Made by a program: the position numbers and the translations under genes | Shown here: piece after piece, positions 1-64,000 of the stretch | How positions within the stretch are numbered: position 1 is the first letter of the stretch | Layout of the letters: each line of letters begins with the position of its first letter | Source: Bacillota bacterium | GTDB lineage: Bacteria; Bacillota; Clostridia; Peptostreptococcales; Anaerovoracaceae | Direction of reading: 5' to 3' | NCBI GenBank assembly: GCA_017626845.1 | Contig: JAGAHX010000024.1 | Coordinates: forward strand, 1 to 64,000 | DNA length: 64,000 nucleotides | Notes under the pieces: model-generated | Told to the model about the DNA's origin: nothing | The model's input: only the letters and a program-made list of their open reading frames with translations | Databases searched by the model: none

Positions 1-2
1 AG

Positions 3-101
3 TTGTTGAATGAATATGTGGATTACTACAACAATCAACGGCCTGCTGCAGCCTTGCAATACAAAAGCCCCGTCCAGTTCAAACTGGACCAGGGCTTCTG
101 A
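3..101 (+). CDS. IS3-type transposase (integrase-core OrfB), C-terminal end only
   Basis: The reading frame from base 3 to the TGA at 99-101 is open to the left edge. It encodes 32 residues containing Y-V-D-Y-Y-N-N-Q-R-P, then an S-P-V-Q-F motif and the end. This is the typical last stretch of an IS3-family DDE integrase-core transposase (the usual wording is YNxxRxxxxLxxxSPxxF). Only the tail is in the window, so the start and catalytic residues cannot be judged. The insertion sequence end should lie between 101 and about 140, but I cannot define the terminal repeat. The family call rests on a short but characteristic motif. Confidence 0.75.
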   Translation: MLNEYVDYYNNQRPAAALQYKSPVQFKLDQGF

Positions 102-139
102 CGTTTTTTATTTGTGTCTACTTTTGCTTGACAGGTTCA

Positions 140-157
140 GGGACGGGGAACCGTCCC
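140..157. repeat. REP-like GGGACGG/CCGTCCC hairpin
   Basis: GGGACGG at 140-146 and CCGTCCC at 151-157 are perfect inverted arms around a GGAA loop, followed by a C/T-rich run. The hairpin sits just downstream of the transposase tail. Similar GGGACGG-type palindromes are common dispersed elements in Clostridia (from memory, not searched). It might also act as a terminator for the insertion sequence. Confidence 0.5.
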
Positions 158-194
158 CCTTTCATTTGCGTCTAAAGAGTGAACCGCACATCTA

Positions 195-223
195 TGGCAT
201 AATTTGCAGGAATCTTGTATAAT
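195..223 (+). promoter_or_regulatory. Possible promoter of the transglutaminase/pilus region
   Basis: A perfect -10 box TATAAT lies at 218-223, with a weak TGGCAT -35 candidate at 195-200 (17-bp spacing). It lies 26 bases upstream of the ATG at 250, with a GGAAAGGA ribosome site between. The -10 is convincing and the -35 is not. Confidence 0.45.
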
Positions 224-249
224 ACTAATCAAGGAAAGGAAGACGCATC

Positions 250-1218
250 ATGGCGATCAGAAAAGCGAGACTGCTCTGCATAACACTGACGATCCTTCTG
301 GCATCGACAGCCTGCTCCAGCGGAGCGGAAAAAACGAATATCCAGACCCCGCAGGTCCTCAGCGAAAGCGCTGTGGAAGTGGCGGACAACGCACCCGGCG
401 TGCAGGTCTCCGATACCTCTTCCTCCGGTTTCCTCGGGTCACAGTACGACCAGACCAAAGCGGTCGCAAAGGGAACAGCCTTCATCGACGTTTCTTCCGT
501 AGCAGACGGCTATGTCGCCGTTGCGGCTACCGCAGACAAGCGCCTGAAATTCCAGGTCATCTGCGGAAACGCCACCTACAACTACGACATGGCAAACAAC
601 GGAAAGCCGTCCATCTTCCCGCTGCAGAGCGGAAACGGCCAGTACAAGTTCCGCATCATGAAGAACGTACAGGACAAGAAATACGCCGAGATCCACTCCG
701 TGGTCTGCGACGTTGCTCTGAAGGACCCGTATCAGCCGTTCCTGCGCCCCAGCGATTACGCCAACTACCGGGCGGATTCCCGGTGCGTGGCCAAGGCGGC
801 AGAACTCACCAAGGGCATGACGAACGATCTGGCGAAGATCAAGGCCATATACGAATTCGTCTGCAAGACCGTCAAGTACGACCGGCAGAAAGCAGCCACC
901 GTAAAGTCCGGCTATCTGCCCACCCCCGACGAGACTCTGGCGACAGGCAAGGGGATCTGCTTCGACTACGCCTCGCTGGCGGCGGCCATGCTCCGCAGCC
1001 AGGGCATCCCCACCAAAGTCATCTTCGGCTACGTCTCTCCCGACGGACTGTACCACGCCTGGAACATGTTCTACACGAAGGAGAGCGGCTGGGTGACGGT
1101 GAGCTATTCCATCAACCCCAGCAACTGGACCCGCATGGACCTGACCTTCTCCGCCAACGGTGCGGACGGTAAGTTCATCGGCGACGGCGGCAACTATAAA
1201 GACGTTTACATGTATTAG
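250..1218 (+). CDS. Transglutaminase-like domain lipoprotein
   Basis: This is a 322-residue protein with a hydrophobic signal segment (about residues 8-21) ending in T-A-C22-S-S. That looks like a lipoprotein cleavage site, though the -3 residue is Ser, not the usual Leu. The C-terminal half is a transglutaminase-core fold. The likely triad is Cys237 in G-K-G-I-C-F-D-Y, His269 in Y-H-A-W-N and Asp297 in M-D-L-T-F. Such surface proteins act as cysteine peptidases or cross-linkers, often on peptidoglycan or peptide. GGAAAGGA sits 8 bases before the ATG. The pilus gene pilC starts 15 bases downstream, so it may be co-transcribed and serve at the same cell surface; its substrate is unknown. Confidence 0.85.
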   Translation: MAIRKARLLCITLTILLASTACSSGAEKTNIQTPQVLSESAVEVADNAPGVQVSDTSSSGFLGSQYDQTKAVAKGTAFIDVSSVADGYVAVAATADKRLKFQVICGNATYNYDMANNGKPSIFPLQSGNGQYKFRIMKNVQDKKYAEIHSVVCDVALKDPYQPFLRPSDYANYRADSRCVAKAAELTKGMTNDLAKIKAIYEFVCKTVKYDRQKAATVKSGYLPTPDETLATGKGICFDYASLAAAMLRSQGIPTKVIFGYVSPDGLYHAWNMFYTKESGWVTVSYSINPSNWTRMDLTFSANGADGKFIGDGGNYKDVYMY

Positions 1219-1233
1219 GAGCGATCACGATCT

Positions 1234-2277
1234 ATGAGTAAACAGTTAGATCATATGGGAGTAAGCGCCTTTTGCGAAAGCATGGGCATGATGATCCGCT
1301 CGGGCATCCAGGTGGATGAGGCGGTCGACCTGCTGCAGCACGGCAGGACGAAGACCGGCGGCGTTCTGGAATCCGGATTGGCGGTCATAAAGGAGCACGT
1401 GGATAATGGAGAAGGGTTAGCCGCTGCCATGAAGGCAAGCGGCATTTTCCCTGATTACGCGCTGCAGATGGTCGAGGCCGGCGAGACGTCCGGCAAACTG
1501 GAGGGAATCCTGTTCCGGCTGGCCCGCTATTACGCGGATCAGAAGACCATCTCCGAAAAGCTGAAGAATGCCGTTACGTATCCGGCGGTCATGATCCTGC
1601 TCATCATCGTGCTTCTCGCGGTGATGATCCGCATGGTGCTGCCGTCGTTCTCCGCGGTCTACGAGAGACTGACGGGCAGCCTCGCCGCGTCGTCCTACGG
1701 CTATGTCCGCTGGGCCTACGTGTTCTGCTGGATCGCGCTTATCGCGCTCATCATCATCGCAGCGGCGCTGCTGATCGGCTACAGGATGTGGAAAGGCGGC
1801 AAACGGGAATCCGTGGAAGCGCTGCTGAGGAAGTCCCCCGTCTGCGCGTCCATCCTGGAGAACATGGCCATGTTCCGGTTCACGTCGGCTCTGGCTACCT
1901 TTATCGCCAGCGGCGACATGCAGGACGAAGCCGTAGACAAGAGCATTCCCATGGCGGATTACGGTCCTGTGGAGGAGAAACTCAAGCGTGTCGCATCCGG
2001 CATGCTGGAAGGCCACAGCATCGCCCAGGCTGCCTACGACGAGGAACTGTTCGAGCCCACTTACGGCCGCATGCTGCTGGCAGGCGAACGCAGCGGCAAT
2101 CTGGAAAACGTGCTGGAGAGGCTCACCGATCTGCTGGAGGAAAACTGCTCGAACGAAGTGGACCGCCTGGTAGGCTTTGTGGATCCGCTGCTTTCCGGCA
2201 TTCTAATGGTCACGGTGGGGCTGTCGCTGCTGAGCGTCATGCTGCCCCTCATCGGCATGATGAATTCCGTAGGATAA
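1234..2277 (+). CDS. pilC: Type II secretion/type IV pilus platform protein (F family, PilC-like)
   Basis: This 347-residue integral membrane protein is the inner-membrane platform on which the pilus or pseudopilus motor works. Two T2SSF repeats are visible. Each begins with a soluble helical bundle (F-C-E-S-M-G-M-M-I near residue 12, and M-A-M-F-R-F near 210). The first is followed by membrane segments at about 116-138 and 157-183, and the second by one at about 318-343. The motif V-E-A-G-E-T-S-G-K-L-E is the classic PilC signature of the first repeat, and L-L-A-G-E-R-S-G-N-L-E matches it in the second. It is slightly short for PilC (usually about 400). Four pilin-like genes and a PilT motor follow with minimal gaps. 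Confidence 0.9.
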   Translation: MSKQLDHMGVSAFCESMGMMIRSGIQVDEAVDLLQHGRTKTGGVLESGLAVIKEHVDNGEGLAAAMKASGIFPDYALQMVEAGETSGKLEGILFRLARYYADQKTISEKLKNAVTYPAVMILLIIVLLAVMIRMVLPSFSAVYERLTGSLAASSYGYVRWAYVFCWIALIALIIIAAALLIGYRMWKGGKRESVEALLRKSPVCASILENMAMFRFTSALATFIASGDMQDEAVDKSIPMADYGPVEEKLKRVASGMLEGHSIAQAAYDEELFEPTYGRMLLAGERSGNLENVLERLTDLLEENCSNEVDRLVGFVDPLLSGILMVTVGLSLLSVMLPLIGMMNSVG

Positions 2278-2280
2278 CGT

Positions 2281-2592
2281 ATGTATCAGGACAGGGTCTC
2301 CCATAAACAAAGAAATATCCTTCTCATCGTCCTGTGCGCCCTCGTTTTGGCGTGCGGGTATTTTGCATTTTCCGGGAGCGGCAAGGATCTGGACGAAGAG
2401 ACCGTTACAGCCATCCGCGACGCGATCCGACGCAGCGCGCTGCAGTGTTACGTCGTAGAGGGCGTATACCCGCCGGATCTGGCGTATCTGCAGGATCATT
2501 ACGGGCTGCAGGTGAACACGGACAACTACTACGTGGTGTACGAGGCTTTCGCATCGAACGTGCCTCCCACCATCAACGTGATCGAAAAATAA
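2281..2592 (+). CDS. Small membrane-anchored pilin-like protein, hypothetical
   Basis: This 103-residue protein has one N-terminal membrane segment (about 12-31) followed by a short soluble domain. The domain contains I-R-R-S-A-L-Q-C-Y-V-V-E-G-V-Y-P-P, a pattern typical of the helix-to-domain junction of minor pilins and pseudopilins. I do not see a classic prepilin peptidase G/E cleavage motif. It starts 3 bases after the pilC stop, with its AGGA ribosome site inside the end of pilC. From position it is probably a minor pilin or a membrane partner of the pilus, but the family is not recognised. Confidence 0.65.
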   Translation: MYQDRVSHKQRNILLIVLCALVLACGYFAFSGSGKDLDEETVTAIRDAIRRSALQCYVVEGVYPPDLAYLQDHYGLQVNTDNYYVVYEAFASNVPPTINVIEK

Positions 2593-2613
2593 ACGGAAGA
2601 TCTCTCAGAACGC

Positions 2614-3084
2614 ATGACTTTTAAAGAAGATCAGAAAAGTCCATTAGGATTATATTCCATCGGCATTGCTGCGCTGTTCCTGCTCGGCTTTTTCCTGCTG
2701 GTCGTATTCGGCGCCCAGAATTACCGGAACGCCGTGGCGGCTCAGCATGCGAACAACGACAGCCGCGTGCTGCTTTCCTATGTCTCCACCTGCATCAAGG
2801 GCAGCGACCAGACCGGATGCGTGCGCATCCGCGAGGAGGACGGAAACACGGTCCTCGTGATCGCAGACGAAGAGAGCGGCTACGCGTCGCGGCTCTATCT
2901 CTCCCATGGGAATCTGGTGGAGGATTACGCCGAGACCGGGGCTGCGCTTGACCCCGAAAACGCTCAGATCATCGGGCAGACTTCCGTCTTTACGGTGGAG
3001 GAACTGACAGAAGGGCTGCTGGCAGTCACGACGGACGCCGGACGCAGCCTCATCCGCCTTCGCAGCCAAGGAGGCGTGCTATGA
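2614..3084 (+). CDS. DUF4860-like membrane-anchored protein of the pilus cluster
   Basis: The protein has 156 residues with a single membrane segment at about 14-34. A soluble beta-rich domain follows, containing R-V-L-L-S-Y-V-S-T and a C-V-R-I motif. The pattern resembles DUF4860, a family found beside type II secretion/pilus genes in Clostridia, where it is thought to be pilin-like; I am recalling this, not searching. The ribosome site is weak (GGAAG about 14 bases upstream). Its last four bases overlap the next start as ATGA, a sign of translational coupling. Confidence 0.65.
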   Translation: MTFKEDQKSPLGLYSIGIAALFLLGFFLLVVFGAQNYRNAVAAQHANNDSRVLLSYVSTCIKGSDQTGCVRIREEDGNTVLVIADEESGYASRLYLSHGNLVEDYAETGAALDPENAQIIGQTSVFTVEELTEGLLAVTTDAGRSLIRLRSQGGVL

Positions 3085-3581
3085 AGAGCAAACACGAGCA
3101 CATCACCGCCTTCTATATCGAAACGCTGCTGCTTATCGTCTCGTTCGTCCTCGTCATCCTGATGCTGACGAACGTGTTTGGTCTGGGCAAACGGGAGTCC
3201 TCCCGGGCACAGGACCTGACGAACGCGGTGCGTCTGGCGGAGACCGGCGCAGAAGCGTTTGCGGCGGCGGAAGGCCCGGCGGAACTGGCGGATATCCTGG
3301 ACGAGGGCAACGTGACCCTGGCATCGACGTCCTCTCAGTACCCCGTTCCCCCGAAAGACCGGCTTCCGGCGATCATCTTTGCCTATTACGACGATGCTTT
3401 AAACCCCGTTGCAGAAGAAAATGCCGCCTATAGGCTGATCATCTCGTGGGATGCGGATCCGAGCACTGCTTCCGGCGATTCCGTTCTCGCAAAAGGAACC
3501 ATCTCCGTAAGAAGACCTGGTTCTGAAGAGGACATCTACAGCCTGGATACGGCTGTCTACATTCAGGAGGTGCGGCCATGA
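3081..3581 (+). CDS. Pilin-like hypothetical membrane protein
   Basis: This 166-residue protein has a short positively charged N-terminus containing H-I-T-A-F-Y-I-E, a membrane segment at about 11-30 and a soluble domain of about 130 residues. The layout matches minor pilins and type II secretion pseudopilins, but I see no definite prepilin cleavage site. It overlaps both neighbours by an ATGA junction, which points to coupled translation and a stoichiometric complex. The exact family is unknown. Confidence 0.6.
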   Translation: MKSKHEHITAFYIETLLLIVSFVLVILMLTNVFGLGKRESSRAQDLTNAVRLAETGAEAFAAAEGPAELADILDEGNVTLASTSSQYPVPPKDRLPAIIFAYYDDALNPVAEENAAYRLIISWDADPSTASGDSVLAKGTISVRRPGSEEDIYSLDTAVYIQEVRP

Positions 3582-3955
3582 AACACGTACCCATAAGGCT
3601 CGGACCCCTGGCTCTGCTCCTGGCGGTCATCAGCATCTGCCTTACGATCCTGGCGGTGCTTTCCTTTACGACAGGACAGGCGGATCTGCGGCTGGCGCAG
3701 CGCTACGCGGATACCGTACAGGAACGCTACGCCCTGGAAGCGGAAGGGCAGCAGTTCGTTGCGGACGTCTGCAGCGGAAACGATCTGCAGTCCGGACTTC
3801 CCCTCGTAACGGAGACGATCGAAAACGAAAACGGGCTCAGCCTGCAAATCGAACTTAAACAGAACGCGCAGGGCGCTTACGGCATTACATCCTGGAAGTT
3901 CCTGCGGGATTGGGAAGAAGATACGGATCTGGATAATATCTGGACGGGAGAATAG
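3578..3955 (+). CDS. Small pilin-like hypothetical membrane protein
   Basis: The protein has 125 residues with one membrane segment at about 9-30, then a helical region (R-L-A-Q-R-Y-A-D-T-V-Q-E-R-Y) and a small beta domain. This is the fourth successive single-pass, pilin-sized protein between the PilC platform and the PilT motor. It starts in an ATGA overlap with the previous gene and ends 3 bases before pilT. Function is inferred from position only. Confidence 0.6.
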   Translation: MKHVPIRLGPLALLLAVISICLTILAVLSFTTGQADLRLAQRYADTVQERYALEAEGQQFVADVCSGNDLQSGLPLVTETIENENGLSLQIELKQNAQGAYGITSWKFLRDWEEDTDLDNIWTGE

Positions 3956-3958
3956 CAA

Positions 3959-5041
3959 ATGGATGCAAACAAAGCCTATAATCCGATGGATATCCGGACG
4001 ATCCTGGAACATTCCGTCGTTCGGGACGTAAAGGATATCTTCGTGGTGGCGGGCCTTCCCATCACCTATAAGATCGGCAATTCCCAGGAGCGCATGGACC
4101 GCCCGAAGATGCTGCCGGATGACATCCGCCTCTGCGTGGACGATATCTACGAGATCAGCAGGCGGGCGAAGACCAATCTGGAGAAGGGTCTGGACGACGA
4201 CTTCTCCTTCGCCCTGAACGGCGTAGGCCGCTTCCGGGTCAACATCTTCCGCCAGCGCGGATCCCTGGCTGCCGTGATCCGGGTCATCCGGTTCGGCCTG
4301 CCCGATCCCGCCGCCCTCAGCATCCCCGAGAGCGTGCTCTCTCTGGCGGATACGAAAAAGGGCCTGGTGCTCATCACCGGTTCCGCCGGAAGCGGCAAAT
4401 CTACGACGCTGGCCTGCCTCATCGACCGGATCAACCACACCAGGGAAGCTCATATCATCACGATGGAAGACCCCATCGAATACATCCATCAGCATAAGAA
4501 GTCCATCGTTACCCAGCGGGAGATCTCCATCGATACGCCGGGGTATATGGAGTCTCTGCGCAGTGCGCTGCGGGAGAGTCCGGACGTTATTCTGCTGGGC
4601 GAGATGCGGGATTACGACACCATCTCCTCCGCCATTACGTCGGCGGAGACCGGCGTGCTGCTCCTGTCCACGCTGCACACCAGCAGCGCGGCGAACACGA
4701 TCAACCGCATCCTGGACGTTTTCCCGGCGAATCAGCAGCAGCAGGTGAAGATCCAGTTGGCGCAGATGCTCAAGGGCATCGTCTGCCAGCAGCTGGTGCC
4801 TTCGGTGGAAGGCAATCTCATCCCCGTATTCGAGATCATGAAATCCACGACGGCCATCCAGAACATGATCCGCGAAGACAAGCTCCATCAGCTCGAGTCC
4901 GCCATGCAGGCGGGCGGCGCGGACGGCATGTGCACCATGGACGGCAGTCTGTTAAAACTCTATAAAGAAGGGCGCATCAGCCGCGAGACGGCGCTGATGG
5001 CCTGCGCAAATTACGAGAACATGGTGAAGAGATTGGGCTAG
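3959..5041 (+). CDS. pilT: PilT-type pilus retraction ATPase
   Basis: This 360-residue secretion-superfamily hexameric ATPase has Walker A G-S-A-G-S-G-K-S-T at residues 141-149, the Asp box with E-D-P-I-E-Y, and a Walker B region D-V-I-L-L-G-E from 209 to 215. The histidine box L-S-T-L-H-T-S is also present. The sequence A-I-Q-N-M-I-R-E at 299-306 matches the AIRNLIRE motif that marks retraction motors of the PilT group rather than PilB assembly motors. Length is normal for PilT. In the cell it would sit under the PilC platform and depolymerise the pilus. No PilB, prepilin peptidase or PilM/N/O genes are in the window. Confidence 0.88.
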   Translation: MDANKAYNPMDIRTILEHSVVRDVKDIFVVAGLPITYKIGNSQERMDRPKMLPDDIRLCVDDIYEISRRAKTNLEKGLDDDFSFALNGVGRFRVNIFRQRGSLAAVIRVIRFGLPDPAALSIPESVLSLADTKKGLVLITGSAGSGKSTTLACLIDRINHTREAHIITMEDPIEYIHQHKKSIVTQREISIDTPGYMESLRSALRESPDVILLGEMRDYDTISSAITSAETGVLLLSTLHTSSAANTINRILDVFPANQQQQVKIQLAQMLKGIVCQQLVPSVEGNLIPVFEIMKSTTAIQNMIREDKLHQLESAMQAGGADGMCTMDGSLLKLYKEGRISRETALMACANYENMVKRLG

Positions 5042-5061
5042 TTCCCACAAATGTGGCAAGT

Positions 5062-6420
5062 ATGGACCAGAACAGCAAAGACAACAGCAAGAAAAGCATT
5101 TCCATCCAGCGGATGCATCTGATCATGATGGCCGTTGCGATTCTTCTTGCCGTCCTTCTCCTGTACGCTACGTACAGCGTCATGGAGGGCTACGATATCC
5201 TGCAGAAGGCGACCGACCAGTATATCGAACTGGAAACGAGCACCCAGAATCTGATGTCGGCATCCGATTACCTGACGGAGAGCGTGCAGGGCTTTGTCGT
5301 TACGGCAGATCCCTCCTTCGTGGACGACTATTTCGAAGAGGCGAAAGTGTCCCGCCGCAGGGACAATGCGCTGGATACGATGGAGAAGACGCTGGCCGGC
5401 ACGGAAACGCACCGCTATCTGGAAGAGGCGCTCTGGTATTCCAACAACCTGATGGAGATCGAGTACTACGCCATGCGGCTTACGATCGACGCAAACGGGA
5501 TGGATATCAACGATTTCCCGGAGGAACTGCAGAACGTAACGATACGTCCGCGGCATGCCTGGCTCAGCGATGAATCCAAGCGAAGCATAGCGATCGATCT
5601 GGTCTTCAACGACGAGTATCAGCGGTATAAGAATAACATTCGCCGGGACGTGGACCTGTGCGCCGGTGCCCTCGTCTCGGATGCGCGGAACAGTCAGCGG
5701 CAGAGCGCAGCCCATTTCCGGGAGGTCATCCGCCGACTCACGATCTGCATTTTCCTTCTGCTGCTCTCCGTTCTCTTTATGGTGATCCTCACAGCGAAGC
5801 TCATCATCGATCCGCTCAACCAAGGCATCCGGCACATCCGTAAAAATGAGCTCTTCCCGGTGACGGGATCGTCGGAGATGCGGTATCTGGCGCAGACCTA
5901 CAACGATCTGTACGAGTCCTCGCGCAAAGAGCAGGAGACCCTGTCCTATGAGGCGTCGCACGATGCACTCACGGGTCTGGGCAACCGGGCGATGTTCGAA
6001 AGAGTGCGCAACGATTGTGACCCTGCCACCACGGCCATGATCCTCATCGATATCGACTACTTCAAAGAAGTGAACGATACCTATGGTCACGAGACGGGCG
6101 ATCAGCTTCTGAAGCGCGCCGCCAAGGTCTTCCGGGCGAGTTTCCGTTCCGAAGACTGCGTCTGCCGCATCGGCGGAGACGAGTTCGCCGTGCTCATGAT
6201 GCATTCCGGCTCCCACCTGAAAGCTCTGGTGCAGCGGAAGATCGAACTGGCGCAGGCGCAGCTGAAGGAGGCGGAGAACGGCGTTCCCGGGATCACCATC
6301 AGCGTGGGCGTCGCCTTCCCGGACCGGGAAAATCCCACGGAAGATATCTACCAGGATGCGGATACCGCCCTTTACAAAGTCAAAAATGCAGGCCGCAACG
6401 GGCTCGCGTTTTATGAATAG
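5062..6420 (+). CDS. Membrane-bound diguanylate cyclase (GGDEF)
   Basis: The protein has 452 residues. A membrane segment at about 18-39 and a second at about 226-248 bracket an extracytoplasmic helical sensor region. A short linker then leads to a GGDEF domain from about 295. The active-site G-G-D-E-F is at 371-375 and is intact. R-S-E-D lies five residues upstream, matching the RxxD inhibitory site, so the enzyme is expected to make cyclic di-GMP with product feedback. I chose the ATG at 5062; an in-frame GTG at 5053 is possible, and neither has a clear ribosome site. It follows pilT by 20 bases, which suggests co-transcription. Confidence 0.88.
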   Translation: MDQNSKDNSKKSISIQRMHLIMMAVAILLAVLLLYATYSVMEGYDILQKATDQYIELETSTQNLMSASDYLTESVQGFVVTADPSFVDDYFEEAKVSRRRDNALDTMEKTLAGTETHRYLEEALWYSNNLMEIEYYAMRLTIDANGMDINDFPEELQNVTIRPRHAWLSDESKRSIAIDLVFNDEYQRYKNNIRRDVDLCAGALVSDARNSQRQSAAHFREVIRRLTICIFLLLLSVLFMVILTAKLIIDPLNQGIRHIRKNELFPVTGSSEMRYLAQTYNDLYESSRKEQETLSYEASHDALTGLGNRAMFERVRNDCDPATTAMILIDIDYFKEVNDTYGHETGDQLLKRAAKVFRASFRSEDCVCRIGGDEFAVLMMHSGSHLKALVQRKIELAQAQLKEAENGVPGITISVGVAFPDRENPTEDIYQDADTALYKVKNAGRNGLAFYE

Positions 6421-6447
6421 TTCTCTCTTGAAAGAGGAGACAGACCC

Positions 6448-8154
6448 ATGTTAAAAAGTCACGAAAAGTATTACAGCGAATTCGGTAAGCGCCAGGTCCT
6501 CGTAGTCGACGACGAAGTCATCAACCGCGAGATGCTCGGTTTTATGCTGGCCTCGGATTACGTCGTCCTGTATGCAGAGGACGGGGAAGATGCACTACAG
6601 AAGATCCGGGAGAACTCCCACACACTCTCTCTCGTGCTGCTGGACCTGATGATGCCGAAACTGGACGGCTTCCAGCTGATGGAGATCCTGCGGACCGACC
6701 CGGAACTGGAGCATATCCCCTATATCGTCCTTACGTCGGAGCGGTCGGCGGAGGTCGCCAGCCTGCGCAGCGGCGCGTCGGACTTTATCGCGAAGCCCTT
6801 CGAGCAGCCCGAAGTCATTCTGGCGCGCATCCAGCGCACCATCGAGCTGGCAGAAGATAAGGACATCATTCAGAACACCGAGCGCGACCCGCTCACCAGT
6901 CTCTTCAACCGGGAATTCTTCTACCGCTACGTGGAGCAGTACGACATGCACCATCCGGCCAAGAAGATGGACGCGGTCGCTCTCAACATCAACCATTTCC
7001 ATCTGCTCAACGAGCTGTACGGCTGGGATTACGGCGATCATGTACTGAGCGCCATCGGCAATAAAGTGCGCGAACTGATGGCAGAAAACGGCGGCATCGC
7101 CGGACGCATGGATGCGGACAGCTTTCTGCTGTACTATCCCAGCGGGGCAGATTACGATTCGATACGCGACATGCTGGGCAGGGGATTGCTGGAAGGCAAG
7201 GCGACCAACAGCAACAAGGTGAAGGTGCGGATCGGCATCTATCCCAACGTAGACAGAGACGTTAAGATCGAGCGCCGGTTCGACCGCGCCAAACAGGCGG
7301 CCGATACGATCCGCAGCAGCTACACAAAATTTGTTGCCTATTACGATAACTCCCTGCGGGAGAAGGAACTGATGGAGGAGAGCCTCATCGAAAGTCTGGA
7401 TACCGCTGTGGCGGAACGGCAGTTCCGGATCTTCTATCAGCCGAAATACGATATTACGGGAGAGAAACCGGTGCTCTGCAGCGCCGAAGCGCTGGTGCGC
7501 TGGAACCACCCGGAATTCGGGATGGTGAGCCCCGGCGTCTTTATCCCGCTGTTCGAGGATAAGGGCCTCATCCAGAAGGTGGACCGTTTCGTCTGGGAGG
7601 AAGCGGCCGCGCAGATATGCGCCTGGAGAGAAAAATTCGGCATAACGCTGCCTGTCTCCGTCAACGTATCGCGGATCGACGTCTACGCGCCGGATTTCGT
7701 GTCGAATTTTAAGAATCTGATGACGAAATATCAGCTGAAGCCCCAGGATTACTACCTGGAGATCACGGAATCCGCCTATACGGAGGACTCCGAGCAGCTG
7801 CTGGCCGTGGTGGGCCAGCTGCGGGAGGAAGGGTTCTCTGTGGAGATGGACGACTTCGGCTCCGGCTATTCGTCCTTGAACATGATCTCCACGCTGCCCA
7901 TCGACGCCCTGAAGCTGGATATGAACTTCATCCGCAACATGCATCGCAAGGAGTCCAAGAACAACCGCATCATCGAATTGATGATCGACATCGCGCGGTA
8001 TCTGGAAGTCCCGGTGGTGGCGGAGGGCGTGGAGACCCAGGATCAGGTCGACCTGCTCCGGTCCATGGGCTGCCATGTCGTACAGGGCTACTATTTCTCG
8101 AAACCCGTATCTGCAGAAGAGTTTGAAGGATTTATCAAGGAGCTGTTGGAATGA
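6448..8154 (+). CDS. Response regulator with REC, degenerate GGDEF and EAL domains (cyclic-di-GMP phosphodiesterase)
   Basis: The protein has 568 residues. The receiver domain keeps the acid pair D21-D22, phospho-acceptor D66 (L-L-D-L-M-M-P) and K116 (A-K-P-F). The middle GGDEF domain is degenerate: the loop reads R-M-D-A-D-S-F, so it should not synthesise cyclic di-GMP. The EAL domain keeps E347-A-L, N-V-S, E-I-T-E-S and D468-D-F-G-S-G-Y-S-S-L, so it should hydrolyse cyclic di-GMP. It is thus the likely antagonist of the preceding cyclase. An AGAGGAG ribosome site precedes the ATG. Its last codon overlaps the Hpt gene, so a phosphorelay input is likely. Confidence 0.9.
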   Translation: MLKSHEKYYSEFGKRQVLVVDDEVINREMLGFMLASDYVVLYAEDGEDALQKIRENSHTLSLVLLDLMMPKLDGFQLMEILRTDPELEHIPYIVLTSERSAEVASLRSGASDFIAKPFEQPEVILARIQRTIELAEDKDIIQNTERDPLTSLFNREFFYRYVEQYDMHHPAKKMDAVALNINHFHLLNELYGWDYGDHVLSAIGNKVRELMAENGGIAGRMDADSFLLYYPSGADYDSIRDMLGRGLLEGKATNSNKVKVRIGIYPNVDRDVKIERRFDRAKQAADTIRSSYTKFVAYYDNSLREKELMEESLIESLDTAVAERQFRIFYQPKYDITGEKPVLCSAEALVRWNHPEFGMVSPGVFIPLFEDKGLIQKVDRFVWEEAAAQICAWREKFGITLPVSVNVSRIDVYAPDFVSNFKNLMTKYQLKPQDYYLEITESAYTEDSEQLLAVVGQLREEGFSVEMDDFGSGYSSLNMISTLPIDALKLDMNFIRNMHRKESKNNRIIELMIDIARYLEVPVVAEGVETQDQVDLLRSMGCHVVQGYYFSKPVSAEEFEGFIKELLE

Positions 8155-8495
8155 TGACGATCGAAAAGTTAAAGGCGTTCGGCGCCAACACGGAAGAGGG
8201 GCTGGGCCGCTGCATGAATAACGAGGCGTTTTATTTCCGGCTGATCGGCATGGCGGCGAAAGACCCCAATTTCGAAAAGCTGGAGATCGCGGTGGTTATG
8301 GAAGAACTGGACGACGCATTCGAAGCGGCGCACGCGTTAAAGGGCGTTTTGGGCAACCTGGCCCTGACGCCGCTGTTTACGCCTGCAAACGAGATGTGTG
8401 AGCTGCTGCGCAGCCGCACGGAGACGGACTACGGCCCGCTGATGGAACAGCTGATGCAGGCGAAAGCCCAATTGGAAGCTCTGCTGGCGGAATAA
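8151..8495 (+). CDS. Hpt domain phosphotransfer protein
   Basis: This is a stand-alone 114-residue helical protein. H61 in A-A-H-A-L-K-G is the phospho-accepting histidine of an Hpt domain, in the standard HxLKG context followed by a second helix (N-L-A-L). The gene overlaps the REC-GGDEF-EAL gene by four bases, so the two products are probably made together and the Hpt protein may pass phosphate to, or drain it from, that receiver. No sensor kinase is in the window. A second in-frame ATG follows directly at 8154. A hairpin terminator ends the operon. Confidence 0.85.
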   Translation: MMTIEKLKAFGANTEEGLGRCMNNEAFYFRLIGMAAKDPNFEKLEIAVVMEELDDAFEAAHALKGVLGNLALTPLFTPANEMCELLRSRTETDYGPLMEQLMQAKAQLEALLAE

Positions 8496-8512
8496 GAAAC
8501 GATAGACATGCA

Positions 8513-8542
8513 ATAAAAAAACCGGCATCTGCCGGTTTTTTG
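8513..8542. terminator. Bidirectional terminator between Hpt gene and lipid kinase
   Basis: AACCGGCA and TGCCGGTT form a stem around a TC centre, flanked by A-tract and T-tract. It can therefore stop transcription from both converging genes. Confidence 0.9.
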
Positions 8543-8552
8543 CTGTCTTGGA

Positions 8553-9446
8553 CTATTTATAGATCGTAAGGGCTTCCTTCATGTTGGTGAGGTGGATGAC
8601 CTTGTCCGACTTCGCTTCTTCGCCGTCCACGGTCCAGGGCGCATTTTTGTCCATCGTGAACGTCAGGTCGGATGCCCGGAAGTAGTCGAACATCTCGTTG
8701 CCCTGCACGGTGGTCGAGAGACCGAGGATGATGTTGCTGAAGTCGATGGGGTCTTTGGGCTCCTTGACCAGCATGACTTCGAACATGCCGTCGTTTAAGT
8801 CCACCTTCTTGTCGTACAGCTTGATGAGCCCCGCGATGGAGCGGGTGTTCGTAACGCAGCCGAAGATGTAGCGGCCCTTGTAGGTCCGGTCTCCGTCTGC
8901 CTTGACGGTGACGTTGTAGGCCCGCAGATGGGTCATATCCTTGATGCCTTCGTACAGATATGCCAGATGGCCGAAGCGGTTCTTGGCGGTCTGGGAAGCG
9001 CTGTAGGAGACTTCTGTAAAGGCGCCGAAGGAGGCGATGTAGATGAAGTGCTGCTGGCCGTCGTTGAAGTTGCCCATATCCAGCGTCTTCGGTTTTTCCT
9101 GGATGATGTGCTCCGTGGCCTTGAGGGGGATGGTGGAGATGCCCAGGGTCCGGGCGAAATCGTTCGTGCTTCCCGCCGGCAGGTAGCCGAAGGGCATATA
9201 TTTTCCGCCTTCCACGATGCCGGACGTGACCTCGTTGAGGGTTCCGTCGCCGCCGGTGCAGACCACCAGGTCGAAGCCTTCGTCCGCCGCCGCTTTTGCC
9301 AGTTCCTTTCCGTGACCCTTATACTGCGTAACGGCGATCGTGACCAGATACCCCGCGTCGCAGAACCGTTTGACGACATTGTACATGGAAGATCCCGCAT
9401 GCTTTTTTCCCGCCACGGGATTGATGATAAACAGCAATTTTTTCAT
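8553..9446 (-). CDS. Diacylglycerol/lipid kinase family protein (DagK/YegS type)
   Basis: This 297-residue cytosolic kinase transfers phosphate from ATP to diacylglycerol or a related lipid. The N-terminal catalytic domain shows I-N-P-V-A-G, the nucleotide loop G-G-D-G-T at 65-69 and G-S-T-N-D-F-A-R-T at 92-100, all standard for the DAGK_cat family. A beta-sandwich C-terminal domain follows and ends at W-T-V-D-G-E-E. Length is normal. It is transcribed divergently from an RND efflux operon, and the two promoters appear to share one palindrome. Recycling diacylglycerol to phosphatidic acid is the usual role; YegS-like substrate choice cannot be excluded. Confidence 0.9.
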   Translation of the reverse strand: MKKLLFIINPVAGKKHAGSSMYNVVKRFCDAGYLVTIAVTQYKGHGKELAKAAADEGFDLVVCTGGDGTLNEVTSGIVEGGKYMPFGYLPAGSTNDFARTLGISTIPLKATEHIIQEKPKTLDMGNFNDGQQHFIYIASFGAFTEVSYSASQTAKNRFGHLAYLYEGIKDMTHLRAYNVTVKADGDRTYKGRYIFGCVTNTRSIAGLIKLYDKKVDLNDGMFEVMLVKEPKDPIDFSNIILGLSTTVQGNEMFDYFRASDLTFTMDKNAPWTVDGEEAKSDKVIHLTNMKEALTIYK

Positions 9447-9499
9447 AGGATACCGTTCCTTTAAAACACTTGAAATTTTAAGGATTACACACCCTGTCT

Positions 9500-9528
9500 A
9501 GTATACTCAGTTCTCCTTGCAAATGCAA
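9500..9528 (-). promoter_or_regulatory. Promoter of the lipid kinase gene
   Basis: Read on the minus strand, TTGCAT (9523-9528) and TATACT (9500-9505) are separated by 17 bp. The -35 box lies in the right half of the palindrome at 9515-9530. Confidence 0.7.
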
Positions 9529-9530
9529 GG
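9515..9530. promoter_or_regulatory. Palindromic operator candidate shared by two divergent promoters
   Basis: CCTTGCA and TGCAAGG are perfect inverted arms around AA. Each arm holds the -35 hexamer of one of two back-to-back promoters. A repressor bound here would block the lipid kinase and the RND operon together. No dedicated regulator gene is adjacent. Confidence 0.55.
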
Positions 9531-9545
9531 CCCTTGCGCTATTAT
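9517..9545 (+). promoter_or_regulatory. Promoter of the RND efflux/amidohydrolase operon
   Basis: TTGCAA at 9517-9522 and TATTAT at 9540-9545 are spaced by 17 bp. The predicted start of transcription near 9552 leaves only a few bases before the ATG at 9561, so translation more likely begins at 9597. Confidence 0.7.
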
Positions 9546-9596
9546 TAATGGTGAATTATTATGCCCTTTTTGAGGCAGGAAAAGGACCAGAAATAT

Positions 9597-10700
9597 ATGG
9601 AACAAGAGAACAGAGAGAACGGGACCATGCAGGAAAAGCAAGACAGAAAAGGGCCCGGTGCCGGCCGGATCGTCGCGGTGCTGATCGCGCTCGGCCTGGT
9701 CGCTTTCTTCGGATATAGAGTGTATCAGTATCTGAACCGCCCGGAGGCAGAGGTGCCTGTGGAAAGCGTCAACGTCATGGTGGAGCAGGCTCTCCTGGAG
9801 GACATCTCGGAGCAGGCTCCCGTTACCGGCCGTCTGGAACCGGTGGAGGAGGTCGCCATCGTGCCTCTGGCGCAGGGGCAGGTGACCCAGGTCTACGTCA
9901 GCGTAGGAGACAAGGTGTCCAAGGGTCAGACGCTGTTCACCATCGACAGTTCCTCCGTCGCAGCGCAGCTCAATCAGGCAAAAGTCGGCGTAGAGGCGGC
10001 CCAGTCCGCCTACGACCGGATGCAGACCCTCTATAACGAGGGCGCCGTATCCGCACAGGATCTGGAGTCCGTCAAGACCCAGTATCTGTCCGCCAAGGAA
10101 TCCTACAACCAGGTGGCGGAAGTCATCAGCAACTATACCGTAACGTCTCCCATCACAGGCTATGTTACGAGCCTTTCCGTCTCCGCCGGCAGCATCGCGG
10201 GCGGCAACGTGGCAGGCTCCGTCGCCAACATCGATTCTCTCGTGGTCAACACCACCGTCTCCGAGAACATGGCGGCGAAGATCAACGTGGGGGACGAAGT
10301 GGACGTATACATCGCCAGTGTCGATCAGACCTTCAAAGGCACCGTTACGACGTTCTCCCGCATTCCCAGCATAGGCACGCTCACCTATCCGCTCACCATC
10401 ACGATGGAACCGGACGAAGCGCTGTTCGCCGGCATGTTCGCGGAAGTGCACATGACGTCCGAGGCGGCGACCAACACCGTTACGGTAAGCTCCGAAGCGG
10501 TCATCATCAAGGGCGGCCGCAGCGTCGTATGCGTCATTGACCCGGCCACAAACATTTCGGCTTTCCGGGAGGTCTCCGTCGGCATCGATAACGGCACCCG
10601 CGTCCAGATCCTCGAAGGTCTGGAAGAAGGGGAGACCGTCGCTTATTCCGGCCAGCAGTTCGTAACAGAAGGTGAAGCCGTCACCATCGTGGGGGAATAG
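9597..10700 (+). CDS. RND efflux membrane-fusion (periplasmic adaptor) protein
   Basis: The protein has 367 residues from the ATG at 9597, preceded by AAAGGA at 10-bp spacing; an in-frame ATG at 9561 would add 12 residues but sits almost at the predicted transcription start. A membrane anchor at about 24-42 is followed by a lipoyl/barrel-sandwich half (V-Y-V-S-V-G-D-K-V-S-K-G-Q), a helical hairpin (S-A-Y-D-R-M-Q-T-L-Y-N-E-G-A-V-S), the second lipoyl half (T-V-T-S-P-I-T-G-Y-V) and a beta-barrel plus membrane-proximal domain. This is the HlyD/AcrA layout. It pairs with the pump gene 3 bases downstream. No outer-membrane factor is present, as is usual in single-membrane Clostridia. Confidence 0.9.
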   Translation: MEQENRENGTMQEKQDRKGPGAGRIVAVLIALGLVAFFGYRVYQYLNRPEAEVPVESVNVMVEQALLEDISEQAPVTGRLEPVEEVAIVPLAQGQVTQVYVSVGDKVSKGQTLFTIDSSSVAAQLNQAKVGVEAAQSAYDRMQTLYNEGAVSAQDLESVKTQYLSAKESYNQVAEVISNYTVTSPITGYVTSLSVSAGSIAGGNVAGSVANIDSLVVNTTVSENMAAKINVGDEVDVYIASVDQTFKGTVTTFSRIPSIGTLTYPLTITMEPDEALFAGMFAEVHMTSEAATNTVTVSSEAVIIKGGRSVVCVIDPATNISAFREVSVGIDNGTRVQILEGLEEGETVAYSGQQFVTEGEAVTIVGE

Positions 10701-10703
10701 CCT

Positions 10704-13700
10704 ATGAAGTTTTCCCTTGCGAAACTCACGATCCGGCGGCCCGTCTCCACCATCATGGTGGTCCTGATGGTCATCGTTCTGGGCGTATCCGCGTTTATGG
10801 ATATCCCCAAGGACCTGATGCCGGAGATGGAACTGCCCTACGCGCTGGTCATGACGACCTATCCCAACGCCTCCCCGGAAGAAGTGGAGAGCATGGTGAC
10901 GGTCACCGTGGAGCAGGCCCTCGCCCAGGTGGAGAACCTGAGCGACATGATCTCCTATTCCCTTGAAAACACTTCGGTCGTGCTGATCCAGTTCAACTTC
11001 GGTACCGACATGAATTTCGCTTCTCTCGACATGCGGGAGAAGATCTCTCTCATCGAAGATTATCTGCCGGACACCTGCTCGCAGCCCATGGTCATGAAAC
11101 TCAACATGAACGCGCTGCCCACCATGCAGGTGTACGTCTCTGCGGATCTCCCCCTGGAGGAGCTGAACTCCATCGTGGAAGACAACGTCGTTTCCTATTT
11201 CGAGCGCTCTTCCGGCGTTGCCTCCGTATCCGTCAACGGCGGCCTGGAAGAGGAGATCTCCATCGTCTTCAGCCAGGAGAATCTTACGAACTACGGCCTT
11301 ACGCTGCAGACCATCGCCCAGATCCTGGCGGCCGAGAACATCAATCTGCCCTCCGGCAATGTGTCCCGGGGCGACAGCAAGGTGATCGTCCGCACCATGG
11401 GCAAATTTGCGTCAGCGGAGGAACTGGGCAACATCCCCCTGATGACCTCCGACTACAGCAAGGTACGGCTGGCGGACGTCGCCACCATCACCCAGGGCGC
11501 CGGCGAACAGGAATCCATCACCCGGATCAACGGCAAGACGGCTGTGGGCATCATGATCACGAAGCAGTCCGACGCCAATACGGTCAAGGTCTCCCAGGCC
11601 CTGAAGAAGGAATTGGCGCGCGTGCAGGCGAAATACCCCCAGCTGAACTTCATCGTCGGCTACGACGCGGCGGATTTCATCAACGCATCCTTAAGCTCTG
11701 TCGGCCGTTCCGCCATCATCGGCGCAGTCCTGGCCGTGCTTGTCGTATTCATCTTCCTGCGCAATGTGCGCAGCACCATGGTCATCGGCATTTCGATCCC
11801 GCTGTGCATCCTGCTCACGTTCGCGGTCATGAATTTCCGGCACATTACGCTCAACCTCGTTACGCTGTGTTCGCTGGCCATCGCCGTCGGCATGATCGTC
11901 GATAACTCCATCGTCGTGCTGGAGAACATCTATTCCACCCGCATGAAGATGGGAAGCGCCAAAGAAGCGGCGGAGTACGGCACCGGAGAAGTCTTCCTGG
12001 CGATCGTGGCCTCCACGGTCACCACGGTGCTGGTATTCCTGCCCATCGCGCTGACGGACGGTCTCGCCAGCATCATGTTCGGCGATTTCTGCCTTACGAT
12101 CATCATCGCGCTGCTGGCCTCGCTGCTGGTGGCGGTCACCGTCGTGCCCATGCTCTGCAGCAAACTGATGCAGGGTAACATAAGCACAGATTATGTCCGT
12201 GTCGGCCGCGTGCGCTATAAATACAAGCTGCTGCCTCTGTTCAACCGGGGGCTGCAGAATCTCATCGGCTGGTATGAAGGGGTCATCCGCAAGGCGCTGA
12301 AAAAGCGGGGCAGGGTGCTGCTCGTCTGCTTCCTGGTGTTCGGCCTGTCCCTGGGACTTCTCGCCATGGTGGGCACGGAACTGCTGCCCGCCTCCGACGA
12401 AGGCTCCATCAACATCTCCGTGGACGTTCCCTACGGCACCTCCCTTGCCACGACGGACAAACTGATGTCCCAGGTGGAGGATTACATCCTGCAGCTGCCG
12501 GAAGTGCGGCACGTCTCCATGAACACGTCCAGCATCTCGGCCCTGTCTTTGGGCGGCGGCGCCAGTTTTACCGTAGGTCTGTGCAGCCGCACGGAGCGGG
12601 AGCGCACGACGGACGAAGTCGCCAAGGATATCGACGACTTCGCGAAGACCATTACCGGCATCAACGTGAGCGCAGCCTCCAGCTCCTCCATCATGGGCAT
12701 GTTCGGCGATTCCGACATCGCCATCTACGTGATGGGTAAGGACTTGGACAAGCTGGAGGAAGTAGGCCGCGACATCGCAGCCAGAACGTCCCGTCTCGAT
12801 CTCATCGAGAGCGCGGAGCTGGACATTACGGAAGGCAGCCCGGAGATCAAGGTGCTCATCAACCGGGGCACGGCGAGTTTCTACGGCGTTACGGCCTATC
12901 AGCTGGCCAGCGGCCTCTCCGGCGCTTTAAACGGCGTGACCGCCACCAACGTCAGCATCGACGGGGAAGATATCGCGGTCAAGCTCTCCCTCAGCGATTA
13001 CTACGCCGAATCCATCGAGAACATGAAGCAGATCGTCATCAACGGCAATTACGGCACGCCCGTTACCGTCGGACAGATCGCCAGCTTCGAGTTCGACAAT
13101 TCCCCGGCCAACATCACGCGCTACAATCAGAGCCGCTACTTCATCGTGAACGCCGCGATCCAGGGCGACAGCTTATCCGCCGCCTCCGATCAGGTGCAGG
13201 CCATGCTGGACGCCTATCCGTTCCCGGACGGCTATTCCTATGAGATCCAGGGCCTGGCGGACACGATGATGGAGATGTTCGGCAGCCTGTTCAAGGCGCT
13301 CATCGTCGCCATCGCGCTGGTATTCCTGGTGCTGGCGGCCCAGTTCGAATCCATGACCATGGCGTTCATCGTCATGATGGCGATCCCCTTCGCCATGACC
13401 GGCGCCTTTATCGCCATGTTCCTCACCGGCACGAAGATGTCCCTCACATCGCTTCTGGGTCTCGTTCTGCTGGTGGGCACCGTCGTCAACAGCTCCATCC
13501 TGCTGGTGGAGTTCATCAATCAGAATAAACAGGCCATGGGCAGGGAAGACGCGCTGGTCGCTGCCGGAAAGCAGAGACTGCGCCCCATCCTGATGACCAC
13601 CCTCACCACCATCGTCGGCATGATCCCGCTGTCCCTGGGATATGGCGAAGGCGGCGAGATCCTGGCGCCCATGGGTATCTCCATCATCGGCGGTCTGCTT

Positions 13701-13853
13701 ACGTCCACGCTGCTCACCCTCATCGTCATCCCCTGCATGTACAAGCTGGTGGAGGAGAGAAGAGACCGGAGCGCGGAGAGAAGCGCTGCCAGAGCTGCGG
13801 AGATCGCGGCGCTGGAGGCCAAGTGGGCCGAAGAGGATGCGAAAGGAAACTAA
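10704..13853 (+). CDS. RND-family efflux transporter (HAE1/AcrB type)
   Basis: This 1049-residue inner-membrane pump has the expected duplicated plan: a membrane helix at the N-terminus (R-R-P-V-S-T-I-M-V), a large extracytoplasmic loop, a six-helix bundle from about 330, a second loop and a second helix bundle from about 860. The fourth-helix proton-relay motif reads V-G-M-I-V-D400-N-S-I-V-V-L-E-N, so the second Asp of the AcrB pair is Asn here, a change I believe is common in related pumps of Gram-positives. Length is typical. It is coupled to the adaptor upstream. The next gene, an aldolase, begins one base after its stop codon, so the pump is part of a long metabolic operon. Confidence 0.92.
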   Translation: MKFSLAKLTIRRPVSTIMVVLMVIVLGVSAFMDIPKDLMPEMELPYALVMTTYPNASPEEVESMVTVTVEQALAQVENLSDMISYSLENTSVVLIQFNFGTDMNFASLDMREKISLIEDYLPDTCSQPMVMKLNMNALPTMQVYVSADLPLEELNSIVEDNVVSYFERSSGVASVSVNGGLEEEISIVFSQENLTNYGLTLQTIAQILAAENINLPSGNVSRGDSKVIVRTMGKFASAEELGNIPLMTSDYSKVRLADVATITQGAGEQESITRINGKTAVGIMITKQSDANTVKVSQALKKELARVQAKYPQLNFIVGYDAADFINASLSSVGRSAIIGAVLAVLVVFIFLRNVRSTMVIGISIPLCILLTFAVMNFRHITLNLVTLCSLAIAVGMIVDNSIVVLENIYSTRMKMGSAKEAAEYGTGEVFLAIVASTVTTVLVFLPIALTDGLASIMFGDFCLTIIIALLASLLVAVTVVPMLCSKLMQGNISTDYVRVGRVRYKYKLLPLFNRGLQNLIGWYEGVIRKALKKRGRVLLVCFLVFGLSLGLLAMVGTELLPASDEGSINISVDVPYGTSLATTDKLMSQVEDYILQLPEVRHVSMNTSSISALSLGGGASFTVGLCSRTERERTTDEVAKDIDDFAKTITGINVSAASSSSIMGMFGDSDIAIYVMGKDLDKLEEVGRDIAARTSRLDLIESAELDITEGSPEIKVLINRGTASFYGVTAYQLASGLSGALNGVTATNVSIDGEDIAVKLSLSDYYAESIENMKQIVINGNYGTPVTVGQIASFEFDNSPANITRYNQSRYFIVNAAIQGDSLSAASDQVQAMLDAYPFPDGYSYEIQGLADTMMEMFGSLFKALIVAIALVFLVLAAQFESMTMAFIVMMAIPFAMTGAFIAMFLTGTKMSLTSLLGLVLLVGTVVNSSILLVEFINQNKQAMGREDALVAAGKQRLRPILMTTLTTIVGMIPLSLGYGEGGEILAPMGISIIGGLLTSTLLTLIVIPCMYKLVEERRDRSAERSAARAAEIAALEAKWAEEDAKGN

Positions 13854-13854
13854 C

Positions 13855-14532
13855 ATGCTTTTAGAAGAAAAACGTAAAGAACTCGTCGCCATCGGCCTGC
13901 GGGCCATCCGGGAAGGGCTTACCACCGGCACCGGGGGAAATTTTTCCGTCTGTGACCGCGCCAGCGGCCTGATGTGCATCACCCCCTCGGGCATTCCCTA
14001 CGTGGACATCAAGCCCGAACAGATCGTCGTGATGGACATCCAGAACGGAAAAATCGTGGACGGAGATGCCGTGCCCTCCAGCGAATGCGACATGCACCGC
14101 ATCTTTTATAAATACCGCACGGATATCGATGCGGTCATCCACACCCATACGACCTACGCTTCCACCTACAGCTGCTTCCGCCGGCCGCTTCCGCCGATCC
14201 ACTATCTCGCGGCTTTCGGCGGCAGTCACGTGAACTGCGCGGAATACGCCACCTACGGCACCGTGGAGCTGGCGCGGAACGCTTTTCAGGCGATGGAAGG
14301 GGTCAATGCGGTGCTTTTGGCCAATCATGGCCTTTTGACCGGCGCAAAGACCCTGAATGAGGCGTATAATATAACTGAGGAACTGGAATTCTGCTGCAAG
14401 ATGGTCTGCACCAGCATGGCCATGGAAGCCAGCGGCTGTAAGCCCGTAGAGCTCCCCCAGGACGAAATGGACCGTATGGTGGAGCGCTTTAAAGGCTACG
14501 GCAAAGTGCACGAGAAGCACGAGGAGATCTGA
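13855..14532 (+). CDS. Class II aldolase/adducin family protein (L-fuculose-phosphate aldolase-like)
   Basis: The protein has 225 residues. The zinc-dependent class II aldolase fold is shown by G-T-G-G-N-F-S near 25-31, the catalytic acid E77 in S-S-E-C-D, the zinc ligands H96 and H98 in I-H-T-H-T, and H158 in N-H-G-L-L. These enzymes split sugar phosphates into DHAP plus an aldehyde, or epimerise ribulose 5-phosphate; the substrate cannot be fixed here. The ATG at 13855 has GAAAGGA at good spacing. The preceding frame stays open into the pump gene, but an upstream start is unsupported. The following dehydrogenase starts directly after its stop, with a sugar kinase next, which argues for one sugar or sugar-acid pathway. 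Confidence 0.87.
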   Translation: MLLEEKRKELVAIGLRAIREGLTTGTGGNFSVCDRASGLMCITPSGIPYVDIKPEQIVVMDIQNGKIVDGDAVPSSECDMHRIFYKYRTDIDAVIHTHTTYASTYSCFRRPLPPIHYLAAFGGSHVNCAEYATYGTVELARNAFQAMEGVNAVLLANHGLLTGAKTLNEAYNITEELEFCCKMVCTSMAMEASGCKPVELPQDEMDRMVERFKGYGKVHEKHEEI

Positions 14533-15561
14533 ATGAGACCCAAAGCCTTCGTCTCTGCGGAGATGGACTACGAGATCGCAAAGCAGCTGGAAGACGTGCT
14601 GGACATTACCTACGACTGGGGCAATGCCGTGCTTACGGCCGACCAGATGAAGGCTGCCTGCGCGGATAAGGATATCATCATTACGAGCTACGATCCCGTT
14701 ACGAAAGACGTGATCGACGCGGCTCCGAACTGCGGCCTCATCGTCTGCACCCGGGCCAATCCCGTCAATGTGGATACTGCCTACGCGAAGGAGAAGGGCA
14801 TCAAGGTAAGCTATGCCGTGGAGCGCAATTCCGACACCACGGCCGAATACACCATGGGGCTCATCCTGGCGGTCACCCGCAAGATCGGCTTCGCCTACCG
14901 CGACCTCTGCGAAGGGAAGTTCACGGCGGGCGACATCGCGGAGCACGGCAGCGAATCCGCCCGGCGCGACGTGACCTGGTCCACCGGCGAGACCAGCCCC
15001 TACACCTACTACAAGGGCTATCAGCTGAAGGGCCACAGCATCGGCATCCTGGGCTGCGGCAGCATCGGCATGCGGGTCGCAAAGCTCTGCGACGCCTTCG
15101 GCATGAAAGTCTACGGCTGCAGCCGTTCCCTGACCAAGGAGAACGCCCCGGCCTACATGGAGGTCTGCGGAAGCCTGTTGGAGATGGCGCCCAAGGTGGA
15201 TATCCTGACGGTCCATCTGAAGGATACGCCACAGACCGAAAACATCGTCAATGCGGAAGTCTTCAAAGCCATGAAGAAGACCGCCTACCTCATCAACGAT
15301 TCCAGAGGCTCCGTCGTGGACGAAGAGGCTCTGATCGAGGCGCTGCGCGAAGGAGAGATCGCCGGCGCCGCCATAGATGTGTTCCCGACGGAACCCATCC
15401 CCCAAAACCACCCGTATTTCGAAATGCGCGACCGGGTGCTGGTGACCCCGCATATCGGCGGAGCCACCTGGGACGCCATTTCCAATCATACTCGGGAATT
15501 CGTCACCGATGTGATGCACTATATCAACGGCGAAGAGTTGGAATATGAGTATCGTAAGTAG
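14533..15561 (+). CDS. D-isomer-specific 2-hydroxyacid dehydrogenase (phosphoglycerate-dehydrogenase-like)
   Basis: The protein has 342 residues. The NAD-binding Rossmann motif G-C-G-S-I-G is at 174-179 in the usual central position. Catalytic Arg258 lies in N-D-S-R-G, Glu287 in P-T-E-P and His307 in T-P-H-I-G-G, the full triad of the family. There is no C-terminal ACT or ASB domain as in serine-pathway SerA, so a catabolic role is more likely than serine synthesis. It sits with zero gap between a class II aldolase and an FGGY kinase, suggesting oxidation or reduction of a 2-hydroxyacid made by, or fed to, the same pathway. Confidence 0.87.
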   Translation: MRPKAFVSAEMDYEIAKQLEDVLDITYDWGNAVLTADQMKAACADKDIIITSYDPVTKDVIDAAPNCGLIVCTRANPVNVDTAYAKEKGIKVSYAVERNSDTTAEYTMGLILAVTRKIGFAYRDLCEGKFTAGDIAEHGSESARRDVTWSTGETSPYTYYKGYQLKGHSIGILGCGSIGMRVAKLCDAFGMKVYGCSRSLTKENAPAYMEVCGSLLEMAPKVDILTVHLKDTPQTENIVNAEVFKAMKKTAYLINDSRGSVVDEEALIEALREGEIAGAAIDVFPTEPIPQNHPYFEMRDRVLVTPHIGGATWDAISNHTREFVTDVMHYINGEELEYEYRK

Positions 15562-15570
15562 GAGGTGTAC

Positions 15571-17040
15571 ATGCAGTATTTTCTGGTAATGGATGCAGGA
15601 ACCACGAGCATCAAGGCAGGTCTGATCTCGATCGACGGTAAATTCGCGGATATTCAGAACGAGCCTGCCCAGGTCCTGATGCCTTTTTCCGGCGCTTCGG
15701 AAATGGACATGAACGACGTATGGGAAGTGGCGAAGAAGGTCATCCTCAAACTGAAGGCGAACAACGAAGCGCTTTGGCCGGAGGTCATCGCGGTCGGTCT
15801 CTCCGCTCAGGGCGACGGCCTGTGGGCGATCGACGACAAGGGCAGACCCGTCCGGAACGCCATGCTCTGGAACGATACCCGGACCGTCCTGGACTACGAA
15901 TCCTTAAACCCGACGCTTCTTGCAAAGAACACGACTGCCATGTTCCCGGGCGCCAACATCGCGGAACTGACGTGGCTGAAGAAGAACGAACCGGAGAACT
16001 ATGCAAAGATCGCCTGGATCTTCCACTGCAAGGACTGGATCAACTTTAAGCTCACCGGCCAGATCGGCACGGACGCTTCCGACGCCTCGACCTCGCTGAT
16101 GAACATCTACACGAAGCAATACGACGAAGAGATCCTGGATTGGCTGGGACTGCCGGAGATGAAGGGCAAGTTCGCCCCGATCTCCACCTCTGACGAGATC
16201 ATCGGCACGATCTATCCGGATGCGGCAGAGGAGCTGGGTCTGCGCGTCGGTACGCCCGTGATCGCGGGCTGCCTGGACGTACTGGCCATCGCCACGGGCT
16301 GCGGCCTGATGAAGGGCGGTCAGAGAGGCTCCATCGTAGGCACGACACTGGCGAACTACGTCGTGATGGACGAGGATACCGCAAGAGGCTGCGTTGCCAC
16401 GAACGGCTCCATCCTGTGCCACACGAAGAAGGATACCTACATCCGTCTGATGGCTGCCACCGCAGGTGCCTCCGCCATGGACTGGATGAGACGGACGATC
16501 CTGGACGGCGAGGATTTCGCGAAGACCGACGAAGAACTGGCGAAGATCCCCATCGGCGCCGACGGCGTCATGAGCACGCCCTATATCAACGGCGAGCGCG
16601 CGCCCTTTAAGCTGAGCTCCGCCTCTGCCGGCTTCTACGGCATCCGGGCGCACCACACCAAGTATCATCTCGCAAAAGCCAGCTTCGAAAGCATCGCCAT
16701 GGCCATGGCGGACTGCTACGCCAACCTGCCGAAGGGCGATGCGGAACTGTATCTGGCGGGCGGCGCAGCCAAGAGCCAGTACATCTGCCAGATGCTCTGC
16801 GACTGCATGGGCGCGGTCACGTACCGGTTCGAAGAGAAGGAACTGGGCCTGATGGGCATCTACCGGCTCATCCTGGATGCGCTGAAGATCTCCCAGTCCG
16901 TTACGGCGAACACCGACAAATTCGAACCGAACATGGAGAACCACGAAAAATACCAGGCTCTGTACAAGGAGTACTGCATCCTGAAGGACAGCATGATGCC
17001 GTTCTGGAAGTCCAGAGCCGCCAAAGAACCGGAAGAATAG
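15571..17040 (+). CDS. FGGY-family carbohydrate kinase
   Basis: The protein has 489 residues from the ATG at 15571, with GGAGG 5 bases upstream; an upstream GTG overlaps that ribosome site and is unlikely. The actin-like ATPase fold has the N-terminal phosphate loop D-A-G-T-T-S-I-K near 8-15, a mid-domain G-L-S-A-Q-G-D-G and W-N-D-T-R region, and the C-terminal FGGY half with Y-I-N-G-E-R-A-P-F and A-G-G-A-A-K-S. Relatives phosphorylate xylulose, fuculose, erythritol, glycerol or autoinducer-2; I cannot choose among these. With the aldolase and dehydrogenase it completes a three-gene carbon module. Confidence 0.9.
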   Translation: MQYFLVMDAGTTSIKAGLISIDGKFADIQNEPAQVLMPFSGASEMDMNDVWEVAKKVILKLKANNEALWPEVIAVGLSAQGDGLWAIDDKGRPVRNAMLWNDTRTVLDYESLNPTLLAKNTTAMFPGANIAELTWLKKNEPENYAKIAWIFHCKDWINFKLTGQIGTDASDASTSLMNIYTKQYDEEILDWLGLPEMKGKFAPISTSDEIIGTIYPDAAEELGLRVGTPVIAGCLDVLAIATGCGLMKGGQRGSIVGTTLANYVVMDEDTARGCVATNGSILCHTKKDTYIRLMAATAGASAMDWMRRTILDGEDFAKTDEELAKIPIGADGVMSTPYINGERAPFKLSSASAGFYGIRAHHTKYHLAKASFESIAMAMADCYANLPKGDAELYLAGGAAKSQYICQMLCDCMGAVTYRFEEKELGLMGIYRLILDALKISQSVTANTDKFEPNMENHEKYQALYKEYCILKDSMMPFWKSRAAKEPEE

Positions 17041-17064
17041 ACCTGACAAAGAGGAGGAAAGACG

Positions 17065-18696
17065 ATGTCATTGCTCATCAGAAACGCCAACATCGCGACC
17101 ATGGACAGCGAACAGCCCAGAGCGCAGGCTGCCGTGGTCACGGGCAAGTATTTCGCCTACGTAGGCAGCGAGGAGGGCGCGAAGGAATACATCGCGGCCC
17201 ATAACGACGGCACCTGCGAGGAAGTGGACTGCGGCGGCCAGCTGCTGCTGCCCGGGTTCAACGACTCCCACATGCATTTCCTGCACTACGTAAAGACCCG
17301 CATCCACGTGGACCTCGTGGGATGCACGTCCCTCAAAGAGGTGCTGGACCGCATGAAGGAAGCCTACAAGACCTTCGACAAGAGCGACGGTCTGTGGTTC
17401 GTGGGCGAAGGCTGGAACCAGGATTACTTTACGGACGAGAAGCGGTTCCTCACGAAGGACGACCTGGATACCATCACGACGGACTGGCCCATCATGATCC
17501 AGCGCACCTGCGGACACGTGGGCGTGCTCAACTCCAAGGGTATCGAGATGTTCGACATGAGCCAGGGAGAGGGCCTGAAGTACAAGGAATACGCGGAAGT
17601 CGGCCCGGACGGCAAGCTCAACGGCGTCATTAAGGAGAACCTGTTCGACTACATGAAGACCACGCTGCCCGCACCGTCTCTGGAAAAGCTGATGGACCTG
17701 ATGGAAAAGCACCAGTACGACCTGTTCGAGAAGGGCCTCACCTCCGTGCAGTCCGATGAAGGCAACTACACCCCGGCAGGCCGCTATCACGATCTGCAGA
17801 AGCTGATGAGAGAACGGGCGGAGAAGGGAACCTTCAAGCTCCGTCTGGCTTCCCAGATGCTGTACTTCAACGCGGAGAAACTGAAGTGGGCGTTCTCCGA
17901 AGGCTACGACACGTCCTTCGGCAACGACACCGTCAAGATCTCCTGCACGAAACTGCTGTCCGACGGGTCCCTGGGCGCCAGAACGGCTCTCATGAGGAAG
18001 CCCTACGCGGACGATGCTTCCACCACCGGCCTGGCTCTGTGGACCCAGGAAGGCCTCAACGAGATGGTGGAGATCTCCCAGCGGCAGAACGTGCCCGTGG
18101 CGGTCCACGCCATCGGCGACGGCGCTGTCGAAATGGTGATCAACGCCGTGGAAGCCGCCCAGAAGAAGTATCCCCACGTGCATCCCAGACACACCGTGGT
18201 GCATAGCCAGGTGACCGACAGAGCGCTGCTGCAGCGCATGAAGGATCTGGGCATCTCCGTTATGGTGCAGCCCATCTTCATCGACTACGACATGCACGTC
18301 ATCTACGACCGAGTGGGCAAGGAACTGGCGGAGAGTTCCTACGTTTGGAAGTGGTACAAGGATATGGGCATCCACATGAGCTTCGGCACCGACTGCCCGG
18401 TGGAATCCTTCGAACCGGTGCAGGGCATTTACTGCGCCGTCACGAGACTGGCGAAGAACGGCGACGGACCGTACCTGCCGGAGCAGGCGCTGTCCGTGGA
18501 GGATGCCATCTACGCCTATACGGCGGAGTCCGCTTGGAATACGGGCGACGAAAACAAAAAGGGTAAAGTAAAGGCAGGCATGCTTGCAGACTTCATTACC
18601 ATGGACAGAGACCTTTACACCATCGATCCCAAGGACATTTTGAACGCGAAGGTGACGCGCACCTTCGTGGGAGGAGAAAAGGTTTACGAGAGGTAA
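17065..18696 (+). CDS. YtcJ-type amidohydrolase, paralogue 1 (most divergent)
   Basis: This is a 543-residue metal-dependent hydrolase of the amidohydrolase superfamily, Amidohydro_3/YtcJ branch. Metal ligands are visible: H69 and H71 (D-S-H-M-H), the Lys of T-K-L-L-S-D-G, His in V-H-A-I-G-D, His in V-V-H-S-Q and Asp in F-G-T-D-C-P. The beta-sandwich ends at the C-terminal G-M-L-A-D-F-I-T-M-D. The family includes N-substituted formamide deformylase and other amide or carbamate hydrolases. Its N-terminus and C-terminus differ from the next four paralogues, which look alike. GAGGAGGAAAG gives a strong ribosome site. It is the first of three such enzymes in the main operon. Confidence 0.88.
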   Translation: MSLLIRNANIATMDSEQPRAQAAVVTGKYFAYVGSEEGAKEYIAAHNDGTCEEVDCGGQLLLPGFNDSHMHFLHYVKTRIHVDLVGCTSLKEVLDRMKEAYKTFDKSDGLWFVGEGWNQDYFTDEKRFLTKDDLDTITTDWPIMIQRTCGHVGVLNSKGIEMFDMSQGEGLKYKEYAEVGPDGKLNGVIKENLFDYMKTTLPAPSLEKLMDLMEKHQYDLFEKGLTSVQSDEGNYTPAGRYHDLQKLMRERAEKGTFKLRLASQMLYFNAEKLKWAFSEGYDTSFGNDTVKISCTKLLSDGSLGARTALMRKPYADDASTTGLALWTQEGLNEMVEISQRQNVPVAVHAIGDGAVEMVINAVEAAQKKYPHVHPRHTVVHSQVTDRALLQRMKDLGISVMVQPIFIDYDMHVIYDRVGKELAESSYVWKWYKDMGIHMSFGTDCPVESFEPVQGIYCAVTRLAKNGDGPYLPEQALSVEDAIYAYTAESAWNTGDENKKGKVKAGMLADFITMDRDLYTIDPKDILNAKVTRTFVGGEKVYER

Positions 18697-18699
18697 AAA

Positions 18700-20352
18700 A
18701 TGAGTAAAACAGCATTTCTGAACGGTAAAGTTTACGTAGACGCAGGCCACTTCGAAGAGGCGATCCTGCAGGAGGACGGCATCATCAAGGCGGTGGGCAC
18801 CAACGGAGAGATCCTGGCCCTGTGCGACTGGGAGACCGAAAAGATCGACTGCGGCGGCAAGACCGTCATCCCCGGTCTCAACGATTCCCACATGCACCTG
18901 CTGATGATCGGCGAAGTCCTGAACGAGCCCCCCATCGGAGGTTGCAAGTCCGTCGAGGATATGGTCGAGATCTGCAAGAAGTTTGCGGCGGAAAACCCGG
19001 ATGCGATCCGTCAGGGCATGCACGGCCAGGGCTGGAACCAGGATCTGTTCGAAGAGGGCAAGGTACGCCTGCCCAACCGGGACGACCTGGACCAGATCTC
19101 CACGGAATATCCCATCATGCTGGAAAGAGTGTGCGGCCACACCTGCGCGCTCAACTCCAAGGCGCTGGAGATCCTGGGCATCAACGACGATACGCCCGTG
19201 GACTTCTATGAAGGCGGCACCATCGAACGGGATGAAAATGGCCGGGTCAACGGCTACGTAACCGAAAACGCGGTATATGAAGTGCGCAAAGTCGTTCCCT
19301 CCGCCGACCCCGCCGGCATGAGAAAAGAGCTGCTCTCCGCCATGAAATATGCGACGGAGCACGGCCTTACCTCTGTGCAGTCCAACGACCTGGGCTTTAT
19401 GATCCCCAACTCCGATGAGAACTTCAAGGTCTATAAGGACCTCTACGATGCCAAGGAAGCATCCATCCGTTTCCGCCATCAGGTCTGCTGCCTGCTGGAG
19501 AAGGATCTGGACGAATTCCTGGCCGGGGAATACGCCAACCGGGAAATCTACGACAAGTACAACGGCTGGCTCACCTTAGGACCCCTCAAGATGTTCAAGG
19601 ACGGCTCCATCGGCGCCAGAACGGCTCTGATGAGAGAACCCTACGTGGATGACCCGACCAACTACGGCATCGACTCCCTGGAGCAGGGACTGATGGAGAC
19701 GCTGGTGAAGAAGGCTGCTGCGAACGGCCTGCAGTGCGTCACCCACGTCATCGGCGACCGGGCGGTGGAACTCACCAACCAGGCCTACGAAAAGGTTCTG
19801 GTGGACGGGAAGAACGTTCTGAGAAACTGCCTCATCCACTGCGAACTGACCGGCAAGGATCTGCTGGAATACATCAAGAAGACCGACTCCCTCATCGCTT
19901 ACCAGCCCGTGTTCCTGCAGGGCGACCAGTACACGATGGCGACCCGGTTTAAGCCGGAGCTCATCAAGACTTCGCTGGCCTGCAAGACTGTCATCGACAT
20001 GGGCATCCACGCGTCCTACGGTACGGACAGCCCGGTGGAGGACTCTAACCCCTTCGCCAACATCTACTGCGCCGTCAATCGCAAGGACCTCACCGGAAAG
20101 CCCGAGGAAGGCTGGAATACCCAGGAGTGCGTTACCGTGGAGCAGGCCATCGACGCCTACACCGTGGAAAGCGCCTACATGGAATTCGCGGAAGAGTACA
20201 AGGGCCGCATTAAGCCCGGCTATTACGCGGACCTGGAGATCCTGGACACCGACATCTTTACCTGTGACCCCATGGACATCATCCATATCCTGCCCGAACT
20301 GGTGATGGTAGGCGGAGAGATCGTCCTGAGAGATAAGATCTATCAGAAGTAG
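18700..20352 (+). CDS. YtcJ-type amidohydrolase, paralogue 2
   Basis: The 550-residue protein follows paralogue 1 by 3 bases. All metal ligands are retained: H64 and H66 (D-S-H-M-H), Lys in L-K-M-F-K-D-G-S, His in T-H-V-I-G-D, His in L-I-H-C-E, and Asp in Y-G-T-D-S-P-V-E. The N-terminus (M-S-K-T-A-F-L-N-G-K-V-Y-V) and C-terminus (K-P-G-Y-Y-A-D-L) match paralogues 3-5 closely, pointing to duplication. No signal peptide is seen, so it acts in the cytosol. The substrate is unknown; residues between the conserved blocks differ, which suggests a specificity distinct from the others. Confidence 0.88.
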   Translation: MSKTAFLNGKVYVDAGHFEEAILQEDGIIKAVGTNGEILALCDWETEKIDCGGKTVIPGLNDSHMHLLMIGEVLNEPPIGGCKSVEDMVEICKKFAAENPDAIRQGMHGQGWNQDLFEEGKVRLPNRDDLDQISTEYPIMLERVCGHTCALNSKALEILGINDDTPVDFYEGGTIERDENGRVNGYVTENAVYEVRKVVPSADPAGMRKELLSAMKYATEHGLTSVQSNDLGFMIPNSDENFKVYKDLYDAKEASIRFRHQVCCLLEKDLDEFLAGEYANREIYDKYNGWLTLGPLKMFKDGSIGARTALMREPYVDDPTNYGIDSLEQGLMETLVKKAAANGLQCVTHVIGDRAVELTNQAYEKVLVDGKNVLRNCLIHCELTGKDLLEYIKKTDSLIAYQPVFLQGDQYTMATRFKPELIKTSLACKTVIDMGIHASYGTDSPVEDSNPFANIYCAVNRKDLTGKPEEGWNTQECVTVEQAIDAYTVESAYMEFAEEYKGRIKPGYYADLEILDTDIFTCDPMDIIHILPELVMVGGEIVLRDKIYQK

Positions 20353-20363
20353 GAGGCATTCAA

Positions 20364-21494
20364 ATGCGCAACAAGGAAAAACTTCAGAAGGCAATCGAAC
20401 TGAGACACGAGATCCATCAGAATCCGGACCTCTCCAACCAGGAGAGACCGACCTACGAACGGATCATGAAATTTCTGAAGGAGAATGCGCCGTCCATCGA
20501 GATCGTGGATAAGGGCTACTACGTGTACGCCATTTACCACAGTGAACATCCGGAAAGACCCCGCATCGCCTTCCGTACGGAGGTGGATGCGCTTCCCATC
20601 GAGGACCTGATCGACGAGCCTTACAAGAGCTGTAAGCCCGGCGTGGGTCACAAGTGCGGCCACGACGGCCATGCGGCCACCATGTGCGCGCTGGCCATGG
20701 AACTGGACGAATTCGGCGCAGACCGGGACGTCTACATGATCTTCCAGCCCGCCGAGGAGACCGGCGACGGCGCGCGGCAGTGCACCGACTTCATTACCGA
20801 CAATAACATCGCGGAGATCTACGGCATGCACGGCAGCATCGACGAGGACTACGGCGTGGTGCAGACCAAGGCCGGCCTGATGAACTGCGCATCCGAAGGC
20901 ATGTGCATCGAGTACAAGGGCGTTTCCACCCACGCTTCTCTTCCGGAGCTGGGCAAGAACCCGACCCTGGCGCTGGCGAAGCTGGCACTGTACTGCGACG
21001 AGCTGGAGAAGTCCGAAGGCTATAAGGGCCTCATCATGTCCACCGTCTGCTACATGCGTTCCGGCGATCCCGAAGCCTACGGCGTAGCGGCCCATAAGGG
21101 CTGCTTCCAGGTGACCCTCAGAGGCTCCATCGAAGACGAGATGGTGGATCTGGAGCACAAGGTGGAAGCCAAGGCGAAGGAACTGGCGGAAGAGTACGGC
21201 TTAGGCATCGAGATCTCTTATTCCGACCGTTTCCCCGAGACCGTAAACGATCCGGACTGCGTGGAAAAGATCTTCGAAGCCTGCAGACGCATCGGCGTTC
21301 CTACGGCGGTCCGTCCCGCTGCGGAAAGAGGCTCCGAGGACTTCGGCCACTTTGCAAAGCACACGAAGGGCGCCATGTTCTTCTACTGCTACGGCAAGGA
21401 CAATCCGGACATGCACTCCACTGAATTCAATTTCCACGACGACATCATCGACCGTGTGATCGATATCTACGACGAACTCATCAAGATGTACTAA
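20364..21494 (+). CDS. M20-family amidohydrolase (aminoacylase/N-acyl-amino-acid deacylase type)
   Basis: The 376-residue protein shows the M20D pattern: R-T-E-V-D-A-L-P-I near 71-79, the metal-binding C98-G-H100-D-G-H motif, Q-P-A-E-E-T at 129-133, and a C-terminal ligand in D-M-H-S-T-E-F. Such enzymes remove acyl groups from amino acids or cleave amide-linked conjugates, a chemistry related to that of the flanking amidohydrolases. A small dimerisation domain lies in the middle. It sits between paralogues 2 and 3 with short gaps (11 and 13 bases) and strong ribosome sites, so it is part of the same operon. Confidence 0.88.
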   Translation: MRNKEKLQKAIELRHEIHQNPDLSNQERPTYERIMKFLKENAPSIEIVDKGYYVYAIYHSEHPERPRIAFRTEVDALPIEDLIDEPYKSCKPGVGHKCGHDGHAATMCALAMELDEFGADRDVYMIFQPAEETGDGARQCTDFITDNNIAEIYGMHGSIDEDYGVVQTKAGLMNCASEGMCIEYKGVSTHASLPELGKNPTLALAKLALYCDELEKSEGYKGLIMSTVCYMRSGDPEAYGVAAHKGCFQVTLRGSIEDEMVDLEHKVEAKAKELAEEYGLGIEISYSDRFPETVNDPDCVEKIFEACRRIGVPTAVRPAAERGSEDFGHFAKHTKGAMFFYCYGKDNPDMHSTEFNFHDDIIDRVIDIYDELIKMY

Positions 21495-21507
21495 GAAGGA
21501 GGTACCT

Positions 21508-23109
21508 ATGAGCAAGACAGCATTCTACAACGCGAAAGTTTACGTAGAGAAGGGCGTTTTCGCGGAAGCCATCCTGCAGGAAGACGGATGGATCAAAGCG
21601 GTGGGCACCACCGGCGAGATCCTGTCTCTGGCAGGTTATGACGCAGAGAAGATCGACTGCGGCGGCAAGACCATCGTGCCCGGCTTCAACGACTCCCACA
21701 TGCACATCCTGCAGGTGGGCATGGCCATGACCCAGCTGGATCTCTCCGGCTGCAAGAGCGTGGAGGACATGATCGCGGCAGGACGGCAGTACATCGCCGA
21801 CCATCCCGGCATCCAGGGCATCTTTACCCAGTCCTGGAACGACGACATGTTCGATCCCGACAAGAAGCGTCTGCCCGACAAGCACGACTGCGACGCCATC
21901 TCCACCGAGATCCCCGTATTCCTGGGCCGTATCTGCGGACACTCTGCAGCGGTCAACAGCCTCATCCTGAAGAAGATGGGCCTGGATAAGGATCATCACA
22001 CCATCGAAGGCGGCGAAGTGGTCCTGGGCGAAGACGGCGAACCCAACGGCTATCTGTTCGAAGCGGCCCAGGCAGAAGCCCGTCTGGCAGTGCCTCAGAT
22101 GACGGTGGAAGACGCCAAGATGTACTACGGCAAGGCCATGAAGTACGCCGTGGAACACGGCATGACCACCACCCAGTCCAACGACTACACCACCGTCGCT
22201 CCGAAGCAGATCGTCAAGGCGGCTCTGGAAGACATGTATGCAGACGGCACCGCGCCCATGCGCTACGTGGCCCAGTGCGGCTGCGAGAACATGAAGCAGG
22301 CCGAGGAATTCGTTGCGGAAGACTGGGGCAGAAAGGTGGGCCTGATGGAATACGGCCCCGCCAAGATGTTCAAGGACGGCTCTCTGGGCGCCCGCTCCGC
22401 CATGATGATCCACGGCTATGCGGATGACCCAAACGCAAAGGGCGTCGACCGCATCGCAGACAGCGAACAGATGGCCATGATCCAGTATTTCCAGGATCAC
22501 GGCGTTACGGTCGCGACCCACTGCATCGGCGACGGAGCCATCGACGTGACCCAGAAGATGTACGCCAAGGCTGCCGGCACCGAGAACAAGTACCGCCACA
22601 ACATCATCCATTACCAGATCACGGACATGGATATGGTGAAGTTCACGAGAGAGCACAACATCCTCGTGTCCTACCAGCCTGTGTTCCTGCAGTACGACCT
22701 CCACATCGTGGAGAGCCGCTGCGGACACGACCTGGCCATGCAGTCCTACTGCTTCAAGACTGCGCATGACATGGGCATCCACGCCTCCTACGGCACGGAC
22801 AGCCCCGTGGAAGACTGCAACCCGCTGGCCAACATCTACTGCGCCGTCACCCGCAAGGACTTCAAGGGTCAGCCGCTGGAAGGCTGGAACCCGGCAGAGT
22901 GCGTCGACGTGGAGACCGCTGTGGACGCCTACACCTACGAGAGCGCCTATGCGGAGTTCAAAGAGGGTGTAAAGGGCCGCATCAAGCCCGGATTCTACGC
23001 GGATCTGGTGGTTCTGGATAAGGATATCTTCACCTGCGATCCCATGGAGATCAAGGACGTTCTGCCTGTGCTCACCATGGTGGACGGCAAGATCGTTTAC
23101 AGAAAGTAA
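21508..23109 (+). CDS. YtcJ-type amidohydrolase, paralogue 3
   Basis: The protein has 533 residues with AAGGAGG ahead of the ATG. Ligands are H64/H66, Lys in A-K-M-F-K-D-G-S, His in T-H-C-I-G-D-G, His in I-I-H-Y-Q and Asp in Y-G-T-D-S-P-V-E. The C-terminus (K-P-G-F-Y-A-D-L-V-V-L-D, then M-E-I-K-D-V-L-P-V-L-T) is nearly the same as that of paralogue 4, so these two are probably the most recent duplicates. A hairpin terminator follows directly, ending the main operon that began at the RND adaptor. Confidence 0.88.
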   Translation: MSKTAFYNAKVYVEKGVFAEAILQEDGWIKAVGTTGEILSLAGYDAEKIDCGGKTIVPGFNDSHMHILQVGMAMTQLDLSGCKSVEDMIAAGRQYIADHPGIQGIFTQSWNDDMFDPDKKRLPDKHDCDAISTEIPVFLGRICGHSAAVNSLILKKMGLDKDHHTIEGGEVVLGEDGEPNGYLFEAAQAEARLAVPQMTVEDAKMYYGKAMKYAVEHGMTTTQSNDYTTVAPKQIVKAALEDMYADGTAPMRYVAQCGCENMKQAEEFVAEDWGRKVGLMEYGPAKMFKDGSLGARSAMMIHGYADDPNAKGVDRIADSEQMAMIQYFQDHGVTVATHCIGDGAIDVTQKMYAKAAGTENKYRHNIIHYQITDMDMVKFTREHNILVSYQPVFLQYDLHIVESRCGHDLAMQSYCFKTAHDMGIHASYGTDSPVEDCNPLANIYCAVTRKDFKGQPLEGWNPAECVDVETAVDAYTYESAYAEFKEGVKGRIKPGFYADLVVLDKDIFTCDPMEIKDVLPVLTMVDGKIVYRK

Positions 23110-23124
23110 TATTGTGTAACCATA

Positions 23125-23155
23125 CAGTGCCCGGATCCTTCCGGGCACTGTTTTT
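23125..23155 (+). terminator. Terminator after amidohydrolase paralogue 3
   Basis: CAGTGCCCGG and CCGGGCACTG form a perfect 10-bp stem around a 6-base loop, followed by five T. It separates paralogue 3 from paralogue 4; partial read-through is possible because paralogue 4 has no obvious promoter of its own. Confidence 0.9.
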
Positions 23156-23175
23156 CGAAATAGGGGGGATCCATA

Positions 23176-24804
23176 ATGAGCAAGACCTTATTCTACAACG
23201 CAAAAGTCTACGTCGAAAAAGATACCTTTGCCCAGGCCGTCTATCAGGAAGATGGATGGATCAAAGCCGTCGGCAGCAACGAGGACATCTGCCCGCTGGC
23301 AGCGGAGGACGCGGAAAAGATCGACTGCGAAGGCCGCGTGCTGGTGCCGGGGTTCAACGATTCCCACATGCACATGTGCTTTACCGGCCAGAACATGCTG
23401 GTGCCCGACCTCTCCCAGGTGAAGAACGGCAAGGAGATGGTGGCGGTCATCAAGAAATACGTAGATGAGAACCCGGGGATCAACGGCGTGTTCTCCCAGA
23501 GCTGGGACCAGAACCGCTGGGATGACCCGACCATTCCCACCTGCAAAGACCTGGATACGATCTCCACGGAGATCCCCATCGTGCTCAACCGCTCCTGCGG
23601 TCACATCGGCGTTTCCAACAGCTACGTGCTGAAGAAGCTGGGCATCGATAAGGACCACAAGACCTGGGAAGGCGGCCGCATCGACTGCTTTGAGGACGGC
23701 ACGCCCAACGGCATCATGGCGGAGACGCCGAACTTCGCAGCCCGCATGTCCGTGCCGCCCATCACGAAGGAGCAGGAGAAGAAAGCTCTCGTAATGGCCA
23801 TGGAATACGCGGCGGCCCACGGCATGACCTCCACACAGTCCAACGACATGGGTACGATCATCAAAGATCATGACTATTGCTTCGAGATCGTCGACGAAGT
23901 GTTCGAAGAAGGCAAAGGCCTGGTACGCTACCACTCCCAGACCCTGGTGGATACGCCGGAGGAACTGAAGGAAAAGGTAAAGAACCCCAAGTATTACAAG
24001 GGCACGTTCCACGACGGATGGTTTACCATGGGCCCTTTAAAACTACTGAAGGACGGCTCCTACGGCGGCCATTCGGCCCTGATGAGAAGGGACTACGACG
24101 ACCAGCCCGGCAACCGCGGCGTCGAGAACATTCCCGACGACAAGATGTACGAGATGGTGAAGATCGCCAACGAAAACGGCGTCGGCTGCGCCATCCACTG
24201 CATCGGCGACGGCGCGCTGGAGAAGGTCGTTGACTGCTATGCGAAGGTCCAGGCGGAGCTCTTCGGTGACCCCGCGAACAATCCCTGCCGCAACGCCATC
24301 GTGCACTGCCAGACCATGGATGCTTCGCTGCGCCAGAAGGTGAAGGATGCGAACATCCAGGCCATGTACCAGCCGGTCTTCATCCGCACGGATATGTACG
24401 GTCTGGAGGAGCGCATCGGCAAGGCCATGTGCTACACCTCCAACTCCCCGAAGACCATGCGGGCCATGGGCATCCACGTGTCCTACGGCACCGACTCTCC
24501 CGTAGAGGACTGCAACCCGCTGGTCAACCTTTATGTGGCGGTCACCCGTAAGGATATGGCCGGCAAACCCGAAGGCGGCTGGTATCCCGACGAATGCGAA
24601 GACGTGCAGACCGCCGTGGATGCCTACACCATCGAGAGCGCCTGGGCGCAGGGCATGGAGGACGTGAAAGGACGCATCAAGCCCGGCTTCTATGCCGACC
24701 TTACGGTGCTGGACCACGACATCTTTACCTGCGATCCCATGGAGATCAAGGATACGCTGCCGGTGCTCACCATGTGCGGCGGCAAGTTCACCTACAGAAA
24801 GTAG
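23176..24804 (+). CDS. YtcJ-type amidohydrolase, paralogue 4
   Basis: The protein has 542 residues with GGGGGGA before the ATG. Metal-site residues are H64/H66, Lys in L-K-L-L-K-D-G-S, His in I-H-C-I-G-D-G, His in I-V-H-C-Q and Asp in Y-G-T-D-S-P-V-E. After the metal-site Lys block it reads Y-G-G-H-S-A-L-M where its paralogues read G-A-R-(T/S)-A, a likely change in the active-site wall. The terminator upstream and the palindrome downstream isolate it from its neighbours. Substrate unknown. Confidence 0.88.
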   Translation: MSKTLFYNAKVYVEKDTFAQAVYQEDGWIKAVGSNEDICPLAAEDAEKIDCEGRVLVPGFNDSHMHMCFTGQNMLVPDLSQVKNGKEMVAVIKKYVDENPGINGVFSQSWDQNRWDDPTIPTCKDLDTISTEIPIVLNRSCGHIGVSNSYVLKKLGIDKDHKTWEGGRIDCFEDGTPNGIMAETPNFAARMSVPPITKEQEKKALVMAMEYAAAHGMTSTQSNDMGTIIKDHDYCFEIVDEVFEEGKGLVRYHSQTLVDTPEELKEKVKNPKYYKGTFHDGWFTMGPLKLLKDGSYGGHSALMRRDYDDQPGNRGVENIPDDKMYEMVKIANENGVGCAIHCIGDGALEKVVDCYAKVQAELFGDPANNPCRNAIVHCQTMDASLRQKVKDANIQAMYQPVFIRTDMYGLEERIGKAMCYTSNSPKTMRAMGIHVSYGTDSPVEDCNPLVNLYVAVTRKDMAGKPEGGWYPDECEDVQTAVDAYTIESAWAQGMEDVKGRIKPGFYADLTVLDHDIFTCDPMEIKDTLPVLTMCGGKFTYRK

Positions 24805-24811
24805 TATGACG

Positions 24812-24856
24812 CTTCGACAGGCTCAGCGTCCGTAACGGTCCCTGAGCCTGTCGAAG
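24812..24856. repeat. REP-like palindrome CTTCGACAGGCTCAG
   Basis: CTTCGACAGGCTCAG (24812-24826) and its exact reverse complement (24842-24856) flank a 15-base spacer between paralogues 4 and 5. The same core sequence is, from memory, a widely dispersed palindromic repeat in many bacterial genomes. It lies in the gap, and its right end supplies the only purine-rich stretch (GAAGGGA) ahead of the next start. It could also behave as a weak hairpin in RNA. Confidence 0.8.
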
Positions 24857-24875
24857 GGACGATTTGGTAACATCT

Positions 24876-26510
24876 ATGACGAAGACAGTATTATATAACG
24901 CGAAAGTATACGTGGAAAAGGGCGTCTATGCAGATGCCCTCTACCAGGAGGACGGCATCATCCGGCTGGTGGGCGGCGACAAGCAGGTGCTCACCGCTGT
25001 AGGGCCGGACGCGGAAGCGATCGACTGCGAAGGCCGGACCATAATCCCAGGGTTCAACGACTCCCACATGCATCTGATCAACCTGGGCAAGCAGATGATG
25101 GTGCCGAACCTGGCCAAATGCAAAGACCTGGAAGACATCATCCAGACCTGCCGGAAGTATCTGGCGGAGCATCCCAACTGCAAGGGGCTGCAGTGCCAGG
25201 GCTGGCGGGAGGACGACTGGCCGGAAGGGCACAGAAGGCTGCCGGACAAGCACGATCTGGACCGCATCTCGACCGAGATCCCCGTTGCCATCGTCCGGGG
25301 CTGCGAGCACGCAGGCGCCGTGAATTCCGTGCTGCTGGCGAACATGGGCCTGGATAAGGATCATCATACGATCGAGGGCGGCGAGGTCGTCCTCGGCGAA
25401 GACGGCGGACCCAACGGCTATCTGAAGGAGGCCGCGATCCGCGCCATCTACGGCTACATTCCCAACCTGTCCGACGAGGAACTGGAGGAGGCGATCCTGA
25501 CGGCCATGCGCTACTGCGCCGCCTGGGGCATCACCTCGGTCCAGAGCATGGATCTGGGCACGTATATTCCCAACTGGACGCCCAATTATCGGGTGCTGAA
25601 GGGCATTTACGAGAAAGGCGAGGATCTGGTCCGCTATACGGGTCAGACGTCGTTTGCGGCCGTCGAGGATTTCAAGGCCTACGTGGACGGCTCCTACGGC
25701 GAAACGCCCGACGGCTTCCCGTTCAAGGAAGTGGTCGCGGACGACCGCATGCACATGGGACCGCTAAAGCTGGTACGGGACGGCGCTTTAGGCGCCCGCA
25801 CGGCTATGATGCGTCACGAATACTGCGATGACCCGGGCAACTTCGGCATCGATTCCATGTCGGACGAGTCTTACGAAGCCTATTTGAACGCCGCGGCTGC
25901 GGCGGATCTGCAGGTGGTCACCCACTGCATCGGCGATGAAGCCATCGAGCGCTGCACGAAGAGCTGGAACAAGACCGGACGGAAAGACCTGCGCTTCGGC
26001 GTGGTGCACAATCAGATCACGGATGTGCCGCTGCTGCAGTTCCTGAAAGCATCCGGCTGCGTCGTCGCATACCAGCCCATCTTCCTGGACAGCGACATGC
26101 ACGCGGTGGAGAGCCGCTGCGGCAAGGAACTGAGTTCCACGTCCTACGCGTTTAAGACCGCCCGGGACATGGGGCTGTGCTGTTCCTACGGCACCGACGC
26201 TCCCGTCGTGGATCCGAACCCCTTCGACAACCTGTATTCAGCCATTACCCGCAAAGACCTGAAAGGCTGGCCGGAAGGGGGCTGGAATCCTCAGGAATGC
26301 GTGGACCGGGAGACCGCCGTTGACTGCTATACGGCGGACAGCGCCTATTTTGAGTTCCGGGAGACCGTCAAGGGTCGGCTGAAGCCCGGCTTCTACGCGG
26401 ACCTCACCGTGCTGGACAAGGACATCTTTACCTGCAGCGAAGATGAGATCCGGGCAATCCGCCCCGTGCTCACCATGTGCGCAGGAAAGATCACATACAG
26501 AGAAAAATAG
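24876..26510 (+). CDS. YtcJ-type amidohydrolase, paralogue 5
   Basis: The protein has 544 residues from the ATG at 24876, which aligns with the starts of paralogues 2-4 and places H64/H66 at identical positions; an upstream in-frame TTG at 24864 is less likely. Other ligands are Lys in L-K-L-V-R-D-G-A, His in T-H-C-I-G-D, His in V-V-H-N-Q and Asp in Y-G-T-D-A-P-V-V. It carries an extra segment near residue 270 (G-S-Y-G-E-T-P-D-G-F) not seen in paralogues 3 and 4. The ribosome site is weak because a palindrome fills the gap. A hairpin terminator closes the array. Confidence 0.88.
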   Translation: MTKTVLYNAKVYVEKGVYADALYQEDGIIRLVGGDKQVLTAVGPDAEAIDCEGRTIIPGFNDSHMHLINLGKQMMVPNLAKCKDLEDIIQTCRKYLAEHPNCKGLQCQGWREDDWPEGHRRLPDKHDLDRISTEIPVAIVRGCEHAGAVNSVLLANMGLDKDHHTIEGGEVVLGEDGGPNGYLKEAAIRAIYGYIPNLSDEELEEAILTAMRYCAAWGITSVQSMDLGTYIPNWTPNYRVLKGIYEKGEDLVRYTGQTSFAAVEDFKAYVDGSYGETPDGFPFKEVVADDRMHMGPLKLVRDGALGARTAMMRHEYCDDPGNFGIDSMSDESYEAYLNAAAAADLQVVTHCIGDEAIERCTKSWNKTGRKDLRFGVVHNQITDVPLLQFLKASGCVVAYQPIFLDSDMHAVESRCGKELSSTSYAFKTARDMGLCCSYGTDAPVVDPNPFDNLYSAITRKDLKGWPEGGWNPQECVDRETAVDCYTADSAYFEFRETVKGRLKPGFYADLTVLDKDIFTCSEDEIRAIRPVLTMCAGKITYREK

Positions 26511-26537
26511 TGTTATTAACAAATCCTTTCGACCATA

Positions 26538-26568
26538 AATCCCCAGCAGTTTCGGTGCTGGGGATTTT
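26538..26568 (+). terminator. Terminator closing the amidohydrolase array
   Basis: AATCCCCAGCA and TGCTGGGGATT make a perfect 11-bp stem around a 7-base loop, ending in TTTT. It marks the boundary to the AT-richer accessory region. Confidence 0.9.
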
Positions 26569-26584
26569 ACTTTGAGACTGAATC

Positions 26585-26676
26585 TTTGAATCTATCGGGT
26601 CGAGTTTTTGAAATCTATCGGATTGAAAATAAAAAAAATATCGGGTTATATTTACAAAATCCATCGGGTTGTGATA
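26585..26676 (+). repeat. Four tandem 23-bp repeats (core ATCTATCGGGTT) upstream of the DUF4143 ATPase gene
   Basis: The cores TATCGGGT, TATCGGAT, TATCGGGT and CATCGGGT begin at 26593, 26616, 26639 and 26662, exactly 23 bp apart. A-rich bases precede each core and T-rich bases follow. The array lies between a terminator and the ATPase start and overlaps its candidate promoter, so it looks like an iteron-type set of protein-binding sites. Confidence 0.8.
26623..26652 (+). promoter_or_regulatory. Candidate promoter of the DUF4143 ATPase inside the repeat array
   Basis: TTGAAA (26623-26628) and TATATT (26647-26652) are separated by 18 bp. The spacer and both hexamers overlap repeat copies 2 and 3, so a protein bound to the repeats should control this promoter. 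Confidence 0.5.
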
Positions 26677-26701
26677 TGCTTCAACGCAAGAGGTGATGCA
26701 T

Positions 26702-27988
26702 ATGACCGGGATCATGAACAAAGAGAAATACATCCCACGTATTATCGACGCTGCGGTGGAGAAATATCTTGCTGCGATGGGAGCTGTTTGCATTGAGGGT
26801 CCGAAATGGTGCGGGAAGACTTGGACATCCGCTTTCCATAGTAACAGCGAGTTTTTGGTCGGTAATCCGGATAATAATTTCCAAAACCGTGCGCTGGCAG
26901 AGGTTTCTCCCGCCTTGGTTTTGGAAGGCGAGACACCGCGTCTGATCGACGAATGGCAGGAGGTTCCCCCGCTTTGGGACGCAGTACGCTATACCGTGGA
27001 TCAAAGGGGGCAGAAAGGTCAGTTTATTCTGACAGGCTCAGCCACACCGAAACGCAAAGGTGTGCTGCACAGTGGTGCCGGACGGATCGGAAAACTGCGG
27101 ATGCGCCCGATGTCTCTCTATGAGTCCGGAGACTCCAGCGGTAAGGTCAGTTTGCAGGAGCTTTGCGAAGGAAAACTGACCCCGGTCATTACAGGCGATG
27201 TCGATCTGCGTACACTCGCCCGCCTGATGGTGCGCGGCGGCTGGCCGGGAAATCTGGAAACTGACGGCGCAGATATTTCGCTGCTGCCCAATGAATACCT
27301 GAATGCTGTGATCGACGACGATGTAAACCGCATCGATGAGACCCGGCGTGATAGTCGAAAGATCCGCCTGCTGCTGCGGTCTCTTGCGCGCAACGAGAGC
27401 ACGACAGTTACCAATCGAACTCTGAAAAATGATATTAAAGAGATCGACGACGAGGATATCGATGTGGAGACCGTCGCGACTTATCTGGATATTTTCAACC
27501 GGCTGTTTCTCACGGATAATCAGCCGCCGTTCTCGGCAAAACTGCGTTCCTCCGTTCGGGTCAAGCAGGCAGAAAAACGGCATTTCTGCGACCCTTCGTT
27601 GGCCTGTGCACTGCTGAACGCAACGCCGGAAAAGCTGATCGGTGATCTGGAGACCTTTGGTTTTCTTTTTGAGTCACTGTGTGAGCGCGATCTGAAAATC
27701 TATGCGGAATCCTTTGGTGCATCGCTCTATCATTACCAGGACTATGCGGGCAATGAGATCGACGCCGTGATAGAACTGCCGGATGGCGGCTGGTGCGGCA
27801 TCGAGATCAAACTCGGCGCGAACAAAATCGAAGAAGCCGCAGCTAATCTGCTTCACATCCGGGATGAGGTCGTCAAAGATGGCAGTAAAGCCCCCTCGGC
27901 TCTGATCGTGCTCTGCGGGCTGTCTCATGCAGCCTATCAACGTCCGGACGGCGTTTATGTTGTCCCTTTGACAGCGCTGAAGAACTAG
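26702..27988 (+). CDS. AAA-family ATPase with C-terminal DUF4143 domain
   Basis: The protein has 428 residues from the ATG at 26702, 8 bases after AAGAGG; nearer ATG and GTG codons at 26696 and 26693 overlap the ribosome site. Walker A is G-P-K-W-C-G-K-T at 33-40, followed by L-I-D-E-W-Q-E-V as Walker B and I-L-T-G-S-A as sensor. The C-terminal DUF4143 part contains D354 ... E368-I-K370, the D-ExK pattern of a PD-(D/E)XK nuclease fold. These proteins are widespread in bacteria and archaea and often move horizontally; their role is not established. Base composition is lower in GC than the amidohydrolase genes upstream, consistent with acquisition. Confidence 0.88.
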   Translation: MTGIMNKEKYIPRIIDAAVEKYLAAMGAVCIEGPKWCGKTWTSAFHSNSEFLVGNPDNNFQNRALAEVSPALVLEGETPRLIDEWQEVPPLWDAVRYTVDQRGQKGQFILTGSATPKRKGVLHSGAGRIGKLRMRPMSLYESGDSSGKVSLQELCEGKLTPVITGDVDLRTLARLMVRGGWPGNLETDGADISLLPNEYLNAVIDDDVNRIDETRRDSRKIRLLLRSLARNESTTVTNRTLKNDIKEIDDEDIDVETVATYLDIFNRLFLTDNQPPFSAKLRSSVRVKQAEKRHFCDPSLACALLNATPEKLIGDLETFGFLFESLCERDLKIYAESFGASLYHYQDYAGNEIDAVIELPDGGWCGIEIKLGANKIEEAAANLLHIRDEVVKDGSKAPSALIVLCGLSHAAYQRPDGVYVVPLTALKN

Positions 27989-28045
27989 CAGCCGAAGTGA
28001 TATTTACTAAAGCGATGGATGAAACAGGCTATGGGAGGAAAAGCC

Positions 28046-30841
28046 ATGACAGACGCACAGCAGCGGGAAGCCGCAAGACAGTTCATATACAGATGGCACG
28101 GAAAAGGAAAAGAGGACGAGGATGCCCGGTCTTACTGGATCGAGATCCTGACGAATATCCTTGGGGTTGAACGGGTCACAGAACGGGTGGACTTTGAAAA
28201 GAAGGTCGTGGGTGCGGACGGCAACACGAAGCGCATCGACGTATATATCCCCGAGACCCATGTGTTGATCGAACAGAAATCCCTGGGCATCGCGCTGGAT
28301 AGGCCCCAGGCGGGCCACAACGGGCAGACCCCTTACGAGCAAGCCAAATATTACGATAATTACCTGCCCCACAGTGAGAAGGCCCGCTGGATCGTTACGT
28401 CCAATTTCGAAGAGATCTGGATCTACGACATGGACGCGAAGGTGCCGGAACCCAGAAAACTGGCCCTCGATGAGATCTCCCACAAGTTCCACATGCTGGA
28501 TTTCCTCGTAAACAAAGATGCGAAGGAAGTTTCCGACGAGATGAAGGTCTCGCTGGATGCCGGCAAGATCGTAGGAGAACTGTACGAGGCGTTTCTAAAG
28601 CAATATAAGAACCCGGATGACCCGCAGATCCTCAAAAGCCTCAACAAACTCTGCGTGCGCATCGTCTTTTGTCTGTATGCGGAGGATGCCGGTGTGTTCG
28701 GCCGCAAGAATCTGTTCCGGGATTATATGACCCAGTTCAACGTGCAGACAGCCCGCAAGGGCCTGCGCGATCTGTTCCGCGTGCTCAACCAGAAGTCGGA
28801 GGAGCGTGATCCGTATCTGGCGGATGACGATCCGCTGCTGGCGGCGTTCCCTTACGTAAATGGCGGGTTGTTTGCCGATGACGACATCGAGATCCCGCCC
28901 TTCACGGAAGATATTCTGGCATTGCTGGTGCGGAAAGCCTCCCACGATTTCGACTGGTCCGGCATCAGTCCGACCATCTTCGGCGCTGTGTTCGAGAGCA
29001 CCCTGAACCCGGAGACCAGACGGGCCGGCGGCCTGCACTCTACCTCCATCGAGAACATCCACAAGGTGATCGATCCGCTGTTTTTAGACGATCTGAAGGC
29101 AGAACTGGCGGAGATCTCCGGCATCGCTGTAGCCCGCACGAAAGAGAAGAAACTGCGGGAATTTCAGGACAAGCTGGCTTCGCTTTGCTGGCTTGACCCG
29201 GCAGCAGGCAGCGGCAACTTCCTGACGGAGACCTATCTCTGCATTCGCCGTCTGGAGAATGAAGTCATCCGGCTGCTGCAGGGAGACCAGGTGGTGCTGG
29301 GGGAGGCGATCAATCCCATCAAGGTGTCCATCGGCCAGTTCTACGGCATTGAGATCAACGATTTCGCGGTGACCGTCGCCCAGACGGCCCTGTGGATCGC
29401 CGAAAACCAGATGATGCAGGAGACTGAGACCATCGTCCACATGAACTTCGATTTTCTGCCCCTGAAGACCCATGCCAACATCGTGGAAGGCAATGCCTTG
29501 CGCCTGGATTGGGGCGATGTCGTGCCCAAGGACAGGCTGAATTATATTATGGGGAATCCGCCGTTTGTGGGATATTCTCTGCAGAGCAAATCGCAGAAAG
29601 AGGATATTCTTTCGATCTATGTGGATGAGAAAGGAAAGCCTTATAAAACAGCTGGTAAGATCGACTATGTAGCCGGTTGGTATTGGAAGGCATCAGAGCT
29701 GATGCAAGGGACGGTGATCCGTTCAGCGTTAGTTTCCACAAATTCCATTACGCAGGGAGAGCAGGTCGCGAGTATCTGGAAGCCTCTCTACGAGCGCTTC
29801 GGGATCCATATTGATTTTGGATATCGGACGTTTCGTTGGGACAGCGAGGCAAGCATATTAGCTCATGTACATTGTGTGATTGTAGGCTTTAGCTGTGCAA
29901 AAAATGAAGTTCAGCCTTGTTTATATGATGGTGAGTTTAAATCTTCTGTCCAAAACCTTAATGCTTACTTAGTGGATGGCCCAAATGTTTTTGTTGAAAG
30001 TAATAAAACACCTTTGGACAATGTCCCTGAAATGACAACAGGCAATCGGCCTGCTGATGGTGGACATTTGATAATTGAAGATAATGAATATGAAGCATTC
30101 ATAAATCAAGAGCCATCCGCCAAAAAATATATAAAAAGACTGATTGGGTCCGCAGAGTTTATCAACAACAAAAAGCGGTGGTGTTTGTGGCTTGTAGGTG
30201 TCTCACCATCAGTTTTGCGAAGCATGCCCATGGTTATGAAACGAGTGGAGTTGTGTAAACATGACCGAGAGAATGCCCCTGATCCTGGTCGTAGAAAACT
30301 CGCCGAGCGCCCAGCACTTTTTAGAGAAACCAAGAATCCGGAAACGTATATAGTGGTTCCTGCAGTTTCCTCAGAAAAGCGCAGATATGTTCCAATCGGA
30401 TTTTTGAATTCTGATACGATACCTACAAACCTTGTGATCATTATCCCCGACGCTAATTTATACCATTTTGGTGTTTTGGAATCTAACGTCCACATGTCAT
30501 GGATGCGTGCAGTCTGTGGAAGACTGGAAATGCGTTACCGTTACAGTAAAGACATCGTCTACAACAATTTCCCCTGGCCGGATCCTACCCCGGAACAGAA
30601 GGCAAAGATCGAGCAGACGGCGCAGGCCATTCTGGATGCCAGAGCGCTCTATCCGGAGGCTTCGCTGGCGGATCTTTACGACGAGCTTACCATGCCGCCC
30701 GAGCTGCGCAAGGCTCACCAGGCCAACGACCGGGCCGTCATGCAGGCCTACGGCATGCCCATTAAGGAGACCGACGAGGCGGCCTGCGTTGCCTGGCTCA
30801 TGCGCCTGTATCAGGAGAAGGTGGGAGAGTTGGAGAAGTAA
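28046..30841 (+). CDS. MmeI-like type IIG restriction-modification protein (DNA adenine methyltransferase with nuclease domain)
   Basis: The protein has 931 residues from the ATG at 28046, with GGAGGA 6 bases upstream. The N-terminal domain has D65 ... E76-Q-K78, the D-ExK core of a PD-(D/E)XK endonuclease as in MmeI. A helical connector follows. The methyltransferase core shows the SAM motif D-P-A-A-G-S-G-N-F at 384-392 and the catalytic N504-P-P-F507 of N6-adenine methylases. The target-recognition region comes next and a conserved C-terminal segment ends the protein. Bases from about 29,540 to 30,550 are clearly AT-richer than the rest of the gene, suggesting exchange of the recognition segment. 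One protein should both methylate and cut; no separate specificity or nuclease gene is seen. Confidence 0.87.
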   Translation: MTDAQQREAARQFIYRWHGKGKEDEDARSYWIEILTNILGVERVTERVDFEKKVVGADGNTKRIDVYIPETHVLIEQKSLGIALDRPQAGHNGQTPYEQAKYYDNYLPHSEKARWIVTSNFEEIWIYDMDAKVPEPRKLALDEISHKFHMLDFLVNKDAKEVSDEMKVSLDAGKIVGELYEAFLKQYKNPDDPQILKSLNKLCVRIVFCLYAEDAGVFGRKNLFRDYMTQFNVQTARKGLRDLFRVLNQKSEERDPYLADDDPLLAAFPYVNGGLFADDDIEIPPFTEDILALLVRKASHDFDWSGISPTIFGAVFESTLNPETRRAGGLHSTSIENIHKVIDPLFLDDLKAELAEISGIAVARTKEKKLREFQDKLASLCWLDPAAGSGNFLTETYLCIRRLENEVIRLLQGDQVVLGEAINPIKVSIGQFYGIEINDFAVTVAQTALWIAENQMMQETETIVHMNFDFLPLKTHANIVEGNALRLDWGDVVPKDRLNYIMGNPPFVGYSLQSKSQKEDILSIYVDEKGKPYKTAGKIDYVAGWYWKASELMQGTVIRSALVSTNSITQGEQVASIWKPLYERFGIHIDFGYRTFRWDSEASILAHVHCVIVGFSCAKNEVQPCLYDGEFKSSVQNLNAYLVDGPNVFVESNKTPLDNVPEMTTGNRPADGGHLIIEDNEYEAFINQEPSAKKYIKRLIGSAEFINNKKRWCLWLVGVSPSVLRSMPMVMKRVELCKHDRENAPDPGRRKLAERPALFRETKNPETYIVVPAVSSEKRRYVPIGFLNSDTIPTNLVIIIPDANLYHFGVLESNVHMSWMRAVCGRLEMRYRYSKDIVYNNFPWPDPTPEQKAKIEQTAQAILDARALYPEASLADLYDELTMPPELRKAHQANDRAVMQAYGMPIKETDEAACVAWLMRLYQEKVGELEK

Positions 30842-30861
30842 ATAGTTGCAAGACATATTAA

Positions 30862-30890
30862 AACAGGGCAGGTTATGCACCTGTCCTGTT
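30862..30890 (+). other. Strong hairpin after the restriction-modification gene
   Basis: AACAGGGCAGGT and ACCTGTCCTGTT form a 12-bp stem (one G-U pair) around TATGC, starting 20 bases after the stop codon. No T-run follows, so it is not a standard intrinsic terminator; it may stabilise the 3' end of the message. The remaining bases to about 30,980 show nothing I recognise. Confidence 0.55.
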
Positions 30891-30981
30891 ACGATCGCAT
30901 TCAGAGTAGCGAAACACTCACTGATAAATGTCTTGATTAGGGTCAAGAGAAACCCACTAAATGGTAACCTGAGTATAGAGA

Positions 30982-31010
30982 TTATTAAGAATTGTGTCAA
31001 ATACTATAAT
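30982..31010 (+). promoter_or_regulatory. Possible promoter of the DUF3800 gene
   Basis: A perfect TATAAT lies at 31005-31010, with a poor TTATTA -35 candidate 17 bp upstream. It would start transcription about 37 bases before the ATG at 31054. Confidence 0.4.
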
Positions 31011-31053
31011 TTACCGCATTTACATAAATAGTAATTTATGGTATAGTGCTGAT

Positions 31054-31629
31054 ATGGTTCTTTTTGTCGATGAAACAGAAAATTTAAAATATTTCATAGT
31101 GGCTGGATTGATTGTTGATAACCAGGCTTCCATGGAACTTGCATATAAAACATTCAAGAAAAGTTTATCCGGATTCAACATTTCCCCCAAATATAAATCC
31201 AAAGTGTTTACTGAGTTCAAGTCAACTCTGCTAGATCGGGATTATAAAAAAATCAAAATTTCACTTTTGATGACTGTTAGAAATGCAAGCTTTTTGATTC
31301 TATATTCTATCTATGAAAAAGTTTCACCACGGATTGATCAATTGACTAAAGAGAAGATATATATCCAAAATCTTTCGCACATAATTGAGAATCTGAAAGA
31401 GACGAGTGACATAGTTTTTGATGGATTTGGGAAAGCTGATTTTGAAAAGGATATCATGGATGCCTTTAAAGATGATCCTAGGGTTCTAAGCATTCGACCT
31501 GCGGATTCTCAGACCGAACACGGGTTACAATTTGTTGACAACATATGCAGCACAGTGCGCTTGCATAAGTCTGAAATGGATATGGATAATTACTTCGATA
31601 TTATCAGAGATATTGCAAAAGAGGTTTGA
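31054..31629 (+). CDS. DUF3800 domain protein
   Basis: The protein has 191 residues from the ATG at 31054. F-V-D-E-T-E-N-L followed by Y-F-I-V-A-G-L-I-V is the hallmark start of DUF3800, a family predicted to have an RNase H-like fold with acidic residues in the first strand. The later S-Q-T-E-H-G-L-Q-F-V-D-N motif corresponds to the usual S-x-x-x-x-G-L-Q-x-A-D segment. DUF3800 genes are often next to restriction-modification or other defence genes, as here. The gene is markedly AT-rich, unlike the chromosome around it. No good ribosome site is visible before 31054, and an upstream extension to 30994 is open but lacks conserved features. Confidence 0.72.
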   Translation: MVLFVDETENLKYFIVAGLIVDNQASMELAYKTFKKSLSGFNISPKYKSKVFTEFKSTLLDRDYKKIKISLLMTVRNASFLILYSIYEKVSPRIDQLTKEKIYIQNLSHIIENLKETSDIVFDGFGKADFEKDIMDAFKDDPRVLSIRPADSQTEHGLQFVDNICSTVRLHKSEMDMDNYFDIIRDIAKEV

Positions 31630-31663
31630 CAATAGTCCTAATTGATGGTAATATGTGGATAAG

Positions 31664-31726
31664 AAGTGTGGCCTCCTGGCGGTTTGTAGCTGGGTGTACG
31701 GAAAACGTAGGACCACGCTTTTTTAT
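31664..31726 (+). terminator. Imperfect terminator after the DUF3800 gene
   Basis: AAGTGTGG-type sequence at 31664-31674 pairs imperfectly with AGGACCACGCTT at 31709-31720, followed by a TTTTTTA run. The long loop and mismatches lower confidence. Confidence 0.5.
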
Positions 31727-31745
31727 TAGATTGTTATAATGATTA

Positions 31746-31793
31746 TTGATATAAGTCAAAAACGGGTATAATATCATAACTGACATATGTCAG
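31746..31793 (+). promoter_or_regulatory. Promoter with two palindromic operator candidates upstream of the DUF134 fusion gene
   Basis: A -10 box TATAAT lies at 31767-31772. CTGACATATGTCAG at 31780-31793 is a perfect 14-bp palindrome just downstream of it. A related imperfect palindrome, TTGATATAAGTCAA, lies at 31746-31759, 34 bp earlier, where the -35 box should be. Two like-spaced sites around one promoter indicate repression, plausibly by the DUF134 helix-turn-helix of the gene product itself. Confidence 0.6.
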
Positions 31794-31805
31794 AAAGGGG
31801 AGCCC

Positions 31806-32996
31806 ATGCCAAGACCGACCCGTTGCCGCAGAATCGAACAGATGCCCGTCTACCGGAGCTTTTCTCCGGATGATGTGACCGAGGCCGAGACCGTGCGCAT
31901 GACGGTGGATGAGTACGAAGCATTGCGCCTTCTGGATGACGAAGGTTTAACGCAGGAGGCCTGCGCGGCCAAGATGAATGTCGCGCGGACCACCGTTACG
32001 GCGATATACGACAGCGCCAGAAAGAAGATCGCGGATACGATCGTCCGCGGAAAACGCCTGGTGATCGCAGGCGGCCGCTGTGAATATGCGCCGGTAGAGA
32101 TCGACCAGCCCATCAGAGAGAAAGGAAACGATACGATGAGGATCGCAGTCAGTTATGAAAACGGAGAGATTTTTCAGCATTTCGGACATACCGAGCAATT
32201 TAAGTTGTATGATATAGAGGACGGCAAGGTCGCCGCGGAGCAGATCGTAAACACCAACGGGAGCGGCCACGGCGCGCTGGCAGGATTTCTGAAGGCCGCA
32301 AAGGCAGACGTCCTGATCTGCGGCGGCATCGGCGGCGGTGCACAGGCAGCTCTGCAGGAGCAGGGCATCGAACTGTGCGCAGGTGCCAGCGGCGATGCGG
32401 ATGCGGTGGTGCAGGCGTATCTGCGCGGCGAGCTGATCAATACGGGTGCAAATTGCAGTCACCACGATCATCACGGCGAAGGCCACGAGTGCGGCGATCA
32501 CGGCTGCGGTGAGCACGACTGCGGGGGTCACGACGGCGGCTGCGGCGGATGCCACGGTCCCCGAATGGAAGGCCCGAACGTAGGAAAAAAGGTCCGCACT
32601 CATTACCGCGGCACCTTCAACGACGGCACGCAGTTCGATTCCTCCTACGACCGGGGCGAACCTCTGGAATTCGTCTGCGGCGCAGGGATGATGATCCCCG
32701 GATTCGACAAGGCCGTCGCGGACATGAAAGTGGGCGAGATCCGCAAGGTGCATCTGATGCCCGAGGAAGCCTACGGCGTCCGCGACCTCAACAACGTGTT
32801 TACGCTGGAGATCCAGCAGCTGCCCGGTTCCCAGGATCTGAACGTAGGCGACCGGGCCTACCTGCAGACGATGGACGGCCGTCCGTTCGAAGTGGAAGTC
32901 ATCGCGAAAGACGACAAGAACATTACGCTGGACGCCAACCACGAGATGGCGGGCAAAGAGCTCAACTTCGAGATCGAACTGGTGGAAGTGCTGTAA
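31806..32996 (+). CDS. DUF134 helix-turn-helix - NifX-type domain - His/Cys-rich linker - SlyD-like FKBP prolyl isomerase fusion
   Basis: The protein has 396 residues and four parts. Residues 1 to about 100 are DUF134: P-R-P-T-R-C-R-R-I start and a sigma-region-4-like helix-turn-helix (L-T-Q-E-A-C-A-A-K-M-N-V-A-R-T-T-V). Residues 111 to about 213 are a dinitrogenase iron-molybdenum cofactor (NifX/MTH1175-like) domain: M-R-I-A-V-S-Y-E, F-G-H-T-E-Q-F and G-G-I-G-G-G-A-Q. Residues 217-250 hold 9 His and 6 Cys in 34 positions. Residues from about 255 are an FKBP of SlyD type with the inserted flap domain. An internal ATG at 32136 (residue 111) has AAAGGA 9 bases upstream, so a shorter form may be made. 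A metal-related regulator-chaperone role is inferred. Confidence 0.85.
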   Translation: MPRPTRCRRIEQMPVYRSFSPDDVTEAETVRMTVDEYEALRLLDDEGLTQEACAAKMNVARTTVTAIYDSARKKIADTIVRGKRLVIAGGRCEYAPVEIDQPIREKGNDTMRIAVSYENGEIFQHFGHTEQFKLYDIEDGKVAAEQIVNTNGSGHGALAGFLKAAKADVLICGGIGGGAQAALQEQGIELCAGASGDADAVVQAYLRGELINTGANCSHHDHHGEGHECGDHGCGEHDCGGHDGGCGGCHGPRMEGPNVGKKVRTHYRGTFNDGTQFDSSYDRGEPLEFVCGAGMMIPGFDKAVADMKVGEIRKVHLMPEEAYGVRDLNNVFTLEIQQLPGSQDLNVGDRAYLQTMDGRPFEVEVIAKDDKNITLDANHEMAGKELNFEIELVEVL

Positions 32997-33062
32997 AACG
33001 CGGCATGAATTCCGGTAAAACTGTATATCCCATTTAATGTAAATTGTATCCATGTAAATAAA

Positions 33063-33090
33063 TTGCACGGAATCACGCAAATCGTATACA
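33063..33090 (+). promoter_or_regulatory. Promoter of the aconitase-IDH-citrate lyase operon
   Basis: TTGCAC at 33063-33068 and TATACA at 33085-33090 are spaced by 16 bp. Transcription would begin near 33097, right at the foot of the hairpin at 33096-33136. Confidence 0.6.
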
Positions 33091-33095
33091 ATTTC

Positions 33096-33141
33096 TGCCC
33101 GTAGTGATATACTGTAAGAGCACAGAACTACGGGCATTTTT
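33096..33141 (+). terminator. Leader hairpin with T-run: attenuator or terminator before the aconitase gene
   Basis: TGCCCGTAGT (33096-33105) and ACTACGGGCA (33127-33136) are perfect 10-bp arms around a 21-base loop, followed by five T. It lies between the predicted promoter and the coding start at 33179. It could end read-through from the fusion gene upstream, or act on the operon's own leader. Confidence 0.65.
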
Positions 33142-33178
33142 ATGCCTTCGCTATAGTAAAAAAGAAAAGGAGAGACAA

Positions 33179-35416
33179 ATGATCCAGCTGCATGAACAGG
33201 GCGTCTTCCTCGTAGACGGCAAGCCTTGCGATCAGGGCTTAGAACCGAAGGAAGAGGCCAAGAAGAAGACCATCGCTTACGGTATTCTTCAGGCTCACAA
33301 CAGATCGGAAGATCCGGAGAAACTGCAGATCACTTTCGATGCCATGGTTTCCCACGACATTACCTATGTCGGGATCATCCAGACAGCAAGAGGCTCCGGC
33401 CTGAAAGAATTCCCCATGCCGTACGCTATGACCAACTGCCACAATTCCCTTTGTGCAGTAGGCGGAACGATCAACGAAGACGACCACGTGTTCGGACTTT
33501 CCGCGGCCAAGAAGTACGGCGGTATTTATGTTCCGGCCAATATGTCGGTCATTCACTCCTATGCGAGAGAGGAAATGGCTAAGTGCGGCGCCATGATCCT
33601 CGGCTCCGACTCCCATACCCGCTACGGCGCTCTGGGCACCATGGCTGTCGGCGAAGGCGGCCCCGAGCTCGTAAAACAGCTTCTGAAGAACACCTGGGAC
33701 CTCAACTATCCCGAAGTCGTTCTCGTGTATCTCACCGGTAAGCCCAGAAAGGGCATCGGCCCCCACGACGTGGCCATCTCCCTGGTAAAGGCCACCTTTG
33801 CCAACGGTTTCGTCAAGAACAAGGTGCTGGAATTCGCAGGCCCGGGCCTCAAGTACCTGCCCATCGATTTCCGCAACGGCATCGACGTTATGACCACCGA
33901 GACCACTTGCGTCTCCTCCATCTGGGAGACCGACGAGATCACCGAAGGCTTCTTCAAGGCGCACCAGAGACCAGACGATTACAAGAAGCTGCAGGCAGGC
34001 AACGGCGCGTACTACGATTCCATGATCACCATCGATCTCGACAAGCAGGAATCCATGATCGCGCTGCCGTTCCATCCCTCCAACGCCTACACCATCCACG
34101 AATTCCAGGCCAACGCCAAGGAGATCCTGGCCGGCGTCGAGGCGGAAGCTGCCAAGAAGTTCCCGAAGGCTCACATGGATCTGCAGTCCAAGGTCCACGA
34201 GGACGGCGTCTATGCCGAGCAGGGCATCATCGCCGGCTGCTCTGGCGGCATGTTCGACTCCATCGACGAGGCAAGCTGCATCCTGAAGGACAAGAGCACC
34301 GGCAACAGCTACTTCTCCATGAGCGTCTATCCCACCAGCGTTCCCGTATCCCTGGAACTCACGAAGATCGGCGCCACCCAGACCCTGATGGAAGCAGGCG
34401 TCGTCATCAAGCCGTCCTTCTGCGGACCGTGCTTCGGTGCCGGCGACGTACCCGCCAACAACGGTCTGTCCCTGCGCCACACCACGAGAAACTTCCCCAA
34501 CAGAGAAGGTTCCAAGCCCGGTGAAGGCCAGATCTCCGGCGTCGCTCTGATGGATGCCCGCTCCATCGCTGCCACCGCAGCCAACGGCGGACGCATCACC
34601 GCTGCGACGGACATCGACTACGAATACACACCCCACGAATATCACTTCGACAAGGAAGTCTACAACAAGAGACTGTACTACGGCTTCGGCAAGGCCGATC
34701 CCTCCGTGGAACTCATCCTCGGACCGAACATCACCGACTGGCCGAAGATGTATGCGCTCACCGACAACATCATGCTCAAGCTGGCGGCGGTCATCCACGA
34801 TCCTGTGACCACCACGGACGAACTCATCCCCTCCGGCGAAACGAGCTCCCTGCGGTCCAACCCGCTCAAGCTCTCCGAATACGCGCTGTCCAGACGCTGC
34901 CCCGAATACGTCGGCAAGTCCAAGGCCATCGCGGCTCAGGAGAAGGCGAGAAGAGAGGGCGGCGACGTAACGGCTCTCAAGGAAGCGCTGGCCAAGGTCG
35001 GTGACGCCGACGAGCTGCTGAAGAACACCCAGTTCGGCTCCTGCGTCTTCGCCAACAAGCCCGGCGACGGTTCCGCCAGAGAACAGGCTGCGTCCTGCCA
35101 GAAGGTGCTGGGCGGCTTCGCCAACATCTGCTACGAGTTCGCCACCAAGCGCTACCGCAGCAACTGCATCAACTGGGGCATCCTGCCGTTCACCATCGAT
35201 CCGGAGACCAAGTTCGATTACGAAGAAGACGACTACGTATTCGTACCCGGCATCCGCAAGGCTGTGGCCGAAGGCATCGAGGACATTCCCGCCAAGGTCA
35301 TCTGCAAGGACGGCGTCAAGGACATCATGCTCCACATCAAGGGTCTCACCGAAGACGAAAAGACCATCATCCTGGAAGGCTGCCTCATGAACTTCTACGC
35401 AGCCAAGCTGAAGTAA
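33179..35416 (+). CDS. Aconitase-superfamily hydratase (probable aconitate hydratase)
   Basis: This 745-residue cytosolic iron-sulfur enzyme is expected to interconvert citrate and isocitrate. Iron-sulfur cluster ligands are visible as C354 (I-A-G-C-S-G-G) and C415/C418 (F-C-G-P-C-F-G-A-G). Substrate-side motifs include S-D-S-H-T-R-Y-G-A and the C-terminal swivel domain with S-N-C-I-N-W-G. The single-chain length is close to mitochondrial-type aconitase and to the less-studied YbhJ-like hydratases, so another hydroxyacid is possible. Isocitrate dehydrogenase and citrate lyase in the same operon strongly favour citrate/isocitrate. The ATG at 33179 follows AAGGAGAGA. Confidence 0.85.
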   Translation: MIQLHEQGVFLVDGKPCDQGLEPKEEAKKKTIAYGILQAHNRSEDPEKLQITFDAMVSHDITYVGIIQTARGSGLKEFPMPYAMTNCHNSLCAVGGTINEDDHVFGLSAAKKYGGIYVPANMSVIHSYAREEMAKCGAMILGSDSHTRYGALGTMAVGEGGPELVKQLLKNTWDLNYPEVVLVYLTGKPRKGIGPHDVAISLVKATFANGFVKNKVLEFAGPGLKYLPIDFRNGIDVMTTETTCVSSIWETDEITEGFFKAHQRPDDYKKLQAGNGAYYDSMITIDLDKQESMIALPFHPSNAYTIHEFQANAKEILAGVEAEAAKKFPKAHMDLQSKVHEDGVYAEQGIIAGCSGGMFDSIDEASCILKDKSTGNSYFSMSVYPTSVPVSLELTKIGATQTLMEAGVVIKPSFCGPCFGAGDVPANNGLSLRHTTRNFPNREGSKPGEGQISGVALMDARSIAATAANGGRITAATDIDYEYTPHEYHFDKEVYNKRLYYGFGKADPSVELILGPNITDWPKMYALTDNIMLKLAAVIHDPVTTTDELIPSGETSSLRSNPLKLSEYALSRRCPEYVGKSKAIAAQEKARREGGDVTALKEALAKVGDADELLKNTQFGSCVFANKPGDGSAREQAASCQKVLGGFANICYEFATKRYRSNCINWGILPFTIDPETKFDYEEDDYVFVPGIRKAVAEGIEDIPAKVICKDGVKDIMLHIKGLTEDEKTIILEGCLMNFYAAKLK

Positions 35417-35443
35417 TTTTCTGAGCGAGGAGGTAATATCCCA

Positions 35444-36658
35444 ATGGAAAAGATCAAAATGACGACTCCGCTGGTCGAAATGGACGGCGACGAAATGACC
35501 CGGATCATCTGGAAGATGATCAAGGACGAACTGCTCGAACCCTTCGTGGACCTGAAGACCGAATACTACGATCTGGGCCTGATGGAAAGAGACAAGACGA
35601 AGGATCAGATCACCAAGGATGCAGCCAACGCCTGCAGAAAGTACGGCGTCGGCGTCAAGTGCGCCACCATCACCCCCAACGCCCAGAGAATGACCGAATA
35701 CAACCTCACCGAGATGTGGAAGAGCCCCAACGGCACCATCCGTGCCATCATGGACGGCACCGTGTTCCGCGCTCCCATCCTGGTAGACTTCATCAAGCCG
35801 GTCGTCAAGAACTGGAAAAAGCCCATCACCATCGCACGTCATGCCTACGGCGACATCTATAAGGCGGTAGACTACAGAGTTCCTGAAAAGGGCCAGGCTA
35901 AGATCTCCTTCAAGGGCGAATCCGGCGAGGAATGGGAATCCGTCGTTTACGACTTCGAGTGCCCGGGCGTGCTGCAGGGTCTGTACAACAAGGATTCCTC
36001 CATCGAATCCTTCGCCCACAGCTGCTTCAAGTATGCCATCAACACCAAGCAGAGCCTGTGGTTCTCCACCAAGGACACCATCTGCAAGAAGTACGACGGC
36101 CAGTTCAAGGCGATCTTCCAGCAGGTCTACGAAGAGCACTACAAGGAAGAGTTCGAAAAGCTGGGTCTGGAATACTTCTACACCCTGATCGACGACGCCA
36201 TTGCACGGGTCATCCGCAGCGAAGGCGGCTACATCTGGGCTTGCAAGAACTACGACGGCGACGTCATGAGCGACATGGTCTCCACCGCCTTCGGTTCTCT
36301 GGCCATGATGACCTCCGTGCTGTGCAGCCCGGACGGCAAGTTCGAGTACGAAGCGGCCCACGGCACCGTCACCCGCCACTACTACAAGTACAAGGAGACT
36401 GGCGAGATGACCTCCACCAACCCCATGGCGACGATCTTCGCCTGGAGCGGCGCACTGCGTAAGCGCGGCGAGATGGACGGCCTGGCCGATCTGCAGAACT
36501 TCGCGGATCAGCTGGAAGGCGCCTGCTTCGACACCCTGTACAGCGGCATCATGACGAAGGACCTGGTGGGTCTGGCAGAAGGCATCGACGCCAAGGCCGT
36601 TACCACCGACAAGTTCATCGCAGAGATCAGAAAGAATCTCGAAAAGAGACTCGCATAA
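35444..36658 (+). CDS. icd: Isocitrate dehydrogenase, NADP-dependent, eukaryotic-type
   Basis: This 404-residue homodimeric-type enzyme catalyses oxidative decarboxylation of isocitrate to 2-oxoglutarate, or the reverse carboxylation. It has the subfamily II start V-E-M-D-G-D-E-M-T-R-I-I-W and the substrate loop S-P-N-G-T-I-R. The metal-binding Y-T-L-I-D-D-A-I-A-R and G-D-V-M-S-D-M and the coenzyme region H-G-T-V-T-R-H-Y follow. These identify the class found in eukaryotes and some anaerobes rather than the E. coli class. It lies 27 bases after the aconitase with an AGGAGG site. CitD follows by 11 bases. Confidence 0.92.
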   Translation: MEKIKMTTPLVEMDGDEMTRIIWKMIKDELLEPFVDLKTEYYDLGLMERDKTKDQITKDAANACRKYGVGVKCATITPNAQRMTEYNLTEMWKSPNGTIRAIMDGTVFRAPILVDFIKPVVKNWKKPITIARHAYGDIYKAVDYRVPEKGQAKISFKGESGEEWESVVYDFECPGVLQGLYNKDSSIESFAHSCFKYAINTKQSLWFSTKDTICKKYDGQFKAIFQQVYEEHYKEEFEKLGLEYFYTLIDDAIARVIRSEGGYIWACKNYDGDVMSDMVSTAFGSLAMMTSVLCSPDGKFEYEAAHGTVTRHYYKYKETGEMTSTNPMATIFAWSGALRKRGEMDGLADLQNFADQLEGACFDTLYSGIMTKDLVGLAEGIDAKAVTTDKFIAEIRKNLEKRLA

Positions 36659-36669
36659 GGAGAAGTTTC

Positions 36670-36963
36670 ATGAAATTGATTCATAAAGCGATGGCCGGCA
36701 CCATGGAGTCTTCGGACATCATGGTCACCATCGAACCGAAAGAAGAGGGCGGCATCCAGCTGGAACTCACCAGCTCCGTGATGCAGCAGTTCGGCCGGCA
36801 GATCGAGGCGGTCATCCGGGAGACCCTGAAGGGCCTGGGCGTGGAGAACGCAATGGTGACCGCAGCAGACAAGGGCGCCCTGGACTGCACCATCAAGGCA
36901 AGAGTCAACTGCGCGGCGTTCCGTGCAGCGGACAGCGAAGAGTACGTATGGGAGGCGAAATAA
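36670..36963 (+). CDS. citD: Citrate lyase acyl carrier protein (gamma subunit)
   Basis: The 97-residue protein carries the phosphoribosyl-dephospho-CoA prosthetic group of citrate lyase. The attachment Ser is S14 in A-G-T-M-E-S-S-D, matching the position in known CitD proteins. A V-E-N-A-M-V and D-K-G-A-L-D-C-T-I-K-A-R-V segment completes the fold. Length is normal. Its loading enzymes are probably the CitXG fusion at 44251. It lies between icd and citE with tight spacing. Confidence 0.93.
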   Translation: MKLIHKAMAGTMESSDIMVTIEPKEEGGIQLELTSSVMQQFGRQIEAVIRETLKGLGVENAMVTAADKGALDCTIKARVNCAAFRAADSEEYVWEAK

Positions 36964-36964
36964 C

Positions 36965-37861
36965 ATGAGAGAAAAGAAACGCCTCAGAAGATCCATGATG
37001 TTCGTGCCCGGCAACAACCCCGGCATGATCCGCGACTGCCACATCTACGGCTCCGACTCCGTGATGTTCGACCTGGAAGACTCCGTCTCCATCATGGAGA
37101 AGGATGCGGCCAGATTCCTGGTCTACCAGGCGCTGCACGACCTGAAGTACGGCAAGAAGGAGCTGGTCGTCCGCATTAACGACCTGAATTCCGGCCTGGG
37201 CGTAAAGGACCTGGAAGCCATCGTAAGAGCCGGCGTCCACGTGGTAAGACTGCCGAAGACCGACTCCGCCCAGGACGTGATCGACTGCGAAAAGGAGATC
37301 GCCCGCATCGAAGAGCAGGCCGGCATTCCCGTAGGCACCACCCTGATGATGGCTGCCATCGAGAGCGCCAACGGCGTGCTGAACGCCAGAGAGATCGCCC
37401 ACGCGTCCGACCGTCTGATCGGTATCGCCCTGGGCGCGGAAGACTACGTAACGGACCTGAAGACCACGAGAAGCGACGGCATCGAGCTGCTGTTCGCCCG
37501 CTGCATGATCCTGAACGCAGCCAGATCCGCCGGCATCGACGCGCTGGATACGGTCTACTCCGACGTCAACAACGAAGAGGGCTTCATCGCGGAAGCGACC
37601 CTCATCAAGAAGCTGGGCTTCGATGGCAAGTCCGTCATCAACCCGCGCCAGATCGAGCCGCTGCACAAGGTTTTCATGCCCAGCGAAAAGGACCTGAAGA
37701 AGGCCCAGGCGGTCATGGGTGCCTACGAAGAAGCGATGGCCAAGGGTTCCGGCGTCGTTGCCCTCAACGGCAAGATGATCGACAAGCCCGTCGTCATCCG
37801 CGCGCAGAGACTGCTGGAGCTCAACGAGCTGGCAGGCGTCAGAGAAGTGGAGGAGATTTAA
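36965..37861 (+). CDS. citE: Citrate lyase beta subunit
   Basis: The 298-residue TIM-barrel protein of the HpcH/HpaI-CitE family cleaves the citryl-thioester to oxaloacetate and acetyl-carrier. It has R-S-M-M-F-V-P-G-N-N-P near the start, D-L-E-D-S-V for magnesium binding, A-A-I-E-S-A-N-G with the acidic ligand, and G-A-E-D-Y-V. The ATG at 36965 begins one base after the citD stop codon; the ribosome site lies in the citD end (GGAGGCG). It is followed after one base by citF. Confidence 0.93.
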   Translation: MREKKRLRRSMMFVPGNNPGMIRDCHIYGSDSVMFDLEDSVSIMEKDAARFLVYQALHDLKYGKKELVVRINDLNSGLGVKDLEAIVRAGVHVVRLPKTDSAQDVIDCEKEIARIEEQAGIPVGTTLMMAAIESANGVLNAREIAHASDRLIGIALGAEDYVTDLKTTRSDGIELLFARCMILNAARSAGIDALDTVYSDVNNEEGFIAEATLIKKLGFDGKSVINPRQIEPLHKVFMPSEKDLKKAQAVMGAYEEAMAKGSGVVALNGKMIDKPVVIRAQRLLELNELAGVREVEEI

Positions 37862-37862
37862 G

Positions 37863-39401
37863 ATGGCAGAAAAGAGTTTTGATTTTGCACAGATCCCTCA
37901 CATCGCAGAGATCGCCTGCAACGGAGAATTCAAGGCGGCAAAGGCACGCAACACCGCCACCTTCGCCGAGAAGTTCGAGCATAAGAACAAGGTCGTCGAC
38001 AGCCTGGAGGAAGCCATTAAGCTCTCCGGCTTAAAGGACGGCGACACCATCAGCTTCCACCATCATTTCCGCAACGGCGACCACATCATCAACCAGGTCG
38101 TCGACAAACTGGCGGAGATGGGCTTTAAGAACCTGACCCTGGCATCCAGCTCCCTGGCTGCGGTCCACGCCCCCCTGATCGAACACATCAAGGCCGGCGT
38201 CATCACCCACATCGAGACCTCCGGCATGCGGGGCGAACTGGCAGAGGCCGTTTCCCGCGGCCTGATGGACTTCCCTGTGGTGTTCCGCTCCCACGGCGGA
38301 AGAGGCGAGGCGGTCACCTCCGGCGAGCTCCACATCAACGTGGCGTTCCTGGGCGCTCCGTCCTGCGACCCCTTCGGCAATGCCAACGGCTACAGCAGAG
38401 ATGACGAGGATTCCATCATGTGCGGCTCCATGGGCTACGCCCGTCCGGACGCCCACATGGCGGATACCACCATCATCATCACGAACAACCTGGTGAAGTT
38501 CCCGAACACGCCTTGCGCCATCCCCGAATCCGACGTGGATTACGTGGTGGTCGTGGACGACATCGGCGATCCCAAGGGCATCATGAGCGGCGCCACCCGC
38601 TACACGAAGAACCCGAAGGAGCTCATCATCGCAAAGACTGCGGCGGAAGTTGTCAAGGCTGCCGGCTACGTCTACGACGGATTCTCCATGCAGATGGGTT
38701 CCGGCGGCGCTTCCCTGGCCACGGCCAGATACCTGCGCCAGATGATGATCGACGAAGGCATCAAGTGCCGGTTCGCGCTGGGCGGCATCACCGGCCAGAT
38801 CACGGCCATGCACGAGGAGGGCCTCATCGAGAAGGTTCTGGACGTGCAGTCCTTCGACCTGGACGCTGCCAAGTCCTTAAAGCACAACCACTTCCATCAG
38901 CAGATCGATGCGCCGACCTACGCTTCCTACAGAAGGGAAGCGGCCGTCAACCAGCTGGACTTCGTCATCCTGTCCGCTCTTGAAGTGGATACGGACTTCA
39001 ACGTCAACGTCCTTACCGGTTCTGACGGGGTCATCCGCGGCGCCATCGGCGGCCATCCCGACACCGCAGAGGGTGCGGCTCTGTCCGTCATCGTCTGCCC
39101 GCTCACGAGAGGCCGCATTCCCTGCGTGGTTCCCAAGGTCAACACCGTCGTGACCCCGGGCAGCGTCGTGGACGTGGTCATTACGGACCAGGGCGTGGCT
39201 GTGAACCCGAACAGACCGGAGGTTGCCGAAAAGCTCGTCGCTGCCGGCATTCCCGTGGTCTCCATCGAGAGCCTGGCGGAGCGCGCAGAGCACATCGTCG
39301 GCAAGCCCGATCCCATCAAGTTCAAGGATAAGATCGTAGCCGTCGTCATGTACCGCGACAACACCGTCATCGACGTCGTAAGACAGATCGACGAGGACTA
39401 A
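37863..39401 (+). CDS. citF: Citrate lyase alpha subunit (citrate CoA-transferase)
   Basis: The 512-residue subunit exchanges acetyl for citryl on the CitD carrier. It shows S-F-H-H-H-F-R-N-G-D near 60, G-M-R-G-E-L, a long CoA-transferase-like body with G-A-P-S-C-D-P-F-G-N-A-N-G, and the C-terminal V-N-P-N-R-P-E region. Length is typical of CitF. It is the last gene of the operon; a hairpin terminator follows within 20 bases. The citrate lyase ligase CitC and a citrate transporter are not in the window. Confidence 0.93.
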   Translation: MAEKSFDFAQIPHIAEIACNGEFKAAKARNTATFAEKFEHKNKVVDSLEEAIKLSGLKDGDTISFHHHFRNGDHIINQVVDKLAEMGFKNLTLASSSLAAVHAPLIEHIKAGVITHIETSGMRGELAEAVSRGLMDFPVVFRSHGGRGEAVTSGELHINVAFLGAPSCDPFGNANGYSRDDEDSIMCGSMGYARPDAHMADTTIIITNNLVKFPNTPCAIPESDVDYVVVVDDIGDPKGIMSGATRYTKNPKELIIAKTAAEVVKAAGYVYDGFSMQMGSGGASLATARYLRQMMIDEGIKCRFALGGITGQITAMHEEGLIEKVLDVQSFDLDAAKSLKHNHFHQQIDAPTYASYRREAAVNQLDFVILSALEVDTDFNVNVLTGSDGVIRGAIGGHPDTAEGAALSVIVCPLTRGRIPCVVPKVNTVVTPGSVVDVVITDQGVAVNPNRPEVAEKLVAAGIPVVSIESLAERAEHIVGKPDPIKFKDKIVAVVMYRDNTVIDVVRQIDED

Positions 39402-39418
39402 GGCTGAAAGAGCAAAGA

Positions 39419-39453
39419 AAAAAGAGGGTGCCTGCGAGGGCATCCTCTTTTTT
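39419..39453 (+). terminator. Terminator after citF
   Basis: AAAGAGGGTGCC pairs with GGCATCCTCTTT (one G-U pair) around TGCGAG, followed by T6. It lies 18 bases after the citF stop. Confidence 0.9.
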
Positions 39454-39460
39454 GGTGCAG

Positions 39461-39488
39461 TTGACATTTCCCGTCTCTTTGCTAAACT
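39461..39488 (+). promoter_or_regulatory. Promoter of the small-membrane-protein/ECF locus
   Basis: A perfect -35 TTGACA (39461-39466) and TAAACT (39483-39488) are spaced by 16 bp, 30 bases before the small ORF at 39518. Confidence 0.75.
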
Positions 39489-39517
39489 GCAGATAACGAG
39501 AACTTGGAAGGAAAACG

Positions 39518-39697
39518 ATGAAAAACGACAAGATCAGAAAGGCGTTAAACATCCTGCTTGCCATTGCAGTGTTCGGGGCCTGGGGACAGATGGTGTTCTC
39601 CGGCGGCGGCACACTGGGGGATTCGGGCCTGAGCGGCCTGATCGCCGTCTCTCTGGGACTGGGATGGATCTTTCGGAAAGCGAGGCTTGGCAGATGA
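39518..39697 (+). CDS. Small two-helix membrane protein, hypothetical
   Basis: The 59-residue protein starts M-K-N-D-K-I-R-K-A and has hydrophobic segments at about 9-29 and 37-53 and a basic C-terminus (F-R-K-A-R-L-G-R). TTGGAAGGA precedes the ATG at good spacing and a strong promoter lies just upstream. The stop overlaps the next start as ATGA, so it is translationally coupled to the following gene. No family is recognised. It resembles small membrane partners or a fragment of a longer protein family. Confidence 0.6.
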   Translation: MKNDKIRKALNILLAIAVFGAWGQMVFSGGGTLGDSGLSGLIAVSLGLGWIFRKARLGR

Positions 39698-40569
39698 AAC
39701 CAAGGACGAAACAACTGATCGCTGCGGGTGCTGTTTTTGTTCTGCTTTTGTTTGGGACTCGTTTTCTCCCGCGCCGTCTGGACAAGGCGGTCTGGACCCA
39801 TAAGAGCGATCCGAAACATGTTACCATCATCAACTACGATGCAGGCAGACCGCCTGCTGTAGGGGTCACGCTGACAGAAGAACGAAGCGCGGAGGTGATG
39901 GAGCAGCTCGCATCTTTGCACGGCCGGTACTCGGGGACGGAGGCGGAAGTTAGCCCGGAATACGAGAATGCGAATTATCTGATCCGCTTTGAGACCACGG
40001 AACTGGATGAACCGAATTATATCGGCGAAAGCGGATTCGCCGTGGTAGGCAAAAACAACGATCTGACCGTCGGGCTGGATGATGGGAAAACGGCCATCTA
40101 CAAGCTGGGCGAAGCGGATCATCAGGGTCTATGCGATCTCTGCGACTCCTATCTCGATCCGGAGGGGGGATACCCGGGACTTGCGTTCCTGCAGGAGTTC
40201 TTCTCCGTGAAACGGGACGGCCGCTGGAGCATCTGGGAGTCGGCGCTGCTTTCTTCTTATTCCGGGGCAATGGCGGAAGCGATCGAATCCTACCACGAAG
40301 GCCTGGCGCCTTATGTAACGGCAGAGATCCTCAAACGGATCGAACTGGGCCGCTACCTGTCCCGCATGGAGCTCTCCTGCATGGCGGAAGCGCAAAACTG
40401 GCAGATCGTCATCATCCGCATGGACGAAAAGTCCGTACCCGGCAGCTACAACTACTGGGTCGATCTGCAAAGTACGGAAGAGCCCGCCGTTTACAAGACT
40501 TTCTCCGGCAGCTACGTGGTGAACAAAGAAGGCCTGGTGAGCAATTTCTTTATCGATCTGGAAGAATAA
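39694..40569 (+). CDS. Membrane-anchored hypothetical protein
   Basis: The 291-residue protein begins M-K-P-R-T-K-Q, with a membrane segment at about 8-24 and an extracytoplasmic domain of mixed alpha/beta pattern. It contains repeated acidic stretches, and the C-terminus F-S-G-S-Y-V-V-N-K-E-G resembles the end of an NTF2-like or lipoprotein domain. I do not recognise the family. The ATG at 39694 overlaps the stop of the small membrane protein; a longer frame from 39664 is open but lacks a ribosome site. An ECF sigma factor gene follows 68 bases later, so a link to envelope sensing is possible. Confidence 0.65.
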   Translation: MKPRTKQLIAAGAVFVLLLFGTRFLPRRLDKAVWTHKSDPKHVTIINYDAGRPPAVGVTLTEERSAEVMEQLASLHGRYSGTEAEVSPEYENANYLIRFETTELDEPNYIGESGFAVVGKNNDLTVGLDDGKTAIYKLGEADHQGLCDLCDSYLDPEGGYPGLAFLQEFFSVKRDGRWSIWESALLSSYSGAMAEAIESYHEGLAPYVTAEILKRIELGRYLSRMELSCMAEAQNWQIVIIRMDEKSVPGSYNYWVDLQSTEEPAVYKTFSGSYVVNKEGLVSNFFIDLEE

Positions 40570-40637
40570 TTTTCATTCCCATGTCGCATTCCGGCATGGG
40601 AATGCGTATATATGGGTGAAAGGGAAACGATAGCCCC

Positions 40638-41168
40638 ATGCTGCAGCTCTATCTGTCGCTCCTGGATACGCAGGCGGAAAAGGACAAGTTCATAACGCTT
40701 TACGAGTCCTACCGGGACCTGATGTTCTACGTGGCAGGCCGCTACCTGGGCAGCGATGCGGATAAGGAGATCGCGGTGGATGGGGCGCTGCACGTACTTT
40801 TGGGGGTTCTGGATAAGATCGATGACCCGCAGAGCGCCAAAACGAAAAATCTGGTCTGCCTGATCGTAAAGCATAAATGCATAGACCTGCTGCGCCGGAA
40901 GGGCGGCACAGTGGAGGAAGATTGGGAAGCGATCGCAGAGCAGGCTGAGTCAGGGACGGATCCTGTGCAGGGATCCATGGAAAACAGTCTGACGGATGCC
41001 ATCCTGTCCATGAGCGAGACCGGCCGGGAATTTCTGATCCTGCGGTATTACCACGGCTACTCAACGGCGGAGATCGCAGATCTGTTGGGAGTCGGACGAG
41101 ACGCGGCACGGAAAAGACTGGAGCGGGCGAAAGCGGAATTGAAGGGGATCTTGGAGGCGGACCGATGA
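40638..41168 (+). CDS. ECF-type RNA polymerase sigma factor
   Basis: The 176-residue protein has the sigma-70 region 2 pattern near the start (Y-E-S-Y-R-D-L-M-F-Y-V-A-G-R-Y), a short linker, and region 4 with a helix-turn-helix (Y-H-G-Y-S-T-A-E-I-A-D-L-L-G-V-G-R-D-A-A-R-K-R-L). It overlaps the DUF4367 membrane gene by four bases. This is the usual arrangement of an ECF factor with its membrane-bound partner or anti-sigma. Expected targets are envelope genes, perhaps including the M23 peptidase downstream. Confidence 0.87.
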   Translation: MLQLYLSLLDTQAEKDKFITLYESYRDLMFYVAGRYLGSDADKEIAVDGALHVLLGVLDKIDDPQSAKTKNLVCLIVKHKCIDLLRRKGGTVEEDWEAIAEQAESGTDPVQGSMENSLTDAILSMSETGREFLILRYYHGYSTAEIADLLGVGRDAARKRLERAKAELKGILEADR

Positions 41169-41875
41169 GCAAAAAGGAAACGGCGGTCGAACTGACTGCC
41201 GCAGGAAAACTCTATACGTTCTCCGATCTGGCACTGGCCTGCGAAGCTGCGGCTGCAGCCGCAACGGATCTGCCGGACATTCTGCCTGCTGCAAGCGTTT
41301 CCGAAGAGTTTGCTGCGGGGGTGCGGCGGATGCACAGCGCCTACCGCAGAAAGCTGCTGCGGGCAAAGATCCTTCATACGGCAGCGGGCATCGCGCTGGC
41401 GCTGCTGTTTACGTTTTCTGCGGTCATCACGACCAACGCCAATGCCAGGGAAGCGTTCCTCACCTGGTGGACGGCGACCGTTCCTGGCAGCACGGCTTAC
41501 TGGTTCGAATCGGATGCCGGAAAAGCTTCCGGACGGTACGGACTTGGATGGATCCCGGAAGGTATGACGATAACGCAGCAGACAGAAAGCGAGGACTTTG
41601 GCAGCACGGTCTTCGAAGGCGGCGGTCATCTGCTGGTCTTCGAGTATTTCCTTGGCGAAGGAAGCGGTGCTTACCAGGTCTTCGGCGCATCGCAAGGCGT
41701 TCCGGCGGAGATCGGCGGTCTCGCCGGCCGGCTATATGCGGAGGATGGACGGGTCAACCTGATCTGGGCGGACGAAACGAAAGGAGTCGTCTTTACCATC
41801 AGCTCGGATCTGGATGCGCAGACGGTGCTGCGCGCGGCGGAGAGCGTTCGTGAAGGGGGCCCGGAAGGGGAATAA
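41165..41875 (+). CDS. DUF4367 membrane protein, probable anti-sigma/sensor partner
   Basis: The 236-residue protein has a cytoplasmic N-terminus of about 67 residues, one membrane segment at about 68-90, and an exported domain with L-G-W-I-P-E-G-M-T-I, the DUF4367 signature. The C-terminus reads S-S-D-L-D-A-Q-T-V-L-R-A-A-E-S-V, the typical end of this family. DUF4367 proteins are often encoded with ECF sigma factors in Clostridia and are thought to be their membrane regulators. The cytoplasmic part lacks an obvious zinc anti-sigma motif. It overlaps the sigma gene by ATGA. Confidence 0.8.
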   Translation: MSKKETAVELTAAGKLYTFSDLALACEAAAAAATDLPDILPAASVSEEFAAGVRRMHSAYRRKLLRAKILHTAAGIALALLFTFSAVITTNANAREAFLTWWTATVPGSTAYWFESDAGKASGRYGLGWIPEGMTITQQTESEDFGSTVFEGGGHLLVFEYFLGEGSGAYQVFGASQGVPAEIGGLAGRLYAEDGRVNLIWADETKGVVFTISSDLDAQTVLRAAESVREGGPEGE

Positions 41876-41888
41876 AGGGAGAAAGATC

Positions 41889-43478
41889 ATGAAAAGAACG
41901 ATTATACTTATCATCGCAGTCCTGGCCGTCTGCACGGCAGCGGTCTATGCGGCGGTAGCGGGGGCTGCCGCAAAACCGGTGCTGTCCTTCGACGGCAGGA
42001 CGGCGCTGTGCCGGTTCAGCCTGTCCGCTTCCGGCGATCCGCTGAAGGCTGTTTTGGAACTGCGGTGCGAAGGAAAGCTCATCAAGTCCTGGGAGGCGGA
42101 CGGCGAAGGCTATCTGCTGCTGGAGGGCACCGCCCGCGTGACCCCGGGAGAGACCTACGAGCTTTCCGCCGGCGGCGATATCGGCGGCAAGACTTTTAAG
42201 ACGGTGACCGTCTCCGCCGTCTGTCCGGCCGGATCCGGCAATGCGCCGGTCTTCCTGGATCCGCAGCAGCGGGACTGGGAGAAGATCTCGGCAGTTGCGA
42301 AAACGCTGCTGAAACTGGAGGATCAGGAACAGCGCGATGCGCTGGAGCAGATGGGGCTAAAGCTGCCGCAAGCCTATGAGCAGGATGCGGATCTGGCAGC
42401 CAGAGTGCTCGCGCACCTTCTTGAAAACGCTGCGGGAGGCAATTGGGGCGCCTACGACTACACGGAAATTGCGGAGCTTCAGGAGCGCGTCCTGGACGTG
42501 CTGGAAAACCAGCAAGGTCCTGCCAGAGAAGGATGTTACGAGGATAAAGCGGACTCGGAAGATCTGGCCGGCGATACCGGTCTTCCTGCCGATGCGCCTG
42601 ATTTCGTATGGCCGCTGAAAGAGTTTACGATCACTGCCCGCTTTGTGTCGGATGCGTCCGGGATGCATACGGGGCTGGATCTGTCAGCAGATAAGGGCAG
42701 TCCAGTGCTGGCATCCGCTGCGGGCAAGGTCCTTTTCGCAGATTGGCTGGATTCGGCGCATGGGCTTACGGTGACGATCGATCACGGAAACGGCTATGAA
42801 ACGCTCTACGCCCATTGCAGCGAGCTGTTCGTGAGCGAAGGAGAAGAAGTTCTGCAGGGACAGACGATCGCAAAAGTCGGCGCGACCGGCATGGCAACCG
42901 GTCCGCACTGCCACTTTGAGATCCGCAGAGACGGCGTTCCTGTGGATGCGGCTGATTATCTGGTTCGCAGCATGGCCGGCGATTGGATCTCGGAATCGGT
43001 GTACGAAATGTATCCCGGCATTGCGAATATGGGTTTCGAGCGGAGCACGCAGGGTCTGATGGCCACGGGTCTGGACGCGGAATACGTGGAGTGGACGCCT
43101 GATGAGGATCGGATCGGCGGCGGATGGCTGCACTTTGTGAGCCCGCGGTTTGCACATCCGTATTTTGAAGGGGTCACCGTCGAAGGATCTGCCCGGTGGG
43201 AGCCCGGCCCCTACAGCTTTTCCCAATACACGATGCTGTCCTTCATTTTTACCAAGAGCAGCGAGCCCGCCGGCGCCATAACCGGACCAACGATCAGCTG
43301 GCTGGTGGATTTAGCAGGCGACCGCGTCGTAAGCAGATCCGGGGAGCCCTGGGAAGGGGAGACGATCGAATTGACAGATAAAGATATCCTGCAGATCGCA
43401 TCATACTTCAGCTTTGTGCTGAAAGGCGCGCAGGATGCCTGGGCGGAGCTCGCCGGGCAGCCGGACGAAATGAACTAA
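41889..43478 (+). CDS. M23-family (LytM) peptidoglycan endopeptidase
   Basis: The 529-residue exported protein has a signal segment at about 4-28, then a beta domain of about 90 residues, a helical region and the M23 zinc peptidase. Zinc ligands H260 and D264 (M-H-T-G-L-D-L) and H342 with catalytic H340 (P-H-C-H-F-E) are intact, so it should cut peptide cross-links in the cell wall. An extra C-terminal region of about 165 residues follows; it is beta-rich and not recognised. The ATG at 41889 follows GGGAGAAAG. It is co-transcribed with the sigma factor pair 13 bases upstream. Confidence 0.87.
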   Translation: MKRTIILIIAVLAVCTAAVYAAVAGAAAKPVLSFDGRTALCRFSLSASGDPLKAVLELRCEGKLIKSWEADGEGYLLLEGTARVTPGETYELSAGGDIGGKTFKTVTVSAVCPAGSGNAPVFLDPQQRDWEKISAVAKTLLKLEDQEQRDALEQMGLKLPQAYEQDADLAARVLAHLLENAAGGNWGAYDYTEIAELQERVLDVLENQQGPAREGCYEDKADSEDLAGDTGLPADAPDFVWPLKEFTITARFVSDASGMHTGLDLSADKGSPVLASAAGKVLFADWLDSAHGLTVTIDHGNGYETLYAHCSELFVSEGEEVLQGQTIAKVGATGMATGPHCHFEIRRDGVPVDAADYLVRSMAGDWISESVYEMYPGIANMGFERSTQGLMATGLDAEYVEWTPDEDRIGGGWLHFVSPRFAHPYFEGVTVEGSARWEPGPYSFSQYTMLSFIFTKSSEPAGAITGPTISWLVDLAGDRVVSRSGEPWEGETIELTDKDILQIASYFSFVLKGAQDAWAELAGQPDEMN

Positions 43479-43543
43479 AAGAGAACTTTTCGGCGGGCTC
43501 AGCACACCGCCGTCCCCAACAGTGCAAAGAGGGTCCTCTTTTA
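43477..43543 (+). terminator. Possible compound terminator after the M23 peptidase gene
   Basis: AAAAGAGAAC near 43477 pairs imperfectly with GGTCCTCTTTT near 43532-43542, enclosing a small CGGCGG/CCGCCG hairpin. The T-run is short (TTTTA). Confidence 0.45.
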
Positions 43544-43552
43544 TGGTATAAT
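43544..43552 (+). promoter_or_regulatory. Extended -10 promoter of the C_GCAxxG_C_C gene
   Basis: TGG directly followed by TATAAT (43547-43552) gives an extended -10 element. No -35 box is visible at the right distance. Confidence 0.45.
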
Positions 43553-43586
43553 CTAAAAAAATGCACTTTAGAAAGGCAAGGGCAAC

Positions 43587-44111
43587 ATGGCGACCGATTA
43601 CAAGATCCCGGGAAGAAATGCAGAAATTTTAGATAAAGTAGATCCTAAACTGGTGGAAGAGGGGGCGAACGCCTTCGCGAACGAGCTGATGTGCTCCCAG
43701 TGCGCCTTTGTGCACGGCGCGAAGATGCTGGGCTTCAATGAGGAGCAGGCGCTTTTGACGGCCAGCGGCTTCGGCTGGGGCATGCAGCACGGCGAGCGCT
43801 GCGGAGCGGTCACCGGCAGTCTGATGGCCCTCGGCTTAAAATACGGCTACCGCAACGCCGAAGAGTTCCCGAACTACCAGATCCTGAAGAAAAAGCAGGC
43901 GGAATTCGACCGGCGCTTCCTGGAGGGCGTAGGGGCGCTTACTTGCAAGGAGATCCTGAAGGGCAACTACGCCGTGGAACAGGAGCGCAAGGAGATCTAC
44001 GACGAAAAGCGCTACGACGCCTGCGAGCAGGTGATGGGCTATGCCGTCAGCATCCTGGAAGACCTGCTGAACGACACATCGGATGATGCCTCGTTGATAC
44101 ACAAAGAATAG
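43587..44111 (+). CDS. C_GCAxxG_C_C family redox-type protein
   Basis: The 174-residue soluble protein belongs to the cysteine-patterned family named after its motif. It shows M-C36-S-Q-C39-A, then G-F-G-W-G-M-Q-H-G-E-R-C72-G-A-V-T-G, then L-T-C-K-E and D-A-C-E. Members are common in anaerobes next to oxidoreductases or metal genes and are thought to bind a metal or take part in redox chemistry; the function is not established. AAGGCAAGGG precedes the ATG. It stands alone, followed by a terminator. Confidence 0.82.
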   Translation: MATDYKIPGRNAEILDKVDPKLVEEGANAFANELMCSQCAFVHGAKMLGFNEEQALLTASGFGWGMQHGERCGAVTGSLMALGLKYGYRNAEEFPNYQILKKKQAEFDRRFLEGVGALTCKEILKGNYAVEQERKEIYDEKRYDACEQVMGYAVSILEDLLNDTSDDASLIHKE

Positions 44112-44139
44112 ACACAAACGTCTGTTAAGACTCATAAAT

Positions 44140-44184
44140 GGCCTCGAGTGCGGCGTAATTGCGTTGCGCCACGGGGCTTTTTTT
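44140..44184 (+). terminator. Terminator after the C_GCAxxG_C_C gene
   Basis: GCCTCG pairs with CGGGGC as outer stem and GGCG with CGCC as inner stem, followed by T7. Confidence 0.75.
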
Positions 44185-44250
44185 AGTAGAATTGATTCAG
44201 TGGAAACAAGCACTTTCTAGAAACATTTACGATAAATTTGGGAATCATTT

Positions 44251-45525
44251 ATGATAGAGATCAGAAAAGTTGAGCTTTCGGATATGCTTTCCTGCCGGGA
44301 GACCCGGGCGGCAAAGCAGAGAAAACTCATAGAACAATATAAGAGGCCCGTGGTCTCCCTCAGCATGAACATCGCCGGGGACGTAAAAAATACGCCCGCC
44401 ATTTCCATGCTGCAAAAGGACGGAGAGTCGGAATTCCGGCAGGCAGCAGAGAAGGAAGAGCTGACGCTGCTCTTCGCGGAGCGGATCGACGCGTTTACCG
44501 GTCCGGAGAGCCTGCTGGTCTTCGATTGCGAAGATCCGCAGAAACTGAAGGATATCGGCGTTGCGATCGAGGAGGACGCCCCCTGGGGCCGGCTGTTCGA
44601 CATCGATGTCATCGGCACAGACGGGGAAAAACTGAGCCGCCCAACCCCGCGGCGGTGCATCGTCTGCGGCGGACCCGCGGCGGACTGCGCCCGGAGCCGG
44701 GCGCACGGCCTGGACCAGATCAAAAAGGCGACGGACGAACTTCTCGCCCAGTACCTGGGAGACAGCCTTGGGACAGCCGCTGCATCGGCCCTGGTAAAGG
44801 AAGCAGCTCTTACGCCCAAGCCCGGTCTGGTGGACGCCGCGAACAACGGAGCTCATAAGGATATGGACCTGGATCTACTCCTGACTTCAGCATCCGCGAT
44901 AAGGCCGTTTTTCGCCCAAATGGCGGGTTTTTCCGCGGCTTATGGGTTGGATATCCAAACGCTTATAAAAATCGGTAAAAACGCCGAAAAAGCCATGTAC
45001 GCTGCGACGAAGGGAGTCAACGCCCACAAGGGGGCGATCTTCGCATTCTCGCTGTATCTGGCTGCCGCGGCGGACTGCCTGATGCGGGGCGGTGACCCTG
45101 TGGAAAAGGTGAAGGACCTGGCTGCGGAAAAAGTCGCGATGGCCGTTCCCGCGCCGCCCACCCACGGCGATGCCGTGCGCGCGGTCTATGCGGGCTTCGG
45201 CAAGGAAGGGGCGTTGGCGGAGGCCTGCAAAGGGTTTCCTATGGCTCTTCTGGCTGCCCAGACCATCTGCGAAACGAAAGATCCTCTGCTGGCGCTGTGC
45301 CGGGTCATGGCCCAGCTGACGGACAGCAACGTGCTGTACCGCGGCGGGGTAAAGGGGCTCAACTGGGTGAAGGCGGAGGCGGCGAAGATCTGCGCGCTGG
45401 ATGCCCCCCAGCGGGTGGAAGCCCTGCGCCGCATGGACGAAGAGTGCATCGCCCGCAATCTGTCGCCGGGCGGCGCCGCGGATATGCTTGCCTTAGGCAT
45501 GTTCCTGGCGGAGCTGCCGCTTTAA
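44251..45525 (+). CDS. citXG: Bifunctional citrate lyase maturation protein CitX-CitG
   Basis: The protein has 424 residues. Residues 1 to about 165 form the CitX domain, which transfers the prosthetic group to the CitD carrier; its signature R-P-T-P-R-R-C-I-V-C-G-G-P-A-A-D-C-A-R-S-R is clear. The rest is CitG, which makes triphosphoribosyl-dephospho-CoA, with A-A-S-A-L-V-K-E-A-A-L-T-P-K-P-G-L-V-D and N-A-H-K-G-A-I-F-A-F-S. The fusion order X then G is known from other bacteria. It is separated from citDEF by about 5 kb of unrelated genes and has no clear promoter, but should serve that lyase. Confidence 0.9.
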   Translation: MIEIRKVELSDMLSCRETRAAKQRKLIEQYKRPVVSLSMNIAGDVKNTPAISMLQKDGESEFRQAAEKEELTLLFAERIDAFTGPESLLVFDCEDPQKLKDIGVAIEEDAPWGRLFDIDVIGTDGEKLSRPTPRRCIVCGGPAADCARSRAHGLDQIKKATDELLAQYLGDSLGTAAASALVKEAALTPKPGLVDAANNGAHKDMDLDLLLTSASAIRPFFAQMAGFSAAYGLDIQTLIKIGKNAEKAMYAATKGVNAHKGAIFAFSLYLAAAADCLMRGGDPVEKVKDLAAEKVAMAVPAPPTHGDAVRAVYAGFGKEGALAEACKGFPMALLAAQTICETKDPLLALCRVMAQLTDSNVLYRGGVKGLNWVKAEAAKICALDAPQRVEALRRMDEECIARNLSPGGAADMLALGMFLAELPL

Positions 45526-45551
45526 ATTTAACTGTTATATGTAAATTCCGT

Positions 45552-45591
45552 AAAGTTACTGTCGGCGGTATTCTCCTGCAGTAACTTTTTT
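45552..45591 (+). terminator. Terminator between citXG and feoAB
   Basis: AAGTTACTG (45553-45561) and CAGTAACTT (45579-45587) form a 9-bp stem followed by a T-run. Confidence 0.8.
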
Positions 45592-45600
45592 ATTGCGATA

Positions 45601-45649
45601 TTGACAAGTTAGCTCTTGCTAATTTATAATCATGCTCGCAAATGCTAAC
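45601..45649 (+). promoter_or_regulatory. feoAB promoter with inverted-repeat operator candidate
   Basis: A perfect TTGACA (45601-45606) and perfect TATAAT (45625-45630) are 18 bp apart. TTAGC (45609-45613) and GCTAA (45618-45622) form an inverted repeat in the spacer, and another GCTAAC lies at 45644-45649. The layout fits an iron-dependent repressor of the DtxR/IdeR kind, which is inferred, not shown. Confidence 0.7.
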
Positions 45650-45676
45650 TTTACGGAAAGGTTGGAACAGATTCCC

Positions 45677-48031
45677 ATGAACAATTCCATTCGTCTGAAT
45701 GAATTAAAACCGGGAGAATTCGGCCGGGTCACGAAAGTCGGAGGAGAGGGCGCCCTGCGCCAGCACTTCCTCGATATGGGCGTGACCCCGGGCACCGTCC
45801 TGGAAATGATAAAACTGGCGCCCATGGGCGATCCCATGGAACTGCGCCTGCACGGCTATGAGCTGACGCTGCGCCTGGCCGACGCGGAACAGATCGAGAT
45901 CGAAGCGGCAGAAGCGCCGGTCTGGAAGACTTCCTGCGGCGTCTATAAGGACATTGAACACCCGGGCCTGGGTGAATACGGCAAGACCCACGAAAGAAAG
46001 ACGGAACGTCCGCTGCCGGATTCCCAGACCCTTACGTTTGCCCTGGCGGGCAACCAGAACAGCGGCAAGACCACGCTGTTCAACCAGCTCACCGGAGCCA
46101 ATCAGCACGTGGGCAACTTCCCCGGGGTCACCGTGGACCGCAAGGACGGCGTCATCAAAGGCCATCCCCAGACCCTCATCACGGACCTGCCGGGCATCTA
46201 TTCGCTGTCGCCTTACACCAACGAGGAGATCGTCTCCCGGGAGTTCATTCTGGAGGAAAAGCCCAAGGGCGTCATCAACATCCTGGATGCCACCAGCATC
46301 GAGCGGGGCTTGTATCTGACGATGCAGCTGATGGAACTCAATGTTCCCATGGTGCTGGCTCTCAACATGATGGACGAGATGCGGGGGAACGGCGGCTCCG
46401 TCAATATCAACAAGATGGAGTCGCTGCTGGGCATCCCCGTCGTGCCGATCTCCGCTGCAAAAGGAGAGGGCATCCAGGAACTGGTGGACCACGCCATGCA
46501 CGTGGCGAAGTACCAGGAACCGCCTGCCAGAAACGATTTCTGCAGCGAGGACGAGAACGGAGGCGCCGTACACCGGGCGATCCACGGCGTCATCCATCTG
46601 ATCCAGGACCATGCGGCTGCCGCCGGCATTCCGGCCCGGTTCGCCGCCACGAAGATCATCGAGGGCGACGCAGCCCTGATGGACCGCCTCCGGCTGACCC
46701 AGAACGAGAAGGAGACCATCGAGCATATCATCCTGACGATGGAGGAGGAGAGGGGCCTGGACCGGGCCGCTGCCATTGCGGACATGCGCTTCGGCTTTAT
46801 CCAGAACCTGGTGGCCCAGAGCGTCGTCAAGCCCCGGGAGAGCAGGGAGCGGGAGCGCAGCGAGCGCATCGACCGCGTCCTCACCGGCAAATGGTCGGCA
46901 GTGCCTAGTTTTATCGCGATCATGGGCATCGTGTTCTACCTGACGTTTTTCCTCGTCGGTCCGTATTTCCAGGACCTGCTGGATGCGGGAATTAACATAT
47001 TAGCAGATTCTGTCGACCAGTGGATGACAGCCTCAGGCGTCTCGGACGTGCTGCACGGCCTGGTGATCGAAGGCATTTTTGCCGGCGTGGGAAGCGTTCT
47101 CAGCTTTATCCCCATCATCATCATCCTGTTCTTCTTCCTGTCTCTGCTGGAGGACTCGGGATACATGGCCCGCATCGCCTTCGTCATGGACAAGCCTCTG
47201 CGCAAGATCGGCCTGTCCGGCCGGTCCATCGTGCCGCTGCTGATCGGATTTGGCTGCACGGTGCCGGGCGTCATGGCCTCCCGGACCATGCCGTCGGAGC
47301 GTGACCGCAAGATGACCATCATGCTGACGCCTTTCATGAGCTGCACGGCGAAGCTGCCGATCTACGGCTTTCTGGCTGCCGCCTTTTTCCCCGCTCACCG
47401 TTGGCAGGTGATCGTCGGTATGTATGTCCTCGGCGTGCTCGTAGGGATCGTAGCCGCCGTCGTATTGCGGCGCACCATGTTCCGCGGCGAAGCAGTGCCC
47501 TTCGTGATGGAACTGCCGAACTACCGCCTGCCCGGCGCGAAAAATGTGCTGCGGCTTCTGTGGGAGAAGGCAAAGGACTTCCTGCAGCGAGCGTTTACGA
47601 TCATCTTCCTGGCCAGCATCGTCATCTGGTTCCTGCAGCACTTCGATTTCGGTCTCAACATGGTGGACGACGCGGAAAGCAGCATCCTGGCTGCCGTCGG
47701 TGGCGCATTGGCTCCCATCCTGGCCCCGCTGGGTCTGGGCAGCTGGAAATACGCGACGGCTCTCATCACCGGTTTCCTGGCCAAAGAGAGCGTCGTTGCT
47801 ACGCTTACCGTCCTCTTCGGAGAGGGAACGGCCATCGCGTCCACATTGGCGACCCCCGCAGCTTCGGCGCTGCTGGTGTTCTGCCTGCTCTACACGCCCT
47901 GCGTCGCGGCGATCTCCTCCATCAAGAGAGAGCTCGGCCACAAGTGGGCGTTGGGCATTGTCGTCGGACAGTGTGCAGTAGCCTGGGTTTGTGCCCTCAT
48001 CATGAAGATCATCGTAGGAATGATCCTATAG
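45677..48031 (+). CDS. feoB: Ferrous iron transporter FeoA-FeoB fusion
   Basis: The protein has 784 residues from the ATG at 45677. The promoter -10 ends at 45630, so an in-frame ATG at 45632 would precede the transcript and is rejected. Residues 1 to about 75 are an SH3-like FeoA domain (R-L-N-E-L-K-P-G-E). FeoB follows: G1 loop G125-N-Q-N-S-G-K-T-T, G3 D170-L-P-G, G4 N230-M-M-D233, a helical GDI region, then a membrane domain from about 415 with G-C-T-V-P-G-V and M-S-C-T-A-K-L-P transport motifs. It takes up Fe(II) across the cytoplasmic membrane with GTP. FeoA-FeoB fusions occur in several anaerobes. Confidence 0.93.
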   Translation: MNNSIRLNELKPGEFGRVTKVGGEGALRQHFLDMGVTPGTVLEMIKLAPMGDPMELRLHGYELTLRLADAEQIEIEAAEAPVWKTSCGVYKDIEHPGLGEYGKTHERKTERPLPDSQTLTFALAGNQNSGKTTLFNQLTGANQHVGNFPGVTVDRKDGVIKGHPQTLITDLPGIYSLSPYTNEEIVSREFILEEKPKGVINILDATSIERGLYLTMQLMELNVPMVLALNMMDEMRGNGGSVNINKMESLLGIPVVPISAAKGEGIQELVDHAMHVAKYQEPPARNDFCSEDENGGAVHRAIHGVIHLIQDHAAAAGIPARFAATKIIEGDAALMDRLRLTQNEKETIEHIILTMEEERGLDRAAAIADMRFGFIQNLVAQSVVKPRESRERERSERIDRVLTGKWSAVPSFIAIMGIVFYLTFFLVGPYFQDLLDAGINILADSVDQWMTASGVSDVLHGLVIEGIFAGVGSVLSFIPIIIILFFFLSLLEDSGYMARIAFVMDKPLRKIGLSGRSIVPLLIGFGCTVPGVMASRTMPSERDRKMTIMLTPFMSCTAKLPIYGFLAAAFFPAHRWQVIVGMYVLGVLVGIVAAVVLRRTMFRGEAVPFVMELPNYRLPGAKNVLRLLWEKAKDFLQRAFTIIFLASIVIWFLQHFDFGLNMVDDAESSILAAVGGALAPILAPLGLGSWKYATALITGFLAKESVVATLTVLFGEGTAIASTLATPAASALLVFCLLYTPCVAAISSIKRELGHKWALGIVVGQCAVAWVCALIMKIIVGMIL

Positions 48032-48044
48032 AGAAAAATGCAGA

Positions 48045-48080
48045 CAGCGGACAAATTCCTCGGAATGCGTCCGCTTTTTT
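48045..48080 (+). terminator. Terminator after feoAB
   Basis: AGCGGAC and GTCCGCT pair around a 16-base loop and are followed by T6. Confidence 0.85.
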
Positions 48081-48154
48081 ATTGTATAATAATTGTATCT
48101 ACGAAAGTCTTCATTCCGTAACTTATCAGTCGTCTTATTTTAAGGAGGCAATCT

Positions 48155-49006
48155 ATGAAGATCTATCCTGAATATGTCACCCAAGACCGCGTGATGCAGC
48201 CGGGCCAGGAAGGCTCCGCCGTAGACGCCCTGGACTTCGTCTGGAAGGGCAGCCGCATCCTCGGTCAGATCTATGTTCCGGTTCACACCCCCGGCGAGAA
48301 GCATCCGCTGGCCATTACGCTGCACGGCTTCCCGGGATATACCAACAATCAGGACCTGGACCACGCCCTGCGCCGCACCGGCTTCGTAACGGTCCATCCC
48401 TTTGCTCCCGGCGCCTGGGGCAGCGAAGGCTATTATACCTTCGACGGTCTCGTGGAATGCGCCATGGCGCTGCTGGACTACTGCAAGAGCGATGAATTTG
48501 CAGAGAAGTACAGCATCTGCCGCGACAACATCTTCTTCGTAGGCCACTCCATGGGCGGCATGACCTCCATCAACGTCTTGAAGAGAAGAGATGACGTCAA
48601 GGCGGGCGTTTTCCTGGCGCCCTTCGACGTAGCGCAGTTCTTCTTCGAGGGTCACGATGCGCCGGCAGAACTGGGCCCCCTCTTCGAAGAAGGAAGCATC
48701 CTGCGCACGCCGGAACCCTATATGGACTTTTTCCTCAAGAACGGGGAAGAGACCAAGGACGACCTGTTGTTCATGAACGCAGTGGACGTCCTGAAGGACC
48801 GCAATTTCCTGTTCGTCGGCGGCGCACTCGATCCGCTGGCGCCTCCCGCCACCATGTGCGAGCCTCAGTACAAGAAGGCGAAGGAACTGGGCGACGGCAG
48901 CAAGAAACAGGAGTACGTCCTGATCAACTCCGACCACGGCTTTAACGATCAGCGCATCTTCCTTGCGCAGACCGTTGCGAACTACCTGGCAGACCTGGTA
49001 GAGTAA
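48155..49006 (+). CDS. Alpha/beta hydrolase (serine esterase/peptidase type)
   Basis: The 283-residue cytosolic hydrolase has an oxyanion-region L-H-G-F-P-G-Y, nucleophile S132 in G-H-S-M-G-G, Asp226 in G-A-L-D-P and His261 in S-D-H-G-F. This gives the complete triad in standard order. The substrate is unknown; relatives include carboxylesterases and acyl-peptide hydrolases. AAGGAGG precedes the ATG. The SLH nucleotidase follows by 28 bases with its own strong ribosome site, and the two may share a transcript. Confidence 0.87.
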   Translation: MKIYPEYVTQDRVMQPGQEGSAVDALDFVWKGSRILGQIYVPVHTPGEKHPLAITLHGFPGYTNNQDLDHALRRTGFVTVHPFAPGAWGSEGYYTFDGLVECAMALLDYCKSDEFAEKYSICRDNIFFVGHSMGGMTSINVLKRRDDVKAGVFLAPFDVAQFFFEGHDAPAELGPLFEEGSILRTPEPYMDFFLKNGEETKDDLLFMNAVDVLKDRNFLFVGGALDPLAPPATMCEPQYKKAKELGDGSKKQEYVLINSDHGFNDQRIFLAQTVANYLADLVE

Positions 49007-49034
49007 TCATCTTTTATTTCTTAAGGAGGACAAC

Positions 49035-51524
49035 ATGAAGCAAAGAAAATTCATCTCCGTCCTGCTGGCGCTGGCCATGATCCTGGGCTCCTTCGGCTTT
49101 GCTTTTGCAGACGAAGACGCAGCTGCCCCTGCGGATGCGCCCGAGACCACCGCAGCCCCGGCGGATGACCCTGCCGAATCAGGGGACATCGTGATCCTGC
49201 ACACGAACGACGTGCACTGCACCAATTATGAGAATTATGCTAAGCTCGTTGAACTGGCTAAGAGCGCAGATTTCGTCGTAGACGCCGGTGATGCCATTCA
49301 GGGCGGCCCGATCGGCGCTCTGTCCAAGGGTGAATACATCACCGAGATCATGAACTATGTCAAATATGACGTAGTTGCTCCCGGCAACCACGAATTCGAC
49401 TATGGTATGGAGCAGTTCAAGAAGGTCACAGGCGAAGTGGCAGAATTCCCGTACGTCTGCTGTAACCTGATCGACCTGAAGACCGGAAAGCCCATGCTCG
49501 ACGCGTACAAGATCTTCGAAGCCAAGGGCAAGAAGATCGCGTTTGTCGGTGTGGATACGCCGGAGACGTTCCATAAATCCACTCCTGCTTATTTCCAGGA
49601 TGAGAACGGCAAGTATATCTACAGTTTCTGCGAAGGCAACAACGGCCAGGATCTGTATGACGCCGTTCAGAAGGCAGTCGACGCGGCCAGGGCTGAAGGT
49701 GCGGATTATGTTATCGTGCTCGGCCATCTGGGCATTGACAAAGAATCTTCCCCTTGGTGCTCCACCGAGGTCGCTGCCAACACCAGCGGTATCGATGTCT
49801 TTATCGACGGGCATTCCCATAACGATTTCACTATGACCGTCGCTAATAAAGAAGGCAAGGATGTCGTTATCCAGCAGACCGGTACAAAACTGGTGAACAT
49901 TGGCAAACTCGTGATTGCGGAAGACGGCACCATTTCCGGTGAACTTGTTCCGACCGAAGGCCTCGAAGCTGACGCAGATGCTGCAGCGTTTATCGATAGT
50001 GTTACTGCCAGATTTAAAGCGCTGACGGATGAGGTCGTAGCTAAGACGGAAGTCAACCTCACGATCCTTAATGCGGATGGTACCAGAGCTGTCCGCTCCA
50101 AGGAGACCAACCTGGGCGACCTGTGCGCAGATGCTTATAAAACTATTCTGGAAGCAGACGTCGCTTTCGTCAACGGCGGCGGTGTCCGTGATAATCTGCC
50201 CCTCGGAGACATCACTTACGGTGATATCATCAAGGTCCATCCGTTCGGCAACATGGCCTGCCTGGTGGAAGTCACCGGACAGCAGATCCTGGATGCCCTC
50301 GAAATGGGTTATTCCCAGACTCCGGGCGAGACCGGCGGTTTCCTGCAGGTCGCAGGCCTCACCTGCACGGTCAACACCGCGATTCCTTCCTCCGTCGTCA
50401 AGAATGACAAGGGCGAATTCGTCAAGATCGAAGGCCAGAGAAGAGTCTCTGACGTCATGGTCGGCGGCGAACCCATCGATCCTGCGAAGACCTATAAGCT
50501 GGCGTCTCACAACTACATGCTGAAACTGGCCGGCGATGGATACACCATGTTCGGCAAGGACAAAGTCAATATCCTGCGCGATGAGATCATGGTTGATAAC
50601 CAGGTCCTGATCAGCTATATTGTCGATACCCTTGATGGCACTGTTGGCGAAGAATATGCAGAGCCTCAGGGCCGCATCAACATCATCAATGATAAGTCCG
50701 CAGTGGACGTTGCCTCTTACTTCTCCGACGTAAACGCGAAAGACTGGTTCGTGGATCACGTACAGTCCGCATTCGCAAGCGACATCATTGCGGGCTTCCA
50801 CGACGGCACGTTCAGACCGAACGGCTATCTGACCCATGCACAGATCATGGTCATGGCAGCCAACCTGCACAGCACGCAGAAGGGCGACAACTATGACTTC
50901 CAGGCCAACCGCAAGGAAGGCGACGCCTGGTATCAGGTATTCGAAGATTACTGCGTTGCCGAAGGCATCGTTCCCGCCGAAACGTTCGGCGCCGGCGGCC
51001 CCTTCGAAGGCGAGGAAAACACGAACGTGACCAGAGCGCAGATGGCGTTCTACTTTGCGAACACTCTGGCAGACGCATCTTACACGGAAAAGAAGGAAGT
51101 CGCTCTGAGCGATATCAGCGGCCACATTTTCGCTCCTGAGATCGAAAAGCTGGCCAAGGCCGACATCGTCGGCGGCTTCCCCGATGGAACTTACCGTCCG
51201 GAAGAACTCGTGACCCGCGCGCAGGCTGCTGTCTTCGTTCACAACATTCTCGACGCGTACGACGAAGCACTTGTCGGCGAATGGGAGACGACGCTGGAAG
51301 GCACCGATTATGTGTTCACCTACACCTTCAAGGCGGACGGTTCCGGCAGCTACAAATATGCTGACAACGATGACGTTTTTACCTATACTGTGAAGGCCGA
51401 CAAACTGTCCATCCAGTATGAGGGCGAGAATATGATGCCCTGGGATACGACATTCGGCATCGACGGCGACAAGCTGACCGTCAAGGATGATACCGGTGCA
51501 GACGTGGTCTACACCAGAAAGTAA
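49035..51524 (+). CDS. Surface-anchored 5'-nucleotidase with three SLH repeats
   Basis: The protein has 829 residues. A signal peptide is cleaved after about A25 (A-F-A then D-E-D), followed by an Ala/Pro/Asp-rich linker. The metallophosphatase domain has H56-T-N-D-V-H61 and G117-N-H-E120, with the later G-H-L-G-I-D and D-G-H-S-H. The nucleotidase C-terminal domain spans about 340-510 (N-L-G-D-L-C-A-D-A). Three SLH repeats cover about 556-745 and attach the protein to the cell wall. A final beta-rich domain of about 75 residues (V-G-E-W-E-T-T-L) resembles lipocalin-like add-ons in Clostridia. It would release nucleosides and phosphate outside the cell. Confidence 0.9.
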   Translation: MKQRKFISVLLALAMILGSFGFAFADEDAAAPADAPETTAAPADDPAESGDIVILHTNDVHCTNYENYAKLVELAKSADFVVDAGDAIQGGPIGALSKGEYITEIMNYVKYDVVAPGNHEFDYGMEQFKKVTGEVAEFPYVCCNLIDLKTGKPMLDAYKIFEAKGKKIAFVGVDTPETFHKSTPAYFQDENGKYIYSFCEGNNGQDLYDAVQKAVDAARAEGADYVIVLGHLGIDKESSPWCSTEVAANTSGIDVFIDGHSHNDFTMTVANKEGKDVVIQQTGTKLVNIGKLVIAEDGTISGELVPTEGLEADADAAAFIDSVTARFKALTDEVVAKTEVNLTILNADGTRAVRSKETNLGDLCADAYKTILEADVAFVNGGGVRDNLPLGDITYGDIIKVHPFGNMACLVEVTGQQILDALEMGYSQTPGETGGFLQVAGLTCTVNTAIPSSVVKNDKGEFVKIEGQRRVSDVMVGGEPIDPAKTYKLASHNYMLKLAGDGYTMFGKDKVNILRDEIMVDNQVLISYIVDTLDGTVGEEYAEPQGRINIINDKSAVDVASYFSDVNAKDWFVDHVQSAFASDIIAGFHDGTFRPNGYLTHAQIMVMAANLHSTQKGDNYDFQANRKEGDAWYQVFEDYCVAEGIVPAETFGAGGPFEGEENTNVTRAQMAFYFANTLADASYTEKKEVALSDISGHIFAPEIEKLAKADIVGGFPDGTYRPEELVTRAQAAVFVHNILDAYDEALVGEWETTLEGTDYVFTYTFKADGSGSYKYADNDDVFTYTVKADKLSIQYEGENMMPWDTTFGIDGDKLTVKDDTGADVVYTRK

Positions 51525-51542
51525 TCCATTTTACAGACAACC

Positions 51543-51573
51543 AAAAAGGACCGGCCCCGCGCCGGTCCTTTTA
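51543..51573. terminator. Bidirectional terminator between nucleotidase and antiporter genes
   Basis: AAAAGGACCGG and CCGGTCCTTTT pair around a CCCCGCG loop between converging genes, with A- and T-tracts on the two sides. Confidence 0.9.
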
Positions 51574-51593
51574 TCGTACCTGTTTTTATGCTG

Positions 51594-53879
51594 CTAATGC
51601 GCTTTCGCCGTCTTGCGGCTTACGATCTGCGCATCGATCAGTTTGTCTGCCATCGCCTGCGTACCCAGGACCCAAATGGAGTCTCCCGCCGCGATCACGG
51701 TGTGGACGTCCGGCGTGGGGATGGGCAGGCGGCTGCGCTGCAGGCCTAAGATCATGCAGTCGTAATCCCGGCGCAGGCCGCAGTCCCGGATGGTCTTTCC
51801 TGCCAGTCCGGAGTTCTTGTCCACGAGGATGGGGAAGGAGTAGAGGTCCGAAGTCTCTGTCTCTTCCGATTCCATGTATTCCCGCAGGGTCTGCTGTGCA
51901 GGCTGTTCCCAGCCTCCGAGACGGTTGTAGAGCGTTGCGATATTATCGGCCTCCCCGATCACATAGATGTCGTCCCCGTCCTGCAGTACCGCATCGCCGT
52001 CCGGCATGTTCAGATGCTCGCTGCCTCGGACCAGCTTGATGATATTGACGTCGTAACGTTTTCCCCAGCCGAGTTCCTTCAGGGACTTCCCCGAAATGTG
52101 ATATCCCGGAAAGACCGTAAAATGGCTCACGTGGAGGCGCTCATCCAGCATGTCGGATATGCTTAGGGCATCGTTTTCTTCCAGGTTCCTTTCGTTGAAA
52201 TTGGCCATAAAGCGCGCTTCCGCATTCAGATAGAGACTGGCCAGCCAGCCGGAACGGGAGAGGAGAAGCAGTCCGCCGGCTACGAGCGGCAGCAGGAACA
52301 GCCCCGATGCCCCGGCCACTCTGCGCAGCGGGATAAAAGCGATCAGCACCAGCAGCAGAATGCGGATGCCGGTGAGCACCGTGAGGCCTGCCCGGGTCAT
52401 GCCGCCTTCCACCCATAACTTTGTGTAGGCGAAGGAATGGGTGTCCATAAAGGGACGGATAAACATGGCCATGGCCAGATAGACGAGGATCAGGCAGAGG
52501 ATGCGCGCCATTCTGGATGAGATCGGCAGACGCAGGAGCAGGGGAAGGAGCAGATAATGGCCGACGACGGTGCAGGCCAGCATCAGGATGCCGTAGACCG
52601 TCGTAATGCGGATATACCGTTTTAGATAGGTCATCCACTCGCTGCCTTCCTTTGCTACGCTTTCCGCCGTCTCTTCCCGGTCGATGCGGGCGACCAGTTT
52701 GCCGGGCAGAACGCGCTGCAGCAGGTGGTAGACCTTGTCCGCCCCTTTGATGCAGTAGGGCGTCGTAAGGGTCGTGAGGACGGAGACGGATACGATGATG
52801 GGATAGATATAGTTGGCGATGACCCCCAGAGATTCTCCCAAAGATGCGATGATGAAGGCGAATTCACCGATCTGCGCCAAAGACGTGCCGCAGTGGACGG
52901 CGAATTTCAGCCCGTGACCCGAGAGCAGCACGCCAACGGTAGAGCAGATCGACTGCCCGAAAACGACCACCAGACTGATGATGAGGATGGGAAGCTTATA
53001 CCGGACGATCATGGCCGGGTCGATCATCATTCCCACGGAGATAAAGAAGACCGTGCCGAACAGGTCCTTGATGCCGGAGGTGATGTGCTCCACCCGTTCC
53101 GCATGGATCGTGCCCGCAAGAAGAGATCCTGCGAGGAATGCGCCGAGAGCGGAGGAAAAACCCAGTTTGTCCGCCAGCAGCACCATGCCGAAGCAGATGC
53201 CTAAAGAGACGATCAGCAGCGTCTCGTCCGTCATGAGTTTCGTGGCCTTCCGCATGATGGAAGGAAGAAAATAGATCCCCAGGACCAGCCAGATGATGAG
53301 ATAGAGCACCAACTGGAACAGCTGCAGCGCCAGATCGCCGCCGGAGATGTTCTTCGAGACGGAAATGGTGGACAGGATGATCATCATAAAAATGCCCGCG
53401 ATATCCTCTACGACGAGGATGCCGAACACCAATTGCGCAAAGTCTTCCTTTTCCACCCCCAATTCGGAAAAGGCTTTGATGATGATGGTCGTGGAGCTCA
53501 TGGAAAGCATGCCGCCCAGGAAAATGGCATCCATGTGGCCCCATCCAAGGGCAAGTCCCGTAAGATATCCAACGCTCAGCATGCCCGCCACCACCGTCGT
53601 CGCCGTGATGACAGCCCCTGCCCCGACGCTCATCAGCTTCTTAAAGCTGAATTCCAGACCCAGGCAGAACATCAGGACGATGATGCCGATCTCGCTCCAG
53701 GTCTCGATGGAAGCCGTATCCTGCGCCGTAAAGAAGTAGGGCAGGTAGGGGCCGATCAGAAAGCCGGACAGGATGTAGCCCAGAATGAGGGGCTGATTGA
53801 TCTTTTTGAAGAGGACCGTGACCACGCCTGCCGTGAGCAGGATGACCGCCAGATCCGTGATGAGTGCGGGTAAATGCAT
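51594..53879 (-). CDS. CPA2-family cation/proton antiporter with two TrkA-C (RCK_C) domains
   Basis: The protein has 761 residues. The first roughly 385 form the Na+/H+ exchanger fold of the Kef/CPA2 type (V-L-F-K-K-I-N-Q-P-L-I-L-G-Y-I-L-S-G start, G-L-E-F-S-F-K-K-L, and V-V-E-D-I-A-G for the ion site). A second group of about five membrane helices spans residues about 415-555. Two RCK_C ligand-binding domains follow, near 585-645 and 672-745. No TrkA-N nucleotide domain is visible, unlike KefB/KefC, so control by NAD is less likely than by another small ligand (in Gram-positives RCK_C often binds cyclic di-AMP). Role: potassium or sodium/pH balance. Confidence 0.88.
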   Translation of the reverse strand: MHLPALITDLAVILLTAGVVTVLFKKINQPLILGYILSGFLIGPYLPYFFTAQDTASIETWSEIGIIVLMFCLGLEFSFKKLMSVGAGAVITATTVVAGMLSVGYLTGLALGWGHMDAIFLGGMLSMSSTTIIIKAFSELGVEKEDFAQLVFGILVVEDIAGIFMMIILSTISVSKNISGGDLALQLFQLVLYLIIWLVLGIYFLPSIMRKATKLMTDETLLIVSLGICFGMVLLADKLGFSSALGAFLAGSLLAGTIHAERVEHITSGIKDLFGTVFFISVGMMIDPAMIVRYKLPILIISLVVVFGQSICSTVGVLLSGHGLKFAVHCGTSLAQIGEFAFIIASLGESLGVIANYIYPIIVSVSVLTTLTTPYCIKGADKVYHLLQRVLPGKLVARIDREETAESVAKEGSEWMTYLKRYIRITTVYGILMLACTVVGHYLLLPLLLRLPISSRMARILCLILVYLAMAMFIRPFMDTHSFAYTKLWVEGGMTRAGLTVLTGIRILLLVLIAFIPLRRVAGASGLFLLPLVAGGLLLLSRSGWLASLYLNAEARFMANFNERNLEENDALSISDMLDERLHVSHFTVFPGYHISGKSLKELGWGKRYDVNIIKLVRGSEHLNMPDGDAVLQDGDDIYVIGEADNIATLYNRLGGWEQPAQQTLREYMESEETETSDLYSFPILVDKNSGLAGKTIRDCGLRRDYDCMILGLQRSRLPIPTPDVHTVIAAGDSIWVLGTQAMADKLIDAQIVSRKTAKAH

Positions 53880-53913
53880 GAAATACTCCTTTGAACAAAT
53901 CTCTAACGCTTCT

Positions 53914-53922
53914 ATTATAACA
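53914..53922 (-). promoter_or_regulatory. Extended -10 promoter of the antiporter gene
   Basis: On the minus strand TGT is directly followed by TATAAT (53914-53919), an extended -10 element 35 bases before the start codon. It abuts the terminator of the upstream minus-strand gene. Confidence 0.5.
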
Positions 53923-53946
53923 AAAAAAGGCCCCTTTTGGGGCCTT
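53920..53946 (-). terminator. Terminator after the DUF1836 gene
   Basis: AAGGCCCC and GGGGCCTT pair around TTTT; read on the minus strand a T-run follows. Confidence 0.85.
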
Positions 53947-53953
53947 CTGCTGT

Positions 53954-54457
53954 CTAATCGTTGTGATTCAGGAAGTTCATCTGCACGTAGTATTTGCTGG
54001 CAAAGGAGAGGGCGAAGTTTTCCATCAGATATTTCTGCTCCCGCCCGGGGATCTGCATATCCTTGATGTGCACCTCGCCGGAAAAGACGGCTTTTACCGC
54101 GTTTTCGATGGCGTCACAGAAGCGGTCGTAGGTGAGCGGCACACCCGCCTCCAGATCCACGCCCATGCGGATGAGCTTGCCCACGTCCTCGGTCTCGTAG
54201 CAGCTTTTCAGGATGTAAACTACGATGATCATGGCGACGGCGATGCGTGGATAGCGCTTGTTGACCGGCGCCTGGACGATCTTCGCCTTGACGTAGTTGT
54301 TGATCATGTTCTTCGTGATGGGCTGGATGCCCACCTGTTCGAAGAACGCCCCCAGATTGGAATGGATGAGGGTGATGACCTGCTCCATGTAGAGGTCTAC
54401 GGCGGGGAGCTCTTCCCAGCGGGGGATATGGAAACTATCTGCCTGTCTGTGGTCCAT
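53954..54457 (-). CDS. DUF1836 domain protein, probable helix-turn-helix regulator
   Basis: The 167-residue protein has I-P-R-W-E-E-L-P-A-V-D-L-Y-M-E-Q-V-I near the start, followed by I-T-K-N-M-I-N-N-Y-V-K and K-R-Y-P-R-I-A. This is the DUF1836 signature of a MerR-like DNA-binding fold found in Clostridia and Bacilli. It is transcribed away from the acyl-CoA synthetase, with a 23-bp palindrome between, so it may control that gene; other members have unknown targets. The GGAGG ribosome site is strong. Confidence 0.82.
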   Translation of the reverse strand: MDHRQADSFHIPRWEELPAVDLYMEQVITLIHSNLGAFFEQVGIQPITKNMINNYVKAKIVQAPVNKRYPRIAVAMIIVVYILKSCYETEDVGKLIRMGVDLEAGVPLTYDRFCDAIENAVKAVFSGEVHIKDMQIPGREQKYLMENFALSFASKYYVQMNFLNHND

Positions 54458-54512
54458 GACGTTCCTCCTAAGAGATAATTCAGTATAGCATGAAGATAGT
54501 TTTGAGTAAAGG

Positions 54513-54541
54513 TTGACATGGCGAAAAATACAAAGTAATAT
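54513..54541 (+). promoter_or_regulatory. Promoter of the acyl-CoA synthetase gene
   Basis: A perfect TTGACA (54513-54518) and TAATAT (54536-54541) are spaced by 17 bp. The -10 runs into the left arm of the palindrome at 54537. A second extended -10 candidate (TGG then TACAAT) lies at 54568-54576. Confidence 0.7.
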
Positions 54542-54559
54542 AGTATTCGATACTATATT
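54537..54559. promoter_or_regulatory. 23-bp perfect palindrome, operator candidate
   Basis: AATATAGTAT (54537-54546) and ATACTATATT (54550-54559) are perfect arms around TCG. The site covers the -10 and transcription start of the acyl-CoA synthetase promoter. It has the look of a TetR-like or other dimeric repressor site. Confidence 0.75.
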
Positions 54560-54617
54560 GATATTTATGGTACAATGCCGATATTATAGGTTCATGAAAA
54601 AATAAAGGAGTAACTCA

Positions 54618-56417
54618 ATGATCTATACCCAGAAAGGCCTGGATTGGGCGCTGAACTTTATCGATTCCATCAACGCAGATCCGAGCAAATACGTTATCTA
54701 CAAGCAGAGCCGTCCCATCGCAAATCTGAAGCATATGATGGTGACCACCACAGATCTGTATCCCAACAATACGGCTTTTATGATGAAATTCCCCGGAACG
54801 AAGGAATATGAATCCATCTCCTTCACGAGAGTTCTGGAAGAGATGAATGCCCTGGGAACCGCTCTGATCGCAAAAGGCCTGAAGGGAAAGCGCATCGCTG
54901 TCTGCGGCGAGAACTGCTATTACTGGTGTCTGTCCTATCTGGCAGCCGTTTGCGGCGTAGGCGTCGTCGTTCCCCTCGATAAGGAACTTCCCGACAGCGA
55001 TCTGAAGGGTCTCGCCACCGCAGCGGAAGTTGCCTGCGTCTTTACGACGAAGAAGCACCAGGCTATGTTCGAAGAGATGCTGAAGAACCACGAAGGCAGC
55101 ATGGAATACGTGGTCGGCATGTACACAAAGCCGGAAGAGGCGGGCGATGTTCTGTCTCTGGAAGCGCTCATCGAAGAGGGCAAGAAGCTTATCGCCGCGG
55201 GCGAGACTTCCTATATCAACGCCCAGATCGACGAGGAAGCCATGGGCATCCTGCTGTACACCTCCGGCACGACGGGCCTCTCCAAGGGCGTTATGCTGAG
55301 CCATAAGAACATCTGCGCCGACCTGATGAGCGCACCCAACCTGCTGGAAGTTCTGCCGACAGACCGTTTCTTCAACGTGCTGCCGCTGCACCACACCTAC
55401 GCCTGCACCTGCGACTTCCTCGTACCCATGTACAAGGGCGCCTGCATGGCGTTCTGCGAAGGTTTAAAGTACATCCAGAAGAACCTGAAGGAAGTCAAAC
55501 CCACGCTGTTCCTCGGCGTTCCCGCCATTTTCGAGGCGCTGTATAAGACCATCAATAAGAACATCAAGAAGCAGGGCAAGGACAAGACCGTTGCCAAGGT
55601 CCTGAAGATCAATAAGTATACGAAGAAGATCGGTCTCGATCTGGTCCCCAAATTTATGGGCCAGATCCTGGACGTTTTCGGCGGACAGCTCCGTACGATC
55701 ATCGCCGGCGGCGCCGCCATGGATCCGATCATTACGGATTTCTTCTGCGACCTGGGATTCCGCGCCGTGCAGGGCTACGGCCTGACGGAGTGCTCCCCGA
55801 TCGCGGCGCTCAACCCGGACAAGAGAGAACTGGCCAATCCCGCGGCAGCCGGCCGCGTTCTGCCCATGTTCGACGCCAAGATCGTCGATGCCGGCGAGGA
55901 CGGCAACGGCGAGATCTGCATCAAGGGCGACCACGTAATGCTGGGCTACTATCAGATGCCTGAACAGACGGCGGAAGTCCTGGTGGACGGCTGGTATCAC
56001 ACCGGCGACCTGGGCTACATGGACGAGAACCGGTTCATCTTCATCACCGGCCGCAAGAAGAACGTCATCATTACTTCCAACGGCAAGAACGTCTATCCGG
56101 AGGAACTGGAATACAAGCTGTCCCTCAGCAAGTTCGTGTCCGAATCCATGGTCTGGGCGGACGAAGACGAGCAGGGCCACGACGTGCGCATCGTCGCCAC
56201 CATTATTCCCGAGAAGGAAGAAGTGGAAGCGGTCCTCGGCGCGGATGCTCCCGCGGACAAGGTGCTGGCGCTGCTGCAGGGCGAAGTGGACAAGCTGAAC
56301 GAGAACGAGCCTCTGTTCAAGCAGATCAAGAAGGTCGTCCTCAGAACCGAACCCTTCGTCAAGAACACTTCCGCGAAGATCAAGCGCTTCGAAGCGGACA
56401 ACAAGAAACTGAACTAA
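54618..56417 (+). CDS. AMP-forming long-chain acyl-CoA synthetase
   Basis: The 599-residue enzyme activates a fatty acid with ATP and joins it to CoA. It has the AMP-binding P-loop Y214-T-S-G-T-T-G-L-S-K-G, the Y-G-L-T-E-C-S-P motif, Y-H-T-G-D-L-G-Y and the C-terminal lysine region K-N-V-I-I-T-S-N-G-K-N-V-Y-P-E-E. Length and motifs fit the long-chain branch (FadD/Faa-like), probably peripheral to the membrane. AAAGGAG precedes the ATG. A strong promoter with a palindromic operator indicates regulated expression, and a terminator follows. Confidence 0.9.
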   Translation: MIYTQKGLDWALNFIDSINADPSKYVIYKQSRPIANLKHMMVTTTDLYPNNTAFMMKFPGTKEYESISFTRVLEEMNALGTALIAKGLKGKRIAVCGENCYYWCLSYLAAVCGVGVVVPLDKELPDSDLKGLATAAEVACVFTTKKHQAMFEEMLKNHEGSMEYVVGMYTKPEEAGDVLSLEALIEEGKKLIAAGETSYINAQIDEEAMGILLYTSGTTGLSKGVMLSHKNICADLMSAPNLLEVLPTDRFFNVLPLHHTYACTCDFLVPMYKGACMAFCEGLKYIQKNLKEVKPTLFLGVPAIFEALYKTINKNIKKQGKDKTVAKVLKINKYTKKIGLDLVPKFMGQILDVFGGQLRTIIAGGAAMDPIITDFFCDLGFRAVQGYGLTECSPIAALNPDKRELANPAAAGRVLPMFDAKIVDAGEDGNGEICIKGDHVMLGYYQMPEQTAEVLVDGWYHTGDLGYMDENRFIFITGRKKNVIITSNGKNVYPEELEYKLSLSKFVSESMVWADEDEQGHDVRIVATIIPEKEEVEAVLGADAPADKVLALLQGEVDKLNENEPLFKQIKKVVLRTEPFVKNTSAKIKRFEADNKKLN

Positions 56418-56431
56418 AGTTTTGCGCCTTC

Positions 56432-56457
56432 AGCCCGGCCATGTGCCGGGCTTTTTT
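56432..56457 (+). terminator. Terminator after the acyl-CoA synthetase gene
   Basis: AGCCCGGC and GCCGGGCT pair around CATGT and are followed by T6. Confidence 0.9.
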
Positions 56458-56460
56458 CTT

Positions 56461-56554
56461 TACCAAAAGGGCAGGCTGCTTTGGCACAACTTCAGAAACC
56501 GGAAACACAGACGATTCCTTCAGAATGTGCCGCAGCAGCCTGCACTTTTTGGTA
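56461..56554. repeat. 94-bp imperfect inverted repeat upstream of sbcD
   Basis: The left end TACCAAAA, then GCAGGCTGCT and GGCACA, is mirrored at the right end as TGTGCC, AGCAGCCTGC and TTTTGGTA, giving arms of about 28 bp with few mismatches around about 38 bases. It may be a small palindromic mobile element (MITE/REP-like) or encode a structured RNA. It sits between the terminator and the sbcD ribosome site. Confidence 0.75.
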
Positions 56555-56577
56555 AAATAGAGGCAGGAGGACACCCC

Positions 56578-57723
56578 ATGAAATTCATTCATCTATCCGA
56601 TCTTCACCTGGGAAAGCGTGTAAACGGCTTTTCCATGCTGGAAGACCAGACATACATTTTGAAAAAGATCCTGCAGATCATCGACGAAGAGCACCCGGAT
56701 GCGGTCGTAATTGCAGGCGACGTATACGATAAATCCGTTCCCTCTGCGGAAGCGGTAACGCTGCTGGACGACTTTCTCTGGCGGCTGGCTAAGCGGAATC
56801 TGCCGGTCCTGCTGATCGCAGGCAACCACGATTCGGCGGAGCGCCTTGCGTTCGGCGGACGGTTGCTTTCCGCCAGCGGCGTGCACATTTCGCCGGTCTA
56901 CGATGGGTCCGTCTCCTGCGTGACCCTGGAAGACCGGTACGGTCCTGTGCATTTCTGGCTGCTGCCTTTTGTCAAGCCTGCCCACGTCCGGGCATTTCTT
57001 GAGGAAGCGGAAGCATCGTCTGTCGAGACCTATACTGATGCGGTGCGCACCGCCATTGCGCAGGCGGACATAGACTTCTCGCAGCGGAATGTGCTTCTTT
57101 GCCACCAATTCGTGACGGGCGCCGGCCGTTCGGACTCTGAAGAAGTCTCCGTAGGGGGTACAGATAATGTGGACGGCAGCGTATTCGATGGCTTCGATTA
57201 CGTTGCGCTTGGTCACCTGCACGGTCCGCAGAACGTGGGCAGCGAACGCATCCGCTACTGCGGAACGCCGCTGAAATATTCGTTTTCGGAAAAGGACCAC
57301 ATCAAATCCGTCTCAGTCGTTACCCTGGAAGAAAAGGGGTCTCTGGACGTCCGCACCGTTCCCCTTGTGCCTCTGCGCGATCTGCGGGAGGTGAAAGGGT
57401 CATACGACGAAGTAGTCTACGGCGCCAACCAGGAAACTACTGGCCGCAGCGATTATATGCACGTCATTTTGACAGACGAAGAGGACGTGCCGGATGCTTT
57501 GCAGAAACTGCGCATCGTCTATCCAAACCTGATGAAACTGGATTACGACAATACCCGTACCCGTACGTCAGCGACTTTTGAGGAGGGCGCTGCCCGGGAG
57601 AACAAGAGCGCGATCGAACTATTGGACGCGTTTTACGAAAAACAGAACGGCGCCCCGCTGAACGAGGCGCAGCGGGATTACAGTCTGGCGCTGCTGGAGA
57701 AGATCAAGGAGGAACTGGCATGA
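56578..57723 (+). CDS. sbcD: Exonuclease subunit SbcD (Mre11-like)
   Basis: The 381-residue manganese-dependent phosphoesterase is the nuclease half of SbcCD, which cuts hairpins and processes DNA ends. Motifs are D8-L-H10 (L-S-D-L-H-L-G), A-G-D-V-Y-D, G-N-H-D-S and G-H-L-H-G, followed by a C-terminal capping domain. The ATG at 56578 follows GGCAGGAGG. It overlaps sbcC by four bases, the usual two-gene operon. A long inverted repeat lies directly upstream. Confidence 0.92.
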   Translation: MKFIHLSDLHLGKRVNGFSMLEDQTYILKKILQIIDEEHPDAVVIAGDVYDKSVPSAEAVTLLDDFLWRLAKRNLPVLLIAGNHDSAERLAFGGRLLSASGVHISPVYDGSVSCVTLEDRYGPVHFWLLPFVKPAHVRAFLEEAEASSVETYTDAVRTAIAQADIDFSQRNVLLCHQFVTGAGRSDSEEVSVGGTDNVDGSVFDGFDYVALGHLHGPQNVGSERIRYCGTPLKYSFSEKDHIKSVSVVTLEEKGSLDVRTVPLVPLRDLREVKGSYDEVVYGANQETTGRSDYMHVILTDEEDVPDALQKLRIVYPNLMKLDYDNTRTRTSATFEEGAARENKSAIELLDAFYEKQNGAPLNEAQRDYSLALLEKIKEELA

Positions 57724-60485
57724 GACCGTTACAGTTGAAGATCAGCGGATTTGGCCCTTATGCCGGGACTGCGGAACTCGATCTCGAAAAACTTGGCAAA
57801 AGCGGTCTGTATCTGATCACCGGCGATACTGGGGCAGGAAAGACCACGATATTCGACGCCATCTGCTATGCTCTGTTCGGAGAAGCCAGCGGCGGATCGC
57901 GGGAACCTGCCATGCTGCGATCCAAGTATGCAGCGCCGGACGCGGCGACCGAAGTGGAACTCCGGTTTGAAAACGCCGGCAAGGTGTATACCGTAAAGCG
58001 CAATCCGGAATATCTGCGGCTGAAAAAACGTGGAGACGGCTACACGAAAGAGATCGCAGGAGCCGAACTTCACTATCCCGACGGACGCGTTGAGACCCGG
58101 ACCACGGCGGTGACCCGGGCCGTGGAAGATCTGCTTGGGGTCACGAAAGACCAGTTCTCCCAGATCGCCATGATCGCCCAGGGCGATTTTCTCCGGCTTT
58201 TGCTGGCGGATACCTCCAGCCGGCAGCAGATCTTCCGCAGCCTGTTTCAGACCGATCTGTACCGGATCTTTCAGGACCGGGTAAAACAGGACTGGTCTGC
58301 GCTGAATAAGGAACGGGAAGACGCCAAACTGGGGGTGGATCTCGCAGCGAAGGGCATCCTCTGCGAGGAAGAGGACGTGCTGTATGAATCGGTGCAGAAA
58401 GCGATATCCGGAGACTGCTTAACGAAAGACAGACTTACGTTGATCAGAACGCTGTGCGCACAGGATGAGGAATCCCTGAAAGGCTTGAAACTTCAGGAAA
58501 AGGAGGCTTCCGGCGCACTGCAGGATCTCGCAGCTCTGCTGGAAAAATGCGGGCAGCGAAAGGCGCTGGAGCAGGAAAAGGAGACTGCCGAAACAGCGGT
58601 GGAAACGCACCGGCAGAAGCAGAATGCGGTGGAGCAGGCCGTCCGGCAGGCGGAAGAAAACGCAAAGGATGCGGAGCTCTGGGAACAAGAAGCTTCCCTG
58701 CTTACGGCAAAACTGCCGGATTACGACAAACTGGAGACGCTGCACGGCCAGGCCGCGGAACTGGAACAGACCGCAGCGGAGCTGCGGGAGTCGCTGACCC
58801 GAGAAGAAGAAAGCAAAACGGCTTTGGCAAACGGAACCGTAGCTTTGCTGGAGGAACTGCAGCAGCTGGCGTCTGCCGGAGAAAACCGGGCCGTTCTCGC
58901 CGGCAGGATCGATCAGCTGAAACAGCGGATAACGGATCTGAACTCGCTTCAGGAAGAACTAAAGACGCTGAACCCCCTCGGAAAGGCCCTGGAAGATGCC
59001 AGGGACGCGTATCTGGCGGCCGAGACGGAGATGAAGGAGACCTCGGACCTGGCGGTCTCTTACCGCAGCCGCTTTAACCGGGAACAGGCAGGCATCATGG
59101 CCGAGGCGCTGGAGGAGGGGAAACCCTGTCCCGTGTGCGGGTCAACGACCCATCCCAATAAAGCGGTAAAGGCGGAGGACGCCCCTTCGGAAGCTCAGGT
59201 GGAAAAGGCGGAAAAGGCGGCGCAGAAGGCCCAGAAACGCTGCAGCGAGGCATCTGCAGCAGCGGCAGAGGCCAAGGCGGCCCTGGAAGCCGCCGAAGCA
59301 GCAGCGGCAAAACACGCAGCGCAGTTGCTCGACGGATGCGGCCTGACTCACGCGGATGCTGTCCTCGCCGAACAGCTGCGGGAATGCCGGCAGTCCTGTG
59401 CATCCGCGAAGGAGGAACTGGCGAAGGAAGAATCCCGAGTACAGCGGAAAGCAGAATTGGAAGAGGAAAAGCCCATAAAAGAATCCGCGCTGAAACAGGC
59501 GGAGGAACGCATCGCTTCCCTGCGGCTGCAGGAAAGGGAGACGAAGACAAGGGCGGAAAGTCTGCAGGAACAGATCGATGCGCTGGCAAAGGGCCTGGCG
59601 TACGGCAGCAAAAAAGACGCGCTGCAGCAGATCAGCAAACTTCAGCAGAAGGTCCAGGCAGCGAAGGATGCGGTGAAGACCGCTGCGGAGGCGAAGATGG
59701 CCTGGGAAAAGACCCTTGCATCCCGTCAGAGCGCCGTGGAGAACCTCGGAAAGATTCTGGCTGCCCAGCCGCAGCTCGAGGAAGATGCGCTTTTGCAGGA
59801 AAAACAGCAGGCGGAAGAGACATACGAGACCGTCCTGGAACAGATCCGCAGGACGGACCATCGCCTGCAGGTGAACCGGGGCATCGGAGAACAGATCCGC
59901 GGTCACGCGGACCTGCTGGAAAAGCTGGACGAGAAGTGGCAGTGGATGGATGCGCTGCGGCGCACCGTATCCGGACAGCTCTCGGGCAAGGAAAAGGTGG
60001 AACTGGAGGTATGGATCCAGATGACGACCTTCGACCGCATCCTGCGGCGGGCCAACGTGCATCTGATGGAAATGTCTTCCGGCATGTTCGAGCTGAAACG
60101 CCGGGATACGGCGGACAACCAGAGGAGCCAGAGCGGCCTGGAGCTGGACGTAAACGATCACGGAAGCGGCAGTCTGCGCAGCGTTAAAACGTTGTCCGGC
60201 GGAGAATCCTTCCTGGCGTCTCTTTCCCTTGCGCTGGGACTTTCGGAAGAGATCCAGGCGAACGCAGGAGGCGTTAAACTGGACTGCATGTTCGTGGACG
60301 AAGGCTTCGGTTCGCTGGATGAGGATACGCTGCAGCAGGCCATGAAGGCTCTCGGCCGGCTCACGGAAGGCGACCGTCTGGTGGGCATTATCTCCCACGT
60401 AGCGGAATTGCGCCGCCAGATCGACCGCCAGATCGTCGTAAAAAAAGACCCTGCCGGCGGCAGCAGGGCGGAATTGCGGATATAG
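57720..60485 (+). CDS. sbcC: Exonuclease subunit SbcC (Rad50-like)
   Basis: The 921-residue SMC-type ATPase has Walker A G35-D-T-G-A-G-K-T42 at the N-terminus. Two long Ala/Glu/Lys-rich coiled-coil arms meet at the zinc hook C470-P-V-C473, almost exactly in the middle. The ABC signature L-S826-G-G-E is near the C-terminus, with Walker B F-V-D860-E-G. It is a little shorter than E. coli SbcC (about 1050) through shorter coils. It drives SbcD on DNA ends and hairpins. It ends tail-to-tail with the MATE gene 6 bases away, with no distinct terminator. Confidence 0.93.
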   Translation: MRPLQLKISGFGPYAGTAELDLEKLGKSGLYLITGDTGAGKTTIFDAICYALFGEASGGSREPAMLRSKYAAPDAATEVELRFENAGKVYTVKRNPEYLRLKKRGDGYTKEIAGAELHYPDGRVETRTTAVTRAVEDLLGVTKDQFSQIAMIAQGDFLRLLLADTSSRQQIFRSLFQTDLYRIFQDRVKQDWSALNKEREDAKLGVDLAAKGILCEEEDVLYESVQKAISGDCLTKDRLTLIRTLCAQDEESLKGLKLQEKEASGALQDLAALLEKCGQRKALEQEKETAETAVETHRQKQNAVEQAVRQAEENAKDAELWEQEASLLTAKLPDYDKLETLHGQAAELEQTAAELRESLTREEESKTALANGTVALLEELQQLASAGENRAVLAGRIDQLKQRITDLNSLQEELKTLNPLGKALEDARDAYLAAETEMKETSDLAVSYRSRFNREQAGIMAEALEEGKPCPVCGSTTHPNKAVKAEDAPSEAQVEKAEKAAQKAQKRCSEASAAAAEAKAALEAAEAAAAKHAAQLLDGCGLTHADAVLAEQLRECRQSCASAKEELAKEESRVQRKAELEEEKPIKESALKQAEERIASLRLQERETKTRAESLQEQIDALAKGLAYGSKKDALQQISKLQQKVQAAKDAVKTAAEAKMAWEKTLASRQSAVENLGKILAAQPQLEEDALLQEKQQAEETYETVLEQIRRTDHRLQVNRGIGEQIRGHADLLEKLDEKWQWMDALRRTVSGQLSGKEKVELEVWIQMTTFDRILRRANVHLMEMSSGMFELKRRDTADNQRSQSGLELDVNDHGSGSLRSVKTLSGGESFLASLSLALGLSEEIQANAGGVKLDCMFVDEGFGSLDEDTLQQAMKALGRLTEGDRLVGIISHVAELRRQIDRQIVVKKDPAGGSRAELRI

Positions 60486-60491
60486 CGGAAA

Positions 60492-61880
60492 TTACAGCAT
60501 CGAAGGCTGCCCATTCTCCTTGGGCAGTCTTTTGTATATGCGCAAATACATGACCAGAGAGCAGAGGCTTGCGCCGATGATCTGCGACAGCATCTCCGCG
60601 TAGAAGACGCCCATCACGCCGAAACCCATGCGGGGCAGCGCGATCGTGAGCGGCACGATCAGGAACAGCTTGCGGAGCATGGAGAAGAATACGGCGTATT
60701 TGGGCTTGTTGAGCGCCACGAACGTGTTCTGTCCGCCGGTCTGAAAACTCATCATGAAATAGGCGGCGTAATAGATGTGCAGGCAAGGGATGGCGGTCTT
60801 CACCAGCACGTCGTCCGCCGTGAACATGCGGATGAGCTGTTCCGGATGGGTGAATACGACCAGCCAGGCGGCGATGTTGTAGACGAGAGCTGCTGCCAGC
60901 ATAAAGCGGATGGACTTGCGCACACGGTCATAGTTGCGGGCGCCGTAGTTGAAGCTCATGACGGGGACGGACGCGCCGTTGATGCCGCTGATGGGCTGGC
61001 TGATGACTTCCCGCATGGAATTGATGATGGAGAACGCGCCGATATACAGCGTGCTCGCGGCTCCGCCAAAGGTCTTCAGCGTAAGATTTACGACGGTCTG
61101 GGCGATGCTGTTGGAAAACTTGAACATAAAGCCCGTGGCGCCGAGCTTGAGGATGCGGGGCACCTCCTTCATGTCGAGATGCAGGCGGGCGATGCGCAGC
61201 AGCGTCTTTTTCCCGGTGAGGAAGCGGATGACCCACACAGAACTCACGAACTGGGAGATGACCGTGGCGATGGCCGCGCCTTCGACGCCCATATGGAACA
61301 CGAACAGCAGGAGGGCGTCCAATACGATATTCAGCGCCGCGCCGATGAGAACGGTGCCCATGCCGACTTTCGGGAAACCCATGCCGTTGATGAAGGGGTT
61401 CATCCCCAGACTGATGAGCACGAACACGCTGCCGAGCACGTAGATGCGGAAATAGCTCACCGCGTAAGGCAATGTTTCGGCGTCACCGCCCATGGCGGCG
61501 AGGAAGGGCCTTGCGAACAGAAACAGGACGACGGTAAGGACAGCGCTGAACGCAAGCAGCATCGTAAAAGCGGTCTCCAGAATGCGCCGGGCCCGTTCGT
61601 TATCGCCTTCTCCGCGGGCCATGGAACAGAGGGGATTGCCGCCGGTGCCGCAGAGGTTGGCGAAGGCCGTGACCAGGGAGATGAGCGGAAAGGCAATGCC
61701 CACGCCGGACAGCGCCGCCGTGCCTACCCCGGGAATGTGGCCGATGAAGATCCGGTCCACCACGTTATATAAAACGTGCACGATCTCCGCCAGCGCGATG
61801 GGAATGCCCATGCGCAGGACGGTCTTCGGAATGCTTCCCTGGGAAAAGTCTCCTTTTTTTGTCTGGTTCTGAGAGGCCAA
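60492..61880 (-). CDS. MATE-family efflux transporter
   Basis: The 462-residue protein has about twelve membrane helices in two similar halves. The start I-P-K-T-V-L-R-M-G-I-P-I-A-L-A-E and the segment G-T-G-G-N-P-L-C-S-M-A-R-G-E-G-D are typical of the DinF/NorM-like branch common in Clostridia. It should export cationic drugs or metabolites using a sodium or proton gradient. It is transcribed alone on the minus strand; a TGC-TATAAT extended -10 lies about 40 bases before the start. Confidence 0.9.
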   Translation of the reverse strand: MASQNQTKKGDFSQGSIPKTVLRMGIPIALAEIVHVLYNVVDRIFIGHIPGVGTAALSGVGIAFPLISLVTAFANLCGTGGNPLCSMARGEGDNERARRILETAFTMLLAFSAVLTVVLFLFARPFLAAMGGDAETLPYAVSYFRIYVLGSVFVLISLGMNPFINGMGFPKVGMGTVLIGAALNIVLDALLLFVFHMGVEGAAIATVISQFVSSVWVIRFLTGKKTLLRIARLHLDMKEVPRILKLGATGFMFKFSNSIAQTVVNLTLKTFGGAASTLYIGAFSIINSMREVISQPISGINGASVPVMSFNYGARNYDRVRKSIRFMLAAALVYNIAAWLVVFTHPEQLIRMFTADDVLVKTAIPCLHIYYAAYFMMSFQTGGQNTFVALNKPKYAVFFSMLRKLFLIVPLTIALPRMGFGVMGVFYAEMLSQIIGASLCSLVMYLRIYKRLPKENGQPSML

Positions 61881-61919
61881 TTCTGTTTCTCCGTCAAAGA
61901 AATTGTATACAACTTAATT

Positions 61920-61928
61920 ATTATAGCA
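61920..61928 (-). promoter_or_regulatory. Extended -10 promoter of the MATE gene
   Basis: On the minus strand TGC is directly followed by TATAAT. No convincing -35 is seen. Confidence 0.4.
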
Positions 61929-61953
61929 CAACTGCCTCTGCGGCGTGCAATTC

Positions 61954-61982
61954 TTTACAAACCACAAGATATAGCGTACAAT
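61954..61982 (+). promoter_or_regulatory. Promoter of nrdR-cmk
   Basis: TTTACA (61954-61959) and TACAAT (61977-61982) are separated by 17 bp, about 55 bases before the nrdR start codon. Confidence 0.65.
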
Positions 61983-62036
61983 GGAACCGTAATGATAGAA
62001 CTCTTGTGGACAGATTGAATTGTCGGGAGAATTCCT

Positions 62037-62549
62037 ATGAAATGTCCGTTTTGTGAAGCCCCGGATACGAAGGTCATCGACTCAAGACCCACAGAAGAGG
62101 GCCACGCCATCCGCCGGCGCAGAGAATGCGAGAAGTGCGGCAAGCGCTTTACGACGTACGAAAAGGTGGAAGAAGTATTCTTCATGGTCGTCAAGAGAGA
62201 CGGCAGCCGCGAATCCTTCGACCGCAACAAGGTGCTGAACGGCATCGTGAGAGCCTGCGAAAAGCGCCCCGTTACCATGGAGCAGATGGAATCCGTCGTG
62301 TCCGAGGTGGAAAGAGGCCTCAACAACATGATGGAAAAGGAGATCAGCAGCTCCTTCATCGGCGAGGTCGTCATGGAGAAACTGAAGGATCTGGACGAGG
62401 TCGCCTACGTGCGCTTTGCCTCCGTCTACCGCCAGTTTAAGGACGTCAACACCTTTATCGCAGAGATCGAGAAACTGCTGGGAAGCGGCGCAGGCACGAA
62501 GCTCAAGAAAGCTGCCAAGGCTCCGAAGGCCGCTCCCGTGGAGGATTAA
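62037..62549 (+). CDS. nrdR: Transcriptional repressor NrdR
   Basis: The 170-residue nucleotide-sensing repressor of ribonucleotide reductase genes has a zinc ribbon of C3-P-F-C6 and C31-E-K-C34, with the DNA-binding R-R-R-R-E between. An ATP-cone domain follows ([12 protein letters not shown]). Length is slightly above the usual 150 because of a short Lys/Ala-rich tail. It is followed by cmk after 5 bases. I do not see a clear pair of NrdR boxes in its own upstream region. Confidence 0.93.
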
Positions 62550-62554
62550 TCCCT

Positions 62555-63217
62555 ATGCGGACCAAGACCATCGTCGCCATCGACGGACCGGCCGGTGCGG
62601 GGAAAAGCACCATCGCCAAGCTGGTGGCGCAGCGCATCGGCGCAGATTATATCGATACCGGAGCCATGTACCGGGCGGTCGCGTTAAAACTGCTCCGCAC
62701 CGGCACGGATTATAAAGACCCCGAAGCCCTGCAGGCCATGCTGGACGGCATGGACGTGGATTTTTCGGAAGGATGCACCATCTTGGACGGGGAAGATGTG
62801 AGCGGGCTCATCCGCACCCCCGAGATCTCGGCGCTGGCGTCTCCGTCTTCCGGCGTCCCCGCCGTGCGGTATAAGCTGACCGCGCTGCAGCAGGCCATGG
62901 GAAAGAGAAAGAGCATCGTCATGGACGGCCGGGACATCGGCACCGTCGTGTTCCCCGATGCGGATTTCAAATTCTTCCTGACGGCTTCCGCGGACGAACG
63001 GGCCCGCCGGCGCACCGAAGAGATGCGGGCGAAAGGGCAGGAGGCGGACTTCGAGATCATCCGGGCGGACATCATCCAGCGCGACTACCAGGATTCCCAC
63101 CGGGAGTTCCGGCCGCTGAAAAAGGCGGAAGGCGCTGTGGAGATCGACTCTACGGACATGAGCATCGAAAGCGTCGTGGATACCATGATGGCTTTTATCG
63201 AGGCGAGAGACCGCTAG
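62555..63217 (+). CDS. cmk: Cytidylate kinase
   Basis: The 220-residue enzyme phosphorylates CMP and dCMP with ATP. The P-loop G11-P-A-G-A-G-K-S-T19 is followed by Y-I-D-T-G-A-M-Y-R, the CMP-binding insert and D-G-R-D-I-G-T-V-V-F-P, all diagnostic of Cmk. A lid region R-A-R-R-R-T-E-E-M is present. It is translated just downstream of nrdR, and the WYL regulator gene starts 18 bases after it. Confidence 0.93.
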   Translation: MRTKTIVAIDGPAGAGKSTIAKLVAQRIGADYIDTGAMYRAVALKLLRTGTDYKDPEALQAMLDGMDVDFSEGCTILDGEDVSGLIRTPEISALASPSSGVPAVRYKLTALQQAMGKRKSIVMDGRDIGTVVFPDADFKFFLTASADERARRRTEEMRAKGQEADFEIIRADIIQRDYQDSHREFRPLKKAEGAVEIDSTDMSIESVVDTMMAFIEARDR

Positions 63218-63235
63218 CGATCCGGGAGGCAGACC

Positions 63236-64000
63236 ATGGCAGGGAGCGAAAATCAAAAGTATAAGCTTTTGTACCTGTACCAGATCCTGATGGAAGAGAC
63301 GGACGAAGACCACGCTTTGACGACGCCCCAGCTGATCGAACGGCTGGCGGCCAAGGGCATCAAGGCGGAGCGTAAAAGCATCTACGCGGACCTGGAGGCT
63401 CTGCGGAGCGAGTTCGGCGTGGATATCGTCGACGTGGGCAGAGGCGGCCACTATGTGGGGCAGCGCACCTTCGAGTTTCCCGAGGTCAAACTGCTGGCGG
63501 ACAGCGTGCTTTCCTCCCGGTTCATAACGGAACGCAAGACCGTGGAACTGGTGGATAAGCTCAAGACGCTGGCCAGCGCCCACCAGGCCAGGCAGCTCAC
63601 CGGCCGCATGTTCGTCGCAGACCGGGTCAAATCCATGAACGGCAGCGTCTACTACAGCGTGGACACCATCGCAGCGGCCATCGACGCCGGCTGCAAGGTG
63701 TCGTTCCGCTACTTCACCTACAATGCCGCGAAGGAAAAGCAGTACCATCACGAAGGGCAGGCTGTCGCGGTAAGCCCCTACGATCTCGTGTGGGATAACG
63801 AATATTATTATCTGATCGCCTACGACGGCGGGGACCGGAAGATCAAGCATTACCGGATCGACCGCATGGAGCGGATCAAAGTCCTGTCGAAAGAAAGCCG
63901 GGAGGGCGCCGATCTGTACGACAAAGCGGACGTGCGCTCCTATTCCAAACGCATGTTCTCCATGTTTTCCGGGGAAGAGACCTCCGTTACCCTGCGGTTT
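63236..64000 (+). CDS. WYL-domain transcriptional regulator, cut by the right edge
   Basis: The first 255 residues are visible; the frame is still open at base 64000. The N-terminus is a DeoR-like winged helix (L-T-T-P-Q-L-I-E-R-L-A-A-K-G, then A-E-R-K-S-I-Y-A-D-L-E-A-L). A WYL domain follows (V-S-F-R-Y-F-T-Y-N, and S-P-Y-D-L-V-W-D-N-E-Y-Y-Y-L-I-A-Y-D). WYL regulators sense ligands, in several cases nucleic acid or nucleotides, and often control DNA repair or defence genes. GGGAGG precedes the ATG. It may be co-transcribed with nrdR-cmk. The target is unknown. Confidence 0.87.
   Translation, partial: MAGSENQKYKLLYLYQILMEETDEDHALTTPQLIERLAAKGIKAERKSIYADLEALRSEFGVDIVDVGRGGHYVGQRTFEFPEVKLLADSVLSSRFITERKTVELVDKLKTLASAHQARQLTGRMFVADRVKSMNGSVYYSVDTIAAAIDAGCKVSFRYFTYNAAKEKQYHHEGQAVAVSPYDLVWDNEYYYLIAYDGGDRKIKHYRIDRMERIKVLSKESREGADLYDKADVRSYSKRMFSMFSGEETSVTLRF

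Follow-up and report, generated by a model that had tools for sequence, protein, structure and literature searches.

In E. coli, the promoters of bioA and bioBFCD diverge and overlap, and a palindrome lies between them, as at the locus described here, but the BirA operator at that site is ~40 bp long and proven, while the palindrome at our locus is 14-16 bp long and made of -35 boxes. In umuDAb-ddrR of Acinetobacter, divergent sigma-70 promoters have both -35 boxes overlapping one inverted repeat, as do ours; the repeat is described there as part of the binding site of UmuDAb, which is encoded adjacent to it, whereas no regulator was recognised near our locus (PMC7273328). A Gram-positive case of overlapping divergent promoters, argued to be mutually exclusive, is Pc/Pr of the Bacillus plasmid pLS20 (PMC4207663). 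In its authors' favoured reading, each -10 coincides with the other promoter's -35, an offset that differs from ours, and the product of an adjacent regulator gene binds operators (PMC4207663).

The bidirectional promoters described by Warman et al. (PMC12825309; in Salmonella, PMC10268837) resemble what we propose here in that a symmetric sequence lets polymerase bind either way round, though never both ways at once, and one of them, PacrA/acrR, likewise serves an RND pump (PMC12825309). Those promoters share a -10 element and have starts 7-25 bp apart, whereas our -10 hexamers (9500-9505 and 9540-9545) are not shared; since it is the -35 boxes that abut and the predicted starts lie ~60 bp apart, the locus falls outside the definition of a bidirectional promoter given in that account. 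As reported by Warman et al. 2026, all five bidirectional promoters tested were too low in basal activity for competition, which emerged once one direction was strongly activated; these were promoters with a shared -10, one of them driving acrA (PMC12825309). Our locus is an arrangement of a known general kind; no description of the abutting -35 offset was met in the open-licence papers examined, and a search of open-licence papers found none on this locus or on abutting -35 mirror promoters as a class.

The locus occupies 46 bp at positions 9500-9545 of the window, by which we mean the whole 64,000-nucleotide stretch of DNA analysed, which comes from an uncultured bacterium. It is laid out as AGTATA-N11-TTGCAA/ATGCAA-N11-TATTAT and was also recovered by a mirror pattern search (G000:C16:9500-9545). 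Its elements and the genes that it faces are as follows.

8553..9446, minus strand: lipid kinase gene (DAGK_cat + YegS_C; YegS/Rv2252/BmrU family), target of the minus-strand promoter
9500..9505, minus strand: -10 hexamer TATACT of the lipid-kinase promoter, read from the sequence; the aligned hexamer is kept, with variation, in 11 loci
9515..9530, no strand: palindrome CCTTGCAAATGCAAGG, with the conserved core CTTGCAAATGCAAG at 9516-9529
9517..9522, plus strand: -35 hexamer TTGCAA of the pump-operon promoter, left palindrome arm, from the promoter scan
9523..9528, minus strand: -35 hexamer TTGCAT of the lipid-kinase promoter, right palindrome arm, from sequence, mirror pattern and conservation
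9540..9545, plus strand: -10 hexamer TATTAT of the pump-operon promoter, from the promoter scan
9597..10700, plus strand: RND periplasmic adaptor (MFP/HlyD-type) gene (TIGR01730, E 9.4e-51)
10704..13853, plus strand: RND permease gene, AcrB family (PF00873, E 7.2e-239)
13855..14532, plus strand: class II aldolase gene, next in the operon (PF00596, E 8.7e-53, scanned from 13852)

The first-pass annotation had described two divergent promoters with their -35 boxes within one palindrome, and both the sequence and its conservation bear this out. On the plus strand, TTGCAA (9517-9522) is followed after 17 bp by TATTAT (9540-9545), with a promoter scan score of 9/12; on the minus strand, TTGCAT (9528-9523) is followed after 17 bp by TATACT (9505-9500), matching consensus at 8/12 positions. 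The minus-strand promoter is missing from the scan list because TTGCAT matches TTGACA at only 3/6 positions and the scan rule requires four. Both have the near-consensus hexamers at 16-18 bp expected of sigma-A (sigma-70 type) promoters, and their core elements overlap in the manner of an overlapping divergent pair. Since the left arm serves the rightward promoter and the right arm the leftward one, the two interleave, each 17-bp spacer holding the opposite promoter's -35 box, and each polymerase would cover the other's -35. Starts are predicted at ~9552 (plus) and ~9493 (minus), ~60 bp apart. CCTTGCAAATGCAAGG equals its own reverse complement save for two central mismatches, so the palindrome as originally described holds for the arms at 9515-9530 but not for the centre, AAAT, which is asymmetric; the pair reads as a palindrome because the -35 hexamers abut (TTGCAA/ATGCAA). 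Just 3' of the first plus-strand promoter, a possible second one (TTGCGC-17-TATTAT) lies at 9534-9562. Its TTGCGC is absent from the seven genus relatives compared, and a third CCTTGC, at 9532-9537, is likewise not common to these seven.

The lipid kinase matches PF00781 (E 1.4e-33) and PF19279 (E 9.6e-07), and scores 160.3 bits against the TIGR00147 cut-off of 118.65, which places it in the YegS/Rv2252/BmrU family. On the other side, the adaptor gene likely starts at ATG 9597, which follows a ribosome-binding-like stretch, AGGAAAAGGA, rather than at ATG 9561. The plus-strand genes run adaptor, RND, aldolase, dehydrogenase, FGGY-kinase and then six hydrolase genes, all on the same strand, so that the name "RND/amidohydrolase operon" given earlier is a fair one. 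The hydrolases (17065-26510), of which five are Amidohydro_3 and one is M20, follow one another in an unusual run of related genes, which together with the pump, aldolase, dehydrogenase and FGGY-kinase genes ahead of it is probably one catabolic operon. Further along the window lie a gene for an MmeI-type (type IIL) restriction-modification protein (28019-30841), adjoined by AAA_14/DUF4143 (26693-27988) and DUF3800 (30994-31629) genes, and a 396-aa frame (31806-32996) for one protein matching DUF134, Nitro_FeMo-Co and FKBP_C in Pfam, an odd combination of domains.

We followed the layout in eight genomes of the genus and in a draw of 247 genomes of the family. The kinase is present in all eight genus genomes, and the layout lies upstream of it in every one, with the exact core CTTGCAAATGCAAG in seven and CTTGCAGACGCAAG in G005. 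Loss of the palindrome while the genes remain, which the first-pass annotation had named as evidence that would count against it, was thus not found within the genus, where all eight genomes keep the palindrome. In the family, 206/247 genomes have kinase matches (E 1e-20); among 63 upstream regions taken outside the genus from the best-scoring matches, and inspected up to 350-400 bp (a few were shorter), the layout was found in all three kinase-bearing genomes of a second genus, g38, and in none of the 60 from other genera. The kinase matches listed do not include a fourth g38 genome, G186, whose assembly is 77% complete. The palindrome site is therefore lineage-specific. When the two -10 hexamers were required to match jointly at at least 8/12 positions, the layout was present in 11/71 kinase upstream regions, all in the two genera, compared to a mean of 0.26/71 in 200 sets of mononucleotide shuffles; its occurrence at the kinase locus is beyond chance.

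Both spacers are exactly 17 bp in 10 of the 11 orthologous loci, while the minus-strand -10 of G005 scores equally at 17 or 18 bp, and the TTGC...GCAA arms are retained in 10/11. Across six diverged representatives (G000, G001, G005, G118, G044 and G159), pairwise identity is 0.88 for the 14-bp core and 0.72 and 0.80 for the -10 hexamers (0.80 for that of the plus strand), compared to 0.39 and 0.29 for the spacers and 0.32 and 0.31 for the flanks. Invariant in these six lineages are TTGCA, the seventh base A, CAA and the following G; positions four and five of the minus-strand -35 vary (C/A and A/G/T, respectively). In a kinase tree of 30 rows (without G007, and with G005 partial), the g1 rows group together (support 94/92), as do the g38 rows (100/99), but the tree does not resolve how the two groups are related, so that a single origin for the site can be no more than conjecture.

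The two arms, TTGCAA and TTGCAT, are in ordinary use as -35 boxes in this genome. The pattern TTG-N20-TATAAT occurs at 72 sites in the window's genome, compared to 8 for the pattern read backwards, and the -35 boxes at these promoter-like sites include TTGACA 12 times, TTGCAA 6 times and TTGCAT 5 times, the latter two together making up 11/72; position four is A in 31 and C in 29. A C immediately precedes TTG in 14 of the 30 promoter-like sites with flanks examined, which accounts for the outer C/G of the palindrome. However, CAA stands at the mirror position in only 2/72 sites, so the palindrome is not a generic feature of promoters. The core's six inner bases have an identity of 0.77 across the six lineages, compared to 0.34 predicted by independent draws of -35 boxes, and none of 20,000 simulations that treated the lineages as independent reached 0.77; for the chosen triple G000, G005 and G159, inner-base conservation gave P 0.027. 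Shared descent inflates this excess, yet the spacers are near random. We also considered a palindromic -35 as a general feature of the family, but TTGC-N4-GCAA-N11-TATNNT occurs in 131/247 genomes and its one-base-shifted form in 105/247, a slight enrichment, and this idea was dropped.

From these data we consider it probable that the locus is an interleaved, mirror-symmetric two-way sigma-A promoter whose outputs are set by polymerase competition rather than by a dedicated repressor. Polymerase would take only one of the two orientations at any given moment, rightward binding leading to transcription of the pump/aldolase operon and leftward binding to that of the lipid kinase. Both promoters would fire, and competition would set the ratio of their outputs, probably just under conditions in which one side is highly active, with no dedicated repressor taking part. 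The earlier claim that polymerase binding in the two directions must compete therefore has to be softened: competition is sterically expected, but "must" is too strong, because basal activity at the promoters reported by Warman et al. 2026 was too low for it (PMC12825309). By analogy, the low basal activity of those shared -10 promoters may extend to this locus. On this reading the palindrome itself is mainly a by-product of two head-to-head -35 boxes, and a dedicated repressor is not needed.

Operons for RND pumps are often controlled by repressors, and the E. coli MarR operator has the same TTGC-N4-GCAA spacing as the arms described here. It is accordingly conceivable, though in our view doubtful, that the palindrome is additionally an operator at which a dimeric repressor, for instance of the MarR or TetR type, binds CTTGCA-AA-TGCAAG, covering the two -35 boxes, and shuts both the kinase gene and the pump operon. 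The core is more conserved than the -10 hexamers and than -35 boxes in general predict, which leaves some room for an operator, and the TTGC...GCAA arms persist in 10/11 loci. The site is also symmetric, as expected for a dimeric repressor of the umuDAb/ddrR type, but abutting -35 boxes would give the same symmetry, and three of the six lineages (G005, G044 and G159) have lost the symmetry of the arms at the fifth position, G159 at the fourth as well, with the promoter geometry intact. The regulator of such an operator is usually encoded beside it or from a gene with its own copy of the site. No regulator gene was recognised in the operon when the window genes at 6448-9446 and 9561-32996 were searched with Pfam, and inspection of two g38 loci by eye revealed none there; one encoded at a distance is conceivable. 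Within the scanned set, the closest candidate for a DNA-binding protein is the frame at 31806, well past the operon, whose DUF134 we take to be a DNA-binding domain. Extending the search for the palindrome to the whole genome, as the first-pass annotation had suggested, did not favour an operator either: CTTGC-N4-GCAAG has four sites in the window's genome, the other three within open frames, and across the eight genus genomes there are 29 sites (2-7 per genome, eight of them the kinase sites) compared to 29 for the reversed pattern. Twelve of the 21 non-kinase sites were viewed in context and revealed no regulon: among seven in five relatives, five lie in open frames, one before a tRNA-like sequence and one in phage-like DNA, and a further five, from the window's own genome and two relatives, all lie within open frames. 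The suggestion that one repressor could shut both promoters thus has a precedent in umuDAb/ddrR, where both -35 boxes overlap one inverted repeat of the repressor site (PMC7273328), but at this locus no regulator was recognised and the arms are ordinary -35 boxes.

An activator bound elsewhere could instead drive one direction and repress the other only through polymerase competition, leaving the palindrome passive, as with SoxS/MarA at PacrA/acrR. This mechanism is reported in E. coli for the bidirectional promoter of another RND pump (PMC12825309), and both promoters here are below consensus, but we regard it as improbable, as the 43 bp that flank the 46-bp layout to the left and to the right hold no block conserved across the two genera (identity 0.32 and 0.31). 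Least credible of all, and to be given almost no weight, is that the elements are juxtaposed by chance or form a terminator-like DNA or RNA hairpin instead of promoters. Although a weak terminator-like match overlaps 9524-9538, it relies on the CCTTGC at 9532-9537 that is missing in the relatives compared; the palindrome lies outside both predicted transcripts (starts ~9552 and ~9493); an Rfam search of 8400-10800 returned only two sub-threshold matches, at 8415-8549; and the conservation and shuffle tests speak against chance juxtaposition.

Mirror promoters with abutting -35 boxes are found elsewhere in the family, next to genes unrelated to those of the kinase locus. The pattern ANNATA-N11-TTG-N6-CAA-N11-TATNNT has 54 sites in 48/247 genomes and 26 genera, compared to 6 in the reversed control, and the kinase locus accounts for only 6 of the 54. 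Some of these, in which one side reads AAAATA, resemble unidirectional promoters that have A-rich DNA upstream. When the -35 boxes overlap by two bases there are 26 sites (23 genomes, 13 genera; control 3), and when they are one base apart 22 sites (20 genomes, 15 genera; control 4). The abutting offset is thus about twice as common as either, with one-sided binomial P values of 0.001 and 0.0002 by sites, a test that treats sites as independent, and of 0.03 and 0.06 when genera are counted, so that copies in the same genus carry no extra weight. At 30 mirror loci, one per genome, the neighbours named by eye include rpsB, rplM, rplS, greA and TetR-type regulators, and many loci have an evident gene on one side only. 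Two loci recur with genes on both sides, again named by eye from sequence: in g39, five species have the mirror site between an S6-like and a DUF1846-like gene that face away from it, and in g72, four species have one between a HutD-like and an acyltransferase-like gene. Inner-six identity is 0.70 and 0.75 at the g39 and g72 sites, compared to 0.86 over the 11 kinase loci and 0.77 over the six diverged ones, a difference that is suggestive only, because the g39 species compared lie closer together in the kinase tree.

Several individual sites deserve mention. In G119 of g39 (L274, ~760-1790), the S6-like and DUF1846-like genes are ~1 kb apart and TTGCATTCGCAA stands on both sides of the gap, each copy paired with its own gene's -10, as if each direction needed its own -35. 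A second mirror promoter of the window's genome, at C28:17032-17077 (L266 1533-1578), is centred on TTGATTAGTCAA. It is flanked on one side by a gene for a TetR-type regulator (Pfam TetR_N, TetR_C_8) and on the other by a divergently oriented gene whose product has a signal-peptide-like start, and the site is likely to be an autoregulated operator. In G023 (L103 1501-1546), the mirror promoter preceding a TetR-like gene contains a dyad of far greater length, ATACCATATAAA...TTTATATGGTAT; in contrast to the palindrome of the kinase locus, this one resembles a genuine operator. In G001 (L067 447-460), CTTGCAATCGCAAG and a TAAAAT -10 lie just 5' of a putative tRNA gene, as judged by eye.

With respect to the genes that the kinase promoter faces, the divergent lipid-kinase/RND pair spans it in 6/11 genomes, with both genera represented. 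The right-hand genes are adaptor and RND permease in the window's genome, G007 and G005, and the permease is found in three of the eight genus genomes (E 1e-50). In g38, a gene of the C_GCAxxG_C_C type comes first (Pfam-tested in G159 and G044), followed by adaptor and RND; G159 also has the aldolase. The remaining five genomes (G001, G002, G003, G004 and G006; assemblies 75-92% complete) gave no permease match at E 1e-50 and no adaptor match at E 1e-30, yet they still keep the promoter, so the promoter does not need the pump. The first gene 3' of it is the aldolase in G002, G003, G004 and G006 and an M20-type hydrolase in G001; in these genomes without a pump match, the promoter is retained in front of whichever operon comes next. 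We had also entertained the reading that the palindrome tracks the kinase with an arbitrary right-hand gene, but this was wrong: the g38 loci share the adaptor-RND pair, and G159 the aldolase too, and varied right-hand partners coincide with the absence of pump genes in the five genomes. Conversely, RND adaptor matches were present in 79/247 genomes, and of 30 adaptor loci examined, six have the mirror site, all with the kinase alongside; the other 24 include one kinase match, in the g28 genome G111, where kinase and adaptor are ~1.4 kb apart on the same contig without a mirror site. The proposed link of lipid turnover with efflux thus stands as a gene pair conserved across two genera and is weakened by the 5/11 genomes that keep the promoter with no pump found. 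It is a link of conserved gene neighbourhood; a functional one is only putative.

The kinase locus also serves as a warning: a palindrome that is conserved in the gap between divergent genes is not necessarily bound by a repressor, since abutting -35 boxes suffice to create one. A bolder reading, which we offer as speculation and think unlikely, is that the abutting -35 mirror is a recurrent architecture of this Bacillota family, selected as a regulator-free either/or (or noise-damped) choice, which here would couple membrane lipid phosphorylation to an RND pump, with the inner bases tuning the ratio of outputs. The conserved S6-like/DUF1846-like and HutD-like loci provide natural replicates within the family. 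If polymerase competition alone balances kinase and pump expression, this would be a coupling that requires no regulator and could be tested on a single 46-bp fragment.

Follow-up and report, generated by a model that had tools for sequence, protein, structure and literature searches.

In the 64,000-nucleotide window analysed here, five genes for YtcJ-type amidohydrolases (Amidohydro_3; A1 to A5) and one M20-family gene lie in tandem on the forward strand between positions 17065 and 26510, and this array is the rear part of a larger operon in a genus of ruminant-gut Clostridia. We propose, with a probability of about one half, that the operon is catabolic and that its hydrolases are cytosolic enzymes with di-metal centres, which divide among themselves a range of N-acyl amino acids or conjugates resembling peptides. 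The families to which these proteins belong have been described before, and we found no account of an amplified mixed YtcJ/M20 operon in the literature (open-access full texts); the suggestion of the first-pass annotation that the operon represents an undescribed pathway is plausible. The host genome (2.28 Mb in 82 contigs) carries 13 strong, full-length PF07969/YtcJ-type members, and among 31 genomes sampled the host genus is one of the densest in such genes, with others comparable. The named genomes close to the host genome are MAGs from uncultured Clostridia, namely RGIG7540 (water-buffalo omasum), RGIG1565 (goat abomasum) and RUG11894.

All five YtcJ-type proteins match PF07969 over the whole domain, at 277-328 bits against a Pfam gathering cut-off of 29.7. 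The M20 protein matches PF01546 at 87.9 bits (cut-off 24.6) and TIGR01891 at 184 bits (cut-off 153.75), and its HKCGHD and EE metal-site motifs are intact. Its nearest solved relative is YxeP (1ysj), which differs from it in pathway context. The six metal ligands H, H, K, H, H and D, said by the first-pass annotation to be retained throughout, are invariant in all five paralogues and conserved at 92-100% in a 125-sequence alignment. In A3 numbering these are H64, H66, K286, H338, H368 and D431, and they are all kept in A1-A5, as is H145, an additional catalytic-type histidine (RxC(G/E)H motif). The HxH motif is at 64/66 in A2, A3 and A4 and at 69/71 in A1. In A5 it falls at 68/70 when counted from a TTG at 24864 and at 64/66 from the ATG at 24876, which we prefer as the start; on that start, four paralogues share H64/H66, as had been claimed. 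The features of the operon and its surroundings are collected in Table 1.

Table 1. Features of the operon and its surroundings, in positions of the window.
Feature	Position	Strand	Evidence
RND periplasmic adaptor (MFP), probable first operon gene	9561..10700	+	TIGR01730 172 bits, over cut-off; synteny
AcrB-type RND efflux permease	10704..13853	+	PF00873 796 bits
Class II aldolase, L-fuculose-phosphate-aldolase-like; true start 13855, not 13642	13855..14532	+	NF005302 289 bits, over cut-off; PDB 4c24, 6btd
D-2-hydroxyacid dehydrogenase (glyoxylate reductase/PGDH type)	14533..15561	+	PF02826
FGGY carbohydrate kinase, xylulokinase-like	15565..17040	+	PF00370/PF02782; TIGR01312 272 bits, under cut-off 380
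A1, YtcJ-type amidohydrolase, 543 aa, separate old lineage; H69 H71 K296 H348 H380 D443, H151	17065..18696	+	Pfam, alignment, tree
A2, YtcJ-type amidohydrolase, 550 aa, first of A2-A5 clade	18700..20352	+	Pfam, alignment, tree
M20-family amidohydrolase/deacylase, 376 aa	20364..21494	+	PF01546; TIGR01891; PDB YxeP 1ysj
A3, YtcJ-type amidohydrolase, 533 aa	21508..23109	+	Pfam, alignment, AlphaFold2 model
Terminator-like hairpin then T run, A3-A4 gap	23124..23151	+	z -6.0
A4, YtcJ-type amidohydrolase, 542 aa; loop Arg to His (DGSYGGHSA)	23176..24804	+	Pfam, alignment
Pair of inverted REP-like repeats, A4-A5 gap	24810..24858	.	Repeat search
A5, YtcJ-type amidohydrolase, 544-548 aa; CEH replaces CGH	24876..26510	+	Pfam, alignment
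Hairpin 3' of A5, probable array transcript end	26537..26567	+	z -4.3
Aconitase/hydratase (aconitase-like, PRK11413), NADP-isocitrate dehydrogenase, CitE, CitF	33104..39401	+	

The closest outside relatives of the A2-A5 clade are single-copy genes, most of which lie directly behind a LAT-type permease. This arrangement occurs in 13 genomes: an A2-type gene, single-copy except in one genome with two copies, directly follows a same-strand APC-family permease with gaps of -86 to +86 nt. The permease most resembles amino-acid transporters of the LAT/xc- type. At seven of these permease loci a second YtcJ-type gene comes next, and six of the seven also have a BTAD-type regulator. In the two examples checked (L132 10020-11684 and L150 10141-11700), the second YtcJ-type protein has lost the bridging lysine and has the strand-5 His replaced by Asp, and its metal centre is probably altered. 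In the host genome, one YtcJ gene (G000:C56) sits with genes for an Opp-type ABC transporter (OppDF-SBP) and another (G000:C53) adjoins an M20-family gene, a pairing that recurs in G156. Taken together, the LAT permease, Opp and M20 neighbours of these relatives indicate amino-acid conjugates or peptide-like substrates. Among the substrate classes named in the first-pass annotation, context favours acyl-amino acids, whereas formamides and hydantoins find no contextual support. As a separate observation, genes for a deaminase-type amidohydrolase, a nucleoside phosphorylase, an MtnA-like isomerase and a class II aldolase sit in divergent orientation to an A2-type YtcJ gene at two loci (L144 4395-8885 and L072 4645-9772), a set that resembles a nucleoside/deoxyribose salvage route.

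The operon begins upstream of the array, at 13855, or at 9561 when the RND pair is counted, and runs in the order MFP-RND-aldolase-hydroxyacid dehydrogenase-FGGY kinase-A1-A2-M20-A3-A4-A5. The aldolase starts 1 nt past the stop of the RND permease, and from there up to A3 the genes are 0-24 nt apart. Gene order is conserved across the genus. We read the complete five-gene array in the window, G002 and G005, and in G001 up to part of A5; contig ends cut it in G003, G004 and G007, where the order of the remaining genes is unchanged. The front part is also found in a sister genus, in which the YtcJ and M20 copies of the tail are mixed differently. The order from MFP to M20 recurs in G007 and, with a Zn-alcohol dehydrogenase between the dehydrogenase and the kinase, in sister-genus G172. 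The RND permease adjoins the aldolase in G005, G007 and G172; in G001 and G002, both with the array, the RND pair is absent at this position and a divergent DAGK-type gene adjoins the aldolase. We considered the upstream DAGK gene as a regulator and rejected it; the gene is divergent and is not a regulator. In the sister genus, the place of A4-A5 is taken by A3-like genes (one or two) together with two additional M20 genes. This difference in YtcJ and M20 copies between the genera marks the tail as a site of amplification of both hydrolase families.

Two properties of the operon count against the reading that we favour. The operon itself encodes no importer and, in most species, carries an RND exporter instead, the permease belonging to the single-copy relatives. 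In addition, the sugar-type aldolase, kinase and dehydrogenase are unexplained by a plain N-acyl amino acid. An alternative is that the substrates are amines or amino acids amide-linked to a part derived from a sugar, a polyol or a hydroxy acid, and that the freed part is processed by the hydroxyacid dehydrogenase (with the Zn-dehydrogenase in the sister genus), the FGGY kinase and the class II aldolase. This would account for the position of these three genes directly upstream of the array, closely spaced and conserved in both genera, and for the Zn-alcohol dehydrogenase that the sister genus adds among them. We nevertheless consider it rather unlikely, because the A2-A5 relatives elsewhere accompany amino-acid transport and not sugar genes, the kinase and aldolase are not tied to a known sugar, and the sugar genes may merely share the transcript.

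The first-pass annotation had described five tandem paralogues. This holds for A2-A5, which are 43-50% identical to one another, but not for A1, which is 32-34% identical to them; A2-A5 are true tandem paralogues and A1 is an older, separate lineage. The tree (125 sequences, a quick method with SH-aLRT support, some joins weak) places A1 in its own clade, common to the sister genus, and this rules out a single duplication burst for all five. Host-genus A2 joins sister-genus A2, and A3, A4 and A5 form one group (SH-aLRT 89) beside which stand A3-like genes of the sister genus, G067 and G156. Within the genus, most orthologues of A1-A5 share 85-99% identity, G007 giving lower values, and their dN/dS of about 0.03-0.14 shows purifying selection. 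With no stops, intact ligands and low dN/dS, decay into pseudogenes is ruled out, in line with the argument made in the first-pass annotation.

The array could also serve mainly gene dosage or redundancy, with the paralogues acting on the same substrates. The YtcJ family is often copied in the genus, as the 13 members of the host genome illustrate, and tail copy number varies between species. We find this explanation unlikely, because identity between the paralogues is so far below that between their orthologues, and because the stem branches of A4 and A5 are long (0.74 and 0.60) and are followed by little within-genus change. The location of the differences points the same way. A4 has the loop DGSYGGHSA, fixed among the A4 orthologues examined, where the other four have DG(S/A)xGAR(T/S)A, a distinction already drawn in the first-pass annotation. 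The loop DGSLGARTA also occurs in the Pyrococcus structures 3ICJ and 3IGH, and A4 departs from this motif; the loop residue at A3 position 296 is Arg in A3 and His in A4. There are 207 positions that show no variation inside any of the five groups. A4 is the only group to deviate at four of them, and all four are in loops placed as catalytic; A5 is the only one at six, with three in such loops. The catalytic loops were assigned by strand position and hold 93 of the 207 positions. The pockets were compared by alignment, with A3 as the sole modelled paralogue and A1, A2, A4 and A5 aligned to it by sequence. The divergence beside the active site therefore appears to include catalytic-placed loops, which is consistent with split specificity; the numbers are small and are no proof of it.

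The AlphaFold2 model of A3 (pLDDT 95.9) has a TIM barrel with a composite beta domain, as in 3IGH and 3ICJ. It matches 3IGH with a Z of 49.3 and an rmsd of 3.6 (476 aligned) and 3ICJ with a Z of 47.3. The next structural neighbours, and the nearest characterized ones, are carboxypeptidases and prolidases at Z 33-35, a point in favour of the reading that we prefer; imidazolonepropionases (Z about 33) and deaminases score just below these. Structural similarity inside this superfamily is insufficient to fix the substrate. The imidazolonepropionase match, together with the membership of NfdA in PF07969 (cited in PMC13081902), could be taken to mean that the substrates are cyclic amides, hydantoins or N-formyl compounds, a reading to which we give little credence. 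NCBIfam hydantoinase, dihydroorotase, allantoinase and deaminase models match A1-A5 over short stretches only, far under their cut-offs, and we rejected a cyclic-amide hydrolase or deaminase identity on this basis. Further, among the genes of the operon we identified none for a carbamoylase, a racemase or a formamide pathway.

The array proteins have the fold, the six ligands, the GARTA loop and the HxIGD motif in common with the YtcJ family (COG1574 / PF07969 / cd01300; 3IGH, 3ICJ). The proteins of 3IGH and 3ICJ are uncharacterized and 25-28% identical to the array proteins; the array differs in placing five paralogues in one operon and in that A4 breaks the GAR motif. Bilophila wadsworthia, as here, has many single-domain PF07969 proteins in one gut genome, the short YtcJ paralogues H2-H11 (482-572 aa), five of which show weak bile-salt hydrolysis and whose natural substrates are unknown (PMC13081902). 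The metallo-bile-salt hydrolase BwBSH1 belongs to the superfamily of the array proteins and has their six ligands as well as a conserved auxiliary His, H196, which corresponds to H145 of A3; mutation has shown the six ligands and the auxiliary His to be essential in the PF07969 bile-salt hydrolase (PMC13081902). BwBSH1 has 945 aa, a signal peptide and a C-terminal domain, whereas A1-A5 have 533-550 aa, a single domain and no signal peptide apparent by eye. Of its sulfonate-site residues S194, Q381, N443 and H544, the first three correspond to C, G and I in all five, as placed by offset from the ligands. We rejected a metallo-bile-salt hydrolase identity on length and on these predicted sulfonate-site residues. 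For the same reasons, and because the RND pair is absent at this place in two array-bearing species, it is very improbable that the operon serves to break down and pump out inhibitory amides of host or plant origin (e.g. bile-salt conjugates or plant phenolic amides) with the RND pump as part of a defence, despite a co-directional RND pair that is adjacent in most genus members examined and the sister genus, and despite the weak activity of the Bilophila paralogues.

In anaerobic urate breakdown, UacY (PF07969) and YgeY (M20) each take the N-ureido group off one amino acid (PMC12507026). The parallel with the array is an Amidohydro_3 and an M20 hydrolase in one pathway on N-substituted amino acids; UacY differs in being D-aminoacylase-like, and no urate genes were found in the array operon. 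Because of the precedents of the bile-salt hydrolase and of urate breakdown, the N-acyl amino-acid reading is mechanistically reasonable.

Promoter and terminator scans gave chance-level results, and RNA motif searches found no Rfam match within 8400-27000. A hairpin similar to that in the A3-A4 gap, with a changed stem, is found in G005 and none in G002; A4-A5 expression may be lower where this hairpin is present. The REP-like palindrome of the A4-A5 gap, CTTCGACAGGCTCAG, has 54 copies in the genome compared with 0 for the reversed control pattern.

Outside the operon, a defence-type island follows A5 at 26693-31629, with an AAA/DUF4143 protein (PADLOC PDC-S01), an MmeI-like type IIG restriction enzyme and a DUF3800 protein; GC drops to 43% in 30001-32000, in the region of the island. 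The AAA/DUF4143 and MmeI-like genes are present in G005. No island gene is present in G002, where the homologue of the gene at 31806 lies 9 nt past A5. In the window this gene (31806-32996) is a single 396-aa ORF combining DUF134, Nitro_FeMo-Co and FKBP domains, and the G002 homologue has 281 aa. On the other side, 3959-8495 holds a T2SSE-type ATPase gene and then signalling genes for a GGDEF protein, a response regulator-GGDEF-EAL protein and an Hpt protein. The aconitase-isocitrate dehydrogenase-CitE-CitF module is common to both genera and lies nearer the array in G002 and the sister genus than in the window; an extra M20 gene precedes the aconitase in G002 and G005 and is absent there in the window. 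Aconitase and isocitrate dehydrogenase genes (in one genome with citrate lyase genes) also occur in other genera without nearby YtcJ/M20 genes of the array kind, so a citrate/glutamate link through this module is a weak lead only.

We envisage the following mechanism for the favoured reading, the hydrolysis of N-acyl amino acids or peptide-like conjugates. A YtcJ-type gene would have been duplicated in tandem repeatedly and joined with an M20 deacylase to form the catabolic operon of this ruminant-gut genus. By analogy with the family, each YtcJ protein would be a cytosolic TIM-barrel hydrolase in which a carboxylated lysine bridges two metals and this centre activates water for amide-bond cleavage. 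A1-A5 and the M20 enzyme would together cover a set of related conjugates and free amino acids, which would feed amino-acid catabolism, and the acyl or carbonyl part may pass to the co-encoded dehydrogenase, kinase and aldolase.

More tentatively, and with considerable doubt, we suggest that the genus has a pathway for one chemically defined family of amide conjugates that are plentiful in the ruminant gut. The five YtcJ enzymes and one or more M20 enzymes would each split off their own acyl group or amino acid, and the carbon skeleton so released would enter central metabolism via the kinase and aldolase, possibly also via the aconitase-isocitrate dehydrogenase-citrate lyase module. YtcJ-type proteins are very numerous and, to our knowledge, almost none has a known natural substrate; if true, such a pathway would give natural substrates to a YtcJ clade that has none. 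The report of a relative as a bile-salt hydrolase (PMC13081902) indicates that gut YtcJ members can matter for their hosts. The operon offers five naturally diverged versions and a partner enzyme under one control, with a substrate lead in amino-acid conjugates, and a function assigned here could extend to the whole clade, which is found in many gut Clostridia.
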